Shown here: piece by piece, positions 1 to 64,000 of the stretch
How positions within the stretch are numbered: the first letter of the stretch is position 1
Layout: each line of letters opens with the position of its first letter
Assembly (NCBI GenBank): GCA_964035015.1
Contig: OZ036005.1
Span: 5,092,747-5,156,746 of the forward strand
Source: Corallium rubrum
Lineage: Eukaryota > Cnidaria > Anthozoa > Scleralcyonacea > Coralliidae
Length of the DNA stretch: 64,000 bases
Direction of reading: 5' to 3'
Made by a program: the position numbers and the translations under genes
The notes under the pieces: generated by a model
Databases searched by the model: none
What the model saw: only the letters and a program-made list of their open reading frames with translations
Told to the model about the DNA's origin: nothing

Positions 1-77
1 TGCTTTAATCGCGCAATGTATATAACATCCTCAGAATGTTACAACAACTCAGTTCCAATGATATAGTGTAAAAATAC

Positions 78-135
78 CTGCATGTAAGCAAACAAATGCC
101 AAGGCAATAACTGCGAGAACACCAAGACACTTCAT
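78..135 (-). CDS. Secreted precursor-like protein, copy 1, exon 1 only
   Basis: This is the first coding exon of the small secreted protein family that is complete at 16726-17422 and 33088-33787. It encodes a 19-residue hydrophobic signal peptide beginning MKCLGVLAVIALAF and ending CLHA, plus the first base of the next codon. The exon ends in a canonical donor (CAG|GTATTT on the minus strand), phase 1. The second exon would lie to the left of base 1, so the gene is truncated by the window edge and its integrity cannot be judged. The nucleotide sequence here and for several hundred bases upstream is nearly identical to copy 2, which supports a segmental duplication. The start ATG is the only one in frame and is the same in all three copies. 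Function is not recognised. Confidence 0.6.
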
Positions 136-654
136 GATAAAAAGTTCACACTGTTTTCTTCTCTCAGAACTTCGGGTTTCTTGATCTTAACCAACTTTCT
201 CGGAGGTTTCCAACTGGAAGTGAATGCTCTGCTGCAGACGTTCGTCTTTTAAACTCTCTTCATTGTTCACATGACAAAACTTATTCGAAAACAAGTGCTG
301 AAGCCAGTGAAGGCTTTCAGAAATTTGCTAAAACCTAAAATAATTTTGGCAATAGATTAGAGTTATTTATTTAATGGTTTAGCATAACAAATAACAAATA
401 TGTCAAGTATCCACAAATCATTCACTCCACACTTGCATGCCAGTGCCGTATTTTCAAATCAAGTTAAATTATTTTTTGATTAAGATTTTCATTAATTTTG
501 GCTTCAATTAAAATATAACATGTAACTTTCAAGATTCTGTAAAATATTTCCCCAAAATGCAGAAAATGGCAGTTCAAGGACTCTACTGAATTTCAAAATT
601 TTCTCGAAAAAAAACTTCGGCCTACATTTTTGCGCACTATATCCATTCGTAACT
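136..654. other. 5' flank of copy-1 gene; empty site of the virus-like element
   Basis: There is no gene here. The stretch matches 17423-17731 joined to 23949-24170 in copy 2 and diverges more from copy 3 (from 33788). The single TGCATG at 434-439 is the unoccupied equivalent of the site where the 17732-23948 element sits in copy 2. No convincing TATA box is visible upstream of the gene. Confidence 0.55.
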
Positions 655-1110
655 GTGGTTGGCTGAGTAGAAACGATTTAATGAAAGCGGAGGAAGTTAG
701 AGTGGATTAAGGTAAAATTAAGGAAACAAACAAATTTTCAACAATTACTGAGCAAGTTTGGGATTGTTGAAGAAAGAGGGATTTTAAGGTGTGCTGCATG
801 GAAGATTAGTGAATTCCGATCTAGAAACTGAAGCGTGAAGACCAGTTATTCTCCCAAAAGAACACGGCGATTAACAGAGTTACTAATAGACGATTGTCAC
901 AACAGTCAACAGGGTCCATCATGATGGGGTAAGGGCTACTGTTACGTAATTAAAGTCGACGTATTGGGTTCCTAAAGGTAGACAAGTTGTTAAGAAGGTA
1001 ATAAAAACTTTCTTGGTGGGCAAAAAAGTGGAAGGAAAACCCTATAAAAAACCCTATCGAAACAGGTTGGCCCTGGCCTTGCTGCTTTAATCCAACAACT
1101 ACAAAATGCA
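655..1110 (+). pseudogene. BEL/Pao retrotransposon integrase-region remnant, copy 1
   Basis: Translating with frameshifts recovers a recognisable stretch: a segment like WIKVQSKLRKQTNFQQLL, then a 'GILRCAGRL' box, 'RPVILPKEH', and finally a zinc-binding-like region with 'LVCKKVEGKP'. This order (RCAGRL, PILLPKEH, HH-CC zinc finger of the integrase) is typical of BEL/Pao polyproteins. The reading frame is broken by stops and small indels, so it is dead. The same fragment recurs at 24176-24615 and 34560-35210. It therefore predates the segmental duplication. Confidence 0.6.
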
Positions 1111-1326
1111 AGTATAATAATAAGCACCAAATATAGAGCAAACAAGATACTGTTTGCATGTCTAGATCATCGTTTAGGTGTCCGTGTCGCATTACATTCG
1201 AAACGTGTGTTTGTCTGAATTTAAATAAATTCTATACTAAAATGATCGCTTGAATCTGCCGAATCCGACACTAATAAGAGTAGAGTTTTCGCACAGAGTA
1301 CACTAATTATAAGCTTTCAGAAATCA

Positions 1327-1363
1327 GTAGCCCGAGTGAACGCCTGAGCAGGCGTCTTGTTCA
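1327..1363 (-). repeat. Hairpin-bearing terminal motif, type ii (reverse)
   Basis: The sequence contains GTAGCCCGAGTG followed by CGCCTGAGCAGGCG, a short perfect hairpin. The same motif in either orientation occurs at 12995-13028, 27831-27864, 28424-28458 and 31021-31055. At 12995 it forms one end of an insertion in a LINE. Relative to copy 3 (about 35470) this motif and about 50 following bases are extra. It is probably one end of a transposon family; the other end type is at 10921, 14027, 29270 and 39518. Confidence 0.5.
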
Positions 1364-1782
1364 CTATGAATAGTATTTCACCTGATTAAATTACATTTTC
1401 CTTAAGGTTTTTTGGTGTTGGAAAAGTTCCAGTGTAAGAATATATAGGTTTTAAGGTCATGATGTGTGTCAAATTTAAATAACACATTTGGCAACGATCT
1501 TGTAACATTTCGCTATCGGTTCTAACTATTTCATGGCAACAACAAGACGTTTGTTGGCAATAACAAAACGTTCAATGACAAAAGATCGTTTGGCAACAAC
1601 AAAACATTGAATTCCACCTTTCCGACCATGGGTCCTTAGGGGGTACCGTGACACTTTTCGGACAAACAATCTCACTGTAAAAGTGATTTTCGAGGCCCAC
1701 AACGATCAAACATAAAAGAAATAGCAGCTACAGCTATAGTAGAGAAAATCAGGGGCGCACTGGAAAAGTTATCGGGAAATCC

Positions 1783-2755
1783 ACCTTTTCGGCCGCTACT
1801 TCAACGGGGGGTCCCACGTGTTCTTAACGACAAACTTTCGGACAAACAAATTCGGACGGCATACACAGACACTGAGGAAATGGCGCTATAAAAATGGTTG
1901 AAATAAATGTGCGCCTGGGTAGTTGTAAAAGCAATTTTTGATACCCAGAACGATAAAATATGTTAGACGAAACTGCAAAAAGACCAAATAAAGCAGAGTC
2001 AGACAGAAGCGTATCATGATGTCCATGATTATCTTACTTCAAAAGTAGCGCACTTAAAATAGAAACTAGAAAGCGAAAGACACTGACAAGCAGTAAAACG
2101 GAAAGCAAATGTTTTGTTCTAGTTTCACGTTCAACTAATACTACCAACGCGTCCTTACTTAGAATTTAGAAAGCGCACAAAAATACTAAAAATCTTTAGT
2201 AAGTAAACACCTCATGTTATATATCAATCATCATGAAGAGTCCCACGCGCGGCACTTCTCTTGTCCACGCGTAAAATATATTACGCCGGGCCAATACAGA
2301 ACAGTTAAGCAAAACCTTTTAGACCATATTAGTTGTATTTTGAATAAGGCTGTTCTTTACTACAGCTGTAACTCAGGATATTAAGAGGTTATACTTTTAG
2401 ACTACGTCGACGGATAAAACAAAGGCAGTAGATATATATATCCTTCGTAAAATGCAAGCTTCTCGCCGCGACAGTATGCTATAATCCACGGACACTTCTC
2501 GATGTTTTTGTATTATTTTTGCTGTTAAAAAATCGCAAAAACTTGTAGCAGCTTCGTCTAACACCTTTGATCGTTCTGGGTATTAAGAATTGCTCTTACA
2601 ACTACCCAAGCGCATCTTTCAACCATTTTTATAGCCCCATCTCTTCAGTGTCTGTGTATGTTGTCCGAGTTTGTACGTTTGTCCGAAAACTTTGGGTTGA
2701 GAACACGTGGGACCCCCCGTGGAAGTAGCGCCGAAAAGGTGGATTATATGAAAGG
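1783..2755. repeat. Inverted repeat, ~185-bp arms
   Basis: The arms 1783-1972 and 2566-2755 are imperfect inverted copies. The outer ends read CCACCTTTTCGGC and its complement, followed by a GGGGGGTCCCACGTG block and a segment ending near AGAACGAT. The roughly 590 bases between them (AT-rich) show no coding potential. This is a foldback or MITE-like insertion nested in the larger composite element. Confidence 0.55.
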
Positions 2756-2930
2756 GGCGCCTGGCTGAGCGCAAAGCCTGAATGCTCTAATGGTCCCGGC
2801 TGGGGTTCGCGCCTCGACCTCCAGGAAATAGTTGAGCCTCTAAAATCGTATTTCCTCGATTTTGAGAGCGGCATTAATAATTTTAAGCACAATTTCATGT
2901 ATTGTGCATGCCCATAGTTTTTGTGACTGT
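2756..2930 (+). repeat. Possible tRNA-derived SINE head
   Basis: GGCGCCTGGCTGAGCGC resembles a pol III A box (TGGCNNAGNGG-like), and GGGGTTCGCGCCTCG about 40 bases on resembles a B box. The 175-base stretch is followed by a T-rich tail. It matches no other copy in this window and is unrelated to the SINE at 46.5-49.6 kb. Pol III boxes alone are weak evidence. Confidence 0.3.
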
Positions 2931-2934
2931 ACTA

Positions 2935-3310
2935 TGTATGTAATGTTTACAACACGAGCGGCCGTGTTGTATTGAATATACAATCACGAGCCGAAGGCGA
3001 GTGATTGTATATTCAATACAACAAGGACGCGAGAAATGAATAAATAGTAAAAATCCCTTTGGGGTATTGAGATGCTAATTAGTTACAAGCACTAGTGGTT
3101 GTATCAGAAGAGTATACATTCACTAGTGGTTGTAACTAATTAGCATCATTGGTTTTAGTTTGTATGGGGTTTACAGGGGTATACATGTGACGTAATTTCT
3201 GAAATTGGATTGGCTGCAAAACTCATGAATTAGTAATGAATTTCACAAGAGTATATATTTAAGTCACAAGTGGATTACTGTTCCACGATTCAACTACATA
3301 ATTTATTATA
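2935..3310. repeat. Hairpin repeat, related to 59675-60030
   Basis: A near-perfect hairpin (TGTATTGAATATACAATCAC on one side, GTGATTGTATATTCAATACA on the other, joined by GAGCCGAAGGCGA) is followed by paired GCTAATTAGTTACAA motifs and a 100-base end. The whole unit occurs again, inverted, at 59675-60030, so it is a dispersed non-coding element. Confidence 0.6.
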
Positions 3311-5335
3311 TACCAGAAAAATTACATAATTAGGTTACATCATGAAGAGTGAATAACAAAGAAAAGATAACACAATTACATGCAGAGTCAGTAGTTTAGA
3401 AAATACAAATTGTATATCATTGTGTTTGGAGATTACGACTAGTATCCTAGCAATGTAACTAGTAACAACTGTATTTCATAATATTTACGTGATGAGCTGT
3501 ATTTTGTTAATTATCTTTGTGGGGGCGCCTGAGACGCAAAACCAGGGGGCGCACCCGGAAATTTCCCGTTATCCCGGGGGGCCAGTCCGTAGATTTTTAA
3601 ACGCGACAATTAGATTAAAATGTCTTGCCGTGTTTGAACAGGTTATTTATATACGAATGTTGTGCAGTTGTATAGCAAGCGAGAGTCAGCGACAAACAAG
3701 AAAGCGCATGGCGAATGATTTACAACAAATCACGAAAAATCTACTGTGGAACCATTGTTGATGCCCATACATTTAACGTTCGGTTTGGTCATTCAAACAT
3801 AAAGCAAACCAAAAAATAAACGGCGCGGGATACAATGATGTTGTGATTATGGCATATTAAATGTCAGTCAGTGTCATGTTTCAATTCAGGCCACGTCCAC
3901 ACGTATAAACGCATACGTGTGGACGTGAAAAGAGCACTAGCTTCACCTCAATCTTGCATGATACGCAGGCAATAGAAGCTTGGCTGGTATATCGTCAGAT
4001 GTGCCACTGTGCGGGCATGTTTGATGACGTTGACACTTATTAAATCACGCGTATTTCTAATATAACAATCTGCGTAAAGGCGGGAAACGATAAGTCGATA
4101 ACCATATATCATGATCGTGTCTCAGTAAATCTACAAATTGTAACTTACGTGTACCGCCATAGTTGCTGTTAGGGCTGCATTTTTTATCGTTAGATCATGT
4201 TGACGCATGAAACGAGGTCTGCAGATGTGCAGTAGATGACTTTCACGCCAACGAATTTAATACGCTTTTAATATATTTTAACGCTTTTAATATATAAAGC
4301 ATTATCAAACTGTTTCTCCGTTCTCTATATTTTCGCTGCTGAAGGAACGGTGAAAGTGAGTGAAACGTAGCGCTTCAGCCTAGTCTTGTCTTTTCTCTTT
4401 AGCTTTTCTTGGTGTCGAGAATCACTTTTACAACCACTCTTAGTTTATTCATGCAAAATCATCTTTGATGTGGGGTCATGTGCCGCGGTTAATATATAGG
4501 TTATTGACCTTGCATATTAAATGACCTACCATATCGCTTTAAAACTACGTCTAGAATACTATTTTTTTGGTAAATAACGACAAATATCAACTAAATCAGT
4601 TAATTAGTATTTACCTCGAAGTCGGTAACTAAGCTAAAGTTAACTCCTTCTCGGTAATTAACTCTTATTTATTGTGCGGTTTTCTCAGTGTCCGAATGTT
4701 CCATCTAAGATTTTTTGTCCGAAAAGTGTCACGTGGATCCCCCCCTCCTTTCAGAACACACAACAATTCAACCTCGTAAAATGCAACAAATAACATATCG
4801 TTATTTGGCAACGAACGTTTCATTTGGCAACGAACGTTTCATTTGGCAACAACAATCCCGTGAAGCAAATTGGGCGTCAATGTCATCTCGTACCCAGTGT
4901 CTTCCCTGTTTTCAACATGGCGGGAAATGAGAGATTTTTCGCATACGGTGACTGACAGCTGAAATTCAGTCATCTTTGGTACAGGCTAGAGATATATTGT
5001 ACAACTACTGGATGGTGAAGGTACTTCGCCTCAAACTGTCACAACCAGCAATCCCACCGTAACCACTAGAGGCCTAGAGCAACATATATCGTGCCAAATG
5101 AACCGCCCGGAGAGGGCATCCAATAACCGCGGCAATCGAGGAGCATCGTCGTCTGTTTGAGTTTTCTGGGCAATCTTGCAATACATTTCGTTAGCTCGGT
5201 CAATAACATTTGTAAACGAGTTGTAAGGGCAGTTCGTACTTCATTTTCAAAATCTTGTTCCGCCATCTTGTGTATAAAACAACGTGAGACCACTGCGTGG
5301 GACTAGCGCGTGAGAATTTGCAATGCATCACGGGA

Positions 5336-5502
5336 TTGTTGTTGCCAAATGAAACGTTTGTTGCTGAATAACGGTCGATATGTTGTTGCCGAATAACGAT
5401 ATGTTGTTGCCGAATAACGATACGTTGTTGCCAAATAACGATATGCTGTTGCCGAATAACGATATGTTGTTGCCAAATAACGATATGTTGTTGCCGAATT
5501 GT
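5336..5502. repeat. 21-bp minisatellite, copy 1
   Basis: About seven tandem copies of a unit close to GTTGTTGCCGAATAACGATAT are present, with CCA/CCG and ACG/ACA variation. Because 21 is a multiple of three, several frames stay open and give spurious ORFs on both strands. Homologous arrays are at 27208-27375 and 38240-38465, with different unit numbers. Confidence 0.85.
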
Positions 5503-5690
5503 TGTGTGTTCTGATAGCCCAATTAATGTTTTATTGTTGCCAAACGATATTTTTGTCACTGAATGTTTTGTTATTGCCAACAAACGTCTTGTTGTTGCGA
5601 TGAAATAGTTAGACCGGAAGCCAAATGTTACACGATTGTTGCTAAATGTGTTATTTAACTTTGACACACATCACCCGCCATAAAAATGCA

Positions 5691-6560
5691 ACATTAAGGC
5701 TTTCATCAAACTCGCGACCCAGAAACATTTTATTCGGCGCGAAGATAATTCGACGTATAACTCGAACAGGCATTATCGTCGCATCATCCGTCAGACTCAG
5801 ACGGGGAAAAAAAGGCATTCATGTGAAGCTCTGTCATAAACGTGTACGTCCATCTTCAGATATAACATACATGCGAGGGGCAAATCACTCGCTAAAAAGT
5901 GTACGAGACTTTCGGACTTTCAAAAGTCCGGGTATTTTCTCGTTGGACTTTCGGACTTTTGTGATTTTTTTGCGGACTTTTGCGGACTTTTTGTGAAAAT
6001 TGTCAACGATATTTTCCCATTGTTTTTCATGTTCTGGTCGGGCTATAAGTGAAACTGGGAACGAATATAAGCCCAGGAGGCGAATGGGAGAACTAGAAAT
6101 TGGGCCATTACATATTTAGGATAACAACAGCCAACAGTAAAAGAACATGCAAAATCCCGATAATAAAAGTTGGTAATACTCCAACAAGAAACTATTTCTT
6201 AAAGAAATAGCTGTTTCGTTCCGGTCAGTCGTTTATAAGGGTCTGTTTCAACAGCAATGACGAATTTTAGCTCAACTAATTATTTCCCCCATGTAGACTG
6301 GCGCGACAATTTTTACTACGCACCTGCGTTTCATACGACAAATTTAATTTAGACGATTTTTGTTTTGCATATAAACAAACTAGAAATATGCTGAAGCGAG
6401 AAGATTATAATAAAACTACAAAAAAATAATTTAAGCTTCGTCTAATAAAACGAACACACATTTCAGACCTTGTACCGTCTGATCATGACGGATTACTCTT
6501 CCTCCACAGTCCAGAGGGCAGGCTCTATTGATTATTTCAGGTTATTCGCAGTCGCATAAA
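5691..6560. other. No gene seen; right edge of duplication copy 1
   Basis: Similarity to copy 2 ends near 5800. Four or five close GGACTTTT/GGACTTTC motifs occur at 5906-5990. Nothing coding is visible. Confidence 0.4.
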
Positions 6561-6564
6561 TTCG

Positions 6565-6752
6565 ACTAAATTTAAATGTGACGTGCTAGCGGTCTCGCGA
6601 TTTTCGTGAGAACGCAATTATTTTGGCAACGTAAATCTTCTATTCAGTAGCAATACTCTTCTGACCGTCTATAGGAGGAAAATAAAACGTTACCAAAATA
6701 ATTGCTTTCTCGGGAAAATTGCGAGACGCTAGCACGTCGCATTTAAATTTCA
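6565..6752. repeat. Hairpin element, ~65-bp arms
   Basis: The left arm 6565-6640 (TTTAAATGTGACGTGCTAGC and on to ATTATTTTGGCAACGT) and the right arm 6690-6752 are inverted copies with few mismatches, around a 50-base loop. No ORF is present. It lies within a larger stretch bounded by ACGAAAC-type motifs at about 6211 and 7303. Confidence 0.5.
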
Positions 6753-7329
6753 TGCAGCTGATTTATTGCGGTATTTATTGAATAATCGCCAATAGCAAAT
6801 CCATAAATTTCCAAGGCCAAAAGGATCAATATAAATTAGGTCAATAACGGACTATCATCATTTTCGTCGTCATAGGTCATAGTTTAATTCTCGAATCAGA
6901 ATAATCCATTTAGATGGGCTACAAATGAATGATAAGGAACTTCTAGCCTCAAACTATTGACATTGTTCATAAAATAGCTATATTTTATTTTTGGAACGCG
7001 CAGTTGCCATACATAACGAATGCATTCTCGAGTTCAACGAGGGGAAAGTTCCTACTTTCTACAGCACAAGATTGATGATGCGCTTCGCACGGGATTGTTT
7101 ACGTCTTCAAATTACTCTAGATCAGCAATATTTTCACTTCGTTTTGGCGTTTAACCACGCCTCCAACTAAATTTTTTATGCGGAATTTTGATTTCATTGG
7201 ATAAGATCACAGTTATGTCAACAACACTGCACTACGATTGGACGATTTTCATCTGTGATGACAGTTTCTTTTGTCATGTCAATGGAAAGCTAATACAGTA
7301 ACAGTTTCGTTCCTGCGGGGAACGAAACA

Positions 7330-7650
7330 AAAATTAAGTAGCTTTGCAGCCTGTCGCCTTTAACTCAAAATTAATATTCTACGCCTACTTGATTAATTAT
7401 ATTTACATTTCATCCAGGTGGGGTTGCACTGCGACCGCAAAGCATGACGGTTATTTTAGTAAAATTAAGCAACTGCAGTTCACATGCATTTGGCCACGGC
7501 CGAGTAAACAACTCTGTCAAGCTGTTTTTGACAAGATGCTGGGCAAAATATAATAGCTGAGAATGCTCCATTGTGATAAATTGTATTGTGTAAATTATAT
7601 ATGACTTGTGTTTTGTAAAATGTAAAATAAAAGTAAAAGTAAATCATAAG
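7330..7650 (+). repeat. Possible 3' tail of a LINE
   Basis: A short open stretch is followed by AT-rich sequence ending in AAAATAAAAGTAAAAGTAAA, reminiscent of CR1/L2-type 3' ends with a short A-rich repeat. No reverse transcriptase is attached. The call is weak. Confidence 0.25.
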
Positions 7651-8500
7651 GTTCAGGTATTTGGACCCTGGATGTGACTTACCATCCTTGGTGTATTGTG
7701 TTGGTGAATAGTGGTGGAAAATGGTTAATAGTTTGAGGTTTAAGGTGTTAGGGATTGAGATTATGGAGGTTAGGTTTTATGAAGTGGATTTTAAGTTTTA
7801 AACTTTATGGGGTGGGGTGGGGGGTGAGGGGTAGTATTATAATTTTTTGTTACTGAAACCGGAAACACATTTACAGTACAATCGCGTGCAAAAATTATTG
7901 AGACAAGCAGTTTATATATTGGCCCCTCCCTCCTATAACAAGTGGTTCTTGCCCCTCCTCCCCGTGCAATGTTGTTAAAACGATTTTGAGGCAAGGGGTT
8001 ATCTAATAATATGTTTTCAACATTGTTAATGGGGAAGGGGGGCATACACGTGAAAAAGATCACCAAAATGTGAAGAGTCTCATTATTTTTGCACGCGATT
8101 GTAGGCTAAACAATTTTTTTAATTTTAATTTTTTTTAAACTTTTTTTTTAAATCCCCCCCCCCCCCCCCCCTAAATTAATGTGCGTAAAAGTAAAGAAAG
8201 AAACCCGCAAAGATTGCTAAAGAAAATATAAAACCGCGCACGTAACTCACGTCTGTTTGGTACGTTGACTAGACTATACACATTACTTGAAACAAGAAAA
8301 AATATTCTTGGTGCAGAAACAAGCGTACATGCATATCTTTTCTGGTAATGCACGCGCGCGCATCTCATGCGACTCCTTCGTCCCTGGCTGATAACAAGCT
8401 AGAATTCCGATTCTTAGTGAGAGGACATGTTGAGTCGGTTTGGGTTCTTGGGAAGACTGGGGAGAGACTGGAAACGAGAAGGCCTAGCAACATTCGTAAT
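7651..8500. other. No gene seen; low-complexity stretch
   Basis: The stretch contains a G-rich patch (7808-7832), an A/T-rich patch with a 17-C run near 8153-8171, and CGCG-rich sequence near 8350. ORFs on both strands are short and unlike proteins. Confidence 0.35.
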
Positions 8501-8689
8501 AACCTGAATGTCAGGCCTTTATTTGTTCCCGCCTTCCGCTAAACCCGGCAGCGCGGGCAGAGGTGCGGGCGAGCGAGAAGGCCCTGAGGAAACTCTTAAT
8601 AAAACCGTCTTCCGCCCACTTTGTTATTTTTAAAAATTAACGAGATATGATTGATATTGTAGTATCCGGTAAGATAGTCATGCAAGGGA

Positions 8690-9144
8690 TCATGGGTAAG
8701 ATAGACCACGAGGGGGGACTTGAAACATGGAGACTGAATAAAGTATGTAAATATTACAATGGCGACGAGGATGGGATTTATCAGCCGGTTCTCGCAACGC
8801 TCGCTTCCGAAATCTGGCGGATTTACAATGCTGAATAACTTGCGATAAGATCTCACCGTCCGTGTTTACAAAAGCACAGGTTTTCGCTAGCTGTCGAAGT
8901 TCAGTCACAAACTCATCCAACGACTGCTCATCCTTTTGTTTACAGCTTCTGAAGGTGTAAATGTCTTTGGTTCAAAATATTTTATAAGTACTTCTTTAGT
9001 TGCTTTGTATGTGTCCTCACTCTCGGCCTTTTCTGCTTCATAAATATCATACACCCTTTCCCCAGCATAATGCAGTAAGAGAGCTCGTCGTCTCTTTTCA
9101 CAATCAAAAGACGGAAATGCAGGAAGATTTTGCATAGTATCCAC
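8690..9144 (-). pseudogene. Ty3/gypsy-type Gag remnant
   Basis: Two adjacent minus-strand frames give pieces typical of gypsy Gag. The first, 8905-9144, contains FPSFDCEKRRRALLLHYAGE, then VYDIYEAEK and VLIKYFEPK. The second, 8690-8920, contains DEFVTELRQLAKTC and ILSQVIQHC. The order matches a Gag core, but a frame change near 8910-8930 and loss of everything downstream make it non-functional. No zinc knuckle, protease or RT follows. It lies between the two arms of an internal inverted repeat. Confidence 0.6.
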
Positions 9145-9770
9145 TGAAATAACGTACTAATTTTAGTTTTGTTTCGTTTTTATCTTTGAATTCCTTCGTA
9201 TCCTCGTCGCCATTGTAATATTTACATACTTTATTCAGTCTCCATGTTTCAAGTCCCCCCTCGTGGTCTATCTTACCCATGACCCCTTGCATGACTATCT
9301 TACCGGATACTACAGATATGTGTTGTCAAAAGCAAAGCGTATCTTTTGATTTCATCCCACAGAAATATATAGTCTTTCTCCGCGTCTGGTTTTAGTCCAG
9401 ACTAGTCTAGGTCGTCTAGGTATAGACTTGCAATAAATACACGAGCTCGAATTGAAGGCGTTTGTCCATGGTATCTAGACCCGATCTAGAGAAGAAGTCG
9501 AATAAAAGATAATACACGATTTGATAGCCGCTTTGATATAGTTTCGACTAAATTAATAAAATATATAATTTTGTAGCACAGGCTAAAACGTTGGAGAAAA
9601 GGATCGACTGGATATTGATGTTTTACTGTATTAAAAACAAACGCCATCGTTTGGGAATTATTTTATACAGTTTTAGAATTTAAATTTTAGAATGAAGGTA
9701 GGCCATTTAATATATTGATACATATAAATATAATTATAAACACGTCTCAACCATATAAACTCAGTCATCC

Positions 9771-10091
9771 TTACTGCTCCGAGATTCCCGTTTTGTAACT
9801 TACGGGTCCACTTTTCTGACAACCATTGTTCAGCACTGCATTGGACTTTCGCATCGGCTTCGCCTTCAGTAACCATCGTCCCGGATCATTGCACGAAGGA
9901 CCCACCGTGCCACGTTGAAGTCGATGAAGTTCAGATAACACAAATGGCAATATCTGATATATCAGACTTTTACCAAAACCAGTGGGCAAAACAGCAAAGA
10001 CATCTTGGCTGTCAACAGCGAGCTTTCGAATGCACGTCGTTTGTTCTGATTTCAAAGACTCACAGACGAAATGTGTGAATGAGTTTAACAA
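9771..10091 (-). pseudogene. RecQ-like helicase fragment
   Basis: The minus-strand frame starts with a segment like LKSEQTTCIRKLA, then the RecQ/SF2 motif I context DVFAVLPTGFGKSLIYQ (Walker A TGFGKS). After about 50 residues the similarity is lost. There is no motif II (DExH) and no later helicase motifs, so only the N-terminal ATP-binding loop is present. It is embedded in the 8501-10495 TIR element and is best read as a captured and repeat-propagated fragment, not a host gene. Confidence 0.55.
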
Positions 10092-10495
10092 AGCGGTCGA
10101 AAAATCCTTCTATGGTTTGATTTTCCAACATAAACGATTTAAATCATAAAAGATTTTCAGAAACGTACACGATAACGATAAACAGATTCGAGAAATGGCG
10201 ATGACCTTGTCACGGACTCACAGTGTGCACATTGACCTCTGCACCTTGACGGTGCACCTTTGAGCAGTTGTTTATCTGAATGAACCAATCAAAATCCTTA
10301 CTTCAATTAGTCAGCCAATCAGAGCTCCCGTCCATGAGCTGGACGGAGACACGGAGTCCCCACAGTTTTGTTAAGAGTTTCCTCAAGCCTTTAATTTTCT
10401 CGCCTTCTCGCGCTCGCCCGCACCTCTGCCCGCGCCGCCCGGTTTAGTGGGAGGCGGGAACAAATAAAGGCCTGACATTCAGGTTACATTCGCAA

Positions 10496-11065
10496 AAAGG
10501 TCCTGCCCAGAACCGTTCTGGCCCTTCGAGTGTCCCTGGGATCTAGCGTAACGACAGTATATATTATAGTAAAAAGCATAAGGATGTCTGCGAAGATTTT
10601 ACCGAAGATCTTGGCGATCGAAAGAAGGAAATTATGGAATATATTCCAATTGGAGCTCGAAATGAAAATTAATGTTTAACTTGCAACTTTTGGCCGTTGC
10701 AGAAGGAAAGCTAGTGATAAGAAAGCTAGGCCAGTGAACCTTCGTCGATCCGAGGTGAGATAGAGCTTGTATTAAAATAGTAAGTGTCGGGAAACACTTA
10801 GGACGTCATAACATCACAATTCTTCCTCAATAAACAACTGAGCTGTAAAGTGAAAGTGTTTACGAATGTTCCGTTCGGATCACTTCCGAAACCTGTCAAC
10901 CGAAGAAGGCCTAGAAACTAGAGACTCGGCTACCACAGGTAGCCCGAGTAATGATATTTGTCTCGTGTATATGTAGTAACTTGTAGTAATGTGTAAATAC
11001 TCTGTCTATTGTAATTAATATTAACTTTTGGGACTTTCCAACCTCCCTCGCAGGCAACTCTGGGT
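10496..11065. other. No gene seen; contains hairpin end motif at 10921-10949
   Basis: ACTCGGCTACC-ACA-GGTAGCCCGAGT at 10924-10949 is a perfect or nearly perfect hairpin and is a type i end motif (also at 14027, 29270, 39518). The rest is AT-rich without coding signal. Confidence 0.45.
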
Positions 11066-11270
11066 GCTATTTTGGGTGGAGTGGGCAAACGGGTGGGGTG
11101 GGCAACCTCTGGTGAAGTGGGCAAACTCATGTGCAGTGGGCAAACTCGGGTGAGTGGGCAATCTTGGGTGGAGTGGGCAATCTTGGGTGGAGTAGGCAAT
11201 CTTGGGTGGAGTGGGTAAACTTGGGTGGAGTGGGCAATCTTTAGTGGAGTGTGCAACGGGGGTGTCACAT
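11066..11270. repeat. ~19-bp minisatellite
   Basis: About ten copies of a unit close to GGGTGGAGTGGGCAATCTT lie in tandem with point changes. The complementary frame gives a Pro/Thr-rich spurious ORF. Confidence 0.8.
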
Positions 11271-11570
11271 TAGCCACACACTGCACATATTTGCTTGTGG
11301 AGTAGGCTAAAGGTTTTTGTCCCATTTGAGGCAGCACTTCACTTGCGATAGTAATTTCTAGTTTATGTTCTTTATATAAAGTGTACTACGAATCCGCTGC
11401 AGCATGAGGTAAGAAGCAAGAATTTTGTTATTGTAGTTTGGTATGGGGGTTAGTCCGAGTTAGTCTTGATGCGTATAGAGCAGCGATCGGATTGTTTAAC
11501 TGTTTAAAAATTTCGATTTCGATTTTTCGTCCTGTTTTAAAGCCGATTTGTCTCTATTGTAGGTGTTTTA

Positions 11571-12197
11571 TTGATTGTCATATTTATTGTCTATATTAAC
11601 ATCATTCTGTCCAATGACGTCGAACTGGAGCCAAGACCTTCTACCTCCTTTAAATTTGGCCATTTAAATTTTAGAAGTTTGAATATTGACGAAAAGTTTG
11701 ATGAATTGTCTTTTCTTCTTAAAGAAAATAATTTCCATATTTTTGCCTTGACTGAAACGCGGCTTAATGATTGTATAAACACTGATTTTTGGATTCCTGG
11801 TTACAATCCTATTGTTCGTCTTGACAGAGATGAAATAATAGGAGCCAGGTGCATGGTGTTGCCTTTTTTATCGCCGACTAGCTCCCTTGTGGTTAAGCGT
11901 AGGAAAGACTTAGAATTGACTGGTTTTGAGCTTTTGTGGGTTGAATTTCGTATAAGGGAACGTGATTTCCTTTGTGGTGCGTGTTATAGGCATCCGGATA
12001 ATGATAATGCATCTTGGTCTTTTTTCTTTGATACTTTTCAGCAATCGCTTGATAAAATACGACTATTGGCGAAAAAATTCAAAGTTGTTATACTCGGCGA
12101 TTTCAATGCGCATTATAATGAGCAGTTTCCTTGTGAGATTACTGAAGTCGGAATGCAATTGCACAGTTTTTGGAAGGTAATGACCTTGTGCAACTAA
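11571..12197 (+). pseudogene. LINE endonuclease domain (CR1/L2-like)
   Basis: This is the 5' coding part of a non-LTR retrotransposon. Its first ~25 residues include NDVELEPRP, a decayed form of the 2A-like DVELNPGP motif often seen at this place in CR1/L2-type elements. An APE-type endonuclease follows: LNFRSL (asparagine motif), ALTETRLND (catalytic glutamate), CYRHP, and VVILGDFNAH (the GDFN box). The frame breaks after about 208 residues, and later parts of the ORF appear downstream in other frames. Homologous C-terminal segments lie at 12343-12600, 12832-12990, 14060-14688 and 15490-16293. Confidence 0.75.
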
Positions 12198-12990
12198 TTT
12201 CTGAGCCAATTAACTCGCGTTACTCAGCGAAGTTTTCACAATCTTATAGACCTACTGATAACTTAATTGCTCAGGAGATTTTACTAACACCGGCATTCTT
12301 AGTCCACCATCAAACTGCGACCATTCAATTATTTTTGCTGAAATGAATATTTGTTTCCATAGATCTCTCTCCATAAAAGGGATGTGTGCATGGAAATTTA
12401 ATAATGTTGACACCTTGAACCTGAATATAGAGCTTATGCAAGTGAATTGGAATTATCGTTTAGAAAATGAGACTGATATAGATGTAGTTTATGAAAATTG
12501 GTATAAGCAATTTCGCTATATAATTAGAGATGCAAAGAGCTCTTATGAAAAATTTAATAAAGATCTGAGTGACCTCTCCATTAACAACAAAAAGTGGTAG
12601 GCAATTGCGAAACGTATTTATAACGGTGATAGTAAGCCCTCTTCCATTCCAACAATTGTAGAAAACGAGGTTTCGGTAACGGATCCTAAAGAAAAAGCTT
12701 GTATTTTTAATGATTATTTTATTGCTCAAACTGAACTGGATGGAGCTAACAATACTCCCCCAGAGTTTTTACCGTTTCAGATTTCTAAATTTCTTTCGGA
12801 TATTGTTGCAACTACTCAGGAAGTTCTAATTTTGATGACCAGCGCTGATAAATCTAAAGCTTGTGGTCACGACGGCATAGGTAATAAAATAATTAACCTT
12901 TGCTGGGTTTTTACCAGTTTTATAAACTTATCTTTCAAGTTGGGAAAATATCCGTCCCAGTGGAAATTAGCAAATGTCATTCCTTTATAC
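12198..12990 (+). pseudogene. LINE linker and first part of reverse transcriptase
   Basis: Frameshifted stretches continue the LINE: 12343-12600 (linker between EN and RT) and 12832-12990, with KSKACGHDGIGNKIIN followed by SFKLGKYPSQWKLANVIPLY. This is the start of the RT domain (the S-x-GxDGI and W-K-A-x-V-x-P-L motifs). The reading is cut at 12995 by a hairpin-ended insertion and resumes at 14054. Confidence 0.7.
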
Positions 12991-12995
12991 AACAA

Positions 12996-14053
12996 GACGC
13001 CTGCTCAGGCGTTCACTCGGGCTACTGATTTCTGAAAGCTTGGCGTAGCCTATGCGAATTTTAGCAAGACAAAATAGCAATGGCAATGGCAATGGCAATG
13101 CATTATGCATAATTGCATATATTTTGACAAATAAAATTTATGGTCTTATATGAAATGTAGCAGTGCAGGAAGCGCCGAAGGTTTGCTAATTGTAATGTAT
13201 TAAAACAACAAAGCCGTTTTCTGAAACTCAAACAACGGATCTAATATATTTAGTAGACAAAACCGATAGTGTCGGATTCGGCAGATTCAAGCGATCATTT
13301 TGATATAGAATTTATTTAAATTCGGACAAACAGAAAATATTTAAACATGTTTTGAAACACACGTATTGATATCTTATCGGTATTTGCTCTATTCGGTACT
13401 TAATAATAATATTATACTTGCATTTTGTAGTTGTTGGACTATGAAGCAGCATGCCAGGGCCAACCCGTTTTGAAATAGCCCGTCATCTTTCACGTACAAG
13501 GTCTATCGCGATCGCCGGCGTGTGCAGTTGTAAACACATGTAAGCCTTTGTATTTAAAGCATGTTTAGTGATGAAGACAATTGCCAGCCACATTATTGAT
13601 CAACTATAACTCGGTCATTTGCAAACGGTAAAGCTATTCAAACAAGGCGAAAGCCGTTACTAGGTAAACAGTACGTATATGTTCTTTGATATATTGTGCC
13701 CCTTTGTTGTGTCTCTAGTGCTCAAGTCAAACTTCATAGGTACTGATGTCAACACGGCGGGCATTTTTTCCCGTCTGTAATAAATTCGTCTATTCTGTCT
13801 TCATGGACAAACATTGTCAGCGACATTACTGATAAACTACTCATGAATTCACCAATATCCTCGGAAAACACCCCAACCCAACCAGATCAAAGGTAAAAGA
13901 ACTCGAAAAAATCGAGCACGCAACATGCCTTACAGTTTCGCAAGGCCTGACGGGATGATGCAATAATGCAATTTTGTGGAACCCCCCACAAAAAAAAAGA
14001 AAGAAAAAAAGCCGAAACCTAGACTGACTCGGCCTACCACAGGTAGCCCGAGT
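12996..14053. mobile_element. 1.06-kb hairpin-ended insertion inside the LINE
   Basis: It interrupts the RT coding sequence, which continues in sense as NRQFKVDYRPVSLLPSLSK directly after it. The left end is a GACGCCTGCTCAGGCG hairpin followed by TTCACTCGGGCTACTG (type ii). The right end is the hairpin CTCGGCCTACC-ACA-GGTAGCCCGAGT (type i). The shared ACTCGGGCTAC makes a short inverted repeat. No clear target duplication is seen. Parts (12997-13060, 13255-13480) match 1045-1365 in reverse. Hairpins near both ends without target duplication are reminiscent of Helitron/Helentron elements, but the diagnostic ends are not proven. Confidence 0.5.
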
Positions 14054-14059
14054 AAAAAG

Positions 14060-14688
14060 GAAAACCGTCAATTTAAGGTAGACTATCGCCCGGTCTCGTT
14101 GTTGCCCTCGCTCTCAAAAATTTGCGGAAAAAATAGCATTTATTCGCCTTTATAATTTTTTATACTATTATCAATCTAGTTTTAGACCTTGTGATTCTAC
14201 CGTCGACCAATTGATATATATTGTTCATCAAATTTACTTAGCTTTTGAAGAAGGCAAAGAAGTGCATGTAGTTTTTTTAGACATAAGTAAAGCCTTCGAC
14301 AGGGTGTGGCATGCAGCTGATTTGCAAACTTGAGGCACTCGGTGTCAGGGATCCTTTGTTAAAGTGGTTTGATAGTTATCTTAAAAACAGAAAACAGCGT
14401 GTTGTTATTGAGGGTCAATCATCTGAATGGAGGGGAGTAAAGTCAGGTGTACCGCAAGGGTCAGTCCGTGGCCCGTTGTTACTTTTTGATATAATAAATG
14501 ATATTACACTTGGTCTTGATTCCCACCCATTCATCTATGCTGATGATACAATGCTTTTCGAGACTGTTGAGAATAAGGATGTTTCTGCAGATCATTTAAA
14601 TAATGATTTGTTGAAAATTTCTGAATGGTCGAATAAGTGGCTTATCACCACGAAACCTTCCAAATCTCGTAGCATGGTGTTTTCATAA
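14060..14688 (+). pseudogene. LINE reverse transcriptase, central part
   Basis: RT motifs appear in order. VDYRPVSLLPSLSKI opens the segment, then HVVFLDISKAFDRVWH (motif A with the first catalytic Asp), LLKWFDSYLKNRKQRVVIEG, GVPQGSVRGPLLL (motif B), and FIYADDTMLF (motif C, the YADD catalytic pair). A stop or frame change lies just after DRVWH near 14330. The catalytic residues are intact, but the ORF as a whole is broken in several places, so the copy is dead. Confidence 0.8.
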
Positions 14689-14922
14689 TAAATCTATTCA
14701 TCCCGCTTTGTTTCTTGATGGTTTATATTTAAAGGAGGTAGAATCCCATACTCACCTTGGACTTACTGTACGTTCCAAGCTAACATGTCTTGGCGGAGTA
14801 ATACACAAAATATTTTTGAAAAAGCTTCTAAACGATTAACATGCTAAAACCATTAAAATATAGAGTGATCAGTAACAGGTCTACGTTGGTTTGTTTATAC
14901 AAGAGTTTAATTAGACCTTTAA

Positions 14923-15486
14923 CCCTATCCAGACTGGGGGGGGGGGGGGGGAAGTGCCCGCGCTGAATTTAAAAGTTAATATCTCCTAAACCAGTACAGG
15001 TATGGTTCTGAAATTTTATGACTTTTCCTAAATATGTATGGGCTTTATGTGTGGAAAACTTGGTGAAAAAATATTACGCCGAAAAAAAGTTACAGCGGAG
15101 TCGTGAACACCTACCAACACAAAATTTCAGCCGACAATTTTTATTATGTTTGCTTTTATAATAGTTACAATAAAAGTAAGCACTTTTTAATAAAGAGAAA
15201 CTATTTTTTTGATATACTACCTTTTTTATATTAACAAAACAATAGGAAAATAAATTTTGGAAATTCTAGAAATCTTGGGTTTTTGCAATTAATGACGTCA
15301 TAATGACGTCATAATTTGTCGCCATGACAACAACATAAGTGTAACACATACTTGAACAAGGCATACCATCCACCTGTAAAAGTTTCGTCGGAATACACCA
15401 AATGGTTCAGGAGATATTGACCGCGGGCACTCCCCCCCCCCCCCCCCCAGTCCCAGAAGACAAAAAAAAGCCCAGTCTGGATAGGG
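14923..15486. mobile_element. piggyBac-like MITE with TTAA duplication
   Basis: The 564-bp element starts CCCTATCCAGACTGGGG and ends with the inverted complement CCCAGTCTGGATAGGG. TTAA lies immediately outside both ends (14919-14922 and 15487-15490). TTAA duplication and CCC-starting TIRs are the signature of piggyBac. Long G and C runs follow the left TIR and precede the right one, and TGACGTCATAATGACGTCA occurs inside. It interrupts the LINE, which resumes with NEYGDIIWDNC after it. No transposase is encoded. Confidence 0.75.
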
Positions 15487-15490
15487 TTAA

Positions 15491-16293
15491 TGAATATGGA
15501 GATATAATTTGGGATAACTGTAGTGATGGCGAATCACAATTATTGGAGAACTTTCAATATGAATCTGCCAAAGTTGTGACCGGCGCCATTAAGGGTACAA
15601 GTGCCTGGGCGGATCTTTGTACCAGAAGAAAAATGCACAAATTAGCTTTTTTTTATAAAATTGCCAAGAGGATTTCTCCGTTGTATTTTGTTGACTTATT
15701 ACCTGATACTATCGGCGAACGGGTGCATTTTTCTCTACGGTCGAATGAAAATTTTTGTTTGTTTTGATGTCGAACAGTTATAGATTTCATCCTTCATTTT
15801 TTCCTACGGCAATTGATTAATGGAATTCCTTAAGCGTTGACATACGCATTTCAATTTCATTACCAGTATTCAAAGTCAAATTGATGTAGGTTTTCTGTCC
15901 TTTGAAAGATAAAAATTTATTTGACTTTTCTCTTACTCGTTGGGCGTCCATTCTTCATACCCGTCTAAGACTTGGATTTTATGCCTTGGCCTGAACGAAT
16001 ACTTGTTCAGAATAAATTGTTGTTCATCACCAAAATGTGATTGTGGTATGGAGAATGAGACCATTAAACATTATTTTCTATCTTGTCCCCGTTTCGCTGC
16101 TCAACGCGTTTTGTTTCTTGCCTCGGCTGAGCGGATTTGTGGTAGCAAATGGTCAGAGAGTAGCGCCAGAATGAAGGTTTTTTATATTCTTAATGGTATT
16201 GAGGACATAAGTTATGAAGCAAATTGCATTTTCTTTGGGGAAGTTCAGAATTATATTCTTTCTTCAAATCGCTTCTCTCTGGCCATTGCATAA
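15491..16293 (+). pseudogene. LINE C-terminal region
   Basis: Two frames carry the C-terminal part. 15491-15767 contains EYGDIIWDNCSDGESQ, then AKVVTGAIKGTSAW and LAFFYKIAKRISPLYF. 15940-16293 ends with CCSSPKCDCGMENETIKHY and LSCPRFAAQR, a Cys/His cluster (CxxCxC..H...C) common at the C-terminus of CR1/L2-like proteins. A stop and frame change separate them near 15770-15940. A (TG)n run at 16297-16327 and an A-rich tail near 16460 mark the 3' end. Confidence 0.7.

Positions 16294-16296
<3 letters not shown>

Positions 16297-16328
<32 letters not shown>
16297..16328. repeat. (TG)n microsatellite
   Basis: About 16 TG units lie directly after the LINE coding remnant. Confidence 0.95.
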
Positions 16329-16332
<4 letters not shown>

Positions 16333-16725
16333 AAGCTTTATTTCTTTTTCCGGCAAAGATTAACTTGTGTGCCATTTTATTGTAAACGTTTTGGTGTGAG
16401 CTCCCTAGATAAGCCATTTGTGCTTTTGGAGCAAACACTTGTCAAAAATATGTTTAAATAAAAAATAAAATTAAAATAATACCACCAGCTACGCATGCAG
16501 GCTATTAGAAAATGCTACAGTAAATTATATCAAAACAGTTCGCAGCTTTACGCAATAAATTGTTATTTATAACTATAAGTTTGAATAAAATTAAATAAAT
16601 ATAAAAAAGCAAAAGACACGTATCGGTCGTTAATGCAATGAAAGATTGATTTACGTTAAAACCCAAACATCTATCGCATCTAAATATAATCCAGCATGGA
16701 TTTACAAATTATTTGGACTTTCCGG

Positions 16726-17422
16726 CTAAAGTTTAGCATTCCAACAAAACGCACACCACCAGGGACAACCTCCCTGCACATTTCTTTTTACTAGGTTACT
16801 GACTATGGAATCTTGACGACATCGATTCAAGTGAATTTCCAGCCCAATTTTGCAATACTTTGTGCCACGTCCCTTGATACGACTTTGAATTTCCCGAACG
16901 AATTTTGAGCCGAGATTAGATGACAGGACTTCGGCGTGTAAGCGTTCCTCTAAAACGCCTTCCCAGTAAGCAGCCTCCGAACACTTCGCAGTCACCATGT
17001 AGCGGATCGTTTTCTTCACTCTCTTGTCTCCATTTTCGTCGGTTTCAATGGCACTTTCCACGGTTTTTTTGAATCCAAACTTTTCCAAGTTTGCCTCTTT
17101 CAAAATCTTGAACATTTCGTCTTTAGATAACTTCAGTTCAGGGTCAAACACACGAATGACATCGGTCTCAGCCCCATCTACATGCAATAAAAGTTAACAT
17201 TCAGTAAAATTTTATAATAGATCAACAGTAGAATTTTTCAAACTGGACTATACACTCTATAGGTTAACGAACGAGTGCATGCAGGTCTGCTTTAATCGCG
17301 CAATGTATATAACTTTCTCAGAATGTTACAACAACTCAGTTACAATAATATAGTGTAAAAATACCTGCATGTAAGCAAACAAATGCCAAAGCAATAACTG
17401 CGAGAACACCAAGACACTTCAT
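16726..17422 (-). CDS. Secreted precursor-like protein, copy 2 (two exons)
   Basis: Exon 1 (17365-17422) encodes the signal peptide MKCLGVLAVIALAFVCLHA and ends phase 1 at CAG|GTATTT. The 187-base intron ends TGTAG, and exon 2 (16726-17177) continues with DGAETDVIRVFDPE. Together they are 510 nt, 169 residues plus stop. After the signal peptide comes a ~115-residue charged region with one Cys in TAKCSEAAYW and two in YCKIGLEIHLNRC. A dibasic VKR and an 18-residue tail with three Cys (CxxxCxxC) follow. This layout (signal, pro-region, KR, Cys-rich tail) resembles secreted peptide precursors, including defence-type peptides, but that is inference. I do not recognise the family. The frame is intact. 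The gene is paralogous to copy 3; the pro-region is about four-fifths identical. Confidence 0.7.
17178..17364 (-). other. Intron 1 of copy-2 secreted-protein gene
   Basis: 187 bases with GT at the 5' end and AG at the 3' end on the minus strand, phase 1. The corresponding intron in copy 3 (33546-33729) has the same phase and nearly the same length. Confidence 0.65.
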
Positions 17423-17725
17423 GATAAAAAGTTCACACTGTTTTCTTCTCTCAGAACTTCGGGTTTCTTCATCTTATAACCAACTTTCTCGGAGGTTTCC
17501 AACTGGAAGTGAATGCTCTGCTGCAGACGTTCGTCTTAAACTCTCTTAATTGTGCACATGACAAAACTTATTCGAAAACAAGTATTGAAGGCAGTGAAGG
17601 TTTTCAGAAATTTGCTGAAACCAAAAATAATTTTGACATTAAGATTAGAGTTATTTATTTAATGGTTTAGCATAACAAATAACAAATATGTCAAGTATCC
17701 ACAAATCATTCACTCCACACTTGCA

Positions 17726-17731
17726 TGCATG
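17726..17731. repeat. Target-site duplication TGCATG, left
   Basis: TGCATG directly precedes the element's terminal AGTAGATGAC and recurs directly after its right end at 23949-23954. The homologous unoccupied site in copy 1 (434-439) has TGCATG once, and TGCA-repeat variation accounts for four extra bases on the left. Confidence 0.75.
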
Positions 17732-17890
17732 AGTAGATGACCCCCCCCATATGGTGTATCAAAGGGATGCCGCCTCATTAAATATTCAGCGTGACTCACG
17801 CATGACTCACGCATGACTCACGCATGACTCACGCCTGTGACATGTTTGGACAAGACTGGAATATAGTTAGTGCGCATGAAGTTATATAAA
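17732..17890 (+). repeat. Terminal inverted repeat, left
   Basis: It runs AGTAGATGAC, a C run, ATATGGTGTATCAAAGGG, then 3-4 tandem GACTCACGCAT motifs, ACATGTTTGGACAAGACTGG, and ends at an inward-facing TATATAAA (17883-17890). The TATA-like box could serve the 88-aa ORF downstream. Confidence 0.8.
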
Positions 17891-18124
17891 TTGAATAATA
17901 TGGAGACTTTGAATATTATATTAACCTTTATGATCAAACGGTCTTATACACGTTTTGTGGCAATAAGTGTTAACAAGTTTAGAGAGTTATCGTTTACTTT
18001 GGCCTAGTTTGTAGAGGAACGAAACAGAAATGGATAGAGACACTTTATATTTTTTATCTTAAACCTGGTTTGTAGGAATTTAGCGGGTTTTTGGTTAAGT
18101 AATCTTAGTGTTATTTACGAAGAG

Positions 18125-18391
18125 ATGAATGTTGACAGTTTTGGTGGAATTATCGCTTATCTAACCCTAGTGTATAGAGTATACGAATCCTTGGATGAAG
18201 AATCAATTCGAGAAGCCGTAAAAAGAAGAACGATCAATGATTTCATGAGAAAATATAAACGGAATAACTCTTCAAGCTGGTTGCTACGCTTTCTGTTACT
18301 AACTGTGATATTTGCATATTTATCTCAGTGCACGTGCAGGAGACAAAAGAGAAACTCATTAGGGGCAATTATGAGGATTAGGCAAGTCTAG
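18125..18391 (+). CDS. Small membrane-like protein of the element, 88 aa
   Basis: This ORF starts inside the left unique segment and enters the palindrome arm at its residue 52. Residues 1-50 are polar, with a charged helix-like segment SLDEESIREAVKRRTI. Residues 53-68 are strongly hydrophobic (LLRFLLLTVIFAYLSQ), a likely single membrane span, followed by a basic tail. A diverged and broken version lies on the minus strand of the right half (about 22883-23030), where a segment like DEESLREIVKRTIL is followed by a stop. Purifying selection on the left copy is possible but untested. The TIR TATA-like box lies about 240 bases upstream. Function is unknown and the family is not recognised. Confidence 0.45.
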   Translation: MNVDSFGGIIAYLTLVYRVYESLDEESIREAVKRRTINDFMRKYKRNNSSSWLLRFLLLTVIFAYLSQCTCRRQKRNSLGAIMRIRQV

Positions 18392-18461
18392 GCGAGAAAG
18401 TCATTAACAACACGCGTACATGTAATACAGAATTTAAACTATTTTATTGAGAAATATATCT

Positions 18462-19136
18462 TTACACAAAAAACTCTTGATTATTTAGTGATCTATCGGT
18501 AACACTAGCATATGGGCATACAGTACATCTTATAATCCGAAGGCATGGATCATGAGTCTTGAATTCTGTACCACAAACATTACATATCAGATTTCGAATA
18601 ACACATTTGTTAAAATATTTCCACAAACACGTAGGACACTCAATTACATGTGTAAAATTAACAGGATTCTGACAACGTTCGCAATCAACAGGTTCGTCAA
18701 TTATAGAATTTTCTGATTCTATTTCGGTGTAATCTTTATCGTGTTCTGAATCTTCTTCGGAGGACGTTTCTTCGTTTTCGCTCTCTGATTCTGTTTCTTC
18801 TTCTGCCTGCGCCAACATTGTCAGCACTCGAACATTTTCGATAAGGTTTTTGTCAATGTTAATGTCGGCGAGTCCTTTTACAAATACATTTAGACCAGCT
18901 GGTTCGGGAATTCCTGAGACGTAAGGTGATACGCAGTATTCTACCAATTCGGCTATTTTTGTGTTTGGTATAGTTCTTCCTTGATACACAATTTCTCCTT
19001 TGGGATTCCATGTTAAGTTGACATAGGACGCGAGTAAACTATTCAGTAAAGAAGACGCTGTCGCTTCATCGACTCCGTAGTCAAAGTGTGACAGTATTTC
19101 TTTAACACGAAAATCATCATGTAATCTTTCTCCCAT
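18462..19136 (-). CDS. Cys-rich acidic protein of the element, 224 aa (left copy)
   Basis: The translated protein is identical to that at 22025-22699 in the other arm. Residues 1-110 form an ordered-looking domain with LVEYCVSPYV and GLNVFVKGLADI. Residues 112-143 are a Glu/Ser acidic stretch (EEETESESENEETSSEED). Residues 152-207 carry ten Cys: C152-x2-C155, C167-x2-C170, C178, C185-x2-C188, C198, C204-x2-C207. This suggests a zinc-ribbon or RING-like treble fold. Such a layout fits a regulatory or DNA-binding viral protein, but I do not recognise the family. It is followed by the 105-aa gene on the same strand, 44 bases upstream. The intact frame in both arms suggests recent duplication or continuing homogenisation. 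Confidence 0.6.
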   Translation of the reverse strand: MGERLHDDFRVKEILSHFDYGVDEATASSLLNSLLASYVNLTWNPKGEIVYQGRTIPNTKIAELVEYCVSPYVSGIPEPAGLNVFVKGLADINIDKNLIENVRVLTMLAQAEEETESESENEETSSEEDSEHDKDYTEIESENSIIDEPVDCERCQNPVNFTHVIECPTCLWKYFNKCVIRNLICNVCGTEFKTHDPCLRIIRCTVCPYASVTDRSLNNQEFFV

Positions 19137-19180
19137 CGTGTTCAGGGTTCGAATGAGGGTCTTTACAAAATATCGTTCTT

Positions 19181-19498
19181 TTATATTAGTTCTGCGAGTC
19201 CGTCTAAAACAGGACCAAGTAAGACATCAAGAAATCCTGCACCTTTTTGAACCAGTATCTCCTTTTTTCTCATAAAACTACTTCGGGGACTAGCCAAAGT
19301 TGATATGTCGTCGCTATAAGGCTTAACGTCTTCAAGCAAAGCAGGTGATAATTGATATTGCATTGACCAAAAGTTCAACATACAATCACAAATGCATCTA
19401 ATTTGCTCGGGGTTTGCAGTCTCCAACAGGGCTCGCTGTTGAATAGGTTCACTTGTACATAAAAGTTCAAGAAACGGTTTGTGCTTTTTCATCAACAT
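19181..19498 (-). CDS. Small conserved element protein, 105 aa (left copy)
   Basis: The protein has a helical Leu-rich N-terminal half (FLELL, then RALLETANPEQIRCICDCML), a middle with ALLEDVKPYSDDISTLA, and a basic to hydrophobic end, RKKEILVQKGAGFLDVLLGP. From memory, small proteins with this Leu-rich start and a terminal 'LVQKGGFL..LL' motif recur in animal Polinton/adintovirus-like integrated elements, possibly as a virion or core-like product. I cannot verify this here. It differs from the right-arm copy at about two residues (K5N and C14R). It lies between the 224-aa gene and the GA-rich tract. Function is unassigned. Confidence 0.55.
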   Translation of the reverse strand: MLMKKHKPFLELLCTSEPIQQRALLETANPEQIRCICDCMLNFWSMQYQLSPALLEDVKPYSDDISTLASPRSSFMRKKEILVQKGAGFLDVLLGPVLDGLAELI

Positions 19499-19554
19499 CT
19501 CTATTTGACAGTCAGTCTCTAAATGAGGAAAACGCTACCAAAACACACATTTTA

Positions 19555-20243
19555 AGAGGAGGAGGAGGAGGAGAAAGAGGAGGAGGAGAAAGAGGAGAAA
19601 GAGGAGGAGAAAGAGGAGGAGGAGGAGGAGAAAGAGGAGGAGGAGAAAGAGGAGGAGGAGAAAGAGGAGGAGGAGGAGAAAGAGGAGGAGGAGGAGAAAG
19701 AGGAGGAGGAGGAGGAGGAGAAAGAGGAGGAGGAGGAGGAGGAGGAGGAGGAGGAGGAGAAAGAGGCGAAAGAGGAGGAGGAGGAGGAGAAAGAGGAGGA
19801 GGAGGAGAAAGAGGAGGAGGAGGAGGAGAAAGAGGAGGAGGTGGAGGAGGAGGAGAAAGAGGAGGAGGAGGAGAAAGAGGAGGAGAAAGAGGAGGAGGAG
19901 GAGAAAGAGGAGGAGGAGGAGGAGGAGAAAGAGGAGGAGGAGAAGAAAGAGGAGGATGAGGAGGAGGAGGAGGAGAAAGAGGAGGAGGAGGAGGAGAAAG
20001 AGGAGGAGAAAGAGGAGGAGGAGGAGAAAGAGGAGGAGGAGGAGGAGAAAGAGGAGGAGGAGAAGAAAGAGGAGGAGGAGGAGAAAGAGGAGGAGGAGGA
20101 GGAGGAGAAAGAGGAGGAGGAGGAAAAGGAGAAAGAGGAGGAGAAGGAGGAGGAGGAGAAAGAGGAGGAGGAGGAGGAGAAAGAGGAGGAGGAGGAGGAG
20201 AAAGAGGAGGGGAAGGAGAAAGAGGAGGAGGAGAAATAAATAA
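19555..20243. repeat. GA-rich polypurine tract, left arm (~690 bp)
   Basis: Irregular repetition of AGGAGGAGGAGAAAG units with only occasional interruptions. The plus strand is polypurine. Six-frame ORFs through it (Glu/Lys-, Arg/Gly- or Ser/Phe-rich) are consequences of the repeat. Together with the inverted tract at 20743-21606 it can form both a cruciform and triplex-type structures. Confidence 0.9.
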
Positions 20244-20290
20244 TATGACATTCTCTAGAAATTTTTATTCTGCTCATGCTCTTCAACGAG

Positions 20291-20685
20291 AGATCATCGA
20301 GGACGATCAGGTTACGTTGAGAGACTTCAAGAAAATTATCAGAGTCAATGTCGGAAGGTATACCCTCGTAGAATTCGATGCCTGGTATTGTCTTGATCAT
20401 TTCTAAATACATGGGCTGCCATTGTCCATAACACCAAATGATACGTTCGGGAGGAGGATTAATCGTAGTTTGGGCGTTTTCCAGCAGCGTTTTTACCCAT
20501 ACTGTTTTACCACTCTGTGTGCATCCAGCGACAATGCAAGTAAATGGATGCTGCATGACTGTTGCGTCATTGAGAAGATGTGCTGGTCTTGAATAAGTAC
20601 TGTTTTTATGGAAATTTTTTATATGACGTTGCATGTTGAATAGTGTAGAAAACGTTTTTCCACAAGTGCTGCAGACATAAGACAT
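20291..20685 (-). pseudogene. Zinc-finger genome-packaging ATPase, 5' part, truncated
   Basis: Starting at the ATG at 20685, the protein opens with a C2H2 finger (C5-x2-C8-x12-H21-x4-H26). An FtsK/HerA (A32-like) ATPase domain follows, with Walker A GCTQSGKT (residues 54-61) and Walker B LIVLDD (126-131). Such ATPases package DNA in Polinton/adintovirus and related double-jelly-roll viruses, usually over about 200-250 residues. Here the coding sequence stops matching immediately after Walker B, where the left arm begins. Sensor and arginine-finger regions are missing, and the frame runs into the arm and GA-rich tract. It cannot be a working ATPase. I chose this Met because the finger follows at once; the in-frame Met at 20736 lies in the arm. 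Confidence 0.7.
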
Positions 20686-20690
20686 GTTCA
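20291..20690. other. Loop of the palindrome (400 bp unique)
   Basis: This is the only non-duplicated sequence between the two arms. It consists almost entirely of the start of the ATPase gene on the minus strand. Both edges carry the same motif (CTTCAACGAG at 20281-20290 and CTCGTTGAAG at 20691-20700). That is where the fold-back joint formed. Confidence 0.85.
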
Positions 20691-20742
20691 CTCGTTGAAG
20701 AGCATGAGCAGAATAAAAATTTCTAGAGAATGTCATATTATT

Positions 20743-21606
20743 TATTTCTCCTCCTCCTCTTTCTCCTTCCCCTCCTCTTTCTCCTCCTCCTCCTCCTCTT
20801 TCTCCTCCTCCTCCTCCTCTTTCTCCTCCTCCTCCTTCTCCTCCTCTTTCTCCTCCTCCTCCTCCTCCTCCTCCTCTTTCTTCTCCTCCTCCTCTTTCTC
20901 CTCCTCCTCCTCCTCTTTCCCCTCCTCCTCCTCTTTCTCCTCCTCTTTCTCCTCCTCCTCCTCCTCTTTCTCCTCCTCCTCCTCCTCATCCTCCTCTTTC
21001 TTCTCCTCCTCCTCTTTCTCCTCCTCCTCCTCCTCCTCCTCTTTCTCCTCCTCCTCCACCTCCTCCTCTTTCTCCTCCTCCTCCTCCTCTTTCTCCTCCT
21101 CCTCCTCTTTCTCCTCCTCCTCCTCCTCCTCCTCTTTCTCCTCCTCCTCCTCCTCCTCCTCTTTCTTCTCCTCCTCCTCTTTCTCCTCCTCCTCCTCCTC
21201 TTTCTCCTCCTCCTCCTCTTTCTCCTCCTCTTTCTCCTCCTCCTCCTCCTCTTTCTCCTCCTCCTCCTCCTCATCCTCCTCTTTCTTCTCCTCCTCCTCT
21301 TTCTCCTCCTCCTCCTCCTCCTCTTTCTCCTCCTCCTCCTCTTTCTCCTCCTCTTTCTCCTCCTCCTCCTCCTCTTTCTCCTCCTCCTCCACCTCCTCCT
21401 CTTTCTCCTCCTCCTCCTCCTCCTCCTCCTCCTCTTTCTCCTCCTCCTCCTCCTCCTCTTTCTCCTCCTCCTCCTCTTTCTCCTCCTCCTCCTCCTCTTT
21501 CTCCTCCTCCTCTTTCTCCTCCTCCTCTTTCTCCTCCTCCTCCTCCTCTTTCTCCTCCTCTTTCTCCTCTTTCTCCTCCTCCTCTTTCTCCTCCTCCTCC
21601 TCCTCT
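20743..21606. repeat. CT-rich polypyrimidine tract, right arm (~864 bp)
   Basis: CTCCTCCTCTTTCTCC-type units, the inverted partner of the left GA-rich tract with different internal lengths. The difference in length argues against a simple duplicated-read artefact. Confidence 0.9.
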
Positions 21607-21662
21607 TAAAATGTGTGTTTTGGTAGCGTTTTCCTCATTTAGAGACTGACTGTCAAATAGAG

Positions 21663-21980
21663 ATGTTGATGAAAAACCACAAACCGTTTCTTGAACTTTT
21701 ACGTACAAGTGAACCTATTCAACAGCGAGCTCTGTTGGAGACTGCAAACCCCGAGCAAATTAGATGCATTTGTGATTGTATGTTGAACTTTTGGTCAATG
21801 CAATATCAATTATCACCTGCTTTGCTTGAAGACGTTAAGCCTTATAGCGACGACATATCAACTTTGGCTAGTCCCCGAAGTAGTTTTATGAGAAAAAAGG
21901 AGATACTGGTTCAAAAAGGTGCAGGATTTCTTGATGTCTTACTTGGTCCTGTTTTAGACGGACTCGCAGAACTAATATAA
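21663..21980 (+). CDS. Small conserved element protein, 105 aa (right copy)
   Basis: Inverted duplicate of 19181-19498. It retains the Leu-rich start, the RKKEILVQKGAGF motif and the LLGPVLDGL end, with Asn and Arg where the left copy has Lys5 and Cys14. The frame is intact. The Arg14 version looks the more conservative one, because the left copy's Cys is unusual in an otherwise basic/Leu context; that is inference. The 224-aa gene follows 44 bases downstream on the same strand, suggesting co-expression. Confidence 0.55.
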   Translation: MLMKNHKPFLELLRTSEPIQQRALLETANPEQIRCICDCMLNFWSMQYQLSPALLEDVKPYSDDISTLASPRSSFMRKKEILVQKGAGFLDVLLGPVLDGLAELI

Positions 21981-22024
21981 AAGAACGATATTTTGTAAAG
22001 ACCCTCATTCGAACCCTGAACACG

Positions 22025-22699
22025 ATGGGAGAAAGATTACATGATGATTTTCGTGTTAAAGAAATACTGTCACACTTTGACTACGGAGTCGATGAAGCGA
22101 CAGCGTCTTCTTTACTGAATAGTTTACTCGCGTCCTATGTCAACTTAACATGGAATCCCAAAGGAGAAATTGTGTATCAAGGAAGAACTATACCAAACAC
22201 AAAAATAGCCGAATTGGTAGAATACTGCGTATCACCTTACGTCTCAGGAATTCCCGAACCAGCTGGTCTAAATGTATTTGTAAAAGGACTCGCCGACATT
22301 AACATTGACAAAAACCTTATCGAAAATGTTCGAGTGCTGACAATGTTGGCGCAGGCAGAAGAAGAAACAGAATCAGAGAGCGAAAACGAAGAAACGTCCT
22401 CCGAAGAAGATTCAGAACACGATAAAGATTACACCGAAATAGAATCAGAAAATTCTATAATTGACGAACCTGTTGATTGCGAACGTTGTCAGAATCCTGT
22501 TAATTTTACACATGTAATTGAGTGTCCTACGTGTTTGTGGAAATATTTTAACAAATGTGTTATTCGAAATCTGATATGTAATGTTTGTGGTACAGAATTC
22601 AAGACTCATGATCCATGCCTTCGGATTATAAGATGTACTGTATGCCCATATGCTAGTGTTACCGATAGATCACTAAATAATCAAGAGTTTTTTGTGTAA
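22025..22699 (+). CDS. Cys-rich acidic protein of the element, 224 aa (right copy)
   Basis: It is identical in protein sequence to 18462-19136: N-terminal domain, acidic residues 112-143, and a ten-cysteine C-terminal region (four CxxC pairs). A polyadenylation-like AATAAA lies about 15 bases after the stop (22714-22719), suggesting its 3' end. The left copy has the same signal in mirror position. Function is not recognised. Confidence 0.6.
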   Translation: MGERLHDDFRVKEILSHFDYGVDEATASSLLNSLLASYVNLTWNPKGEIVYQGRTIPNTKIAELVEYCVSPYVSGIPEPAGLNVFVKGLADINIDKNLIENVRVLTMLAQAEEETESESENEETSSEEDSEHDKDYTEIESENSIIDEPVDCERCQNPVNFTHVIECPTCLWKYFNKCVIRNLICNVCGTEFKTHDPCLRIIRCTVCPYASVTDRSLNNQEFFV

Positions 22700-22882
22700 A
22701 GATATATTTCTCAATAAAATAGTTTAAATTCTGTATTACATGTACGCGTGTTGTTAATGACTTTCTCGCCTAGACTTGCCTAATCCTCATAATTGCCCCT
22801 AATGAGTTTCTCTTTTGTCTCCTGCACGTGCACTGAGGATAAATATGCAAATATCACACTTAGTAACAGAAAGCGTAGCAAC

Positions 22883-23060
22883 GCTTTCAAAGTAATAAAC
22901 TGCTTTGCCTTTATATATCGACACTTAAAATCGTTCTTTTCACGATTTCTCGAAGTGATTCTTCATTCTATCTTCCTACAATTTCCTCACTTATAAAGAA
23001 GGGTTTAGTTAGCAATAATTCTAGGATGACTTACTCTGTTTGAATATTTAGGTGTAATGC
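22883..23060 (-). pseudogene. Decayed right-half copy of the 88-aa ORF
   Basis: On the minus strand a stretch like GAATGAAGAATCACTTCGAG corresponds to codons for DEESIRE of the left ORF, followed by a basic segment and then a stop (TAA after GTCGATATA). Identity is clearly lower than in the arms and the frame is broken. This shows that the original inverted duplication was longer than the part now nearly identical. Confidence 0.45.
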
Positions 23061-23212
23061 TTTTTATTGCTATTAGCCGGATACTTTAATGTCATCGCCC
23101 CAATTAACCCCTCATGAGATTTATTATACGGGGAAGACAACATAACGAGTATTTCATTGTACCCTTTACTGATTTGGTGGTTCTTAAAAGAACCGTTTGT
23201 GTTTAGTAGATT

Positions 23213-23767
23213 TTATTGGAGCGCTATCCATTTGCCAAAGGCTTCGACTTTCGGACAGTGATGGTATGCATTAATCTTTGTGTGATTTCCACACGTTTGC
23301 AGCCATGTCAAGGCACCAAATAAATGTTCTGCTTTTGGACAGCCGAAACTTTCTAGGTTGACGGACGGAATTCCCAGCTCCTTTAAAACTGTACGCTCTA
23401 AGTTTCCACCTTTGAACGCAAACTTCGACGTATCGTCAATTTTAACTTCTTCATAAATTTGCCAAATTATGTCTCCCAAACACTCAATCTTATAGTACTT
23501 GGTGTATGGGGGGACACCAAATGGTAAATGGTGAATGTTTTTTTCAACCCATCTACAATTATACTTTTCTCTACTTGACAAGTCAGCCCATTTCTTGCCA
23601 ATGTCAAAGAAGAACGATAAACCTTCGGTTTCTCCGACCTTCAGAACGCCTAGTTCTTTACAGAAGAACTTCTTTCCTATGTGAAAACCATCCATGTCAA
23701 TCACGGCAACTATATCACACAGCGACATTACGTATGGATAAGTAAAATACTTTTGGAAAAGTAACAA
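23213..23767 (-). CDS. DMDGF-type protein of the element, up to 184 aa
   Basis: An intact minus-strand ORF outside the palindrome, next to the right TIR. It has IVAVIDMDGFHIGKKFFCKE near the start, a middle with KYNCRWVEKNIHHLPFG, and a Cys/His-rich end (GCPKAEHLFG, CGNHTKINAYHHCPKVEAFG). The MSLC Met at codon 14 (about 23728) is the likelier start. It precedes the DMDGF motif closely and lies about 58 bases from the inward TATA box (CTATATAAG, 23794-23786). I recall proteins of this type in other animal virus-like integrated elements but know no characterised function. The Asp-x-Asp at the end of a hydrophobic strand would suit a metal-dependent nuclease of RNase H type; that is speculation. 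It has no partner in the left half. Confidence 0.55.
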   Translation of the reverse strand: MLLFQKYFTYPYVMSLCDIVAVIDMDGFHIGKKFFCKELGVLKVGETEGLSFFFDIGKKWADLSSREKYNCRWVEKNIHHLPFGVPPYTKYYKIECLGDIIWQIYEEVKIDDTSKFAFKGGNLERTVLKELGIPSVNLESFGCPKAEHLFGALTWLQTCGNHTKINAYHHCPKVEAFGKWIALQ

Positions 23768-23785
23768 CTATACGAAATCACCAAG

Positions 23786-23948
23786 CTTATATAGCTTCAT
23801 GCGCACTAACTATATTCCAGTCTTGTCCAAACATGTCACAGGCGTGAGTCATGCGTGAGTCATGGTGCGTGAGTCATGCGTGAGTCACGCTGAATATTTA
23901 ATGAGGCGGCATCCCTTTGATACACCATATGGGGGGGGGTCATCTACT
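23786..23948 (-). repeat. Terminal inverted repeat, right
   Basis: Inverted copy of 17732-17890, with one small insertion among the tandem CGTGAGTCATG motifs and an inward-facing TATATAAG at its inner edge. It ends GTCATCTACT, followed by the TGCATG duplication. Confidence 0.8.
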
Positions 23949-23954
23949 TGCATG
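23949..23954. repeat. Target-site duplication TGCATG, right
   Basis: Matches 17726-17731. The following CCAGTGCCGTATTTTC continues the copy-1 sequence at 440 onward. Confidence 0.75.
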
Positions 23955-24175
23955 CCAGTGCCGTATTTTCAAATCAAGTTAAATTATTTTTTGATCAAGA
24001 TTTTCATTAATTTTGGCTTAAATTAAAATATAACATGTAACTTTCAAGATTCTGTAAAATATTTCCCCAAAATGCAGAAAATGGCAGTTCAAGGACTCTA
24101 CTGAATTTCAAAATTTTCTCGGAAAAAAACTTCGGCCTACATTTTTGCGCACTATATCCATTCGAAACTGTGGTT

Positions 24176-24615
24176 GGCTGAGTAGAAACGATTTAATGAA
24201 AGCGGAGGAAGTTAGAGTGGATTAAGGTAAAATTAAGGAAACAAACAAATTTTCAACAATTACTGAGCAAGTTTGGGATTGTTGAAGAAAGAGGGATTTT
24301 AAGGTGTGCTGGAAGATTAGTGAATTCGGATCTAGAAACTGAAGCGCGAAGACCAGTTATTCTCCCAAAAGAACACGGCGATTAACAGAGTTACTAATAG
24401 ACGATTGTCACAACAGTCAACAGGGTCCATCATGATGGGGTAAGGGCTACTGTTACGGAATTAAAGTCGATGTATTGGGTTCCTAAAGGTAGACAAGTTG
24501 TTAAGAAGGTAATAAAAACTTGCTTAGTGAGCAAAAAAGTGGAAGGAAAACCCCATAAAAAACCCTATCGAAACAGGTTGGCCCTGGCCTTGCTGCTTTA
24601 GTCCAACAACTACAA
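24176..24615 (+). pseudogene. BEL/Pao integrase-region remnant, copy 2
   Basis: The same decayed fragment as 655-1110, with 'GILRCAGRL', 'RPVILPKEH' and 'KKVEGKPHK'-like pieces in shifting frames. In this copy the codons around the last motif are less damaged. It ends at the same point (a segment like NRLALALLL), then AT-rich sequence. Confidence 0.6.
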
Positions 24616-24719
24616 AATGCAAGTATAATAATAAGCACCGAATAGAGCAAATAAGATACTGTTTGTATGTCTAGATATCGTTTAGGTGTCCGTGTCGTAT
24701 TACATTTGAAACGTGTGTT

Positions 24720-25170
24720 TCAAAACATGTTTAAATATTTTTTAAAACATGTAAAAACGCCAACGAATTTAATACGCTTTTAATATATTTTAACGCTTTT
24801 AATATATAAAGCATTATAATCAAACTGTTTCTCCGTTCTCTATATTTTCGCTGCTGAAGAAACGGTGAAACGTAGCAGCCTAGTCTTGTCTTTTCTCTTT
24901 AGCTTTTCTGGGTGTCGAGAATCACTTTTACAGCCACTCAATAAATTATCTTTGATGTGGGGTCATGTGCCGCGGTTAATATATAGGCTATTGACCTTGC
25001 ATATTAAATGACCTAGCTACTATATCGCTTTAAAACTACGTCTAGAATACTATTTTTTTGGTAAATAACGACAAATATCGTCTGTATCATGAATAAACTA
25101 AATCAGTTAATTACCTCGAAGTCGGTATAACTAAGCTAAAGTTAACTCCTCGGTAATTAACTCTTATTTA
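24720..25170. other. Deletion joint of copy 2 relative to copy 1
   Basis: After CGTGTGTTTCAAAACATG the sequence jumps to the equivalent of 4251 in copy 1 (CGCCAACGAATTTAATACGC). About 3 kb present in copy 1 is absent here. No gene is present. Confidence 0.5.
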
Positions 25171-25622
25171 TTGTGCGGTTTTTTCAGTGTCCGAATGTTC
25201 CATCTGAGATTTTTTGTCCGAAAAGTGTCACGTGGATCCCCTTCAGAACACACAACAATTCAACCTCGTAAAATGCAACAAATAACATATCGTTATTTGG
25301 CAACGAACGTTTCATTTGGCAACAGCAATCCCGTGAAGCAAATCGGGCGTCAATGTCATCTCGTACCCAGGGTCTTCCCTGTTTTCAACATGGCGGGAAA
25401 TGAGAGAGATTTTTCGCATACGGTGACTGACAGCTGAAATTCAGTCATCTTTGGTACAGGCTAGAGATATATTGTACAACTACTGGATGATGTAGGTACT
25501 TCGCCTCAAAATTCAAGAACTGTCACAACCAGCAATCCCACCGTAACCACTAGAGCAACATATATCGTGCCAAATGAACCGCCAGGAGAGGGCATCCAAC
25601 AACCGACGCAATCGAGGAGCAT

Positions 25623-27041
25623 CAGGGGCGGATTTAACGTTAGTCAAACAAGTCAAACGACTAAGGTGAAAAAAGGCGCAGAAAAAAAAATCTCTTTCTA
25701 TAGTTTTCCCGTATATTCACTGCTACACTCTAACAAGACTATCCAAGTCCATAATACCTAGTTACTCTAGTCAAGCGAATATACGATACGCACGCAGCGC
25801 CGTGCAAACAGAGCGCGGCTTAGCTTTGTTCTTCATCTTGCCTGATTTGAGCCATTGTATTAGCTGCGGTGATTGGCTAAATACCTAAAACGAATTCTAT
25901 TACGCTCGTTCATTGGTTTGCCTGATTTCGTTGTCTTTTTTGCCTGATTTGGACCATTATATGACTTATTCTCATTGGTTGAATTTTCGCAGAAGCTCTT
26001 TATCATGAACATTGATTGGTTGGCGGCGTTTTACTTTGTAGTTCTTGCCTGGTCTGCCGACTGATCTGCTGTTAAGACTGCCGATTCTGCCGAACATAAA
26101 TTATGTATACTAAGAGTCAGACTGGGAGAGCTCTTTCAGTTTCGAACACATTTCGAACATGACTTTACAAACGTGATAAAAAGTTTAGTATTCACTTCAA
26201 TTAAACAGCAGTGATGATTCAATTGTCCCGATCAGTAGGTAAGTTTTAACGTTAAGCCTTTGGTTGTCAGACGCCAAATATTATCGACACTGGCTAAGGC
26301 CAGAAGGTATTACTCGTCAAAGGATTCTCAGAGTCTTGGCAGTCAGACTCAAACGGTTCAAAACCTATCGCAGTAACTAATCCTTTGATTATCAAACGCG
26401 TATATTATAATAATAGTCTTATATATAGACGCGACGTTTATAATAGTATTCTATTCTGGCTGAATGACTGTATGGGTTAGTAAATTTGATAGCGCTTGCG
26501 AACGTGAATTATTTAAATGTCTGGTAGTGATAGTTCTGCGTAAATATTGCACAACATGAGAACACGTTAGTTTTGTTTGGTTGCCTCGTGTACCTCTTGA
26601 TGTTTCTCACACGACTAGATCCTACCCTCAGTGACCTGGAATCATTCAAAATATCGAAAGTGCTTAATGATTTTGGTAACATGATTCTTTGATCTTGTCA
26701 TATGAATGTGTTTATGTGTACGTTCTGATGTTATTCAGGATTTCCGTCGGGGGTGCATACGTAGCAGCTACCTAAGATTCGATTTATTGGATTTTCCCCC
26801 GTTATTTTCTATAATAAAACGTCCACTTTATCCCTAAATTTATTTGACACCTTCCAGGTTTGATAAAATGCGCTATTGAAAACACGATTTAAAACTTTTA
26901 AATCTTTCCCCAAAGTACCGTCAGAATGCAGGAAATGCCATTTCAGAGGTCCAAATTTCAAAAATTTTCCGGGGGGGCATGCCCCCGGACCCCCCTAGGA
27001 ATGGGTGGACTAAGGTGAAAAAAATTCTAGATCCGCCCCTG
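25623..27041. mobile_element. Non-autonomous CAGGGGCGGA element
   Basis: The 1419-bp insertion has ends CAGGGGCGGATTTA and TAGATCCGCCCCTG. The empty site is visible in copies 1 and 3 (GAGGAGCATCGTCG). AGCAT is duplicated on both sides (25618-25622 and 27042-27046), only 5 bp, although its relative at 52915-55339 has 8. A characteristic palindrome, GGGGGGGCATGCCCCCGGAC, lies near the right end. No transposase was recognised. A hAT-like assignment rests on the ends shared with the larger relative. Confidence 0.65.
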
Positions 27042-27207
27042 AGCATCGTCGTCTGTTTGGGTTTTCTGGGCAATCTTGCAATACATTCCGTTAGCTCAGT
27101 CAATAACATTTCTAAACGAGTTGTAAGGGCAGTTCGTACTTCATTTTCAAAATCTTGTTCCGCCATCTTGTGCAGCGCGTGAGAATTTGCAATGCATCAC
27201 GGGATTG

Positions 27208-27375
27208 TTGTTGCCAAATGAAACGTATTTGGCAAATAACGATATGTTGTTGCCGAATAACGATATGTTGTTGCCGAATAACGATACGTTGTTGCCAAAT
27301 AACGATATGTTGTTGCCGAATAAGTCAATAACGATATGTTGTTGCCAAATAACGATATGTTGTTGCCGAATTGTT
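27208..27375. repeat. 21-bp minisatellite, copy 2
   Basis: About six units of GTTGTTGCCGAATAACGATAT with CCA/CCG variants and one unit disrupted by an inserted TAAGTCAA. Homologue of 5336-5502. Confidence 0.85.
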
Positions 27376-28459
27376 GTGTGTTTTAATAGCCCAATTAATG
27401 TTTTATTGTTGCCAAACGATAATGTTTTGTTATTGCCAACATACGTCTTGTTGTTGCGATGAAATAGTTAGACCGGAAGCCAAATGTTGCACGATTGTTG
27501 CTAAATGTGTTATTTAATTTTGACACACATCACCCGCCATAAAAATGCAACATTAAGGCTTTCTGGTTCGGAATCTAACTCGCGACCCAGAAACATTTTA
27601 TTCGGCGCGAAGATAATACGACGTGTAACTCGAACAGGCATTAATATCGTCGCATTATCCGTCTGACTCAGACGAATTGCTGAGACGAATTTAGTTTGTG
27701 TCCAATTTAATCGAGTTATACAACAAGCGGCCCAAGCTCAGGTTGTGGCGGGCGCCGTGCGTGCGGGCAATTTAACGTTCAAACTTTCAAGTAACTTGAA
27801 CTAAAATACGAAAGAGTTTTCAATAAAACAAGACGCCTGGTCAGGCGTTCACTCGGGCTACTGAGCTCGAGGAGCTCAGGTGCCCCCCCCCCCCCTGCCA
27901 AGACCATGCCTATCTATTACTCTATTAAAGTCTAAACACATTGGTCACAGACAAAATCAAAACACAATCTAATTCTCCGATAGAAAACGCAATTTGCAAT
28001 ACACAAAACACGATTGCCTGTTTAATATTTCCATACGGCGTTGAGCGTTCAACATGTCGAGTCTCCTTACGCACGCAGGCTAAAACTAATAAAGCATGCT
28101 GAATGCAACTATACATATCGAATTGCTTACGTAAATGGAAGTTTCATATATCAGTTAAGTTCATATACCAGTTAAGAGTCTATTAATAAAGATATAATTA
28201 CAAAAGGGGCAACAAACTATAACAAGGTAGAAGCCCGTTTAGCCGAATAATTAAACGATCTTAACCGACTTTCAGTAGACAAAACCTATAGTGCTGAATT
28301 CGGCAGATTCAAACGATGGTTCCGATATAGAATTCATGTAAATCGTACCAACTGAACAGAAATATATAGGTTTTGAAACACATTTCCAAATCTTCATAGA
28401 TAAACTCACAAATATTTACTAAATAAGACGCCTGCTTAGGCGTTCACTCGGGCTACTGA

Positions 28460-29265
28460 TATTAAAGCGCTAGCGATTGCTGGAACCTTGGCATACCCGT
28501 GTACAGAACAGCGCGCATATAATAAACCGTTTGGTAATGATATAAGTTTTGGACGCAATGTAGTTATGCAATGTAGAACCGCAATTTCTCTCGTGTCATT
28601 ACATGAAAAAGTTCAAAACGTCTGGTTATATAAAGCCCAACACAACTCTAGAATAATGCATATTGTTTATTTGTGAATGGGTGACATTTTTGCGTTGTAG
28701 TTGTACACATATAAAATTCGGTTTCGTTTTCGCAATTTTTCTGAATAGCAGCGGTATAGATCGAAACTAAAGCGCCATGGGGAAAAAATTCTGCCCTATG
28801 GATAAGAATTCTCCTGTTATTGTAGCTTGCAAGTGATTTTGAGACGATCAAACGAATAAATAATTTGAACACTGAAGCGGTCGGGCGAGTCATTCAGCGC
28901 AACTAATAAGTTGTCTTGTCTTGTCTTGTCTCGTGGGCTGTTGATTTTTTTTATCTTGCTCGACTGGTAAAACGGCCAAGTTTCTAGACTTTTATAGTTT
29001 ATATTTCTCCTAGCCTGCGCCTCAAACGTCGTTAAGGCTGTTTTCCACTAGGCGATATTTTTCGAGCGAAGCGACTTTTTTCTCTTGTCTTGGCTAATAG
29101 GCGAGTTTCAGGGTGTTGCGCGCGCATCATTTTTCAAAAAAACTGGCAAGCTCCACTCAAAGTAAGCGTACTGTTTAAAATCAACAAAGTATAGATACAC
29201 TTTCTTGATATTTAACACTGTTAGTCTGTTGTTGTTGGCTCGCTAGCAAGTCCGTTTGCCATTGC
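28460..29265. other. No gene seen
   Basis: Short ORFs only. A TTGTC tandem (28914-28935) and repeat fragments shared with 31080-31130 are present. Confidence 0.35.
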
Positions 29266-29439
29266 TTATTACTCGGGCTACCGCAGGTAGACGAGTCTAG
29301 GTTTCGCGATTCTTGTTCTTATTATTTTTATTTTTTTGCGACGCGTTATTAGTCCTCCGCGCGGCCGCTGGCGATATTGACCAATAAGCTTTGCGAAACT
29401 GAGGCATGTGACTAACTGACCATATGCATATGACCATAG

Positions 29440-30375
29440 ATATAGGAGACCTAGATTGCTGACTCGGCTGAAGAGGCGCGCCAAATTTGAAAATCCAAGA
29501 TGGCGGCTCAACCGGTCAAAAATCATAGACAGTGCATAGGAAAAACGAGGTTTTTCGCATTTTACGTCCGCCCACTGTTTCCGATCCCGTTCGACCACCT
29601 TTTTTTGGGAAGAACTACCTATTGTGAAGGTCTTGGATGAAAATCGTACAATTTGAGTGGAACTAACAACAAAATAATCGATCGTTAAATGTTGTCGAAA
29701 CAGTCACTTGCGGTCACTTGGTCGGTTCGAGACATTTCTGGCCGAAAATAAAGGTTTTGGTTAGTTTTGAGGTGTTGGAAGATTCTAGGACGTTCTGTGT
29801 AAGATACGAGATGGAAAGCTTACGTGTTAGTCAGTTAGTGGACAAACAGATAGCGATCTGTCCTCAGCAATTTTCACTATTTTGTAGAGTATAGTTATAC
29901 ACTACGCATTAACTCCAGTGAACATTTTACTATCTAATTAGCTTCTTTTAAACACGAAGTATTATATACATCTTTTCGTTAAAAGACAGAATTTTACTTC
30001 AACAAGTACATTTAACCCAAAATTAGCTTTATAAAGCATATTATACTATACAATCTGCAGCAGCAATCAGGTGAAAGTTCCAGTTCTATATCTATGATTG
30101 GCAAACAAAAAACATTTAACGATCGATTATTTTGTTGTTAATTCCACTCAAATTGTACGATTTTCATCCAAGACCTTCACAATAGGTAGTTCTTCCCAAA
30201 AAAAGGTGGTCGAACGGGATCGGAAACAGTGGGCGGACGTAAAATGCGAAAAACATCGTTTTTCCTATGCACTGTCTATGATTTTTGACCGGTTGAGCCG
30301 CCATCTTGGATTACTCATGTTGGCGCGCGCGTGCGCTATAAATTATATTACAGTCAGCAATCTAGGTCTCCTATA
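29440..30375. repeat. Palindromic element, ~260-bp arms
   Basis: The arms 29440-29700 and 30110-30375 are inverted with few differences; an insertion of GCGCGTGCGCTATAAATT-type sequence distinguishes the right arm's outer end. The outermost bases read TATAGGAGACCTAGATTGCT on the left. The loop of about 410 bases is AT-rich. ORFs at 29278-29598 (minus) and 30098-30388 (plus) are two views of the same arm, not a gene. Confidence 0.65.
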
Positions 30376-31235
30376 TCTATGCATATGACCAATGCCTTCT
30401 TTCTTTTCGACTGATGAGTGAGTGAGCTTTCTCGTCTCGGATGTGTTTTGTTTGTTCACAGACATAGTTATTGGGCAGTGATGTCGCTGGCAAGTATCTT
30501 GATATTATTTTGTATACACTTACAATCGCACACGCCGTTCATTAAGTGAACTTGCAAGTGACACTTTCTAGGTAAACATGAAGCTGTGTAATAAGGCGAA
30601 GAGACTTGACATATTGAACGCTGTACACGTGTGGAAATAATACTTTCTTTCTTTGCTTTCCTGATGTCTGATCTGTCTGATCACTCATCTCGGATGTGTT
30701 CTGTGTGTTCACAGACATAGTTATTGGTCAGTAATGTTGCTGGCAAGTATCTTGAAGTTATATACACTTACAATCGCACACGCCGTCGTTGATAGTTGTG
30801 TTGACATTTAATACCTGAGGAGACTCGACATATGAACGATGTGTACATGTGTGGAAATACGTTAATAAATACAGGCAATCGTGTTTTGTTATTGCAAATT
30901 GTGTTTTCTATCGGAGAATTGGATTGTGTTTTGACTTTTGTCTGTGACCAATGTGTTTAATAGACTTTAGATCTTAGCAGTGCCATGCAGTGCATAGCAA
31001 TGATAGCACTGTGATTTTGCAGTAGCCCGAGTGAACGCCTGACCAGGCGTCTTGTTTTGTAGAGAGCCCGCCAATTCCTTTCCAAAACGATGCGCGCGCA
31101 ACACCCTGAAACTCGCCTATTAGTTCCACCCGCGAGCTTACGAGACAAAAGAAAAATGTCGAGTCGGTCGACAAATGTCGCCTAGTGGAAAACCAACTTT
31201 AATAAATAAAAATTTCTATTAGTGATGCAAAAAGT

Positions 31236-31800
31236 TTTACCCCCCGGTCAATTTGATTAGATTACCCGGTCAATTTGATTAGATTACTGCACCAGAGGTC
31301 AGCATTTCGGGGGGGGGGGGGGGGGGGAGCGGGCGGTGTAGGACCTCTGGGACCAGGTACGTACTTGTTTAACTTTTTCGGGCAAGTTTGCTATACTATA
31401 AAGAAAGTTGTCGAGTCGATTAAGACACTTTATCTATTAAGTGATTAAAGAAAGACTATACGAAAGCTGTCAAACCCAATTATTACCATATCGTATTACT
31501 TATAATTATTTTTGGTGACCGTTTAATACAGTTCCAAAATAATGAAATATTAACTTTGGGACTGTATAAAGGTGACCGCTTAATAGAGGTGACCGTTTAA
31601 TAAATAGGTCACTTTAATAGTATTAAGGTTACATTATATGATAAAACACTGATTTCATCATATTTTACATTTTTATCGATTTACATTAAGAAACTGGAAA
31701 TCTCTCGATTACCGTAATTTTTTTTCGAAAATATTAAAAAGCGACCAAGATATAGCCAAAAATGTTACGGCTACTGAATTTCTTGACGCGAAAGTTTGCA
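31236..31800. other. No gene seen; duplicated 27-mer, G run and GTGACCG motifs
   Basis: A 27-base CCGGTCAATTTGATTAGATT-type direct repeat lies at 31246-31286, and a G run at 31309-31327. GTGACCGTTTAATACAG-type motifs (31516-31600, again at 32793-32830) resemble fragments of a common MITE. Confidence 0.45.
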
Positions 31801-31814
31801 ATTATGATTGATAG

Positions 31815-32040
31815 CGAATTATTAGGCCGGATTGGGGTGAGCGTTCCGCAACAAAAAAATCGTCTGTTTACACTATGACGGTACGGTAAATTTACCATAG
31901 CGTAGTGATTTGCAGCCGGAGTGCTAAGCGTAGTGACTACGCTACGGCAAACCACTCCGGAATAGTGTAAACACAACAAAGAAACGTAGTGATTTTTCAA
32001 CGGAAGACTGATCGTACCGTAAAGTGTAAACGGGGCCTTA
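31815..32040. repeat. Short palindromic MITE-like element
   Basis: Inverted blocks GTTTACACTATGACGG / CCGTAAAGTGTAAAC and CGTAGTGATTTGCAGCCGGA / TCCGG..ACTACG give a foldable ~225-bp unit ending GGGGCCTTA. No ORF is present. Confidence 0.45.
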
Positions 32041-32900
32041 GTTTACGCGCCGCGTGAAATGTTCGCGGGTATCGAATATCTTTGAATATCTTGTCGCGGT
32101 TTGTTGTTTTGAAGACATAGTTTATCTCAACAACAGATGAAATTCCGAAAGAAGTATATTATTGGTCTTTCTCGACCCGTGAGTCCGTGGGCGCCATGCC
32201 TTTGAAATCAAAGGCACAGTATATTTTGCTCTAATTGGTAAATGAGAAGGTGCATTAACCGAAAGGATTTCGCTGCGAAGTTGCGAAGGAAGACAAGCGC
32301 TGGCGGATGACATTGGTTCAGAACAACATCGTCATCATCCTCTTTATTTAAAAAACACGGTATCGCTTCAATTTACATGTAACGAAAAGCTGCAAGAAGC
32401 AAGAAATTTTTTCTCGAAGATAACCGCGCTAGCCTTCTTTACATTTGCGTTTTGCCGGCATGATGTTCCTATCAGGTTTCTCTCACCATTTGATCGGGGA
32501 GAAACATTATAAGATAGAGTTGTGTCTGATTGGTTTACGGTCCAAGGTGATAAGAGGTCCAAGGTGTGGGCGGGGGAAACGACAACGTTTCTTAGTGAAA
32601 CCAGAACCCCCGCTATCTCTTGGCGCAAAGGGCACCATTATTTAAAAAGCACCTCGTAGCAACTGCAGTTTTTAAAAGTGTAGAATTTTTGTTGAATTCT
32701 TAGCTTCTGCAGTCATTTATCATTGTGCATGCCAAACTTGAGAGAAAAAACTCAAAAATTGAGCGCGCGGTGAGTATTGGTGAAATGTGAAGGGTGACCG
32801 CTTAACTTGATGGGGACCGCTTAATACAGGTTCGACTATCTGCTGCGCAGATACAAAAATGGTAAAAGATTGCTAAAGTTTAAATGAAATTAGTTGAAGA
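32041..32900. other. No gene seen
   Basis: AT-rich, with a few short frames on both strands. No splice-flanked exon or protein motif was recognised. Confidence 0.35.
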
Positions 32901-33087
32901 AAGCAAAAAGACACATATCGTTGTTAATGCCATGAAATGAAAAATATATTTACGTTAAAACTTAACACCCAAACATCTATCTAAATGAAATCCCGCGTAG
33001 GTTTACAAACCTTCAAACTTTCCTAAGCTAATGGTATATATCCAGTTTAATTGTTCGTGTTTACGTATTTAAGTAGCTATAGATAGT

Positions 33088-33787
33088 CTAGTACCCAATT
33101 TCAGCTTTCCCACAAATAAAACAAATACCACACGGCCGCCCCGCACTTCTTTTCTCTATGTTACTGGTTACCAAGGAATCTTGACGACATCGTTTCGGGT
33201 GAATTTCCAGCCCAATTTTGCAATACTTTGTGGCACGTCCCTTGATGCGACTTTGAACTTCTCGAACGAATTTTCGGCTGAGTTTAGATGAGAAAAAATC
33301 GGTGGGTAAGCGACTCTCTAAAACGCCTTCCCAGTAAGCAGCCTTTGAACACTTAGTAGTCACCATGTAGTGGATCGTTTTCTTCACTCTCTTGTCTCCG
33401 TTTTCGTCGGTTTCAATGGTGCTTTCCACGTCCTTTTTGAAACCAAACTTTTCCAAGTTTGCCTCTTTCAAAATCTTCAACATTTCTTCTGTAGATAACT
33501 TTACTTTAGGGTCAAACACACGAACGACATCGGTCTCAGCCCCATCTGCATACAATAAGAGTTAACATTAAGTAAAATTTTACAATAGACAGTAGAATTT
33601 TTCAAACTCTTTAGGACTACGCTCTATAGGTTAACGAACAAGTGCATGCAGGTCTGCTTTAAGTGCGCATTGTATAACTTTCTCAGGATGTCACAACAAC
33701 TACACAACATCAGTATAGAATAAAGATACCTGCATGTAAGCAAACAAATGCCAAAGCAATAATTGCGAGAACACCAAGACACTTCAT
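33088..33787 (-). CDS. Secreted precursor-like protein, copy 3 (two exons)
   Basis: Exon 1 (33730-33787) encodes a signal peptide with one change from copy 2 (Val9 to Ile) and ends phase 1 at CAG|GTATCT. The intron (33546-33729, 184 bases) ends TGCAG. Exon 2 (33088-33545) continues DGAETDVVRVFDPK. The CDS is 516 nt, 171 residues plus stop. The pro-region keeps TKCSKAAYW and YCKIGLEIHPKRC. It ends in a dibasic EKR followed by a 19-residue tail with three Cys (CxxCxxC). Compared with copy 2, the three tail Cys align while nearly every residue between them differs, and one codon is inserted or deleted. Both genes have open frames and matching splice sites, so both may be expressed. Biological role is not recognised. 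Confidence 0.7.
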
Positions 33788-34154
33788 GATAAACTGTTCG
33801 TACTGTTTTCTTCTCTTAGAAATTCTGGTTTCTTGATCTTAACCAACTTTCTTGGAGGTTTCCAACTGGAAGACAGTGAATACTCTGCTGCAGAAGTTCG
33901 TTTTTTAAACTCTCTTAGTTGTTTACATGACAACGCTTATTCGAAAACAAGTGCTGAAGCCAGTGAAGGGTTTCAGAAATTTGCTGAAACCAAAAGTAAT
34001 TTTCGCAATAGGATTATAGAATTATTTATTTAAATTGTATTAAGTTCATGGGAAGAAGGGATATTGTAAAAATAGCTACATGTACGACACGCATGCCAAA
34101 TTGCATGAAAGGGGACATTGTAAAGTCGTCAGATTGGAATCAGAGATCGCAACC

Positions 34155-34312
34155 GATTGTTAGGGACCGTTCATTATTTATCGGAGTTTGACCGTTCATT
34201 ATTTATCGGAGTTTGACCGTTCATTATTTATCGGAGTTTATCCAAAGTTTGGCAATTTCTCACCCATCCACCCCCCCCCCCCCCGATAAATAATGAACGG
34301 CCCCTTACAGAC
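34155..34312. repeat. MITE with CCGTTCATTATTTATCGG ends
   Basis: The left end is GGGACCGTTCATTATTTATC. The GACCGTTCATTATTTATCGG block then repeats three times in tandem. The right end is a C run and GATAAATAATGAACGGCCCC, the inverted end. It is about 155 bp and non-coding. Confidence 0.7.
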
Positions 34313-34559
34313 AGACCGAATGAGACGAATCATGTTCGTGCGATCTGAAGTATCAGGCTTGTTGATTTGTAAGACTTTCATGTAATAAAGAGATAAAACG
34401 AAAGATACAGTCCCCAGTCTTCGAAACCGGCGTGTGTAAAATTCACCTGATTGCTTTGAGGAGAATTTTACGAAAGGAACTTCATTCTATACGCCAAAAG
34501 CAAAACCACTATTTTTATATACAAGAACTCACCACAACTAAACTATGTTTTTAGAAAAA

Positions 34560-35210
34560 AAGCTGCGTGACCGAGAAATTATGGTGGTATGGACCGCCAT
34601 GGTTATCTCAGAACGAGAATGAATGGCCTCGGAAAGAAGCCAGTGAAGGGGAAATTAACACCCCAGAATACATGACAGAAATGAAAACAAAAGCCGACTA
34701 CAACGATGGTGGTAGGTTCGGAAAACACCCACAGTGTGTTGCGCAGATCATCGACCTCAGTAGGTACAGTGATTTAATAAAAGCGATTAGGGTAACCGCA
34801 CGAGTGATTCATTTAAATGACAACAAGGGTGAGTAGAAACGATTTAATGAAAGCGGAGGAAGAGTGGATTAAGGTGGCACAGTCCAAATTAAGGAAACAA
34901 ACAAATTTTCAACAATTACTGGGCAAGTTTGGGATTGTTGAAGAAAGAGGGATTTTAAGGTGTGCTGGAAGATTAGTGAATCCAGTCTAGAAACTGAAGC
35001 GTGAAGACCAGTTATTCTCCCAAAAGAACAAGGCGATTAACGGAGTTACTGTTACGGAATTAAAGTCGACGTATTGGGTTCCTAAAGGTAGACAAGTTGT
35101 TAAGAAGGTAATAAAAACTTGCTTAGTGTGCAAAAAAGTGGAAGGAAAACCCCATAAAAACCCCTATCGAAACAGGTTGGCCCTGGCCTTGCTGCTTTAG
35201 TCCAACAACT
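34560..35210 (+). pseudogene. BEL/Pao polyprotein remnant, copy 3 (longest)
   Basis: This copy extends further 5' than the other two. KLWWYGPPWLSQNENEWPR is the WWxGPxWL motif that precedes the integrase in BEL/Pao. After a frame change come a segment like EEWIKVAQSKLRKQTNFQQL, 'GILRCAGRL', 'RPVILPKEQ', and a Cys pair in 'CLVCKKVEGKPHK'. Stops and indels prevent function. It lies just downstream of a short unique stretch after the copy-3 secreted-protein gene, so the fragment is part of the duplicated unit. Confidence 0.7.
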
Positions 35211-35866
35211 ACAAAATGCAAGTATAATAATAAGCACCGAATAGAGCAAATAAGATACTGTTTGTATGTCTAGATATCGTTTAGGTATCCGTGTCGTATT
35301 ACATTTGAAACGTGTGTTTCAAAACATGTTTAAATATTTTCTGTTTGTCCGAATTTAAATAAATTCTATATCAAGATGATCGCTTGAATCTGCCGAATCC
35401 GACACTAACAATATAGTCTTGCTAGAGTACGCACAGACTTACGCTAATTATAAGCTTTCAGAAATCAGTATTTTCGTGAAGGAATATTTCCAGTGTAAGA
35501 ATATATAGGTTTTAAGTTCAAACTGGGACCAGTTGCGAAAATGGCAACAACAAGACGTTTGCTGGCAATGACAAAACATTCAATGACAAAAAATATCGTG
35601 TGGCAACAATAAAACGTTAATCCACCTTTCCGACCCTTGTGACACTTTTCGGACAAACAATCTCAGATGAACATTCGGAGAATGTGGTCTTAAGAGTGCT
35701 GTAAAAGTGATTATCGAGGCTCAGAACGATTAAACATAAAAGAAATAGCAGCTACAGCTATAGTAGAGAAAATGTAAGTCAAAATTTGTAGATTTTTAAA
35801 CGCGATACTGTTTATATGATTAATATGTCTTTCCGTGTTTGAACAGGTTATTTATATACTAGACTC

Positions 35867-36171
35867 CAATTTCGATGTTAATAGACTGCGCACCTGGAAA
35901 AGTTTCTGTTCTAGGTGTCGTTCTTTCAATCCAAGTTGTTGCTCTTAAATCTTTATGTAATTTGTGTATTAGTTGGGGTTTTTTGTTGGGGTTTTTTTTA
36001 TCGTGTATTTACTTAACGTTTATTATGTAATTTTTTTGTTGGGTTGGTCTTCACATGGGACTCGTGTCCTGTTGATCATTCCTTCAATCATGTTCAATTT
36101 ATTGCATTCTTTATCTACTGTATATTTGCATTGTTGCATGGTTGAAAAGTTAATAAATAAATAATAAATGA
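35867..36171 (+). mobile_element. 5'-truncated LINE 3' end
   Basis: About 305 bases are present here but absent at the equivalent site in copy 1 (about 3652). They end in (AATA)-type units (AATAAATAAATAATAAATGAA). The body contains GGTCTTCACATGGGACTCGT and TGTATATTTGCATTGTTGC, which look like a CR1/L2-family 3' end. The insertion therefore postdates the duplication. Confidence 0.55.
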
Positions 36172-36596
36172 ATGTTGTGCTTGTATAGCTAGCGAAAGTC
36201 AAGAAAGCGCATGGCGAATGATTTACAATAAATCACTAAAAATCTACTGTGGAACCATTGTTGATGCAAAAAGCACACCAAAAAATAAACGCCGCGGGAT
36301 ACAATGTTGTTGTGATGATATCATTTTAAATGTCAGTGTCATGTTTCAGTTCAAGAAGAACTGGGCGTAGTTGTTCGTGAAAAGAGCACTAGCTTCACCT
36401 CAATCCCTGCATGATACGCAGGCAATGGAAGCTTGGCTGGTATATCGTTAGATGAGCCACTGTGCGGGCATGTTTGATGACGTTGACGCTTATTAAATCG
36501 CGCATATTTCTAATATAACAATCTGCGTAAAGGCGGGAAACTTAACGATTATAACCATATAGCATGATCGCGTCTCAGTAAATCTACAAATTGTAA

Positions 36597-37369
36597 TGCT
36601 CCTCCCATCCGGGGTGTGAGGCGTCAGCCGGGGCATGAGGCGTCAGCCGGACATAAATAGTGCGGGCGAAACTAATCCAACGGAAAATAAAATTTATAAC
36701 CTCTGCTGCCAGATTTCTGTCGGTTTCTTGTACAAGATGTCGGTTTCTTGCATGACATGCTAATTCACGGATAACTAAGCCATCCACGCCTAGCCTATAT
36801 TAGTAACATATTTGTTGGTAAGTGATTATCACATGTTCATAATATGTCGTTTTTGTGAAAAAGACAAAATATACTCAGTTTTGCCGTTTAATATATCAGA
36901 CGAAGACTGACGAACCAGAGGATACAAACATACTTATATCGGCCGACGTGTAGCTCACATTGAAACAACGAACTTTCCTAGTTTGTCCACACATTCAATT
37001 AACTGTGGTCGTGTAACCTTCTGCTATATTCGACATGTTTTCTACAACCCACAGTTCCAAAAGTTATTGATACCCCCCTGATGCCGCCATATTGACACAG
37101 AAATCTGGCAGAGGTTCTTTTTTCTCTTTTATCTCTTTCGCTTTCCACCCGCACTCCTTATGTCCAGCTGACGATTTCGATGCATCTCCGACGATCCCTG
37201 AAATATCCGATCTCCGAAAGAACCTCTGCGGAGGAGAGAGGGGTGGGGATTTGATTTGCTAAAATTTGATTTTGCATGCATTAAATGCTTTCAAATACTA
37301 TAAAATTCCCCACATTTCCCCCACCTTCTCCCGGGGTGGGGGGAGTCGGGCTTTCAATTAATAGGTGCA
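36597..37369. mobile_element. Harbinger-like non-autonomous insertion (TAA duplication)
   Basis: 773 bp are present in copy 3 but absent from copy 1 (uninterrupted ATTGTAACTTACG near 4140). TAA lies on both sides (36594-36596 and 37370-37372), and the ends TGCTCCT and AGGTGCA form a short imperfect inverted repeat. A 3-bp TWA-type duplication points to PIF/Harbinger. No transposase frame is found. Confidence 0.55.
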
Positions 37370-38239
37370 TAACTTACGTGTACTGCCATAGTTGCTGTTA
37401 GGGTTGGATTTTTATCGTTAGACCATGTTGACGCATGAAACGAAGTCTGTAGATGTACAGTAGATGACTTTCACGCCAACGAATTTGATACGATTTTAAT
37501 ATATTTTAACGCTTTTAATATATAAAGCATTATAATCAAACTGTACATGTTTCTCCGTTCTCTATATTTTCGCTGCTGAAGAAACGGTGAAATATAGCAG
37601 CCTAGTCTTGTCTTTTCTCTTTAGCTTTTCTGGGTCTCGAGAATCACTTTTAAAGCACTCTAAGACCATCTTTTAACCACTCTTATTGTGCGGTTTTCTC
37701 AGGTCCGAATGTTCCAAGTGAGATTGTTTGTCCGAAAAGTGTCACGTGGACCCCTTCAGAAGACACAACAATTCAACCTCGTAAAATTGACAACAATACG
37801 AACTGACGAAAGTTTCATTTGGCAACAACAATCCCGTGATGGAAATCGGGCGTCAATGTAATCTCGTACTCAAGGGTCTTCCCTGTTTTTAAAATGGCGC
37901 GCGATTGCGCGAAATTGTTCGCGCGTTATTTCAGTAAACATGGCGGGAAATGAGAGATTTTTCGCATACGGTGACTGACAGCTGGGGAACAACCGGGGAA
38001 TCGAGGAGCATCGTCGTCTGTTTGGGTTTTCTGGGCAATCTTGTATTCCGTTAGCTAGCGCTTCGGACAATCAATTTCAAAAGTAGTTCAGTCAATAACA
38101 TTTGTAAACGAGTTGTAAGAGCAGTTCGTACGTCATTTTCAAATTAATCTTGTTCTGCCACCACTGCATGGAACTAGCGCGTGGGAATTTGCAATGCATC
38201 ACGGGATTGTTGTTGCCAAATGAAACGTTACGTTTGTTG

Positions 38240-38465
38240 CCGAATAACGGTCGATATGTTGTTGCCGAATAACGATATGTTGTTGCCGAATAACGATATG
38301 TTGTTGCTGAATAACAATATGTTGTTGCCAAATAACGATATGTTGTTGCCGAATAACGATATGTTGTTGCCGAATAACGATATGTTGTTGCCAAATAACG
38401 ATATGTTGTTGCCGAATAACGACTTATGTTGTTGCCAAATAACGATATGTTGTTGCCGAATTGTT
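38240..38465. repeat. 21-bp minisatellite, copy 3
   Basis: About ten units of GTTGTTGCCGAATAACGATAT with the same CCA/CCG variants, longer than in copies 1 and 2. Confidence 0.85.
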
Positions 38466-38623
38466 GTGTGTTCTGATAGCCCAATTAATGTTTTATTGTT
38501 GCCAAACGATGTTTTTGTCACTGAATGTTTTGTTATTGCCAACAAACGTATTGTTGTTGCGATGAAATAGTTAGACCGGAAGCCAAATGTTACACGATTG
38601 TTGCACCCGCCATAAAAATGCAA

Positions 38624-39232
38624 GAGGTCCCCTATACTTTTCGCGTGAAGCGTGATTGGGTTATTTTACTTACCCGTGAAACGTGATCGATGATTTTTTT
38701 AATCCGTGATTCTTGATCGTAAGGTTTCAAATCTTTTTACGTGCAACGTGAAAGTAACTTCTGATTTAACCGTGACCCGTGAATGAAGGCTAGAATTAAG
38801 CGTGATTCGTGAATCGTCTGTTTTGCGTGAACAGTTTTTTTAGGATTTATGGAATTTCGTTGTCTAGTCTGTCTTCGAACAGTTGAACACTGGAATAGCC
38901 GATGTACTTGATGCAATGTGAAATTTATTATTTAATGCACGATCGCAGTGTTTACAGACCTTTACAATGGACTGCAAGGACAGAAAGAATTCTTTCAGAC
39001 TTGCTGCATTCTTCTGAGATTGAAGAGAAAGACTTCGAGAATGCAAAATATTATTAATCAGTCAGATGATGCTAAATATTAATCCGTGAATTTCGTTTGT
39101 ATTTTTAGGTGAACCGTGATTGCCTCGATTTTTTTGTGAACGTGAAAGAGTTTTTGCGATTTTTCGTGACTCGTGAAAAGACGAAATATTTTTACGTGAA
39201 TGCATTTTGTGAAGGGGTATAGGGGTCCCTCG
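38624..39232. mobile_element. 609-bp MITE rich in CGTGA motifs
   Basis: The ends GAGGTCCCCTATAC and GTATAGGGGTCCCTCG are inverted. TGCAA is duplicated outside (38619-38623 and 39233-39237), and the empty site ATGCAACATTAAGG is present in copies 1 and 2. Many scattered CGTGAA/CGTGATT motifs occur in both halves. It is non-coding, and the superfamily is not recognised. Confidence 0.65.
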
Positions 39233-39517
39233 TGCAACATTAAGGCTTTCTGGTTCGGAATGAAAGTTGCGACCCAGAAACTTTTTATTCGGCGGGCAAT
39301 TTAATAAAATATTTCAATAAAATAACTCTACCTTGAGTTCGTGATGTGTCGTCTTCTATCTGTGTGTTTCTTGTATTGATTTGAAGCGATTTATGCATGT
39401 TTTTGTTTTCCGCACTACGGTCAACACGCCCACAAGTAAGAAGAAATAAAGGCCACACACTATACGCACGTCTACGGACTACGGCAGCCAAAGACGGCCA
39501 GTCGAAGCGATATTTTC

Positions 39518-40136
39518 ACTCGGGCTACCTATGGTAGGCCGAGTCCAGGTTTCGGCTCCGTTCATATTAGTTGTCGATGTTTCGAATTGGCAATCATTAC
39601 GTCATCCCGTCAGGCTTTGCGAAACTGATGGTGATATTTTTTCAGCCGTACGAGCAAAATAAGCTTCGTCACCTACTTCGCCGTTTACATCGTATCTGAG
39701 CCAATAAATATTTCGCGATGTTTCTCCAAACGCATGCGCTAATCGAAAAAAGAGCACGCAGATTCACTTTTGTCGTGTATTTGGTCATTTTGATGTGTCA
39801 TTCGCTTTCGTACAAGCAAATTTCGGTTCGTCACTTTTGAATTTTCAAAATTGTCGCAAAATGCGAGATCTTGGTTCTGGCCCCGTGTGGTTCCTGGTTT
39901 GGTCGATCATATTTCTGAGCTTACTCGACGTTGTACGTGCTGTGCATAGTCTGAATGATTCCAATGAATGAACAAGAAGAACATGCGCGCCAGGATGGAG
40001 AAGTACCATATTTTTTTGAGGTTTCTGTGAACAAGTATAAAGTGCTCAGCTACGAATGTTGGATGTTGCGTTATGATTTTTGTAGCGATATCTGCGAAAC
40101 GCGCAGATATATTGCTATCGTGTTGTGTGTGTGTGT
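39518..40136 (+). repeat. Type i hairpin end plus flank; no gene seen
   Basis: ACTCGGGCTACC-TAT-GGTAGGCCGAGT (39518-39545) is followed by CAGGTTTCGGC and sequence matching the reverse complement of about 13930-14030. It is therefore one end of the hairpin-ended family, with the body extending to the right. The opposite end is not found. Confidence 0.45.
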
Positions 40137-40159
40137 GGAGGGGGTGGGGTGGGGGGGGT

Positions 40160-40199
<40 letters not shown>

Positions 40200-40200
40200 G
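40137..40200. repeat. Long G run (~60 bp)
   Basis: Almost uninterrupted G on the plus strand with a few T, preceded by a short (GT)n. It could form G-quadruplexes. Its exact length is likely unreliable in any assembly. Confidence 0.9.
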
Positions 40201-40349
40201 GCTGACCTGTAATGTGTGCAGTAGTGAGACTGTTTATATTTCCTCGCCATGTTGTATGAACTACGGAGCGAGACGAAGAACAACATTACTTTCGAAGAAA
40301 GTCAATTGCAATGCTGTATGATTGGAGTAGTATGATTCAGGGATACTTT

Positions 40350-41420
40350 AAAATGATTGCGTTTGACCGTACGCCAAGTGATAGCATAATAATGCAATTT
40401 GATATTTGTGCTCATCTCAGTTCAAATAGATTTTTCTCCGTTGCTATTCTATACGATTTGAGTTTAATTCACATATGTTGTACAGAATTTAACGCTCTAT
40501 CTAACGGTGCAAGTTTCCCAAATGGCACAAACCTACAGACGATTGATTTACTTTAAATATGACCGCGTTTGACCGTACGTCAAGTAAATAGCGTAATAAT
40601 GCAATTTGATATTTGCGCTCACGTCAGTTCAAATAGACTTTTCTCCGTTGTTATTCCATACCATGTTCTCTAATTCACATATGTTGTACAGAATTTAACG
40701 CTCTATCTAACCGTACAAGTTTCCCAAATGGCACAAACCTACAGACAATTGATTTACTTTAAATATGACCGCGTTTCACCGTAGGACAGTAAATAGCGTA
40801 AATAATGCAATTTGATATTTGCGCTCATGTCAGTTCAAATAGCCTTTTATCCGTTAGTATTCTATACAATGTTCTCTAATTCACATATGTTGTACAGAAT
40901 TTAACGCTCTATCTAACTGTAGAAGTTTCGTGAATGGCACAAAGCTACAGACGATTCAGGGGTATACTTTAAACACGCGATATCTGTCCGGTGGCTCAAC
41001 TGCAATGAAGATATATCCCAATACGGCTGTTAGCCGTTAAATTCTATACTTCCGACAAAGTTTTTGACTAAAACACTATGATTTTTCAGGGTTATATTCT
41101 ATACGATTTTTTCTAATTCACATATGTTGTAAAATATTTAACGCTCTATCTAACTGTACAAGTTTCGTGAATGGCACAAACCTACAGACGATTCAGGGAA
41201 TCAGCTGGCGGATACTCCGGTTTAAATATGATTGCGTCACGGTTTGACCCGATAATTACCATTTGATATTTGGCGCTCATCTCAGTTCAAATAGATTTTT
41301 CTCCGTTGCTATTCTACGATTTTTTTAATGCACATTTGTTGAACTGAGTTTAACGCTCTATCTAACGGTACAAGTTTCCAAAATGGCACAAACCTACAGA
41401 CGATTCAGGGGTATTTAGAC
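40350..41420. repeat. ~207-bp tandem repeat, 3 full and 2 partial units
   Basis: Units begin near 40350, 40560 and 40765 (CGCGTTTGACCGTACG, then GCAATTTGATATTTG, GTTGTACAGAATTTAACGC and GGCACAAACCTACAGACG). Partial units lie near 41095 and 41225. Sequence such as AGCCGTTAAATTCTATA is repeated between the partial units. No gene is present. Confidence 0.75.
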
Positions 41421-41684
41421 CCGCGGTGTCCGGCAGTCAACAGCCGTATTATTGGCCATTAGGATATATCTTCCTGCAGTTAGCCGTTAAATTCTATATT
41501 TCCGACAAAGTTTTGCACTAAAACATTTCGGAGACAGGGGATATTGCTGATAAACTGGTAAGTATTTTTAACGTGACTTATAGTAAACTTGTGAGTGTGA
41601 TCTACCACAGTTTTTGTGAGTCATGATAAAAAATTATTTCGGTCAGAGAATGTGTACTTTCTCTTTAAGTATCTTATAAGATCT

Positions 41685-41775
41685 CGCTAAAATCTTATAA
41701 GATCTACGTGTAAAAATCTTATAAGATTTTTCTTAAGATCTTACAAGATTTTCCAAGATCACACAAGCAATATCT
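41685..41775. repeat. Cluster of AAGATCTTATAAGAT palindromes
   Basis: Several overlapping copies of AATCTTATAAGATC and its variants lie in direct and inverted order within 90 bases. It can form hairpins and looks like part of an AT-rich foldback repeat. Confidence 0.5.
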
Positions 41776-41779
41776 TGAC

Positions 41780-43560
41780 AAGATTCTCACAGTGGTGGGT
41801 TTGGCGCAGATACATGTACGCATAGCGGACCTTTTGTTGTTGTTGTTGCGTTATGACTTGCGCTCGCCAGTCATCGGGAATCTACCTCATATAATTGCTA
41901 CGTTCTTTCAAACTTCAAATACTGACACTCAATTGAACTATTGAACTACTCTGGCATCTTTGCCAGTACAAACACGACTTTAAAAGTGGATAGGTATTCT
42001 ACAAACTAGTAGACTACAAGGTTGATACAATGATGTATCAATTGGTAATGGTTCAGACTTGTTCAGTTATTTTACAAAGCTGACTGTCAGTCAATTTATA
42101 GGTAATCAAAAATTAAATCAGTATAGACAGATAAATACTGATAACTGTAAAAGGAAAACATAATATAACGATGAAGTTATGATAATAAAACAAGAATAAA
42201 ATAACCACATAAATGAATATTATTATTAACTTTGCTCGAAACGTCTGTCTATATTTCGTTCCCACTAATTTCTGCAGTTCACTACCATTTTGCTTTGCTC
42301 TATCAATGCAAAACATCCTTTAAAATATACTTCATAACACTTCTTTGTCAAAAGTGTTATCTCAGTTAGTGCTGTACAAGCTACCGTAAGTGGTTAATAC
42401 TCAATACTGGGAAATCCAATACTTAAGTCTAATACTAGAAATACATAAATGCAACAACCCCTCGCCTGCTTTTATATGCTTTTTTAAATACACCCCACCC
42501 ACCTCACCTTCCAATTAAAATAAGCACTCCTGATATACAGCAAAAACAAATGATAATTCTCAGGATAATTACAGAATTTATGATTAGGATGACTAAAAGA
42601 AAGTTGAACATATCAAAGGAAAACTTACAGATTTCATATTAAACTCTGGTTGTAAAAATATATTGTTTTTAGCCATTTAGGAGGTTTCCAAATGAATTAC
42701 TTTTATGTTTTGCAAAGGCAAGATTAAAAGTTAACAGCTCAAAAACTACATTTATAATTATAGGAGATAAAAACAACAGACAACCTTTCAGTCTGTATAA
42801 TACAGGACAAAAGAAGATGGACAAAGCCTATGAGTATTTATGATAACTGATAAGTGCTTGCAATTAAGTGAATGAAAAACATCACGTCCACAGTAGCAAA
42901 GGGAAAGCACGAAAACGTGAAGCTGTATACTGCTTAATGACCGGCAAAAAATTGAAAACAACATATTAAAGGGACAAGGTATAAAACTTTATATGATAGT
43001 TGCTAGATTAAGTTTTATATACAGTAACTGACGAGTGTCTAAAAGGGTTCTATTTAAACGTCTTGCCGTTCTTGGCGTTTACAGAATATATTAATGAATA
43101 AATACTGATTACAATCAGCAAAATAAATAAATACAAATGTCTTACCGTCATCTTTAAAATGATATTGAGACCACTGAGTGACCTGTGACCACAAACACTA
43201 CAATTCAAATCGAGATTTTGTTTACCATACGGCGTTTGGTTTCTTCAGGTTTTCTGATTTCTCTTCAAGATATATTAAACCGGTTGTTTGTATCCTGCTT
43301 TTATTCGTTGTTCTGCTTCTTTCCGTTTAAAACGAAACCATTTGAAATCATTTTATTTCGCAAACTATGGAAATTATATAAAGTTTGCTTCAAACCTAGT
43401 CACCAGTGCCCGAGTATTTTTACCGCGTGACACCGTACCAAACATATATATATAAATATATAAACTATTTCCAGATTTTGTCTCCCTTGCTTTTTCTACA
43501 CGCGTGTAAAGTGGACTGTACGCATGTCGAGATTAGCACCCTCACCGGCTCGGGGATAAA
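41780..43560. other. No gene seen; AT-rich
   Basis: A segment at about 42435-42790 recurs in direct orientation at 45485-45870 (AACAACCCCTCGCC, AAGCACTCCTGATATACAGC). The only ORFs are short and compositionally random. Confidence 0.4.
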
Positions 43561-43561
43561 C

Positions 43562-43762
43562 CATAGATAATGGAAGGGGAACTGGATAGGAAACTTCAAA
43601 TGAGGTTAAAGAACCGGAAACGTTGTTTGCACAACTTGCTATGGTAATTACACACTTAATGCATTGCCCGCTTATAACCGTATAATTACCATAGCAAGTT
43701 GTGCAAACATCGTTTCCGGTTTCGTAAGTTTCCTATCCAGTTCCCCTTCCATTATCTATGTA
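43562..43762. repeat. Palindromic MITE, ~75-95-bp arms
   Basis: The left arm (ATAGATAATGGAAGGGGAAC through TTGCACAACTTGCTATGGTA) and the inverted right arm (AATTACCATAGCAAGTTGTG to ATTATCTATG) surround a loop of about 40 bases. The arms differ by small indels. No ORF is present. Confidence 0.7.
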
Positions 43763-44920
43763 TAAACTGGCATTTTCATTGGTATCTTTAAAAATAGGTA
43801 CGCATGGCGTACATATGGATACTGGTATTTATTTGGCTTACAAATAATGATTGAACAATATAAATCGTTCACTAAAACATACTGAAAGTGCTTGATAATC
43901 TTGTGAAATATCAGCATATACTCTCACGTATCACCTAGAATTGACAATAATCATTAATAATAATTATTTTTTAAATGCCCTTATTAAATAACTTTACAGT
44001 AATGCTTAATTCTAGCCCTTACCCAAATCCAACCCAATCGCCAACCCAAGCTCCAAAGGACAATAAAAGGACAATAAAATTAAAAAGGACACTTAAAAGG
44101 ACAATTTTAGGTAAATTGGGAAAAACAGGAAACGCGTTCGCTAATCGCATTGTCATTTTTCGCATTGTCAAAAGAATATATAAAACATACAAAACTTTAT
44201 CGCTTTCGTTCTAATCTTTACTGATCGACTCTGGTAACACATGCATTGTCAGCGCGCTTTTTGAATAAGTATTGTATACGCCTACATGTAACTCAAGCAG
44301 TGCCAGCGTATAAACTTAATAACTAAGACATCTTGGCCGAGGGCCTATAACATGTCAACTGTACACTTGTAACATTAGTTAAAAGGTTATTCATATTTCA
44401 GAACGATCGTGATTCGAACCCAAACAAGCACTCGTTCTGTCTGTTCGTCCATAGAAAGCTTGTTGTTTGAGTGAGAAAGTCGAGGCGCGTTACGGAATAA
44501 TTACAATAGCACTTTGCATGTATGGTTTTATTACGCGATGCTAAATTACTAAACCCAAAAAGTATTGCACGTAAATCAGCATTGACCGCGCGCTTGCTTT
44601 AGTATAAAATAACGGTGAATACATTAAAAACCTAAATGCTGCAATACATACTATTATTGATCTATACGTAGGTATATGCTTTAGAAACCAGTCACTGATT
44701 CGCAAATATTCACAAAATAGTTTAAACTTTATATCGACAGACCAGTAGACCACTGTCAGCTAGCTATTAACTCCTCGTGATTGCGTGCAATTATCCACGA
44801 CCTGAAGCGAAACTAGACTTGGTTGTTCTGGTGCACGTTCGGAAACCTTCGGACATCGAATAAGACTTCTGAAGTATGCCTATTAGCTTTTCAGCTTGAT
44901 CACGTGATTAACGAAAACAT

Positions 44921-44924
<4 letters not shown>
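43763..44924. other. No gene seen
   Basis: AT-rich with short ORFs. A B-box-like GGGTTCGAATC is visible on the minus strand near 44411, without other tRNA structure. Confidence 0.35.

Positions 44925-44992
<68 letters not shown>
44925..44992. repeat. (AC)n microsatellite
   Basis: About 34 AC units. Confidence 0.95.
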
Positions 44993-44994
<2 letters not shown>

Positions 44995-45339
44995 ACAAAC
45001 ACACAACTGGGTTCATCATTTAGCGGCTATGATTTAGCAACCAGTATCCGCAAAAATGACATCGAGAAGCTTGTATCTATAGAGGGTGATGAAGTGAGGG
45101 TGTATGGATCATGTTTCACAAGCAATAAAGTTATTTCACATTTCACGAATCACGAGTGAGAAAAGTAAACGGCCATTTCACGTTTCATATAAAAACATTG
45201 GTAATATATTTCAATTTTATTACGTTTTATTACGTCTTATACAGTTAAAGGAAAATCACATTTCACGACAAATTGAGAACTTGTTGAATTCATAAGGGAC
45301 ATTTATTATCAACAATCACAACTCACAACTGTGATGTAC

Positions 45340-45450
45340 AGGGGTGTCGGAAGCCGGGGGGGCGCACTTTTTTTGGGGGTGGGGGGGGGTGGCAGAATAT
45401 GTTTAGCCACCGCCCCCCCCCCCCCTCCACACACACACACACACACACTT
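45340..45450. repeat. G/C-run MITE fragment with (CA)n
   Basis: GGTGTCGGAAGCCGGGGG is followed by inverted G and C runs and a short (CA)n, a pattern seen in short DNA-transposon remnants. Confidence 0.4.
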
Positions 45451-45484
45451 TTTAACAAGGCCAGTAATAAACAAGGCCAGTAAC

Positions 45485-45870
45485 TAGAAATACACGAATG
45501 CAACAACCCCTCGCCCGCTTTTATTAAATGCTTATCATTTTTTGAAACACCCCCCACCCACCCATCCACCTTGATTAAAATAAGCACGCCTGATATACAG
45601 CCAATATAAAAAACAAACAAATGATAATCCTCAAGATAATTCTATAATTTATGTAAAAGATGACTAAACTGATTTAACATATCAAAGCAAAACTTAGATT
45701 TCATTATTAAATTCTGGTTGTACAAAATATGTTTTTAGGAGGTTTCAAAAGGGATTATTTTTAACATGCTTTAAATGGCTTCCCTATGCATACATGTTTT
45801 GCAATGGCAGAATTAAAAGTCAACAGCTCAAAAATTACATTTATAATAGAGTCCGAGATAAAAACAATTC
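45485..45870. repeat. Second copy of the 42435-42790 segment
   Basis: Direct, diverged repeat of about 360 bp (CAACCCCTCGCC, AATAAGCACGCCTGATATAC, AGATTTCAT..TTAAATTCTGGTTGTA). Non-coding. Confidence 0.6.
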
Positions 45871-46012
45871 GGTAGAATCGGATATTAAATTGTTTTGATT
45901 ACTTTTCCTTATTTTCATCCTATTTTTTATTTTTTCCCTATATTTTTGCCCGACTTTGCTTGAAAATTTGCCCACACTTAGCAACATTTCCATTCGCCTA
46001 TGCGATTTTATT

Positions 46013-46345
46013 CAGCACAGAGAGGTCCAGGCCTCAAAGTGTTAAACCTATCTCTTTAACACTTTGAAGCCTGAAGGCGAGTCTTTAGTATTTTATCTAG
46101 CTAACGCCAGACAATTTTATTCAGCACAGAGAGGTCCAGGCCTCAAAGTGTTAAAACCTATCTCTTTAACACTTTGAAGCCTGAAGGCGAGTCTTTAGTA
46201 TTTTATCTAGCTAACGCCAGACGATTTTATTCAGCACAGGGAGAGGTCCAGGCCTCAAAGTGTTAAAACCTGTCTTTAGTACTTTATCTAGCTAACGCCA
46301 GATGAGTTATTCAGCACAGAGAGAGGTCCAGGCCTCAAAGTGTTA
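46013..46345. repeat. ~109-bp tandem repeat with internal hairpin
   Basis: Units start at 46013, 46122, 46232 and 46312 (CAGCACAGAGAGGTCCAGG). The last step is shortened to about 80 by a deletion. The first two units contain a hairpin made by GGCCTCAAAGTGTTAAA and TTTAACACTTTGAAGCC. Confidence 0.75.
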
Positions 46346-46522
46346 ATAAATTTTTTGAAATTTGCTATAAAATCTTAGTAGCCCCTAAGTTTATGGTAAG
46401 TAGCTGGAATGGATGTCCTGCATCAAAGCACTTCGAATAAAAATAGTTTGACTGAAAAAGGCTATATTTTGGAATTTAGTCAGTTCAAATATTTCTATGC
46501 CGGATACAACCATTCTATTTTT

Positions 46523-49500
46523 AAGGATTTGGGGTGAAGGAAAATTCGAGTGTAGAATATATACATTTTAAGACCAAACCGGGAGCAGTTGCGAAAAATG
46601 CAACTACACAGGCCCTCCGGCAGGAATTGAACCCACGACCTTGCGATTCTAGTGCAATGCTCTGACCACTGAGCCACGGAGGCCGTTGCCGAGAGCTTGA
46701 TCGCGAGTTCTGTATATATAATGTGGTAATGCCAGGAGAGAATTGGGTATATTATAAATGATATTGGGCATTTCACTCGATTACACAGCATGTTCTAAGG
46801 ATTTGGGGTGAAGGAAAATTCGAGTGTAGAATATATACATTTTAAGACCAAACCGGGAGCAGTTGCGAAAAATGCAACTACACAGGCCCTCCGGCAGGAA
46901 TTGAACCCACGACCTTGCGATTCTAGTGCAATGCTCTGACCACTGAGCCACGGAGGCCGTTGCCGAGAGCTTGATCGCGAGTTCTGTATATATAATAAGG
47001 TGGTAATGCCAGGAGAGAATTGGGTATATTATAAATGATATTGGGCATTTCACTCGATTACACAGCATGTTCTAAGGATTTGGGGTGAAGGAAAATTCGA
47101 GTGTAGAATATATACATTTTAAGACCAAACCGGGAGCAGTTGCGAAAAATGCAACTACACAGGCCCTCCGGCAGGAATTGAACCCACGACCTTGCGATTC
47201 TAGTGCAATGCTCTGACCACTGAGCCACGGAGGCCGTTGCCGAGAGCTTGATCGCGAGTTCTGTATATATAATAAGGTGGTAATGCCAGGAGAGAATTGG
47301 GTATATTATAAATGATATTGGGCATTTCACTCGATTACACAGCATGTTCTAAGGATTTGGGGTGAAGGAAAATTCGAGTGTAGAATATATACATTTTAAG
47401 ACCAAACCGGGAGCAGTTGCGAAAAATGCAACTACACAGGCCCTCCGGCAGGAATTGAACCCACGACCTTGCGATTCTAGTGCAATGCTCTGACCACTGA
47501 GCCACGGAGGCCGTTGCCGAGAGCTTGATCGCGAGTTCTGTATATATAATAAGGTGGTAATGCCAGGAGAGAATTGGGTATATTATAAATGATATTGGGC
47601 ATTTCACTCGATTACACAGCATGTTCTAAGGATTTGGGGTGAAGGAAAATTCGAGTGTAGAATATATACATTTTAAGACCAAACCGGGAGCAGTTGCGAA
47701 AAATGCAACTACACAGGCCCTCCGGCAGGAATTGAACCCACGACCTTGCGATTCTAGTGCAATGCTCTGACCACTGAGCCACGGAGGCCGTTGCCGAGAG
47801 CTTGATCGCGAGTTCTGTATATATAATGTGGTAATGCCAGGAGAGAATTGGGTATATTATAAATGATATTGGGCATTTCACTCGATTACACAGCATGTTC
47901 TAAGGTTTTGGGGTGAAGGAAAATTCGAGTGTAGAATATATACATTTTAAGACCAAACCGGGAGCAGTTGCGAAAAATGCAACTACACAGGCCCTCCGGC
48001 AGGAATTGAACCCACGACCTTGCGATTCTAGTGCAATGCTCTGACCACTGAGCCACGGAGGCCGTTGCCGAGAGCTTGATCGCGAGTTCTGTATATATAA
48101 TGTGGTAATGCCAGGAGAGAATTGGGTATATTATAAATGATATTGGGCATTTCACTCGATTACACAGCATGTTCTAAGGATTTGGGGTGAAGGAAAATTC
48201 GAGTGTAGAATATATACATTTTAAGACCAAACCGGGAGCAGTTGCGAAAAATGCAACTACACAGGCCCTCCGGCAGGAATTGAACCCACGACCTTGCGAT
48301 TCTAGTGCAATGCTCTGACCACTGAGCCACGGAGGCCGTTGCCGAGAGCTTGATCGCGAGTTCTGTATATATAATAAGGTGGTAATGCCAGGAGAGAATT
48401 GGGTATATTATAAATGATATTGGGCATTTCACTCGATTACACAGCATGTTCTAAGGATTTGGGGTGAAGGAAAATTCGAGTGTAGAATATATACATTTTA
48501 AGACCAAACCGGGAGCAGTTGCGAAAAATGCAACTACACAGGCCCTCCGGCAGGAATTGAACCCACGACCTTGCGATTCTAGTGCAATGCTCTGACCACT
48601 GAGCCACGGAGGCCGTTGCCGAGAGCTTGATCGCGAGTTCTGTATATATAATGTGGTAATGCCAGGAGAGAATTGGGTATATTATAAATGATATTGGGCA
48701 TTTCACTCGATTACACAGCATGTTCTAAGGATTTGGGGTGAAGGAAAATTCGAGTGTAGAATATATACATTTTAAGACCAAACCGGGAGCAGTTGCGAAA
48801 AATGCAACTACACAGGCCCTCCGGCAGGAATTGAACCCACGACCTTGCGATTCTAGTGCAATGCTCTGACCACTGAGCCACGGAGGCCGTTGCCGAGAGC
48901 TTGATCGCGAGTTCTGTATATATAATAAGGTGGTAATGCCAGGAGAGAATTGGGTATATTATAAATGATATTGGGCATTTCACTCGATTACACAGCATGT
49001 TCTAAGGATTTGGGGTGAAGGAAAATTCGAGTGTAGAATATATACATTTTAAGACCAAACCGGGAGCAGTTGCGAAAAATGCAACTACACAGGCCCTCCG
49101 GCAGGAATTGAACCCACGACCTTGCGATTCTAGTGCAATGCTCTGACCACTGAGCCACGGAGGCCGTTGCCGAGAGCTTGATCGCGAGTTCTGTATATAT
49201 AATAAGGTGGTAATGCCAGGAGAGAATTGGGTATATTATAAATGATATTGGGCATTTCACTCGATTACACAGCATGTTCTAAGGATTTGGGGTGAAGGAA
49301 AATTCGAGTGTAGAATATATACATTTTAAGACCAAACCGGGAGCAGTTGCGAAAAATGCAACTACACAGGCCCTCCGGCAGGAATTGAACCCACGACCTT
49401 GCGATTCTAGTGCAATGCTCTGACCACTGAGCCACGGAGGCCGTTGCCGAGAGCTTGATCGCGAGTTCTGTATATATAATGTGGTAATGCCAGGAGAGAA

Positions 49501-49602
49501 TTGGGTATATTATAAATGATATTGGGCATTTCACTCGATTACACAGCATGTTCTAAGGATTTGGGGTGAAGGAAAATTCGAGTGTAGAATATATACATTT
49601 TA
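46523..49602 (-). repeat. Tandem array of 11 tRNA-derived SINE units (274/277 bp)
   Basis: Eleven almost identical units follow head to tail, with a partial twelfth. On the minus strand each holds a 74-base tRNA-like region (first one 46684-46611) starting GGCCTCCGTGGCTCAGTGG (A box) and with GGTTCAATTCC (B box). The anticodon-loop triplet AGA sits in a stem with one mismatch. A tRNA-unrelated body with a TTGCATTTTTCGCAACTG hairpin and an AT-rich linker follow. Length differs only by AATGTGG versus AATAAGGTGG in the linker; by position the units are 274, 277, 277, 277, 274, 274, 277, 274, 277, 277, 274. More diverged copies of the same SINE lie at 60110-60665. The repeated 94-95-residue ORF is a by-product. 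Confidence 0.85.
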
Positions 49603-49654
49603 ATGTTTGGGATTAGTTGAGCTGATTTCACCATAAAATATGTACAGAACTACA

Positions 49655-49775
49655 TGTATAGGATAAAGCCCGAGAACGAGGGATTTATGCTATATAAAGA
49701 CCCGAGGACGCTTCGCGTCCGAGGGCTTTATATAGCATAAATCCCGACGTTCGAGGGTTTTATCCGACTTAAATG
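49655..49775. repeat. Perfect hairpin, ~45-bp arms
   Basis: GGATAAAGCCC..GAGGGATTTATGCTATATAAAG pairs with CTTTATATAGCATAAATCCC..GGGTTTTATCC around a GAGGACGCTTCGCGTCC centre that is itself palindromic. It is the same style as 2955-3025 and 50110-50290. Confidence 0.7.
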
Positions 49776-49881
49776 ATTATTGAGGAGGTTTTCCAACAAA
49801 GTTTTGTCTATTTTTTCTACCTTGGACAAAGATTTTCCTAGTTTTTTTCTTCATTTATTTTCTAATTAGTATTCATAGGGT

Positions 49882-50058
49882 TGTATGCTATAGATCGTTT
49901 TCATCTGACGTCACGGCGGCCATATTGGTGTACCAAAACAATGAAATGGCGGCCATATTGGTGTACGGTATGGGAATTAGCTCTTTCTTATTCAAATATT
50001 TCGTATTGTTTCACCACCCAATGGGGCCACCGATCACGTGAGTGAAAACGATCTATAT
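49882..50058. repeat. MITE with TAGATCGTTTTCA ends, copy 1
   Basis: The ends TAGATCGTTTTCATCTGACG and GAAAACGATCTATA are inverted. Inside is a duplicated GGCGGCCATATTGGTGTAC. A second copy lies at 56242-56420. Confidence 0.75.
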
Positions 50059-50104
50059 ACAACCCTCGCAAGAACAAAGAAAACCGACTCAATAATTATT
50101 TAAG

Positions 50105-50290
50105 GTAAGCATACTAGTACGACAAATGTAAATTATTTGAGAAATAAAAAACGTGTCGCGTGCGATTATCGAGTTATAATGCACAGAGATGCGTGTAAAG
50201 CACGAGGCGATAGCCGAGTGTTTTACTAGCTTCTCGAGTGCATTATAACTCGATAATCGCACAGCGATTAAGTTTTTTATTTCTTTTATA
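50105..50290. repeat. Hairpin element, ~60-bp arms
   Basis: GAAATAAAAAACGTGTCGCG, GCGATTATCGAGTTATAATGCAC and the inverted partners GTGCATTATAACTCGATAATCGC and TTTTTTATTTC fold around a CGAGGCGATAGCCGAGTG centre. A related half-copy (GTTATGGAGTTATAATGGCACG) is at 50577-50600. Confidence 0.65.
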
Positions 50291-50689
50291 AAATAATGAC
50301 TTTAAATTGTCAATAAACCCTAGAAAAGTTAGCAAAAAAACAAATTACCTGTCTCAGGACGAGTTTGTTACCATTTAGCGCAACGCGTGGCTTCGTACAA
50401 CATGTCGGCGATTTTAGCGATGAAAATGCACTTAAAGTTGCACTGAAAACATTCTGCTGTGTTAATTACGTGATTAGACATATATCCAAGTAATTTTTGA
50501 CTTTCGTTGATGATTAAATCCACATAAAATTCATCAAAAACGACAAAATCGTCGCGAAGTATCTCGTGTGCCGTGCCGTTATGGAGTTATAATGGCACGC
50601 TTGTTTGACTAAAAGGCCAATCAGCCTTTTAGTCGTGTTGTCGTTCATTTACTTCCGGTTATTTTATAATTCAGTTTTACCTACCAAAC

Positions 50690-52906
50690 ATTAGAAGGAT
50701 CGAGAACACGCTAAAACGAAAACAAGGATATATCTTCTCAAAGATCATAATTTCGGCTTAAATTTCTCTGACAGGTATATTATCCAGACCAAAAAATGAC
50801 AATTGTGAAGTTGTAGATCTCGTATACATTTACATCCCAAATAATCTCGGTTGAATTGCTGACAAGTATACGTGTATATTATGCAGACCAAAGCATGACA
50901 ACATGTGAAGTTGTAGATCTCGTATACATTTACATCTCAAAAAAAGGTTTTCTTCTAATAAGAATTTAGAATTATTAAGAATTTAGAATTATATCTATGT
51001 AATTGATAAACAAAGTACAGTTGAACAAAAAGAAGAGATTGAAAAAGTTTGTGATACTAATGCAGACTTTTTACGACAAAATTTATTGACATACCGTGGC
51101 GTATGTATTCAGACTTAATCTCGTACTTTATTATCCCCCCAAAAAGGTTTTCTTCTAACAATTTAAACTTAATTTTACGACAAAATCTACTGAATCCTAA
51201 TAAATCCTGAAGACAGTTTTCTATAATGCTCACTGTTATCTACTTTTCAAGTCAAACTGAATAAATCTCCTTCCAAACTGACAGCAACGTGTACAAATGA
51301 AAATTAATAAGACACTTGGCTTTCTCAACATCAACTTCTGGAGCTGAAGGAAAAAGTAAAACTTAATCTTGTACTTTTGTACCTTAATCTAGTCAAAAAA
51401 TAAGCTCTCTTATTCTCTTCGTGAACTTGAACTAACAAAGGCAAACAAGACATTTGGCTTTGTCAACATCAACTTCTGGAGCTGAAGCAAGCTACAATAC
51501 ATACATGCTTCTCTTCTGATAAAAAGGCCAGGGTCCTGTTATATAGTTCTATATACCATAGAACCATGTGTTCCATATGCAAACGATCATTGCAAGATGT
51601 TGTTAGACATAATAAGTAAAACAAACTCAGAACAAATTTTTATTTTTACATCTTGTTGTGACAAGGAAACTCTTAAAAAGAAGTATATAAATAAACCTCC
51701 GACATTAACTTAAGTGTATTCCTATTTTAACTCCAGTTTAGAAAACCTGAATTCTTTTCTATATACCCAGAACTAAACTGATCGCCTGGCGTTATATAGC
51801 CAGAATAATGGTCTGGGCTTATATGGGCAAATAAAATCAGGAAACTACGGACGAGAAAGAGTCAATGAAAACATTTTAAACTTTTGGTCCGGGACCAGCG
51901 TCTCACAGCCAAAATATGAACGTCTGGCGTTAATCGAAAATAAAATAAAATATATAATAAAGAACCATATACAAACTGAAAGACATATAATCGATAACTA
52001 TATAAGTTTTATTATAGCTATATTATGTGGGCAAGAATAAACTCAAACTCAGACAAGGACTTTCTCAAAGCGGATCAAAATCTCTCAAAATTCACTGACA
52101 TATTTGATTACATGCAACGAATACAAGTAAGCTCTCGTTAGTTTGATGTCTCGTTATATAGTCGGGGCAAATGCTTCTTGCTCATATCTATGAAAATCTT
52201 AAACACCCGTTGAACAAAAATAAGGAACTGCGCAAGTTTATACAGCATTAGCAGATTTTTATGACAAAATTTATTGTCAGCCTAATTAGAAATAAAGACA
52301 CTTAATCTCGTACTTTTGATATTTCCCGCGATCCAAAAAAGAATTTTCTTCCAAAAATTTAAATCTTTTACGAAAAAATCTAGTGAATCCTAATGATCAA
52401 TTCTGAAGACAGTTTTCTAATGCTTACTGTTATCTACTTTACAAGTCAAACTGAATAGAGTCCTTGCAAACTCAAACGACAACAAATTGAAATCAATAAG
52501 ACACTTCGCTATGTCAACATTAATTTCTGGAGCTGAAGGAAATACAAAATTTAATCTCGTACTTTTGCACGTTAATTGGCAATCCAAGGCAGAAAAATAT
52601 TTTCTTATAAGAATTAAAAACAATATAGTTAAGCCAAAACGAAAGAGGAAACAAGTTTGTATTGCAGTACCATGTTTTTACAAGAATCTAGTGGAATCCC
52701 ACTCAACTCTGAAGACAGTTCCCTAATCGGCTGACTGTCAGAGACTTCTCAAAGTAAGAGAAGTACTTTGCGAGCTTAAATTCAACAAAGGCAAAAAAGA
52801 CACTTGGCTTAATCAAGCAACATCAACTTCTGGAGCTAAAGCAAGCTACAATTACACGCGTCCGTTATTATGAGAAAAAGGCTAGGGTCTTGCTATAGTT
52901 CCACCA
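50690..52906. repeat. Tandem non-coding repeat, units 1 and 2 (part)
   Basis: Landmarks such as ACAAAATTTATTG, CTTAATCTCGTACTTTT, AATCTAGTGAATCCTAAT, TCAACTTCTGGAGCTGAAG and GGTCCGGGACCAGC recur in the same order from about 51020, 52240 and 56440. This implies a three-fold tandem repeat of about 1.2 kb. No coding frame is shared by the units. Confidence 0.6.
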
Positions 52907-53285
52907 GGGGCGGATTTAGACTACGTCAACTAAGTCGCGCGACGAAGTGAAAAAATTCAAAGGAAGTAATATCCATTCTTCGCTTTAATTTCGCAATATC
53001 CAGAGCTCGAAAATACTGCCAAGGGACCCGGGGAAAGCAGGCAACCTGAGCGCAGGCTTGACACAGGAAGGACTAAGTTCAGCCATTTTGACGAGTTTCT
53101 CGTGGGGGTAATGTTAATACAGTGTTTCTGATTGGTTAATTTCTCTACCATTGCGAGTTATGATTGGTGCAGAGACTCCGACGCCATTTTGACTAATTTG
53201 AGCCTGTTTTGACTAGTTTATCCATCATGGTTGGCGGTTTCATACGCAAATCATGCAAATTTCTTCCCGCTCGATTGCTTGAACA

Positions 53286-53745
53286 TGGCTACCATGCAAG
53301 AACGAGTTCGCAGTGCTTTAATAAGCAAGGATGAAGCAGTTTGAGACAGCATTTACGATGAAATGTCTGCAAGATTTTCGTCAAGTGCTTTATGCGCTAG
53401 AGCTGATCTTATCAACCACATGAACGAGTGTTTTCAGGGATATCAATGCTGAAATTTTTATTCCTGATTATGCAAAGCAAAGCCACAGGAAGAATCCAAA
53501 GAAGAAAGGAGAATGTTTTGTTTGCTTTGAGGTAAGAACTAAGAAGGCTTTATTATGGTAATTAGTCTCAATTCTGCTATGCGAAGACTTAAGGATTAAT
53601 ACACCAGAAGTACAATGGCTGGTGCCCGTTTAAATGGACTTGCAGTCTTGCATTGTTTGTACATCAGGAAATATGCCCTGATATTGAAAAGGTCACTGAT
53701 GTTTTTGCCAGGGATAAAAGGAGGATTGAATTAGTTTTCTAAGTT
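53286..53745 (+). pseudogene. hAT (ZMYM/TTF-like) transposase remnant
   Basis: The first piece starts with a segment like MATMQERVRSALISKDEAV followed by a stop. A continuing frame with SSALCARADLINHMNEC comes next, then a frameshift to KNPKKKGECFVCFE before a GTAAGA donor-like site. After about 100 bases another piece resembles the hAT C-terminus: ARLNGLAVLH, then (in another frame) a stretch like DIEKVTDVFARDKRR ending in the stop TAG or a nearby TAA. Short 'LNGLAxLxxH' and 'D.FA..KRR' motifs are typical of the C-terminal dimerisation region of ZMYM-type hAT transposases. The catalytic middle is missing. Confidence 0.5.
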
Positions 53746-54539
53746 GCAATCCCAGTTATCCCTAGTTTTAACAGTCCATTATTATCTGCAGTGCACATTT
53801 TGTTTTGTATATTTTCAGATTTATATTTATTATTATATATACATGTATTATATTACATTTCAGATTTTTATTAATAATGTAACATAATATTATGAAATAT
53901 TACACTGCACCTACTATATACATACAGTAGGTTACTGTATTCCCTGTCTGAAATTCTTGTTTGTCATTGTGAAGAGGAGGGGAGTGTGTTATCTTTGCTG
54001 TCTTTTGTTCATTTGACTTGTGGAGGGCAATTTTTGTGGTACATGTACATGTAAGGGTTGTACCAATGGGTGATATTCCTAATATAACTAAAAAATTAAA
54101 CTGCATTGCTTTCATTGTGAAGAGCAGAGGAGTCTTTCTGATTGTTAATAACAATTTTGTTAACCATAACAATTTGTTATGGTATCATTAAACCTAAAAT
54201 TAACTTAAAATAATTAAATAAATAAACTTAATGACTAAACAGATAAAAATCTGTTTCACTTTCCTTATTACATAGATGTTTCTTATTATTTGGGCAGTGG
54301 TTAGGCTCTGCTTATGGCAGCCTAGAATGGAGAAGTAAGGTGACTCCTTCCCTCCACTAGTCTGGGTATTCACCTTGGGCATGTGATAGTACACCCTAGC
54401 CTCCCATGCCAGGGATACTGTCACTGTGAAGTCATCGACAAGACAAGACATTAGTAAATGTAACATATAAGGTTCTTATTTTCTTTCTATTTCCTAACTA
54501 CATATACTGAACAAATATTCCTCAGACTGGAGGGGTGGT

Positions 54540-54775
54540 TTTCAGGGGATTTCTTCATGCTTTTGTTCAGCAATGGTTTGCTTACTTAATAATCAGCATT
54601 TAATTACGCACGATATTCAATCTGTGAAGCAAGGTGGTTTGAATGGTGATGAACTACAAAGAAATTTCAAGAACTGGTCCAAAGGCCCTGTCCATTGGCC
54701 AAGCCGCCCATGTCAGAATCATTGGTTACATCAGCAAGGTGTTTCCAATGTTTCCTAGGCATGCTGATGAGCTCT
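54540..54775 (+). pseudogene. Unidentified decayed coding fragment in the hAT element
   Basis: A frame with SVKQGGLNGDELQRNFKNW is followed by broken frames. Composition looks more protein-like than its surroundings, but the family is not recognised, and its position after the transposase C-terminus suggests a captured or rearranged piece. Confidence 0.25.
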
Positions 54776-56241
54776 GACATGGAGCAAAACGGTCTGACTT
54801 ATGGTCATTAGTTTTGTTTGTAATCTGTTTTAGGTTGAAGCAATTGCATGACGTACATGTATAATGAGATAGTTTTATCCCTATCAAATTATGATGAAAT
54901 AAAATGGCAGCACTTCTTGAAAAAGATGGTAGTGATTATTAAAAATGTGCATTGAGACACTTGCATTTTGCCCTGCAAGAGTGCCCTAGAATGCAGAAAA
55001 TGGCATTGCTGGAATCTCAGATTTGGAAATTTTGATATGAAAATGTTACCCACAGTTACTAACTAACAAAAAGGTCATTCAGACAACGATGAAAATAATT
55101 ATATGCAAAACCATTTTTTCAATTTGGACAAAAATTTTCTTCAAAAAAGTGATAAAATGTGCTATTAAAGACACAATTTTAAACTTTAGATTTTCTTTAA
55201 AAGTGTTGTCAGAATGCAGGAAATGCCATTTCAGACACCCAAATTTCAAAACTTTTTCGGGGGGGCATGCCCCCGGACCCCCCTAGTTATGTGGACCATA
55301 ACTTTGACTAAGTCAAAAAAAATCCTAGATCCGCCCCTGAGTTCCACCATGCATGCATGAGTCCCATATACAAAATATCATTGCAAGATGTTGTCAGATA
55401 TGACAGATCTCTCTGACGAAAGGCCTTCGCTCGAACGTTAGACTCCTACGTTCTCTGTTTCGGCAGTATATCTAACCTTACTTTTTTTAGATTATGATAA
55501 ACTAAAATGGCACATGCAGAAAAAGCTCAGAACAAGGCAACGAATTCAGTTTATATTTATCTTACAGTGTCGTAAGTGAGGAGTATATACTGAATAAACT
55601 TCCTCAGCATTAATTTTCTATATTCCTATTTAGAGAGATAGTTTATAACTCATTCCTATCCGAGGGTTTCCCCTGAGGTGAATAAAAACGTCTGGCGTTG
55701 GTCAGTACTAAAATACCAAAGACCGATTCGGACAGGAAAGAGTTAAACTCCACTTTAGAAAGCCTGAATTATTTCTCGTCTTGTACTTCCTTTCCACTTT
55801 GAACGTCCGGATCATCTACATGGCGTTATGTAACCAGAAAAGAAAATGGTTTGGCCTTATGTGGCAAAATAAGATCGGGAAAGCTGCACGCACTACGGAC
55901 GAGAAAGAATCTTGATGAAATTAAACGTTTTAAACTTCTGGTCCGGGACCACCTTCTCCCAGTCAGACTATCATCGTCAGACGTTATTCGAAATGCAATG
56001 TAATAAAACAGACCATGTATATAGGAGTAAAAAGACATAATTGATAAATATATAAGTTCTAGTATTATAGTCAACACACGCTCAAATCCACACAGTTCAG
56101 AACTCATAATCTCTCAGAATTCATTGACATGCAGGTATATTCAACCCCATGAAATTAAGACACGTGAAGTCGTGAACCCAATCTCGTTAGTTTGGTATTT
56201 TCAGTTGGGGCAAATGCCTGTTGATCATGCATATCTAAAAC

Positions 56242-56420
56242 AATAGATCGTTTTCATCTGACGTCATGGCGGCCATATTGGTATACCGAAACGATGAAAT
56301 GGAGGCCATATTGGTGTACCATCTTTATCCTATGGGAATTTAACTCTATTCTTATTCAAAAATTTCGTATTGTTTCACCACCCCAATGGGGCCACCGATC
56401 ACATGAATGAAAACGATCAT
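56242..56420. repeat. MITE with TAGATCGTTTTCA ends, copy 2
   Basis: Starts TAGATCGTTTTCATCTGACG and ends GAAAACGATC, with internal GGCCATATTGGTGTACC. It differs from copy 1 by an extra TCTTTATCC and point changes. Confidence 0.75.
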
Positions 56421-56514
56421 AACTGTTCAACAAAAGAGAGGGACTGGACAAGTTATACAGCAATAGCAGATATTTGACAACAAAATTCACTGTCAGCTCA
56501 CATATTTAGGCATT

Positions 56515-56760
56515 AGTAGGGCGGCAATTGCCCCCCCCCCCCCCCCCCCCCAATATTTGAAAAAGGAAAATTCGGGCACTTTCTGCTGGGAATTTCGGGC
56601 AATTTTGATGCATGTTTATTGCTGTGAGATGTTCAAGCAAAATTCATACGTTAAACTAAGACTGAAAAATACGACTTACAAATCAATATTTAACCTTAAA
56701 TTTTTCGGGCAAAAATCTCTGCCCCCAAACAGAATTGGGTTGCTATGCCTTTTCAGCTTA
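56515..56760. repeat. GGGCGGCAATTGCCCC element
   Basis: The start GGGCGGCAATTG with a 20-base C run and the end GGGCAAAAATCTCTGCCCCC suggest a short non-autonomous DNA element. TTCGGGCA recurs three times. No ORF of interest is present. Confidence 0.4.
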
Positions 56761-57479
56761 AAAAAGACAACTTAATCTCGTACTTTTGGTATTTCCAAAA
56801 CAGGTTTTCTTCTAAAAATTTATACTTTTTACCGACAAAATCTAGTGAATCCTATTTAATTTCATTAAGTCAGTTTTCTAATGCTTACTGATCAATAGAT
56901 CTTCTTGCAAACTCAAAAGACAACAAATGCAAATTAACTGACAAGTTCGAAGTCAGATTAACTAGTCAAGTTACTATGTCAACATCACTTCTGGAGCTGA
57001 AGGAAAATGCAAAACTTTATCTTGTACTTTTGTACTTTATTTGACAATTATACAGAAAAACATTTTCCTCTAAAAATTTAAAACAACAGTTAAACCAAAA
57101 CTATAGAGTTGGGAAAATCTTTAACCTTTCTGCGGGTTGAATTTCAGATTATCTGCACAACCTTCCTTAAAATAGTAGAAATTTATGGATAAATAGCGTG
57201 ATTTTTACCTTGGCTTTCCAGCTTTGCCATACTTCAATTGAATACTGACTACATGCTAGTCTGCTACTATATATAACTGTTGATATCATGTAATTATATA
57301 CTCAGTCTCAAAGAACGAAAACATACAGCTTTCCCCGTTCTTGGATCATTCTGGTCCAAGACCAGCTTTAGCTTCTCCCAGCCAGAATACAATCGTCTAG
57401 TGAGGTTGACAAAGCAAAATAAAATGTAATATATAAAGGACTATAATATACAAAGAGATGATTGATAAATATTTGTTTA

Positions 57480-58830
57480 TAAGTGATATATTAGTAAGGG
57501 TTTTAAGACCCCTATTTCCCTCTCGACCTATTTTCCTCTTATCCATTTTTAATAAACTTTTAGAAAAGCTTATATGTACAATAGACTGATAAACTTTCTT
57601 GAAAAAAGAAATATAATAATCTATAATAAACAGGTTGGTTTTCGTGCGAAACATTCCACCAATCATGCAGTATTATTGAGTATATTACAGATAAAATCAT
57701 GCAGTATAAAAAAACCATCGATGAACGCGAATATTCTTGCGGTGTTTTCTTGGATTTCAGCTGTTGACACGGTCGATCACAATATTTTAATCAGAAACTA
57801 GAATATTATGGCATTCCAGGAGTTGCAAAAGATTGGTTTATTTCTTATCTTAGCAAACCAACAAACGATAGCCTGCATGTGGAATCCCTCAAGGATCAGT
57901 TTTGAGCCTTTTACTATTTCTATTATGTATAAATTATTTTAATTGCTGTTCAAGATTCTCTAGATATTGATTTATTTGCTGATGACTCTCATTTATTCTA
58001 CAAGCATAACAATTCTTCAACACTTCAATCAGACCTAAACAATGAATTAAATAATGTACACATTTGGCTGTGTGTTAATATGCTTTCCTTAAATATCGAA
58101 AAGTCAAATTTGTTATTTTTCATCCCCCACAAAAGAAGATTCCGTCTAATTTTAGTCTATTTATAAATGAAAACAAATTAAAACAAGAATATTGTATCAA
58201 ATTAATACTTGGGAATCTTAACAGATTCTAATCTTAATTGGAAAAGCCAAGTTAACCATACTGCCGGCAAAAAAGATTAAAAGAAGTATAGCTATCCTTT
58301 CCAAACTACGTTACCATGCATGTTAGTACACAAATCCTTGTTAATCTTTATTATGCTTTAATTTATCCATTTAATTTATTACATGGGGTAATACATACCC
58401 CTCTACATTAAGACCCTTCAGCTTGTATATTTTACAGAAAAAAGCTTATACACGTATTATGACTTTCTCAAAATATGAACACTCAAGCCCACTCTTTAAA
58501 TGTCTGAATATTGTGAAGTTGTTTGATCTTGTTACTTTTTATGTTGCAAAATTTATGCATAAATTTAAACACGATAGATATTTGTCTCAGTCTCGCGAGG
58601 TCAAATTCTCAGGAAAAATGACGCGCACACGAGAATCTTGCTGAGCAAATTAGCTCTCGCGAGCGGCTGGAAAGCCAGAACAAACTATGGCGTCTATAAT
58701 ATTAGATTCCAAGGGGCTAAAATATATGGAATTCCTTAGATAAAAATATTAAACTTCTGTCTGTTTCTCAATTTAAGAAGAAATTGAAAATTGACATTAT
58801 TGATCGGCTTTCTTAAATATTCCTCGGAAT
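57480..58830 (+). pseudogene. Second LINE remnant (RT and C-terminus)
   Basis: Broken frames give RT motifs in order. First a stretch like RPISLLPIFNKLLEKLIC (RT motif 1/2a), then NKQVGFRAKHSTNHAVL, then a VFLDFS/AVDTVDHNIL motif A region, then a GIPQGSVLSLLLF motif B, and LFADDSHLFY (motif C; FADD, where many LINEs have YADD). At the far end IWNSLDKNIKLLSVSQFKKKL corresponds to the usual LINE C-terminus. Stops and indels are frequent, so it is dead. It differs from the 11.6-16.3 kb LINE. Confidence 0.65.
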
Positions 58831-59241
58831 TCTCGCAAACACAATTGATGCGAAGTTTCAATGAATTTGGTCATAACTCATATTCGACAATCGATCATAA
58901 TCCGTCCATGTTTATAGTTTGATCTGTTCTTATAGACTATAGTAGCGATAATGTCGGATTCCGAAAACGTTTGGCGACTTGTACTATATATACAACTTGT
59001 ACTAGAGACAAGTGAACTTTATTTCAGTATATACAGTAAGTCCCCGCATATAAGAAACCGACATATAGAAACTACAGCCTTGTAGAAAGAATATTCGGGC
59101 TTGCAAAGTTTAGCTTCTTAAGTACCGCAATACCTGATTTCGCCTGTTCAGCTTGAGCTGGTCGTTTTGATGGCTGCTTGGACGATGAAGAGATCCCTAT
59201 GTAACATGTATTCAAAACACTTTACCTGAATTAAATTGAAT
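58831..59241. other. No gene seen; ends at assembly gap
   Basis: AT-rich, with a duplicated GTACTATATATACAACTTGTACTAG-type motif near 58980-59005. No coding signal is present. Confidence 0.35.
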
Positions 59242-59441
59242 NNNNNNNNNNNNNNNNNNNNNNNNNNNNNNNNNNNNNNNNNNNNNNNNNNNNNNNNNNN
59301 NNNNNNNNNNNNNNNNNNNNNNNNNNNNNNNNNNNNNNNNNNNNNNNNNNNNNNNNNNNNNNNNNNNNNNNNNNNNNNNNNNNNNNNNNNNNNNNNNNNN
59401 NNNNNNNNNNNNNNNNNNNNNNNNNNNNNNNNNNNNNNNNN
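59242..59441. other. Assembly gap (200 N)
   Basis: Exactly 200 N bases, directly followed by a (GATA)n microsatellite, the likely cause of the break. Confidence 0.98.
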
Positions 59442-59667
<226 letters not shown>

Positions 59668-59674
59668 TTGTGAA

Positions 59675-60027
59675 ATTCATTACTAATTCATGAGTTTTGC
59701 AGCCAATCCAATTTCAGAAATTACGTCACATGTATACCCCTGTAAACCCCATACAAACTAAAACCAATGATGCTAATTAGTTACAACCACTGGTGGATGT
59801 ATACTCTTCTGAACTAGTGCTCGTAACTAATTAGCATCTCAATATCCCAAAGGGATTTTTACTATTCATTCATTTCACAAGTTGTTTACAACACGAGTGG
59901 CCGTGTTGTATTGAATATACAATCACGAGCCGAACACTCGCGTCCTTGTTGTATTGAATATACAATCACTCGCCTTCGGCTCGTGATTGTATATTCAATA
60001 CAACACGGCCGCTCGTGTTGTAAACAT

Positions 60028-60030
<3 letters not shown>
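59675..60030. repeat. Hairpin repeat, inverted relative to 2935-3310
   Basis: Contains ATTAGTTACAACCACTGGTGG and two successive TATTGAATATACAATCAC hairpins separated by GAGCCGAACACTCGCG. It is followed by (AT)n at 60031-60096. Confidence 0.65.
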
Positions 60031-60099
<69 letters not shown>

Positions 60100-60109
60100 T
60101 CCTCACCAA

Positions 60110-60664
60110 AAATCCCTAGAACATCTGTAATCGAGTGAAATGCCCAATATTACTTCTAATATACCCAATTCTCTCCTGGCATTACCACCTTAATATATAC
60201 AGAACTCACGATCAGGCTCTCGGCAACGGCCTCCGTGGCTCAGTGGTCAGAGCATTGCACTAGAATCGCAAGGTCGTGGGTTCAATTCCTGCCGGAAGGC
60301 CCGTGTAGTTGCATTTTTCGCAACTGGTCCCGGTTTGGTCTTAAAATGTATGTATTCTGCACTCCAATTTTCCTTCACCAAAAATCCCTAGAACATCTGT
60401 AATCGAGTGAAATGCCCAATATTACTTCTAATATACCCAATTCTCTCCTGGCATTACCACCTTAACATATACAGAACTCACGATCAGGCTCTCGGCAACG
60501 GCCTCCGTGACTCAGTGGTCAGAGCATTGCACTAGAATCGCAAGGTCGTGGGTTCAATTCCTGCCGGAAGGCCCGTGTAGTTGCATTTTTCCCAACTGGT
60601 CTCGGTTTGGTCTTAAAATGTATGTATTCTGCACTCGAATTTTCTTTCACCAAAAATCCCTAGA

Positions 60665-60665
<1 letters not shown>
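60110..60665 (+). repeat. Two tandem SINE copies, plus strand
   Basis: Units of about 272 bp with tRNA-like regions at 60228-60301 and 60500-60573 (GGCCTCCGTGGCTCAGTGG, GGTTCAATTCC). The second has A in place of G in the A box (GTGACTCAG). Each body ends TTAAAATGTATGTATTCTGC. They differ from the 46.5-49.6 kb units by many point changes but have the same linker, so tandem organisation is a property of the family, not of one locus. Confidence 0.8.
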
Positions 60666-60699
<34 letters not shown>

Positions 60700-60700
<1 letters not shown>

Positions 60701-60745
60701 CTACAGACGGTACCGTTTCGGCCTTTTGGGCCTCATCAGTGTAGT
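60700..60745 (-). ncRNA. Hammerhead ribozyme
   Basis: On the minus strand all invariant core residues are present in order. CTGATGA (60739-60733) is followed by stem II GGCC (60732-60729) with loop CAAAA (60728-60724) and GGCC (60723-60720), then GAAA (60719-60716). A four-pair stem III with a 2-nt loop (ACGG-TA-CCGT, 60716-60707) and the cleavage triplet GTC end at 60706. Stem I is closed by six pairs (ACTACA 60745-60740 with TGTAGT 60705-60700), so it is a type I layout. The predicted cut lies between 60706 and 60705. A very short stem III is typical of hammerheads in Penelope-like retroelements and small animal retrozymes, which often work as dimers. Confidence 0.85.
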
Positions 60746-60944
60746 GCTGATGAGCAGGATGAAGGTAACTGCTATTTACAGTCACCTTTGGTGCCTCACA
60801 AATTGTGGGACATCAAAACTATGCCTGAGCGCTCAAACTGCAAGCAGTGAGCGTGCGCACAATGCGTAAGCAGCAATGGCTCATCCTGTAGAGCGCTCAA
60901 TATGACCTAAAGGCCATAGAGATATATCTAACTACGCTATCTAC

Positions 60945-60948
<4 letters not shown>
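60746..60948 (-). mobile_element. Body of the hammerhead-bearing repeat
   Basis: About 200 bases between the ribozyme and a long (AT)n run, with GAGCGCTCAA/TTGAGCGCTC-like motifs at 60826-60901. No reverse transcriptase lies nearby. It may be a fragment of a Penelope-like pseudo-LTR or a retrozyme-like repeat; AT repeats bound it on both sides (60669-60698 and 60949-61010). Confidence 0.45.

Positions 60949-61010
<62 letters not shown>
60949..61010. repeat. (AT)n microsatellite
   Basis: About 30 AT units. Similar runs are at 60031-60096 and 60669-60698. Confidence 0.95.
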
Positions 61011-61013
<3 letters not shown>

Positions 61014-61058
61014 TATAATAATGCCCCTGTTTTACAGTATATGCATAATAAAACTTAC

Positions 61059-63725
61059 CAAGTGAAGAATCTATGTAATAAGGAACTTGTCTGTTGTGCC
61101 AAAGTTTTTTCAATTGTCGACTAGCTTGTCGTTTCCGCATCGTTTCTTCAACCAGTCCATCTGTGTTTTCTTTTTTTAATTTAATTAATTGAAAATCCTC
61201 GCGATCCATTGGATCCACTACGATATCTCCTTCGTACAAGTCATCTTCAATTCTCTCGCCTGTAGCATTTTAAAACAGACATATAATAGAAGGAAGGGAA
61301 GGGAAGGGAAGAGGAGAGAAGCAAAGAGAAGGAAAGGAAAGGAAAGCGAAGAAAAAGGAAGGGGACGTTACGCGAAAGAAAGGGAAGGAGGAAAAGAAGG
61401 AGAAAGGAAGACAAACGAAAGGAAGATTGAAAAGGCAATAAAAAGAAAGAGAAGGAAGGAAAAGGAAGGGAAAGGAAAGTGAAGGAAAAAGAAGAGAATG
61501 AAAGGAAAGGGAAAGAAAAAGGAAAGGGGAAGAACGAAAAAGAAAGGGAAGGAAAAGAAAGGGAAAGGTAAGGAAGCAGAAGGGAATGGAAGGAAAGGGA
61601 AAAGAAGGAAAGGTAAAGGGAAGGAAAAGGGAAGGAAAAGAAAGAGAAAGGGAAGGAAAAAGAAAGGAACGAAAGGAAAGGAAAAGGGAAGAAAGGGGAA
61701 GGAAAAGGGAGGGAATGGAAAGGACAAAAAAGGGAAGATGAGGAAAAGGAAGGGATGGAAAAGGAAGGGAAGAGGAGGAAAAGGAAGGGAGGATGAAAAG
61801 AAAGAAGAGGGAAAGGGAAGAAAAAAGAGAAAAAGAAAGGGAAAGAAATAAAGGAAGGGAAGAAAAGGAAAGGAAAGAGAATGGAAGGGAATTGAAGGGA
61901 AGGGGGTAGAAAAGAGAGAAGGGATGGAAAGGAAAGAAGGGATGGAAAAGAAAAAGAAGGGAAGGGGATTGAAGGGAAGAGTAGAAAAGAGAAGGGAAGA
62001 GAAAGAATGGAAGAGAAGGGAAAGAAAGGAAGGAAGGAACAAACAAATAAATCTATATTTCCTATTTTACCTTTATTTATTTGAATAATGGCATCTTCGG
62101 CAGTAGTATTGCCAGTAATATTCATTCTTTTAGTTCTATCTTCATTTAAATGTTTATGCTTTAAACGATTATTGGCCATCAGAATCATGTCCATGGCAGT
62201 GCGATGTCGTGGAACTGTACAAAAAGAAAAATGAAAATAAAGGTGGCGTTTCGTATAACCAAGATTCCTAATTTTTTTACGAATTAAGTCTTTTTGAAGT
62301 AAGTCTTACTGCTCTATTATTTAAGAGGATAAGTTTTTCTATGTCACGTTGTTAACACTCAAAACCCTAGAACTTTTGGGCGTACCACTCAAAATCTTCT
62401 TATTTTAGCATTATTGTGTAGCCTATAGAATCAACAAACTTTTTATAAGCATTTGGGGGTTGAGAAACACATCAAACGATTAAAAAATCATAATTATGAC
62501 GGTAGGTATGCCACAAAAATGTTGAATCCGCCATATTTATACAGTAATCAATGCACAATTTGTTTTGGTTCAACCAACATTTTATTTTTGGCGTATCCCT
62601 GACATTCTCTTTATTTTAGCATCATTGTGTAGCTCATACACTCAACAAACTTTTTAAGTACATGTGAGGGTTGAGAAACATATATCAAAAGATAAAAAGA
62701 TTTGATAATTATGAATGTAGATATGATCAGTAGAAATCAGTTTTAAGCGGATGTTACGCGACATAGAAAAAATTCTCCTCTTAAGGAAATATAAAGAACA
62801 ATAATTTTCGGTTAAAAAACTTCACCAAATTGAACAATCGTTGAGCACTACAATTTCTATTAAGTTTGGAGCGTCCTAAATAGGTTCCCGAGCCCCTCAT
62901 AAGCATACCTCTTATTCGCTGTTTAAAGTCTCTTAATCTGCTATATCACTTATTTTGGAGCTCCAATTTTGGCTGCTTCTGTGCTGTTTGTCCACGATGC
63001 GAACGTCTGAATTTGCTCGGGGTGAACGTTACCTTGTTTTGCGGAGTTGTTCGTTCCACTTTTTCGTTGTTTAATAGGTAAGTGACAAGTGAGTTGCAAA
63101 TGACTGTAGTTGTCTTTGTAAATATGTAATACTGTAGTTTTAGACAAAATCTTTTGTAAAAATGAGAGAATGTGTCTTAAAAATATGTTTTAAAATGTTC
63201 AAAATTTTGCTCAAATATGATGTCAGATCGCGGGAAATGCCATTTCAGAGACTCAAATTTCAAATATTTTCCGGGGGAGCATACCCCTGGACCCCCTTAG
63301 AAATTGGGCAGTCTTATTGCCCCCCTGACTAAAAAATCCTGCCTACGGCCCTGCTCATCGAGCGGGACGTTTAATAGCCAATACACCTCTTTTTATGCTA
63401 TTACTTATAATAATTACTTATTATATAAAAGCTGTTGTGATCAACACCCCCTACCAATGTTAGCCTGGTGATTTGAACAGGGCACTCCGCGCTACTTCTT
63501 ATAGTAAATTTCAATTTCCATGATAAACCGCAAAGATTTTAATAGCAAATCTGAATAAAAACCCTAACATCAACGCTAAACATCAACGCTTGTCTCACCT
63601 GTCCGTTTTGACGTTTCGTCGGTTCCATTCAAAGGAAGCCTCGTTCCAGTTGCGTTCACTGCGGACCCGTTTTTAATACATAGCACCAAACGAAATACTA
63701 GAAATAAAGTCAGACGATGTACCAT
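61059..63725 (-). CDS. Astacin-like metalloprotease gene, three 5' exons
   Basis: Exon 1 (63599-63725) starts MVHRLTLFLVFRLVLC, a likely signal peptide, followed by NGS and NAT/NGT glycosylation-type sites, with donor CAG|GTGAGA. Exon 2 (62071-62214; acceptor TACAG, donor AAG|GTAAAA) encodes MDMILMANNRLKHKHLNEDR and on. Exon 3 (61059-61259; acceptor CTACAG, donor TTG|GTAAGT) encodes LYEGDIVVDPMDRED, a charged stretch, then VPYYIDSSLG. All junctions are phase 1 and join in frame. 'EGDI..DP' near the end of a propeptide and 'VPY.IDSSL' at the start of the catalytic domain are the usual astacin-family opening; the family is zinc-dependent and secreted. The HExxH catalytic exons are not in the window left of 61059 as far as I can read, so the gene is incomplete here or interrupted by repeats and the gap. 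Confidence 0.6.
61290..62040. repeat. Polypurine tract in an astacin-gene intron (~750 bp)
   Basis: Irregular GGAAAGGAAAGGGAAG-type purine sequence on the plus strand lies wholly inside the intron between exons 2 and 3. The intron is transcribed from the minus strand, so the RNA would be pyrimidine-rich. Long ORFs through it are spurious. Confidence 0.9.
62215..63598 (-). other. Intron 1 of the astacin-like gene
   Basis: A 1384-base intron. It contains a direct duplication (about 62400-62525 and 62605-62735; CAACAAACTTTTTA, GGGTTGAGAAACA) and one end of a DNA element at 63215-63354 (CAGGGCCGTAGGCAGGA on the minus strand, with the GGGGGAGCATACCCCTGGAC palindrome). The palindrome resembles the ones in 25623-27041 and 52915-55339. 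Confidence 0.5.
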
Positions 63726-64000
63726 AGTTTTCAATTATAGTATATAAATATAATACTTCATCCCATTCAATTCTACTGCCGTTGCTTGAAGAAAATCAAT
63801 TAGCACTAAAAGATAATGCCATTTCATTATTACAACCACAAGCCTCCAAAGTTGTTGTCGACCTGTTGTCAATTACAGTTTATGAAGCGACAGCAATCAA
63901 TTGGAACAGGTGGAAGAATATACTATACATGAAAAATTTAAAGCATGAAAGAAGCAATTTTTGCAGCGAAGAGATAAGTTGTCTTATTTTGAGTTGAGTA
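63726..64000. other. Upstream flank of the astacin-like gene
   Basis: AT-rich. A plus-strand frame runs from 63782 to 63997, but nothing supports it as a gene. A TATATTTATATACTATAA-type sequence about 15-30 bases before the astacin ATG could be promoter-like. Confidence 0.3.

Follow-up and report, generated by a model that had tools for sequence, protein, structure and literature searches.

Palindromic Polinton derivatives spread as ready-made palindromes in the genome of Corallium rubrum

The window analyzed here is a stretch of 64,000 nucleotides from Corallium rubrum, and at 17732-23948 it holds an insertion of 6,217 bp with terminal inverted repeats (TIRs) at its limits, TGCATG on both flanks, and inverted arms within. 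The question is whether such an element is a single defective genome that was copied back on itself, as a sequence-only reading had proposed, or one copy of a palindromic Polinton lineage, which that reading had foreseen if other copies were to exist. The family in the genome is the place to look for the answer, and there palindromic Polinton derivatives spread as ready-made palindromes. The explanation that we prefer, and regard as probable, is a family of elements derived from Polintons (Mavericks) that integrate as a long near-palindrome, with the window element as one of its copies. The features on which this is based are collected in Table 1.

Table 1. Features of the window element and its surroundings (window positions; a dot marks a feature without strand)
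Feature	Position	Strand	Remarks
Empty site	1..1042	+	Paralogous host repeat without insertion
Target site duplication (TSD), left copy (TGCATG)	17726..17731	.	Compared with the empty site
Left TIR	17732..17891	+	Ends AGTAGATGACCCC; contains 11-bp tandem repeat
Left end module (LOUT)	17892..18323	+	
ORF-A, 88-aa open frame	18125..18391	+	Intact across left arm edge
Left palindrome arm	about 18283..20290	+	Includes purine array
224-aa open frame, left copy	18465..19136	-	Distant relatives P0001, P0002
105-117-aa open frame, left copy	19184..19534	-	Without Pfam match
Polypurine array, left	19556..20235	.	680 bp
Loop	20291..20690	-	400 bp; partial ATPase gene
Packaging ATPase (Polinton-type)	20291..20690	-	First 131-132 codons; N-terminal C2H2 finger
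Right palindrome arm	about 20691..22877	-	
Polypyrimidine array, right	20746..21606	.	861 bp
105-aa open frame, right copy	21663..21977	+	Without Pfam match
224-aa open frame, right copy	22025..22696	+	
Right end module (ROUT)	22838..23786	-	
171-aa frame	23213..23728	-	DEDD 3'-5' exonuclease-like fold; 65 relatives (protein search)
Right TIR	23787..23948	-	
TSD, right copy (TGCATG)	23949..23954	.	Compared with the empty site

The limits of the insertion are well drawn. The TIRs are about 160 bp long and differ by 1 substitution and by small indels, which lie in a run of C and in a short tandem repeat. The flanks, when joined, align to the empty paralog over 1,049 columns with 1,009 identities and 13 gap columns, and the element is absent there; relative to this paralog, the filled copy has 4 additional bases (CATG) by the left TIR. 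The TIR-bounded insertion with a 6-bp duplication is thus borne out, and the Polinton-type assignment agrees with the termini, the TSD and the packaging ATPase.

The roughly 2-kb inverted arms around a 400-bp loop are also as first described, and cannot be a chance likeness because of their length alone. A perfectly matching inverted block covers 1,106 bp (18324-19429 = 22837-21732), and the match is exact for 164 bp outward of the loop. As far as the array, the unique part of the arms contains 3 substitutions, all of which adjoin the array, an uneven placement that was tested post hoc, after being noticed. The two arrays have an identical order of units and are 10 substitutions and six indels apart, the largest indel being 186 bp. 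The palindrome stops short of both TIRs in this copy, and the outer segments are not mirror images of each other. They have a diverged likeness adjoining the arm edge, 73% over 139 columns, and the comparison of 18130-18280 with 22880-23030 scores above 1,000 of 1,000 shuffles under three scoring schemes. Farther out, between 17892-18130 and 23030-23784, similarity is absent, with 294 to 980 of 1,000 shuffles scoring equally high. ROUT, which holds the DEDD-exonuclease-like gene, is therefore unlike the left end except for the diverged stretch at its inner edge. The proposed snap-back architecture stands in this copy as to the inverted arms and the asymmetric centre, and fails as to the ends, where the palindrome does not reach the TIRs and the right end is another module.

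The loop ATPase is truncated just past the Walker B motif, so only the first half of this FtsK/A32-like packaging gene, a mark of Polintons and Mavericks, is found in the window. A protein search with it returns 277 relatives at E<=1e-3, with the PF04665 (Pox_A32) annotation on many of the 120 listed. The counterpart of ORF-A on the right side is diverged and broken. The 105-aa protein may resemble the adenovirus-pX-like proteins of Polintons. For the 224-aa protein, the structure model had a mean pLDDT of 44 and was set aside as too weak. A family-B polymerase gene is missing from the element, as had been noticed; none of the 8 frames scanned matches one, and the longest frame has 254 codons (array-opened frames aside), into which a polymerase of about 1,200 aa cannot fit. 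The 8 frames scanned in the window region give no match to an RVE-type integrase either, and the scanned frames of the element give no Pfam match to major or minor capsid proteins or to a protease. Relatives were looked for in IMG/VR, prokaryote genome contigs and phage records, and none were found there.

To see the family, matches to the loop were collected in the 474-Mb source genome. The best 40 of 478 candidates were scored, at 97-100% identity, and since only these 40 were scored the sample is biased toward window-like copies. Twenty loci were fetched at 9.8 kb, and at all 20 the arm is present in both orientations, with both arms over 1 kb in 14, whereas in 6 the second arm is truncated, interrupted or runs off the end of the fetched sequence. 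There is more than one central joint in the family. Two of the 40 loop matches, the window included, have the window joint; 30 have one common second joint, which surrounds the full ATPase; 2, both at locus L017, have the ATPase start on both sides; and 6 are unresolved. A 55-bp segment beside the ATPase start is on both sides in the window form and missing on one side in the common form.

The search for a second copy of the window joint, which had been suggested as a check, found it at another locus, L009, and with the inverted arms at all the fetched loci this substantiates the palindromic lineage. L009 is 5,417 bp long, has its own TSD (CACGCT) and the 55-bp segment on both sides, and is symmetric to both TIRs, 93% of the element being in inverted register around one 386-bp centre. 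LOUT is present at both of its ends, so here, and not in the window copy, an end is duplicated and inverted up to both termini in the way of a snap-back genome. L017 has 92% of its length in inverted register. At L013 most of the second arm is replaced by another ATPase gene, with 43% identity, and by further frames, leaving only 2% in inverted register, and at L010 one end carries a module related to ROUT. We dropped the idea that a single parent had the left and right ends of the window copy as its native pair, since L009 carries the left module twice.

A perfect 6-bp TSD, different each time, flanks 12 of the 15 elements tested (window included; L014, L018, L020, L021, L024 and L025 were excluded), which is a raw count. 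The ends across copies read AGTAGATGACCCC, AGTAGATAACCCC, AGTAGTGATACCCC and AGTAGTAATA, all of the AG/AGT type, and 11 bounded copies of the ATPase form are 5.4-8.1 kb long. At least 12 elements have therefore entered the genome in separate events, each as a complete unit between its TIRs. Of the 20 fetched loci, 12 have an unbroken ATPase frame of 443 aa, and of the 40 copies found of the 224-aa frame, 32 keep their full length. Among intact frames pN/pS is 0.18 for the ATPase and 0.26 for the 224-aa frame, values that this selection biases downward; one frame survey was confined to frames of ordinary complexity that stop short of the inner edge. The picture of a single defective genome does not hold, as there are many copies, and since the frequent sister form with the full ATPase keeps many intact frames, "defective" may misname it.

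In other palindromes that have the window TIR type, each side holds a family-B polymerase gene. At least 4 head-to-head pairs of such genes have window-type TIRs at their ends (counted among the 27 matches listed for one profile segment, with 76 of 1,079 candidates scored), and the TIRs of all four are 82-90% identical to those of the window. A perfect 6-bp TSD with AGTAGATAACCCCC ends is found in 3 of the 4, which are 11.4-12.9 kb long. What is known of these palindromes comes from their ends and polymerase genes.

Given such relatives with the same TIR type, mobilization in trans is plausible. Another way to see the palindromes is as non-autonomous hitch-hikers that resemble large MITEs and have no function in their own right, the activity belonging to ordinary Polintons of full length. 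Many TIR elements are non-autonomous, and polymerase, integrase and capsid genes go unrecognized in the window-element frames scanned; however, the intact ATPase and 224-aa frames, their low pN/pS (on intact frames only, with the bias noted) and the polymerase within palindromes of the same TIR type all speak against it, and we think it somewhat improbable. Nor did a full-length Polinton come to light, in a genome search that on this point covered the polymerase family. It overlaps with the preferred explanation and differs on which element is active. A virus-like genome may even be divided into palindromic pieces. We put forward tentatively, as a minority reading, that one Polinton genome could be spread over several separately integrating palindromic segments with a common TIR type and shared copying and integrating proteins, with two copies of the polymerase as the main content of one kind of segment and the packaging ATPase and its neighbor genes on another kind, so that the palindrome would be the normal replicating form. 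The arms would then stay alike because one arm suffices to complete each new copy.

Within copies, the arms are alike beyond chance expectation. With arms under 1,000 bp dropped before counting, the nearest arm in the arm tree is from the same copy for 23 of 34 arms (any arm of that copy counts, and L021, L024 and L026 each add a second arm on the same side), against a mean of 1.17 and a maximum of 7 in 1,000 label shuffles; the other 11 are closer to an arm of another copy. Measured by plain distance, 17 of 32 arms are strictly closest to the opposite arm, and 4 more are ties. The window arms group with copies of the second joint type, and the arm variants of L009 and L012 do not assort as simple one-arm copying predicts. 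Own-arm substitutions over 15 pairs number 16 in the outer half and 32 in the other half, as raw counts in which one of the two right arms of L026 was used.

As for how the palindromes arose, we infer snap-back replication. A full-length parent was not among the elements seen, so this is a proposal in both direction and mechanism, and that half of a genome was copied back, as the sequence-only reading had it, may or may not be the case. In the preferred explanation the element would run from a TIR through an end module, the 224-aa and 105-aa genes and a purine array to a single ATPase gene, and from there through an array and the same genes inverted to the other TIR. A protein-primed strand begun at one TIR would switch to its own complement, and the product would gain a second copy of one end with its TIR while the other end is lost. 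At the window joint the broken ATPase and the arm have one base in common; the switch would there have jumped 400 bases, and the joint is compatible with a template switch. The 400-bp-loop form would most likely be a second snap-back within the family with the full ATPase at its centre, and the window copy may subsequently have recombined with some other member of the family, which gave it its different right end. Proteins provided in trans would replicate and integrate each palindrome, and the polymerase palindromes may be the source of the polymerase.

The number of snap-backs is a related matter. One snap-back followed by uneven central deletions could yield some of the joints, and it might be argued that a single founding event made them all, the others being later uneven deletions or gene conversion at an unstable palindrome centre. 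One joint does dominate, and deletion from a form like L017 could give the shorter ones, but simple deletion from the common form does not give the window and L009 form, which has the 55-bp segment on both its sides, and the matching unit order of the two purine arrays in the window copy also weighs against it. We take a single founding event to be unlikely; it is a variant of the preferred explanation and compatible with it. That the second arm is a false duplication by the assembler is very improbable and was dropped, since, for all that palindromes are classically prone to misassembly and the data are assemblies and not reads, the insertion as a whole is delimited by its TSDs and by an empty paralogous site, the arm arrays differ, the joint recurs at another locus, and 12 perfect TSDs are all different. 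The fusion of two oppositely oriented Polintons by a chromosomal deletion, to which the different end modules of the window copy could point, is just as improbable and was also abandoned, as a single TSD brackets the element, the empty paralog has the flanks joined without a break, and the joint recurs in L009 between matching end modules and with a separate TSD.

In viruses, snap-back genomes are known by-products, and here they are an integrated, amplified family with many insertions, so that palindrome birth, arm likeness and the exchange of ends in protein-primed linear elements are readable from one genome. Should the palindromes with the polymerase and those with the ATPase prove mutually dependent, they would form a segmented Polinton-like system. 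Either way the family bears on whether Polintons spread as viruses, as transposons or as both.

Among known systems, the large inverted arms and short centre are like those of Foldback and Galileo DNA transposons. Those elements have other TSD lengths and are not known to carry a packaging ATPase or a family-B polymerase, and the elements here have a 6-bp TSD and Polinton-type ends. Snap-back adenovirus genomes are linear and protein-primed, repeat one end, inverted, on the far side of an asymmetric centre, and need helper functions; Ad12 SYREC is reportedly such a symmetric genome, and small adenovirus genomes are also produced through recombination between inverted repeats. The Corallium palindromes are like them in the doubled end and the asymmetric centre, and unlike them in being integrated and multicopy with their own TSDs. 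No description of palindromic Polintons was found in the titles and abstract openings of the open-licence literature. With Polintons and Mavericks, the Corallium elements share the 6-bp TSD, AGTAG-type termini, the FtsK/A32-like ATPase, and the family-B polymerase, which is here in TIR-sharing elements. Polintons and Mavericks are described as 15-20 kb long, and the TIRs of vertebrate Mavericks are 46-1,447 bp, a range that includes those of the window, with the end motif (AGT)2 (PMC4028283, PMC8097293, PMC10045372). Compared with the lengths given there, the Corallium elements are short, at 5.4-8.1 kb in the ATPase form and 11.4-12.9 kb in the polymerase form. They also differ from Polintons and Mavericks in that integrase and capsid genes are unrecognized in the window frames, that ATPase and polymerase are in separate elements, and that the elements themselves are near-palindromic.

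The near-palindromic Polinton derivatives form a family whose members entered the genome on many occasions as units bounded by TIRs. In 12 of the 15 elements tested, out of 21, the AGTAG ends directly adjoin a perfect 6-bp TSD that differs from element to element; the scan required a TSD, so that a false one is possible in principle. The window element has AGTAGATGACCCC at its start and the inverse of it at its end, TIRs of ~160 bp, and a copy of TGCATG on either side. It sits in a host repeat of which the window also holds an empty paralogous site, matching the joined flanks with 1,009 identities in 1,049 columns, so the TIR-bounded insertion with a 6-bp duplication proposed in the sequence-only reading stands. 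The filled copy has 4 additional bases, CATG, beside the left TIR, which were either already in the target or brought by the insertion.

Features of the window and of related loci in the source genome (window coordinates unless stated)
Feature	Position	Content
Host repeat, first copy	1-1329	empty site at 1-1042, without element
Host repeat, second copy	16769-17728 with 23949-24741	contains the window element
Host repeat, third copy	33136-35470	
Window element	17732-23948	6,217 bp
Arms	about 18283-20290 and 20691-22877	224-aa frame, 105-117-aa frame, purine-rich array
Loop	20291-20690	first 131-132 codons of ATPase with C2H2 finger, motif GCTQSGKT
Short inverted repeat	8658-8772 / 9200-9314	99% complementary, ~420 bp apart; resembles small foldback element
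Short inverted repeat	29476-29693 / 30111-30328	96% complementary, ~420 bp apart; resembles small foldback element
Broken LINE-type frames	11541-14688	reverse transcriptase (PF00078), endonuclease-like (below cut-off)
tRNA-Ser (anticodon AGA) tandem array	46519-49603	277-bp units, 11 genes, minus strand
Two more tRNA-Ser units	60095-60668	277 bp, opposite orientation
Probable assembly gap	59242-59441	200 N bordering long ATAG repeat
DEDD-exonuclease-like frame	L010:6955-7569	intact; 59% protein identity to window's
Second packaging-type ATPase gene	L013:5553-6383	different from the first, 43% identity
Family-B polymerase match	G000 (source genome) C15:1465907-1467388	in 2,570-aa open frame, about twice usual length

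The inverted arms around a loop of ~400 bp noted in that reading are present. At the window joint, the ATPase stops after GATGATCTC and the inverted arm follows, with one base common to both, the native continuation being known from other copies. The 2 arms have an identical block of 1,106 bp, and the other three substitutions in unique arm sequence all adjoin the array, an uneven placing that three randomly drawn positions would show with a probability of ~0.001 (a post hoc calculation). Unit order is the same in the 2 arrays, but they are set apart by 10 substitutions and by indels that include one of 186 bp; hence the array is older than the duplication, and the arms are distinct sequences rather than a single one used twice.

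The loop was searched against the 474-Mb source genome, and the best 40 of 478 candidates were scored, window included, all 97-100% identical to the window loop. From these, 20 loci of 9.8 kb each were retrieved. Every one holds the arm in both orientations, which bears out the conditional suggestion of a palindromic Polinton lineage; both arms reach at least 1 kb in 14 of 20, and the remaining 6 have a second arm that is shorter, broken into pieces or truncated at the edge of the stretch. The window joint occurs in 2 of the 40 matches, the window's own and that of L009. This element lies at another locus, has its own TSD, CACGCT, carries the left end module on both ends, and is in inverted register over 93% of its length. 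In 30 of 40 (17 in one batch and 13 of 17 in another) the joint is of a second type, with the ATPase central and the array picking up again after the same AACAAATAAAC border. The two sides of the locus L017 give 2 more, where the start of the ATPase is present on either side and the inverted register extends over 92% of the length, outer ends excepted; joints of uncertain type make up the remaining 6 (L015, one of two L024 matches, L029, L033, L042 and L045). Because 30 of 40 matches have the same second joint, the common form looks like one lineage that spread once its palindrome existed. A 55-bp segment beside the ATPase start is on both sides in the window form and absent on one side in the common form, so that the window form needs a further event. 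In the arm tree, the window arms group among common-form copies.

The left end module stands at both ends of L009, so the reading that fits best is that the window copy is a recombinant, with the shared module on its left and a right end from a different member of the family. The palindrome L010, whose joint is the common one, carries at one end an exonuclease-bearing module related to the window's right end. In L013, the second ATPase gene and further frames stand where most of the second arm would be, and thus gene modules seem to pass between these elements.

Arms of the same copy tend to resemble each other. In the tree of arms of at least 1 kb, the nearest arm is from the same copy for 23 of 34, where 1,000 label shuffles gave a mean of 1.17 and a maximum of 7; when plain distances are used, 17 of 32 arms lie strictly closest to their opposite arm and another 4 are tied. 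Own-arm differences become rarer outward (16 in the outer half versus 32 in the inner half, 15 pairs), whereas variable columns across all arms are commoner outward (94 versus 64). The former fits exchange or re-copying beginning at the ends, as might happen if single strands formed panhandles via the TIRs. Variants in L009 and L012 do not sort by arm, which counts against simple copying of one arm.

An uninterrupted ATPase frame of 443 aa is present in 12 of 20 retrieved loci, and the 224-aa gene was found as 40 frames, 32 of them full length. Counted on intact frames, pN/pS comes to 0.18 and 0.26, ratios biased downward by this selection. Either these genes are in use, or a source under selection keeps renewing the palindromes.

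There are also palindromes with polymerase genes and a TIR like the window's. With the Pfam model DNA_pol_B_2, 199 matches came from the 76 of 1,079 source-genome candidates scored, where one gene may match in two stretches; many lie within open frames of ~1,200 aa. Among the matches listed, 27 are of one kind; eight of these form four pairs set head to head no more than 15 kb apart, none pair up on the same strand, and the other 19 have no partner there. The first pair, with both outer stretches retrieved, is one 12,285-bp element with TSD GACCTC and AGTAGATAACCCCC at its ends; its outer arms agree at 99.7% over a length of 2,182 bp, and its TIRs are 89-90% identical to the window's. Its outer 2.2 kb contain no closed frame above 99 aa, low-complexity frames set aside, and two ~1,200-aa frames would leave little room in 12.3 kb, as far as the outer stretches tell. 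For the other three, ~1 kb was retrieved at each expected end, and all have a TIR 82-88% identical to the window's; the TSD is perfect in two of them (GATGTT, 12,878 bp; TATATT, 11,437 bp), and with the end motif used no TSD was found for the remaining one. A second family-B kind (matches 8-194 / 208-365) has many frames of ~1,360 aa and no head-to-head pair noticed among the matches listed, and may come from different elements, which could be full-length ones.

The palindromes would have arisen by snap-back during protein-primed copying, with integration by a Polinton integrase and polymerase supplied in trans. A divided palindromic Polinton is a possible but less likely reading; nothing found speaks against it, and it needs integrase and capsid genes. 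At E ≤ 1e-3 the loop ATPase has 277 relatives, of which the top-scoring one shares 73% identity and many are annotated as PF04665, the family of poxvirus A32 packaging ATPases; a packaging ATPase of this type is, in a passage of PMC4028283, a Polinton core gene.
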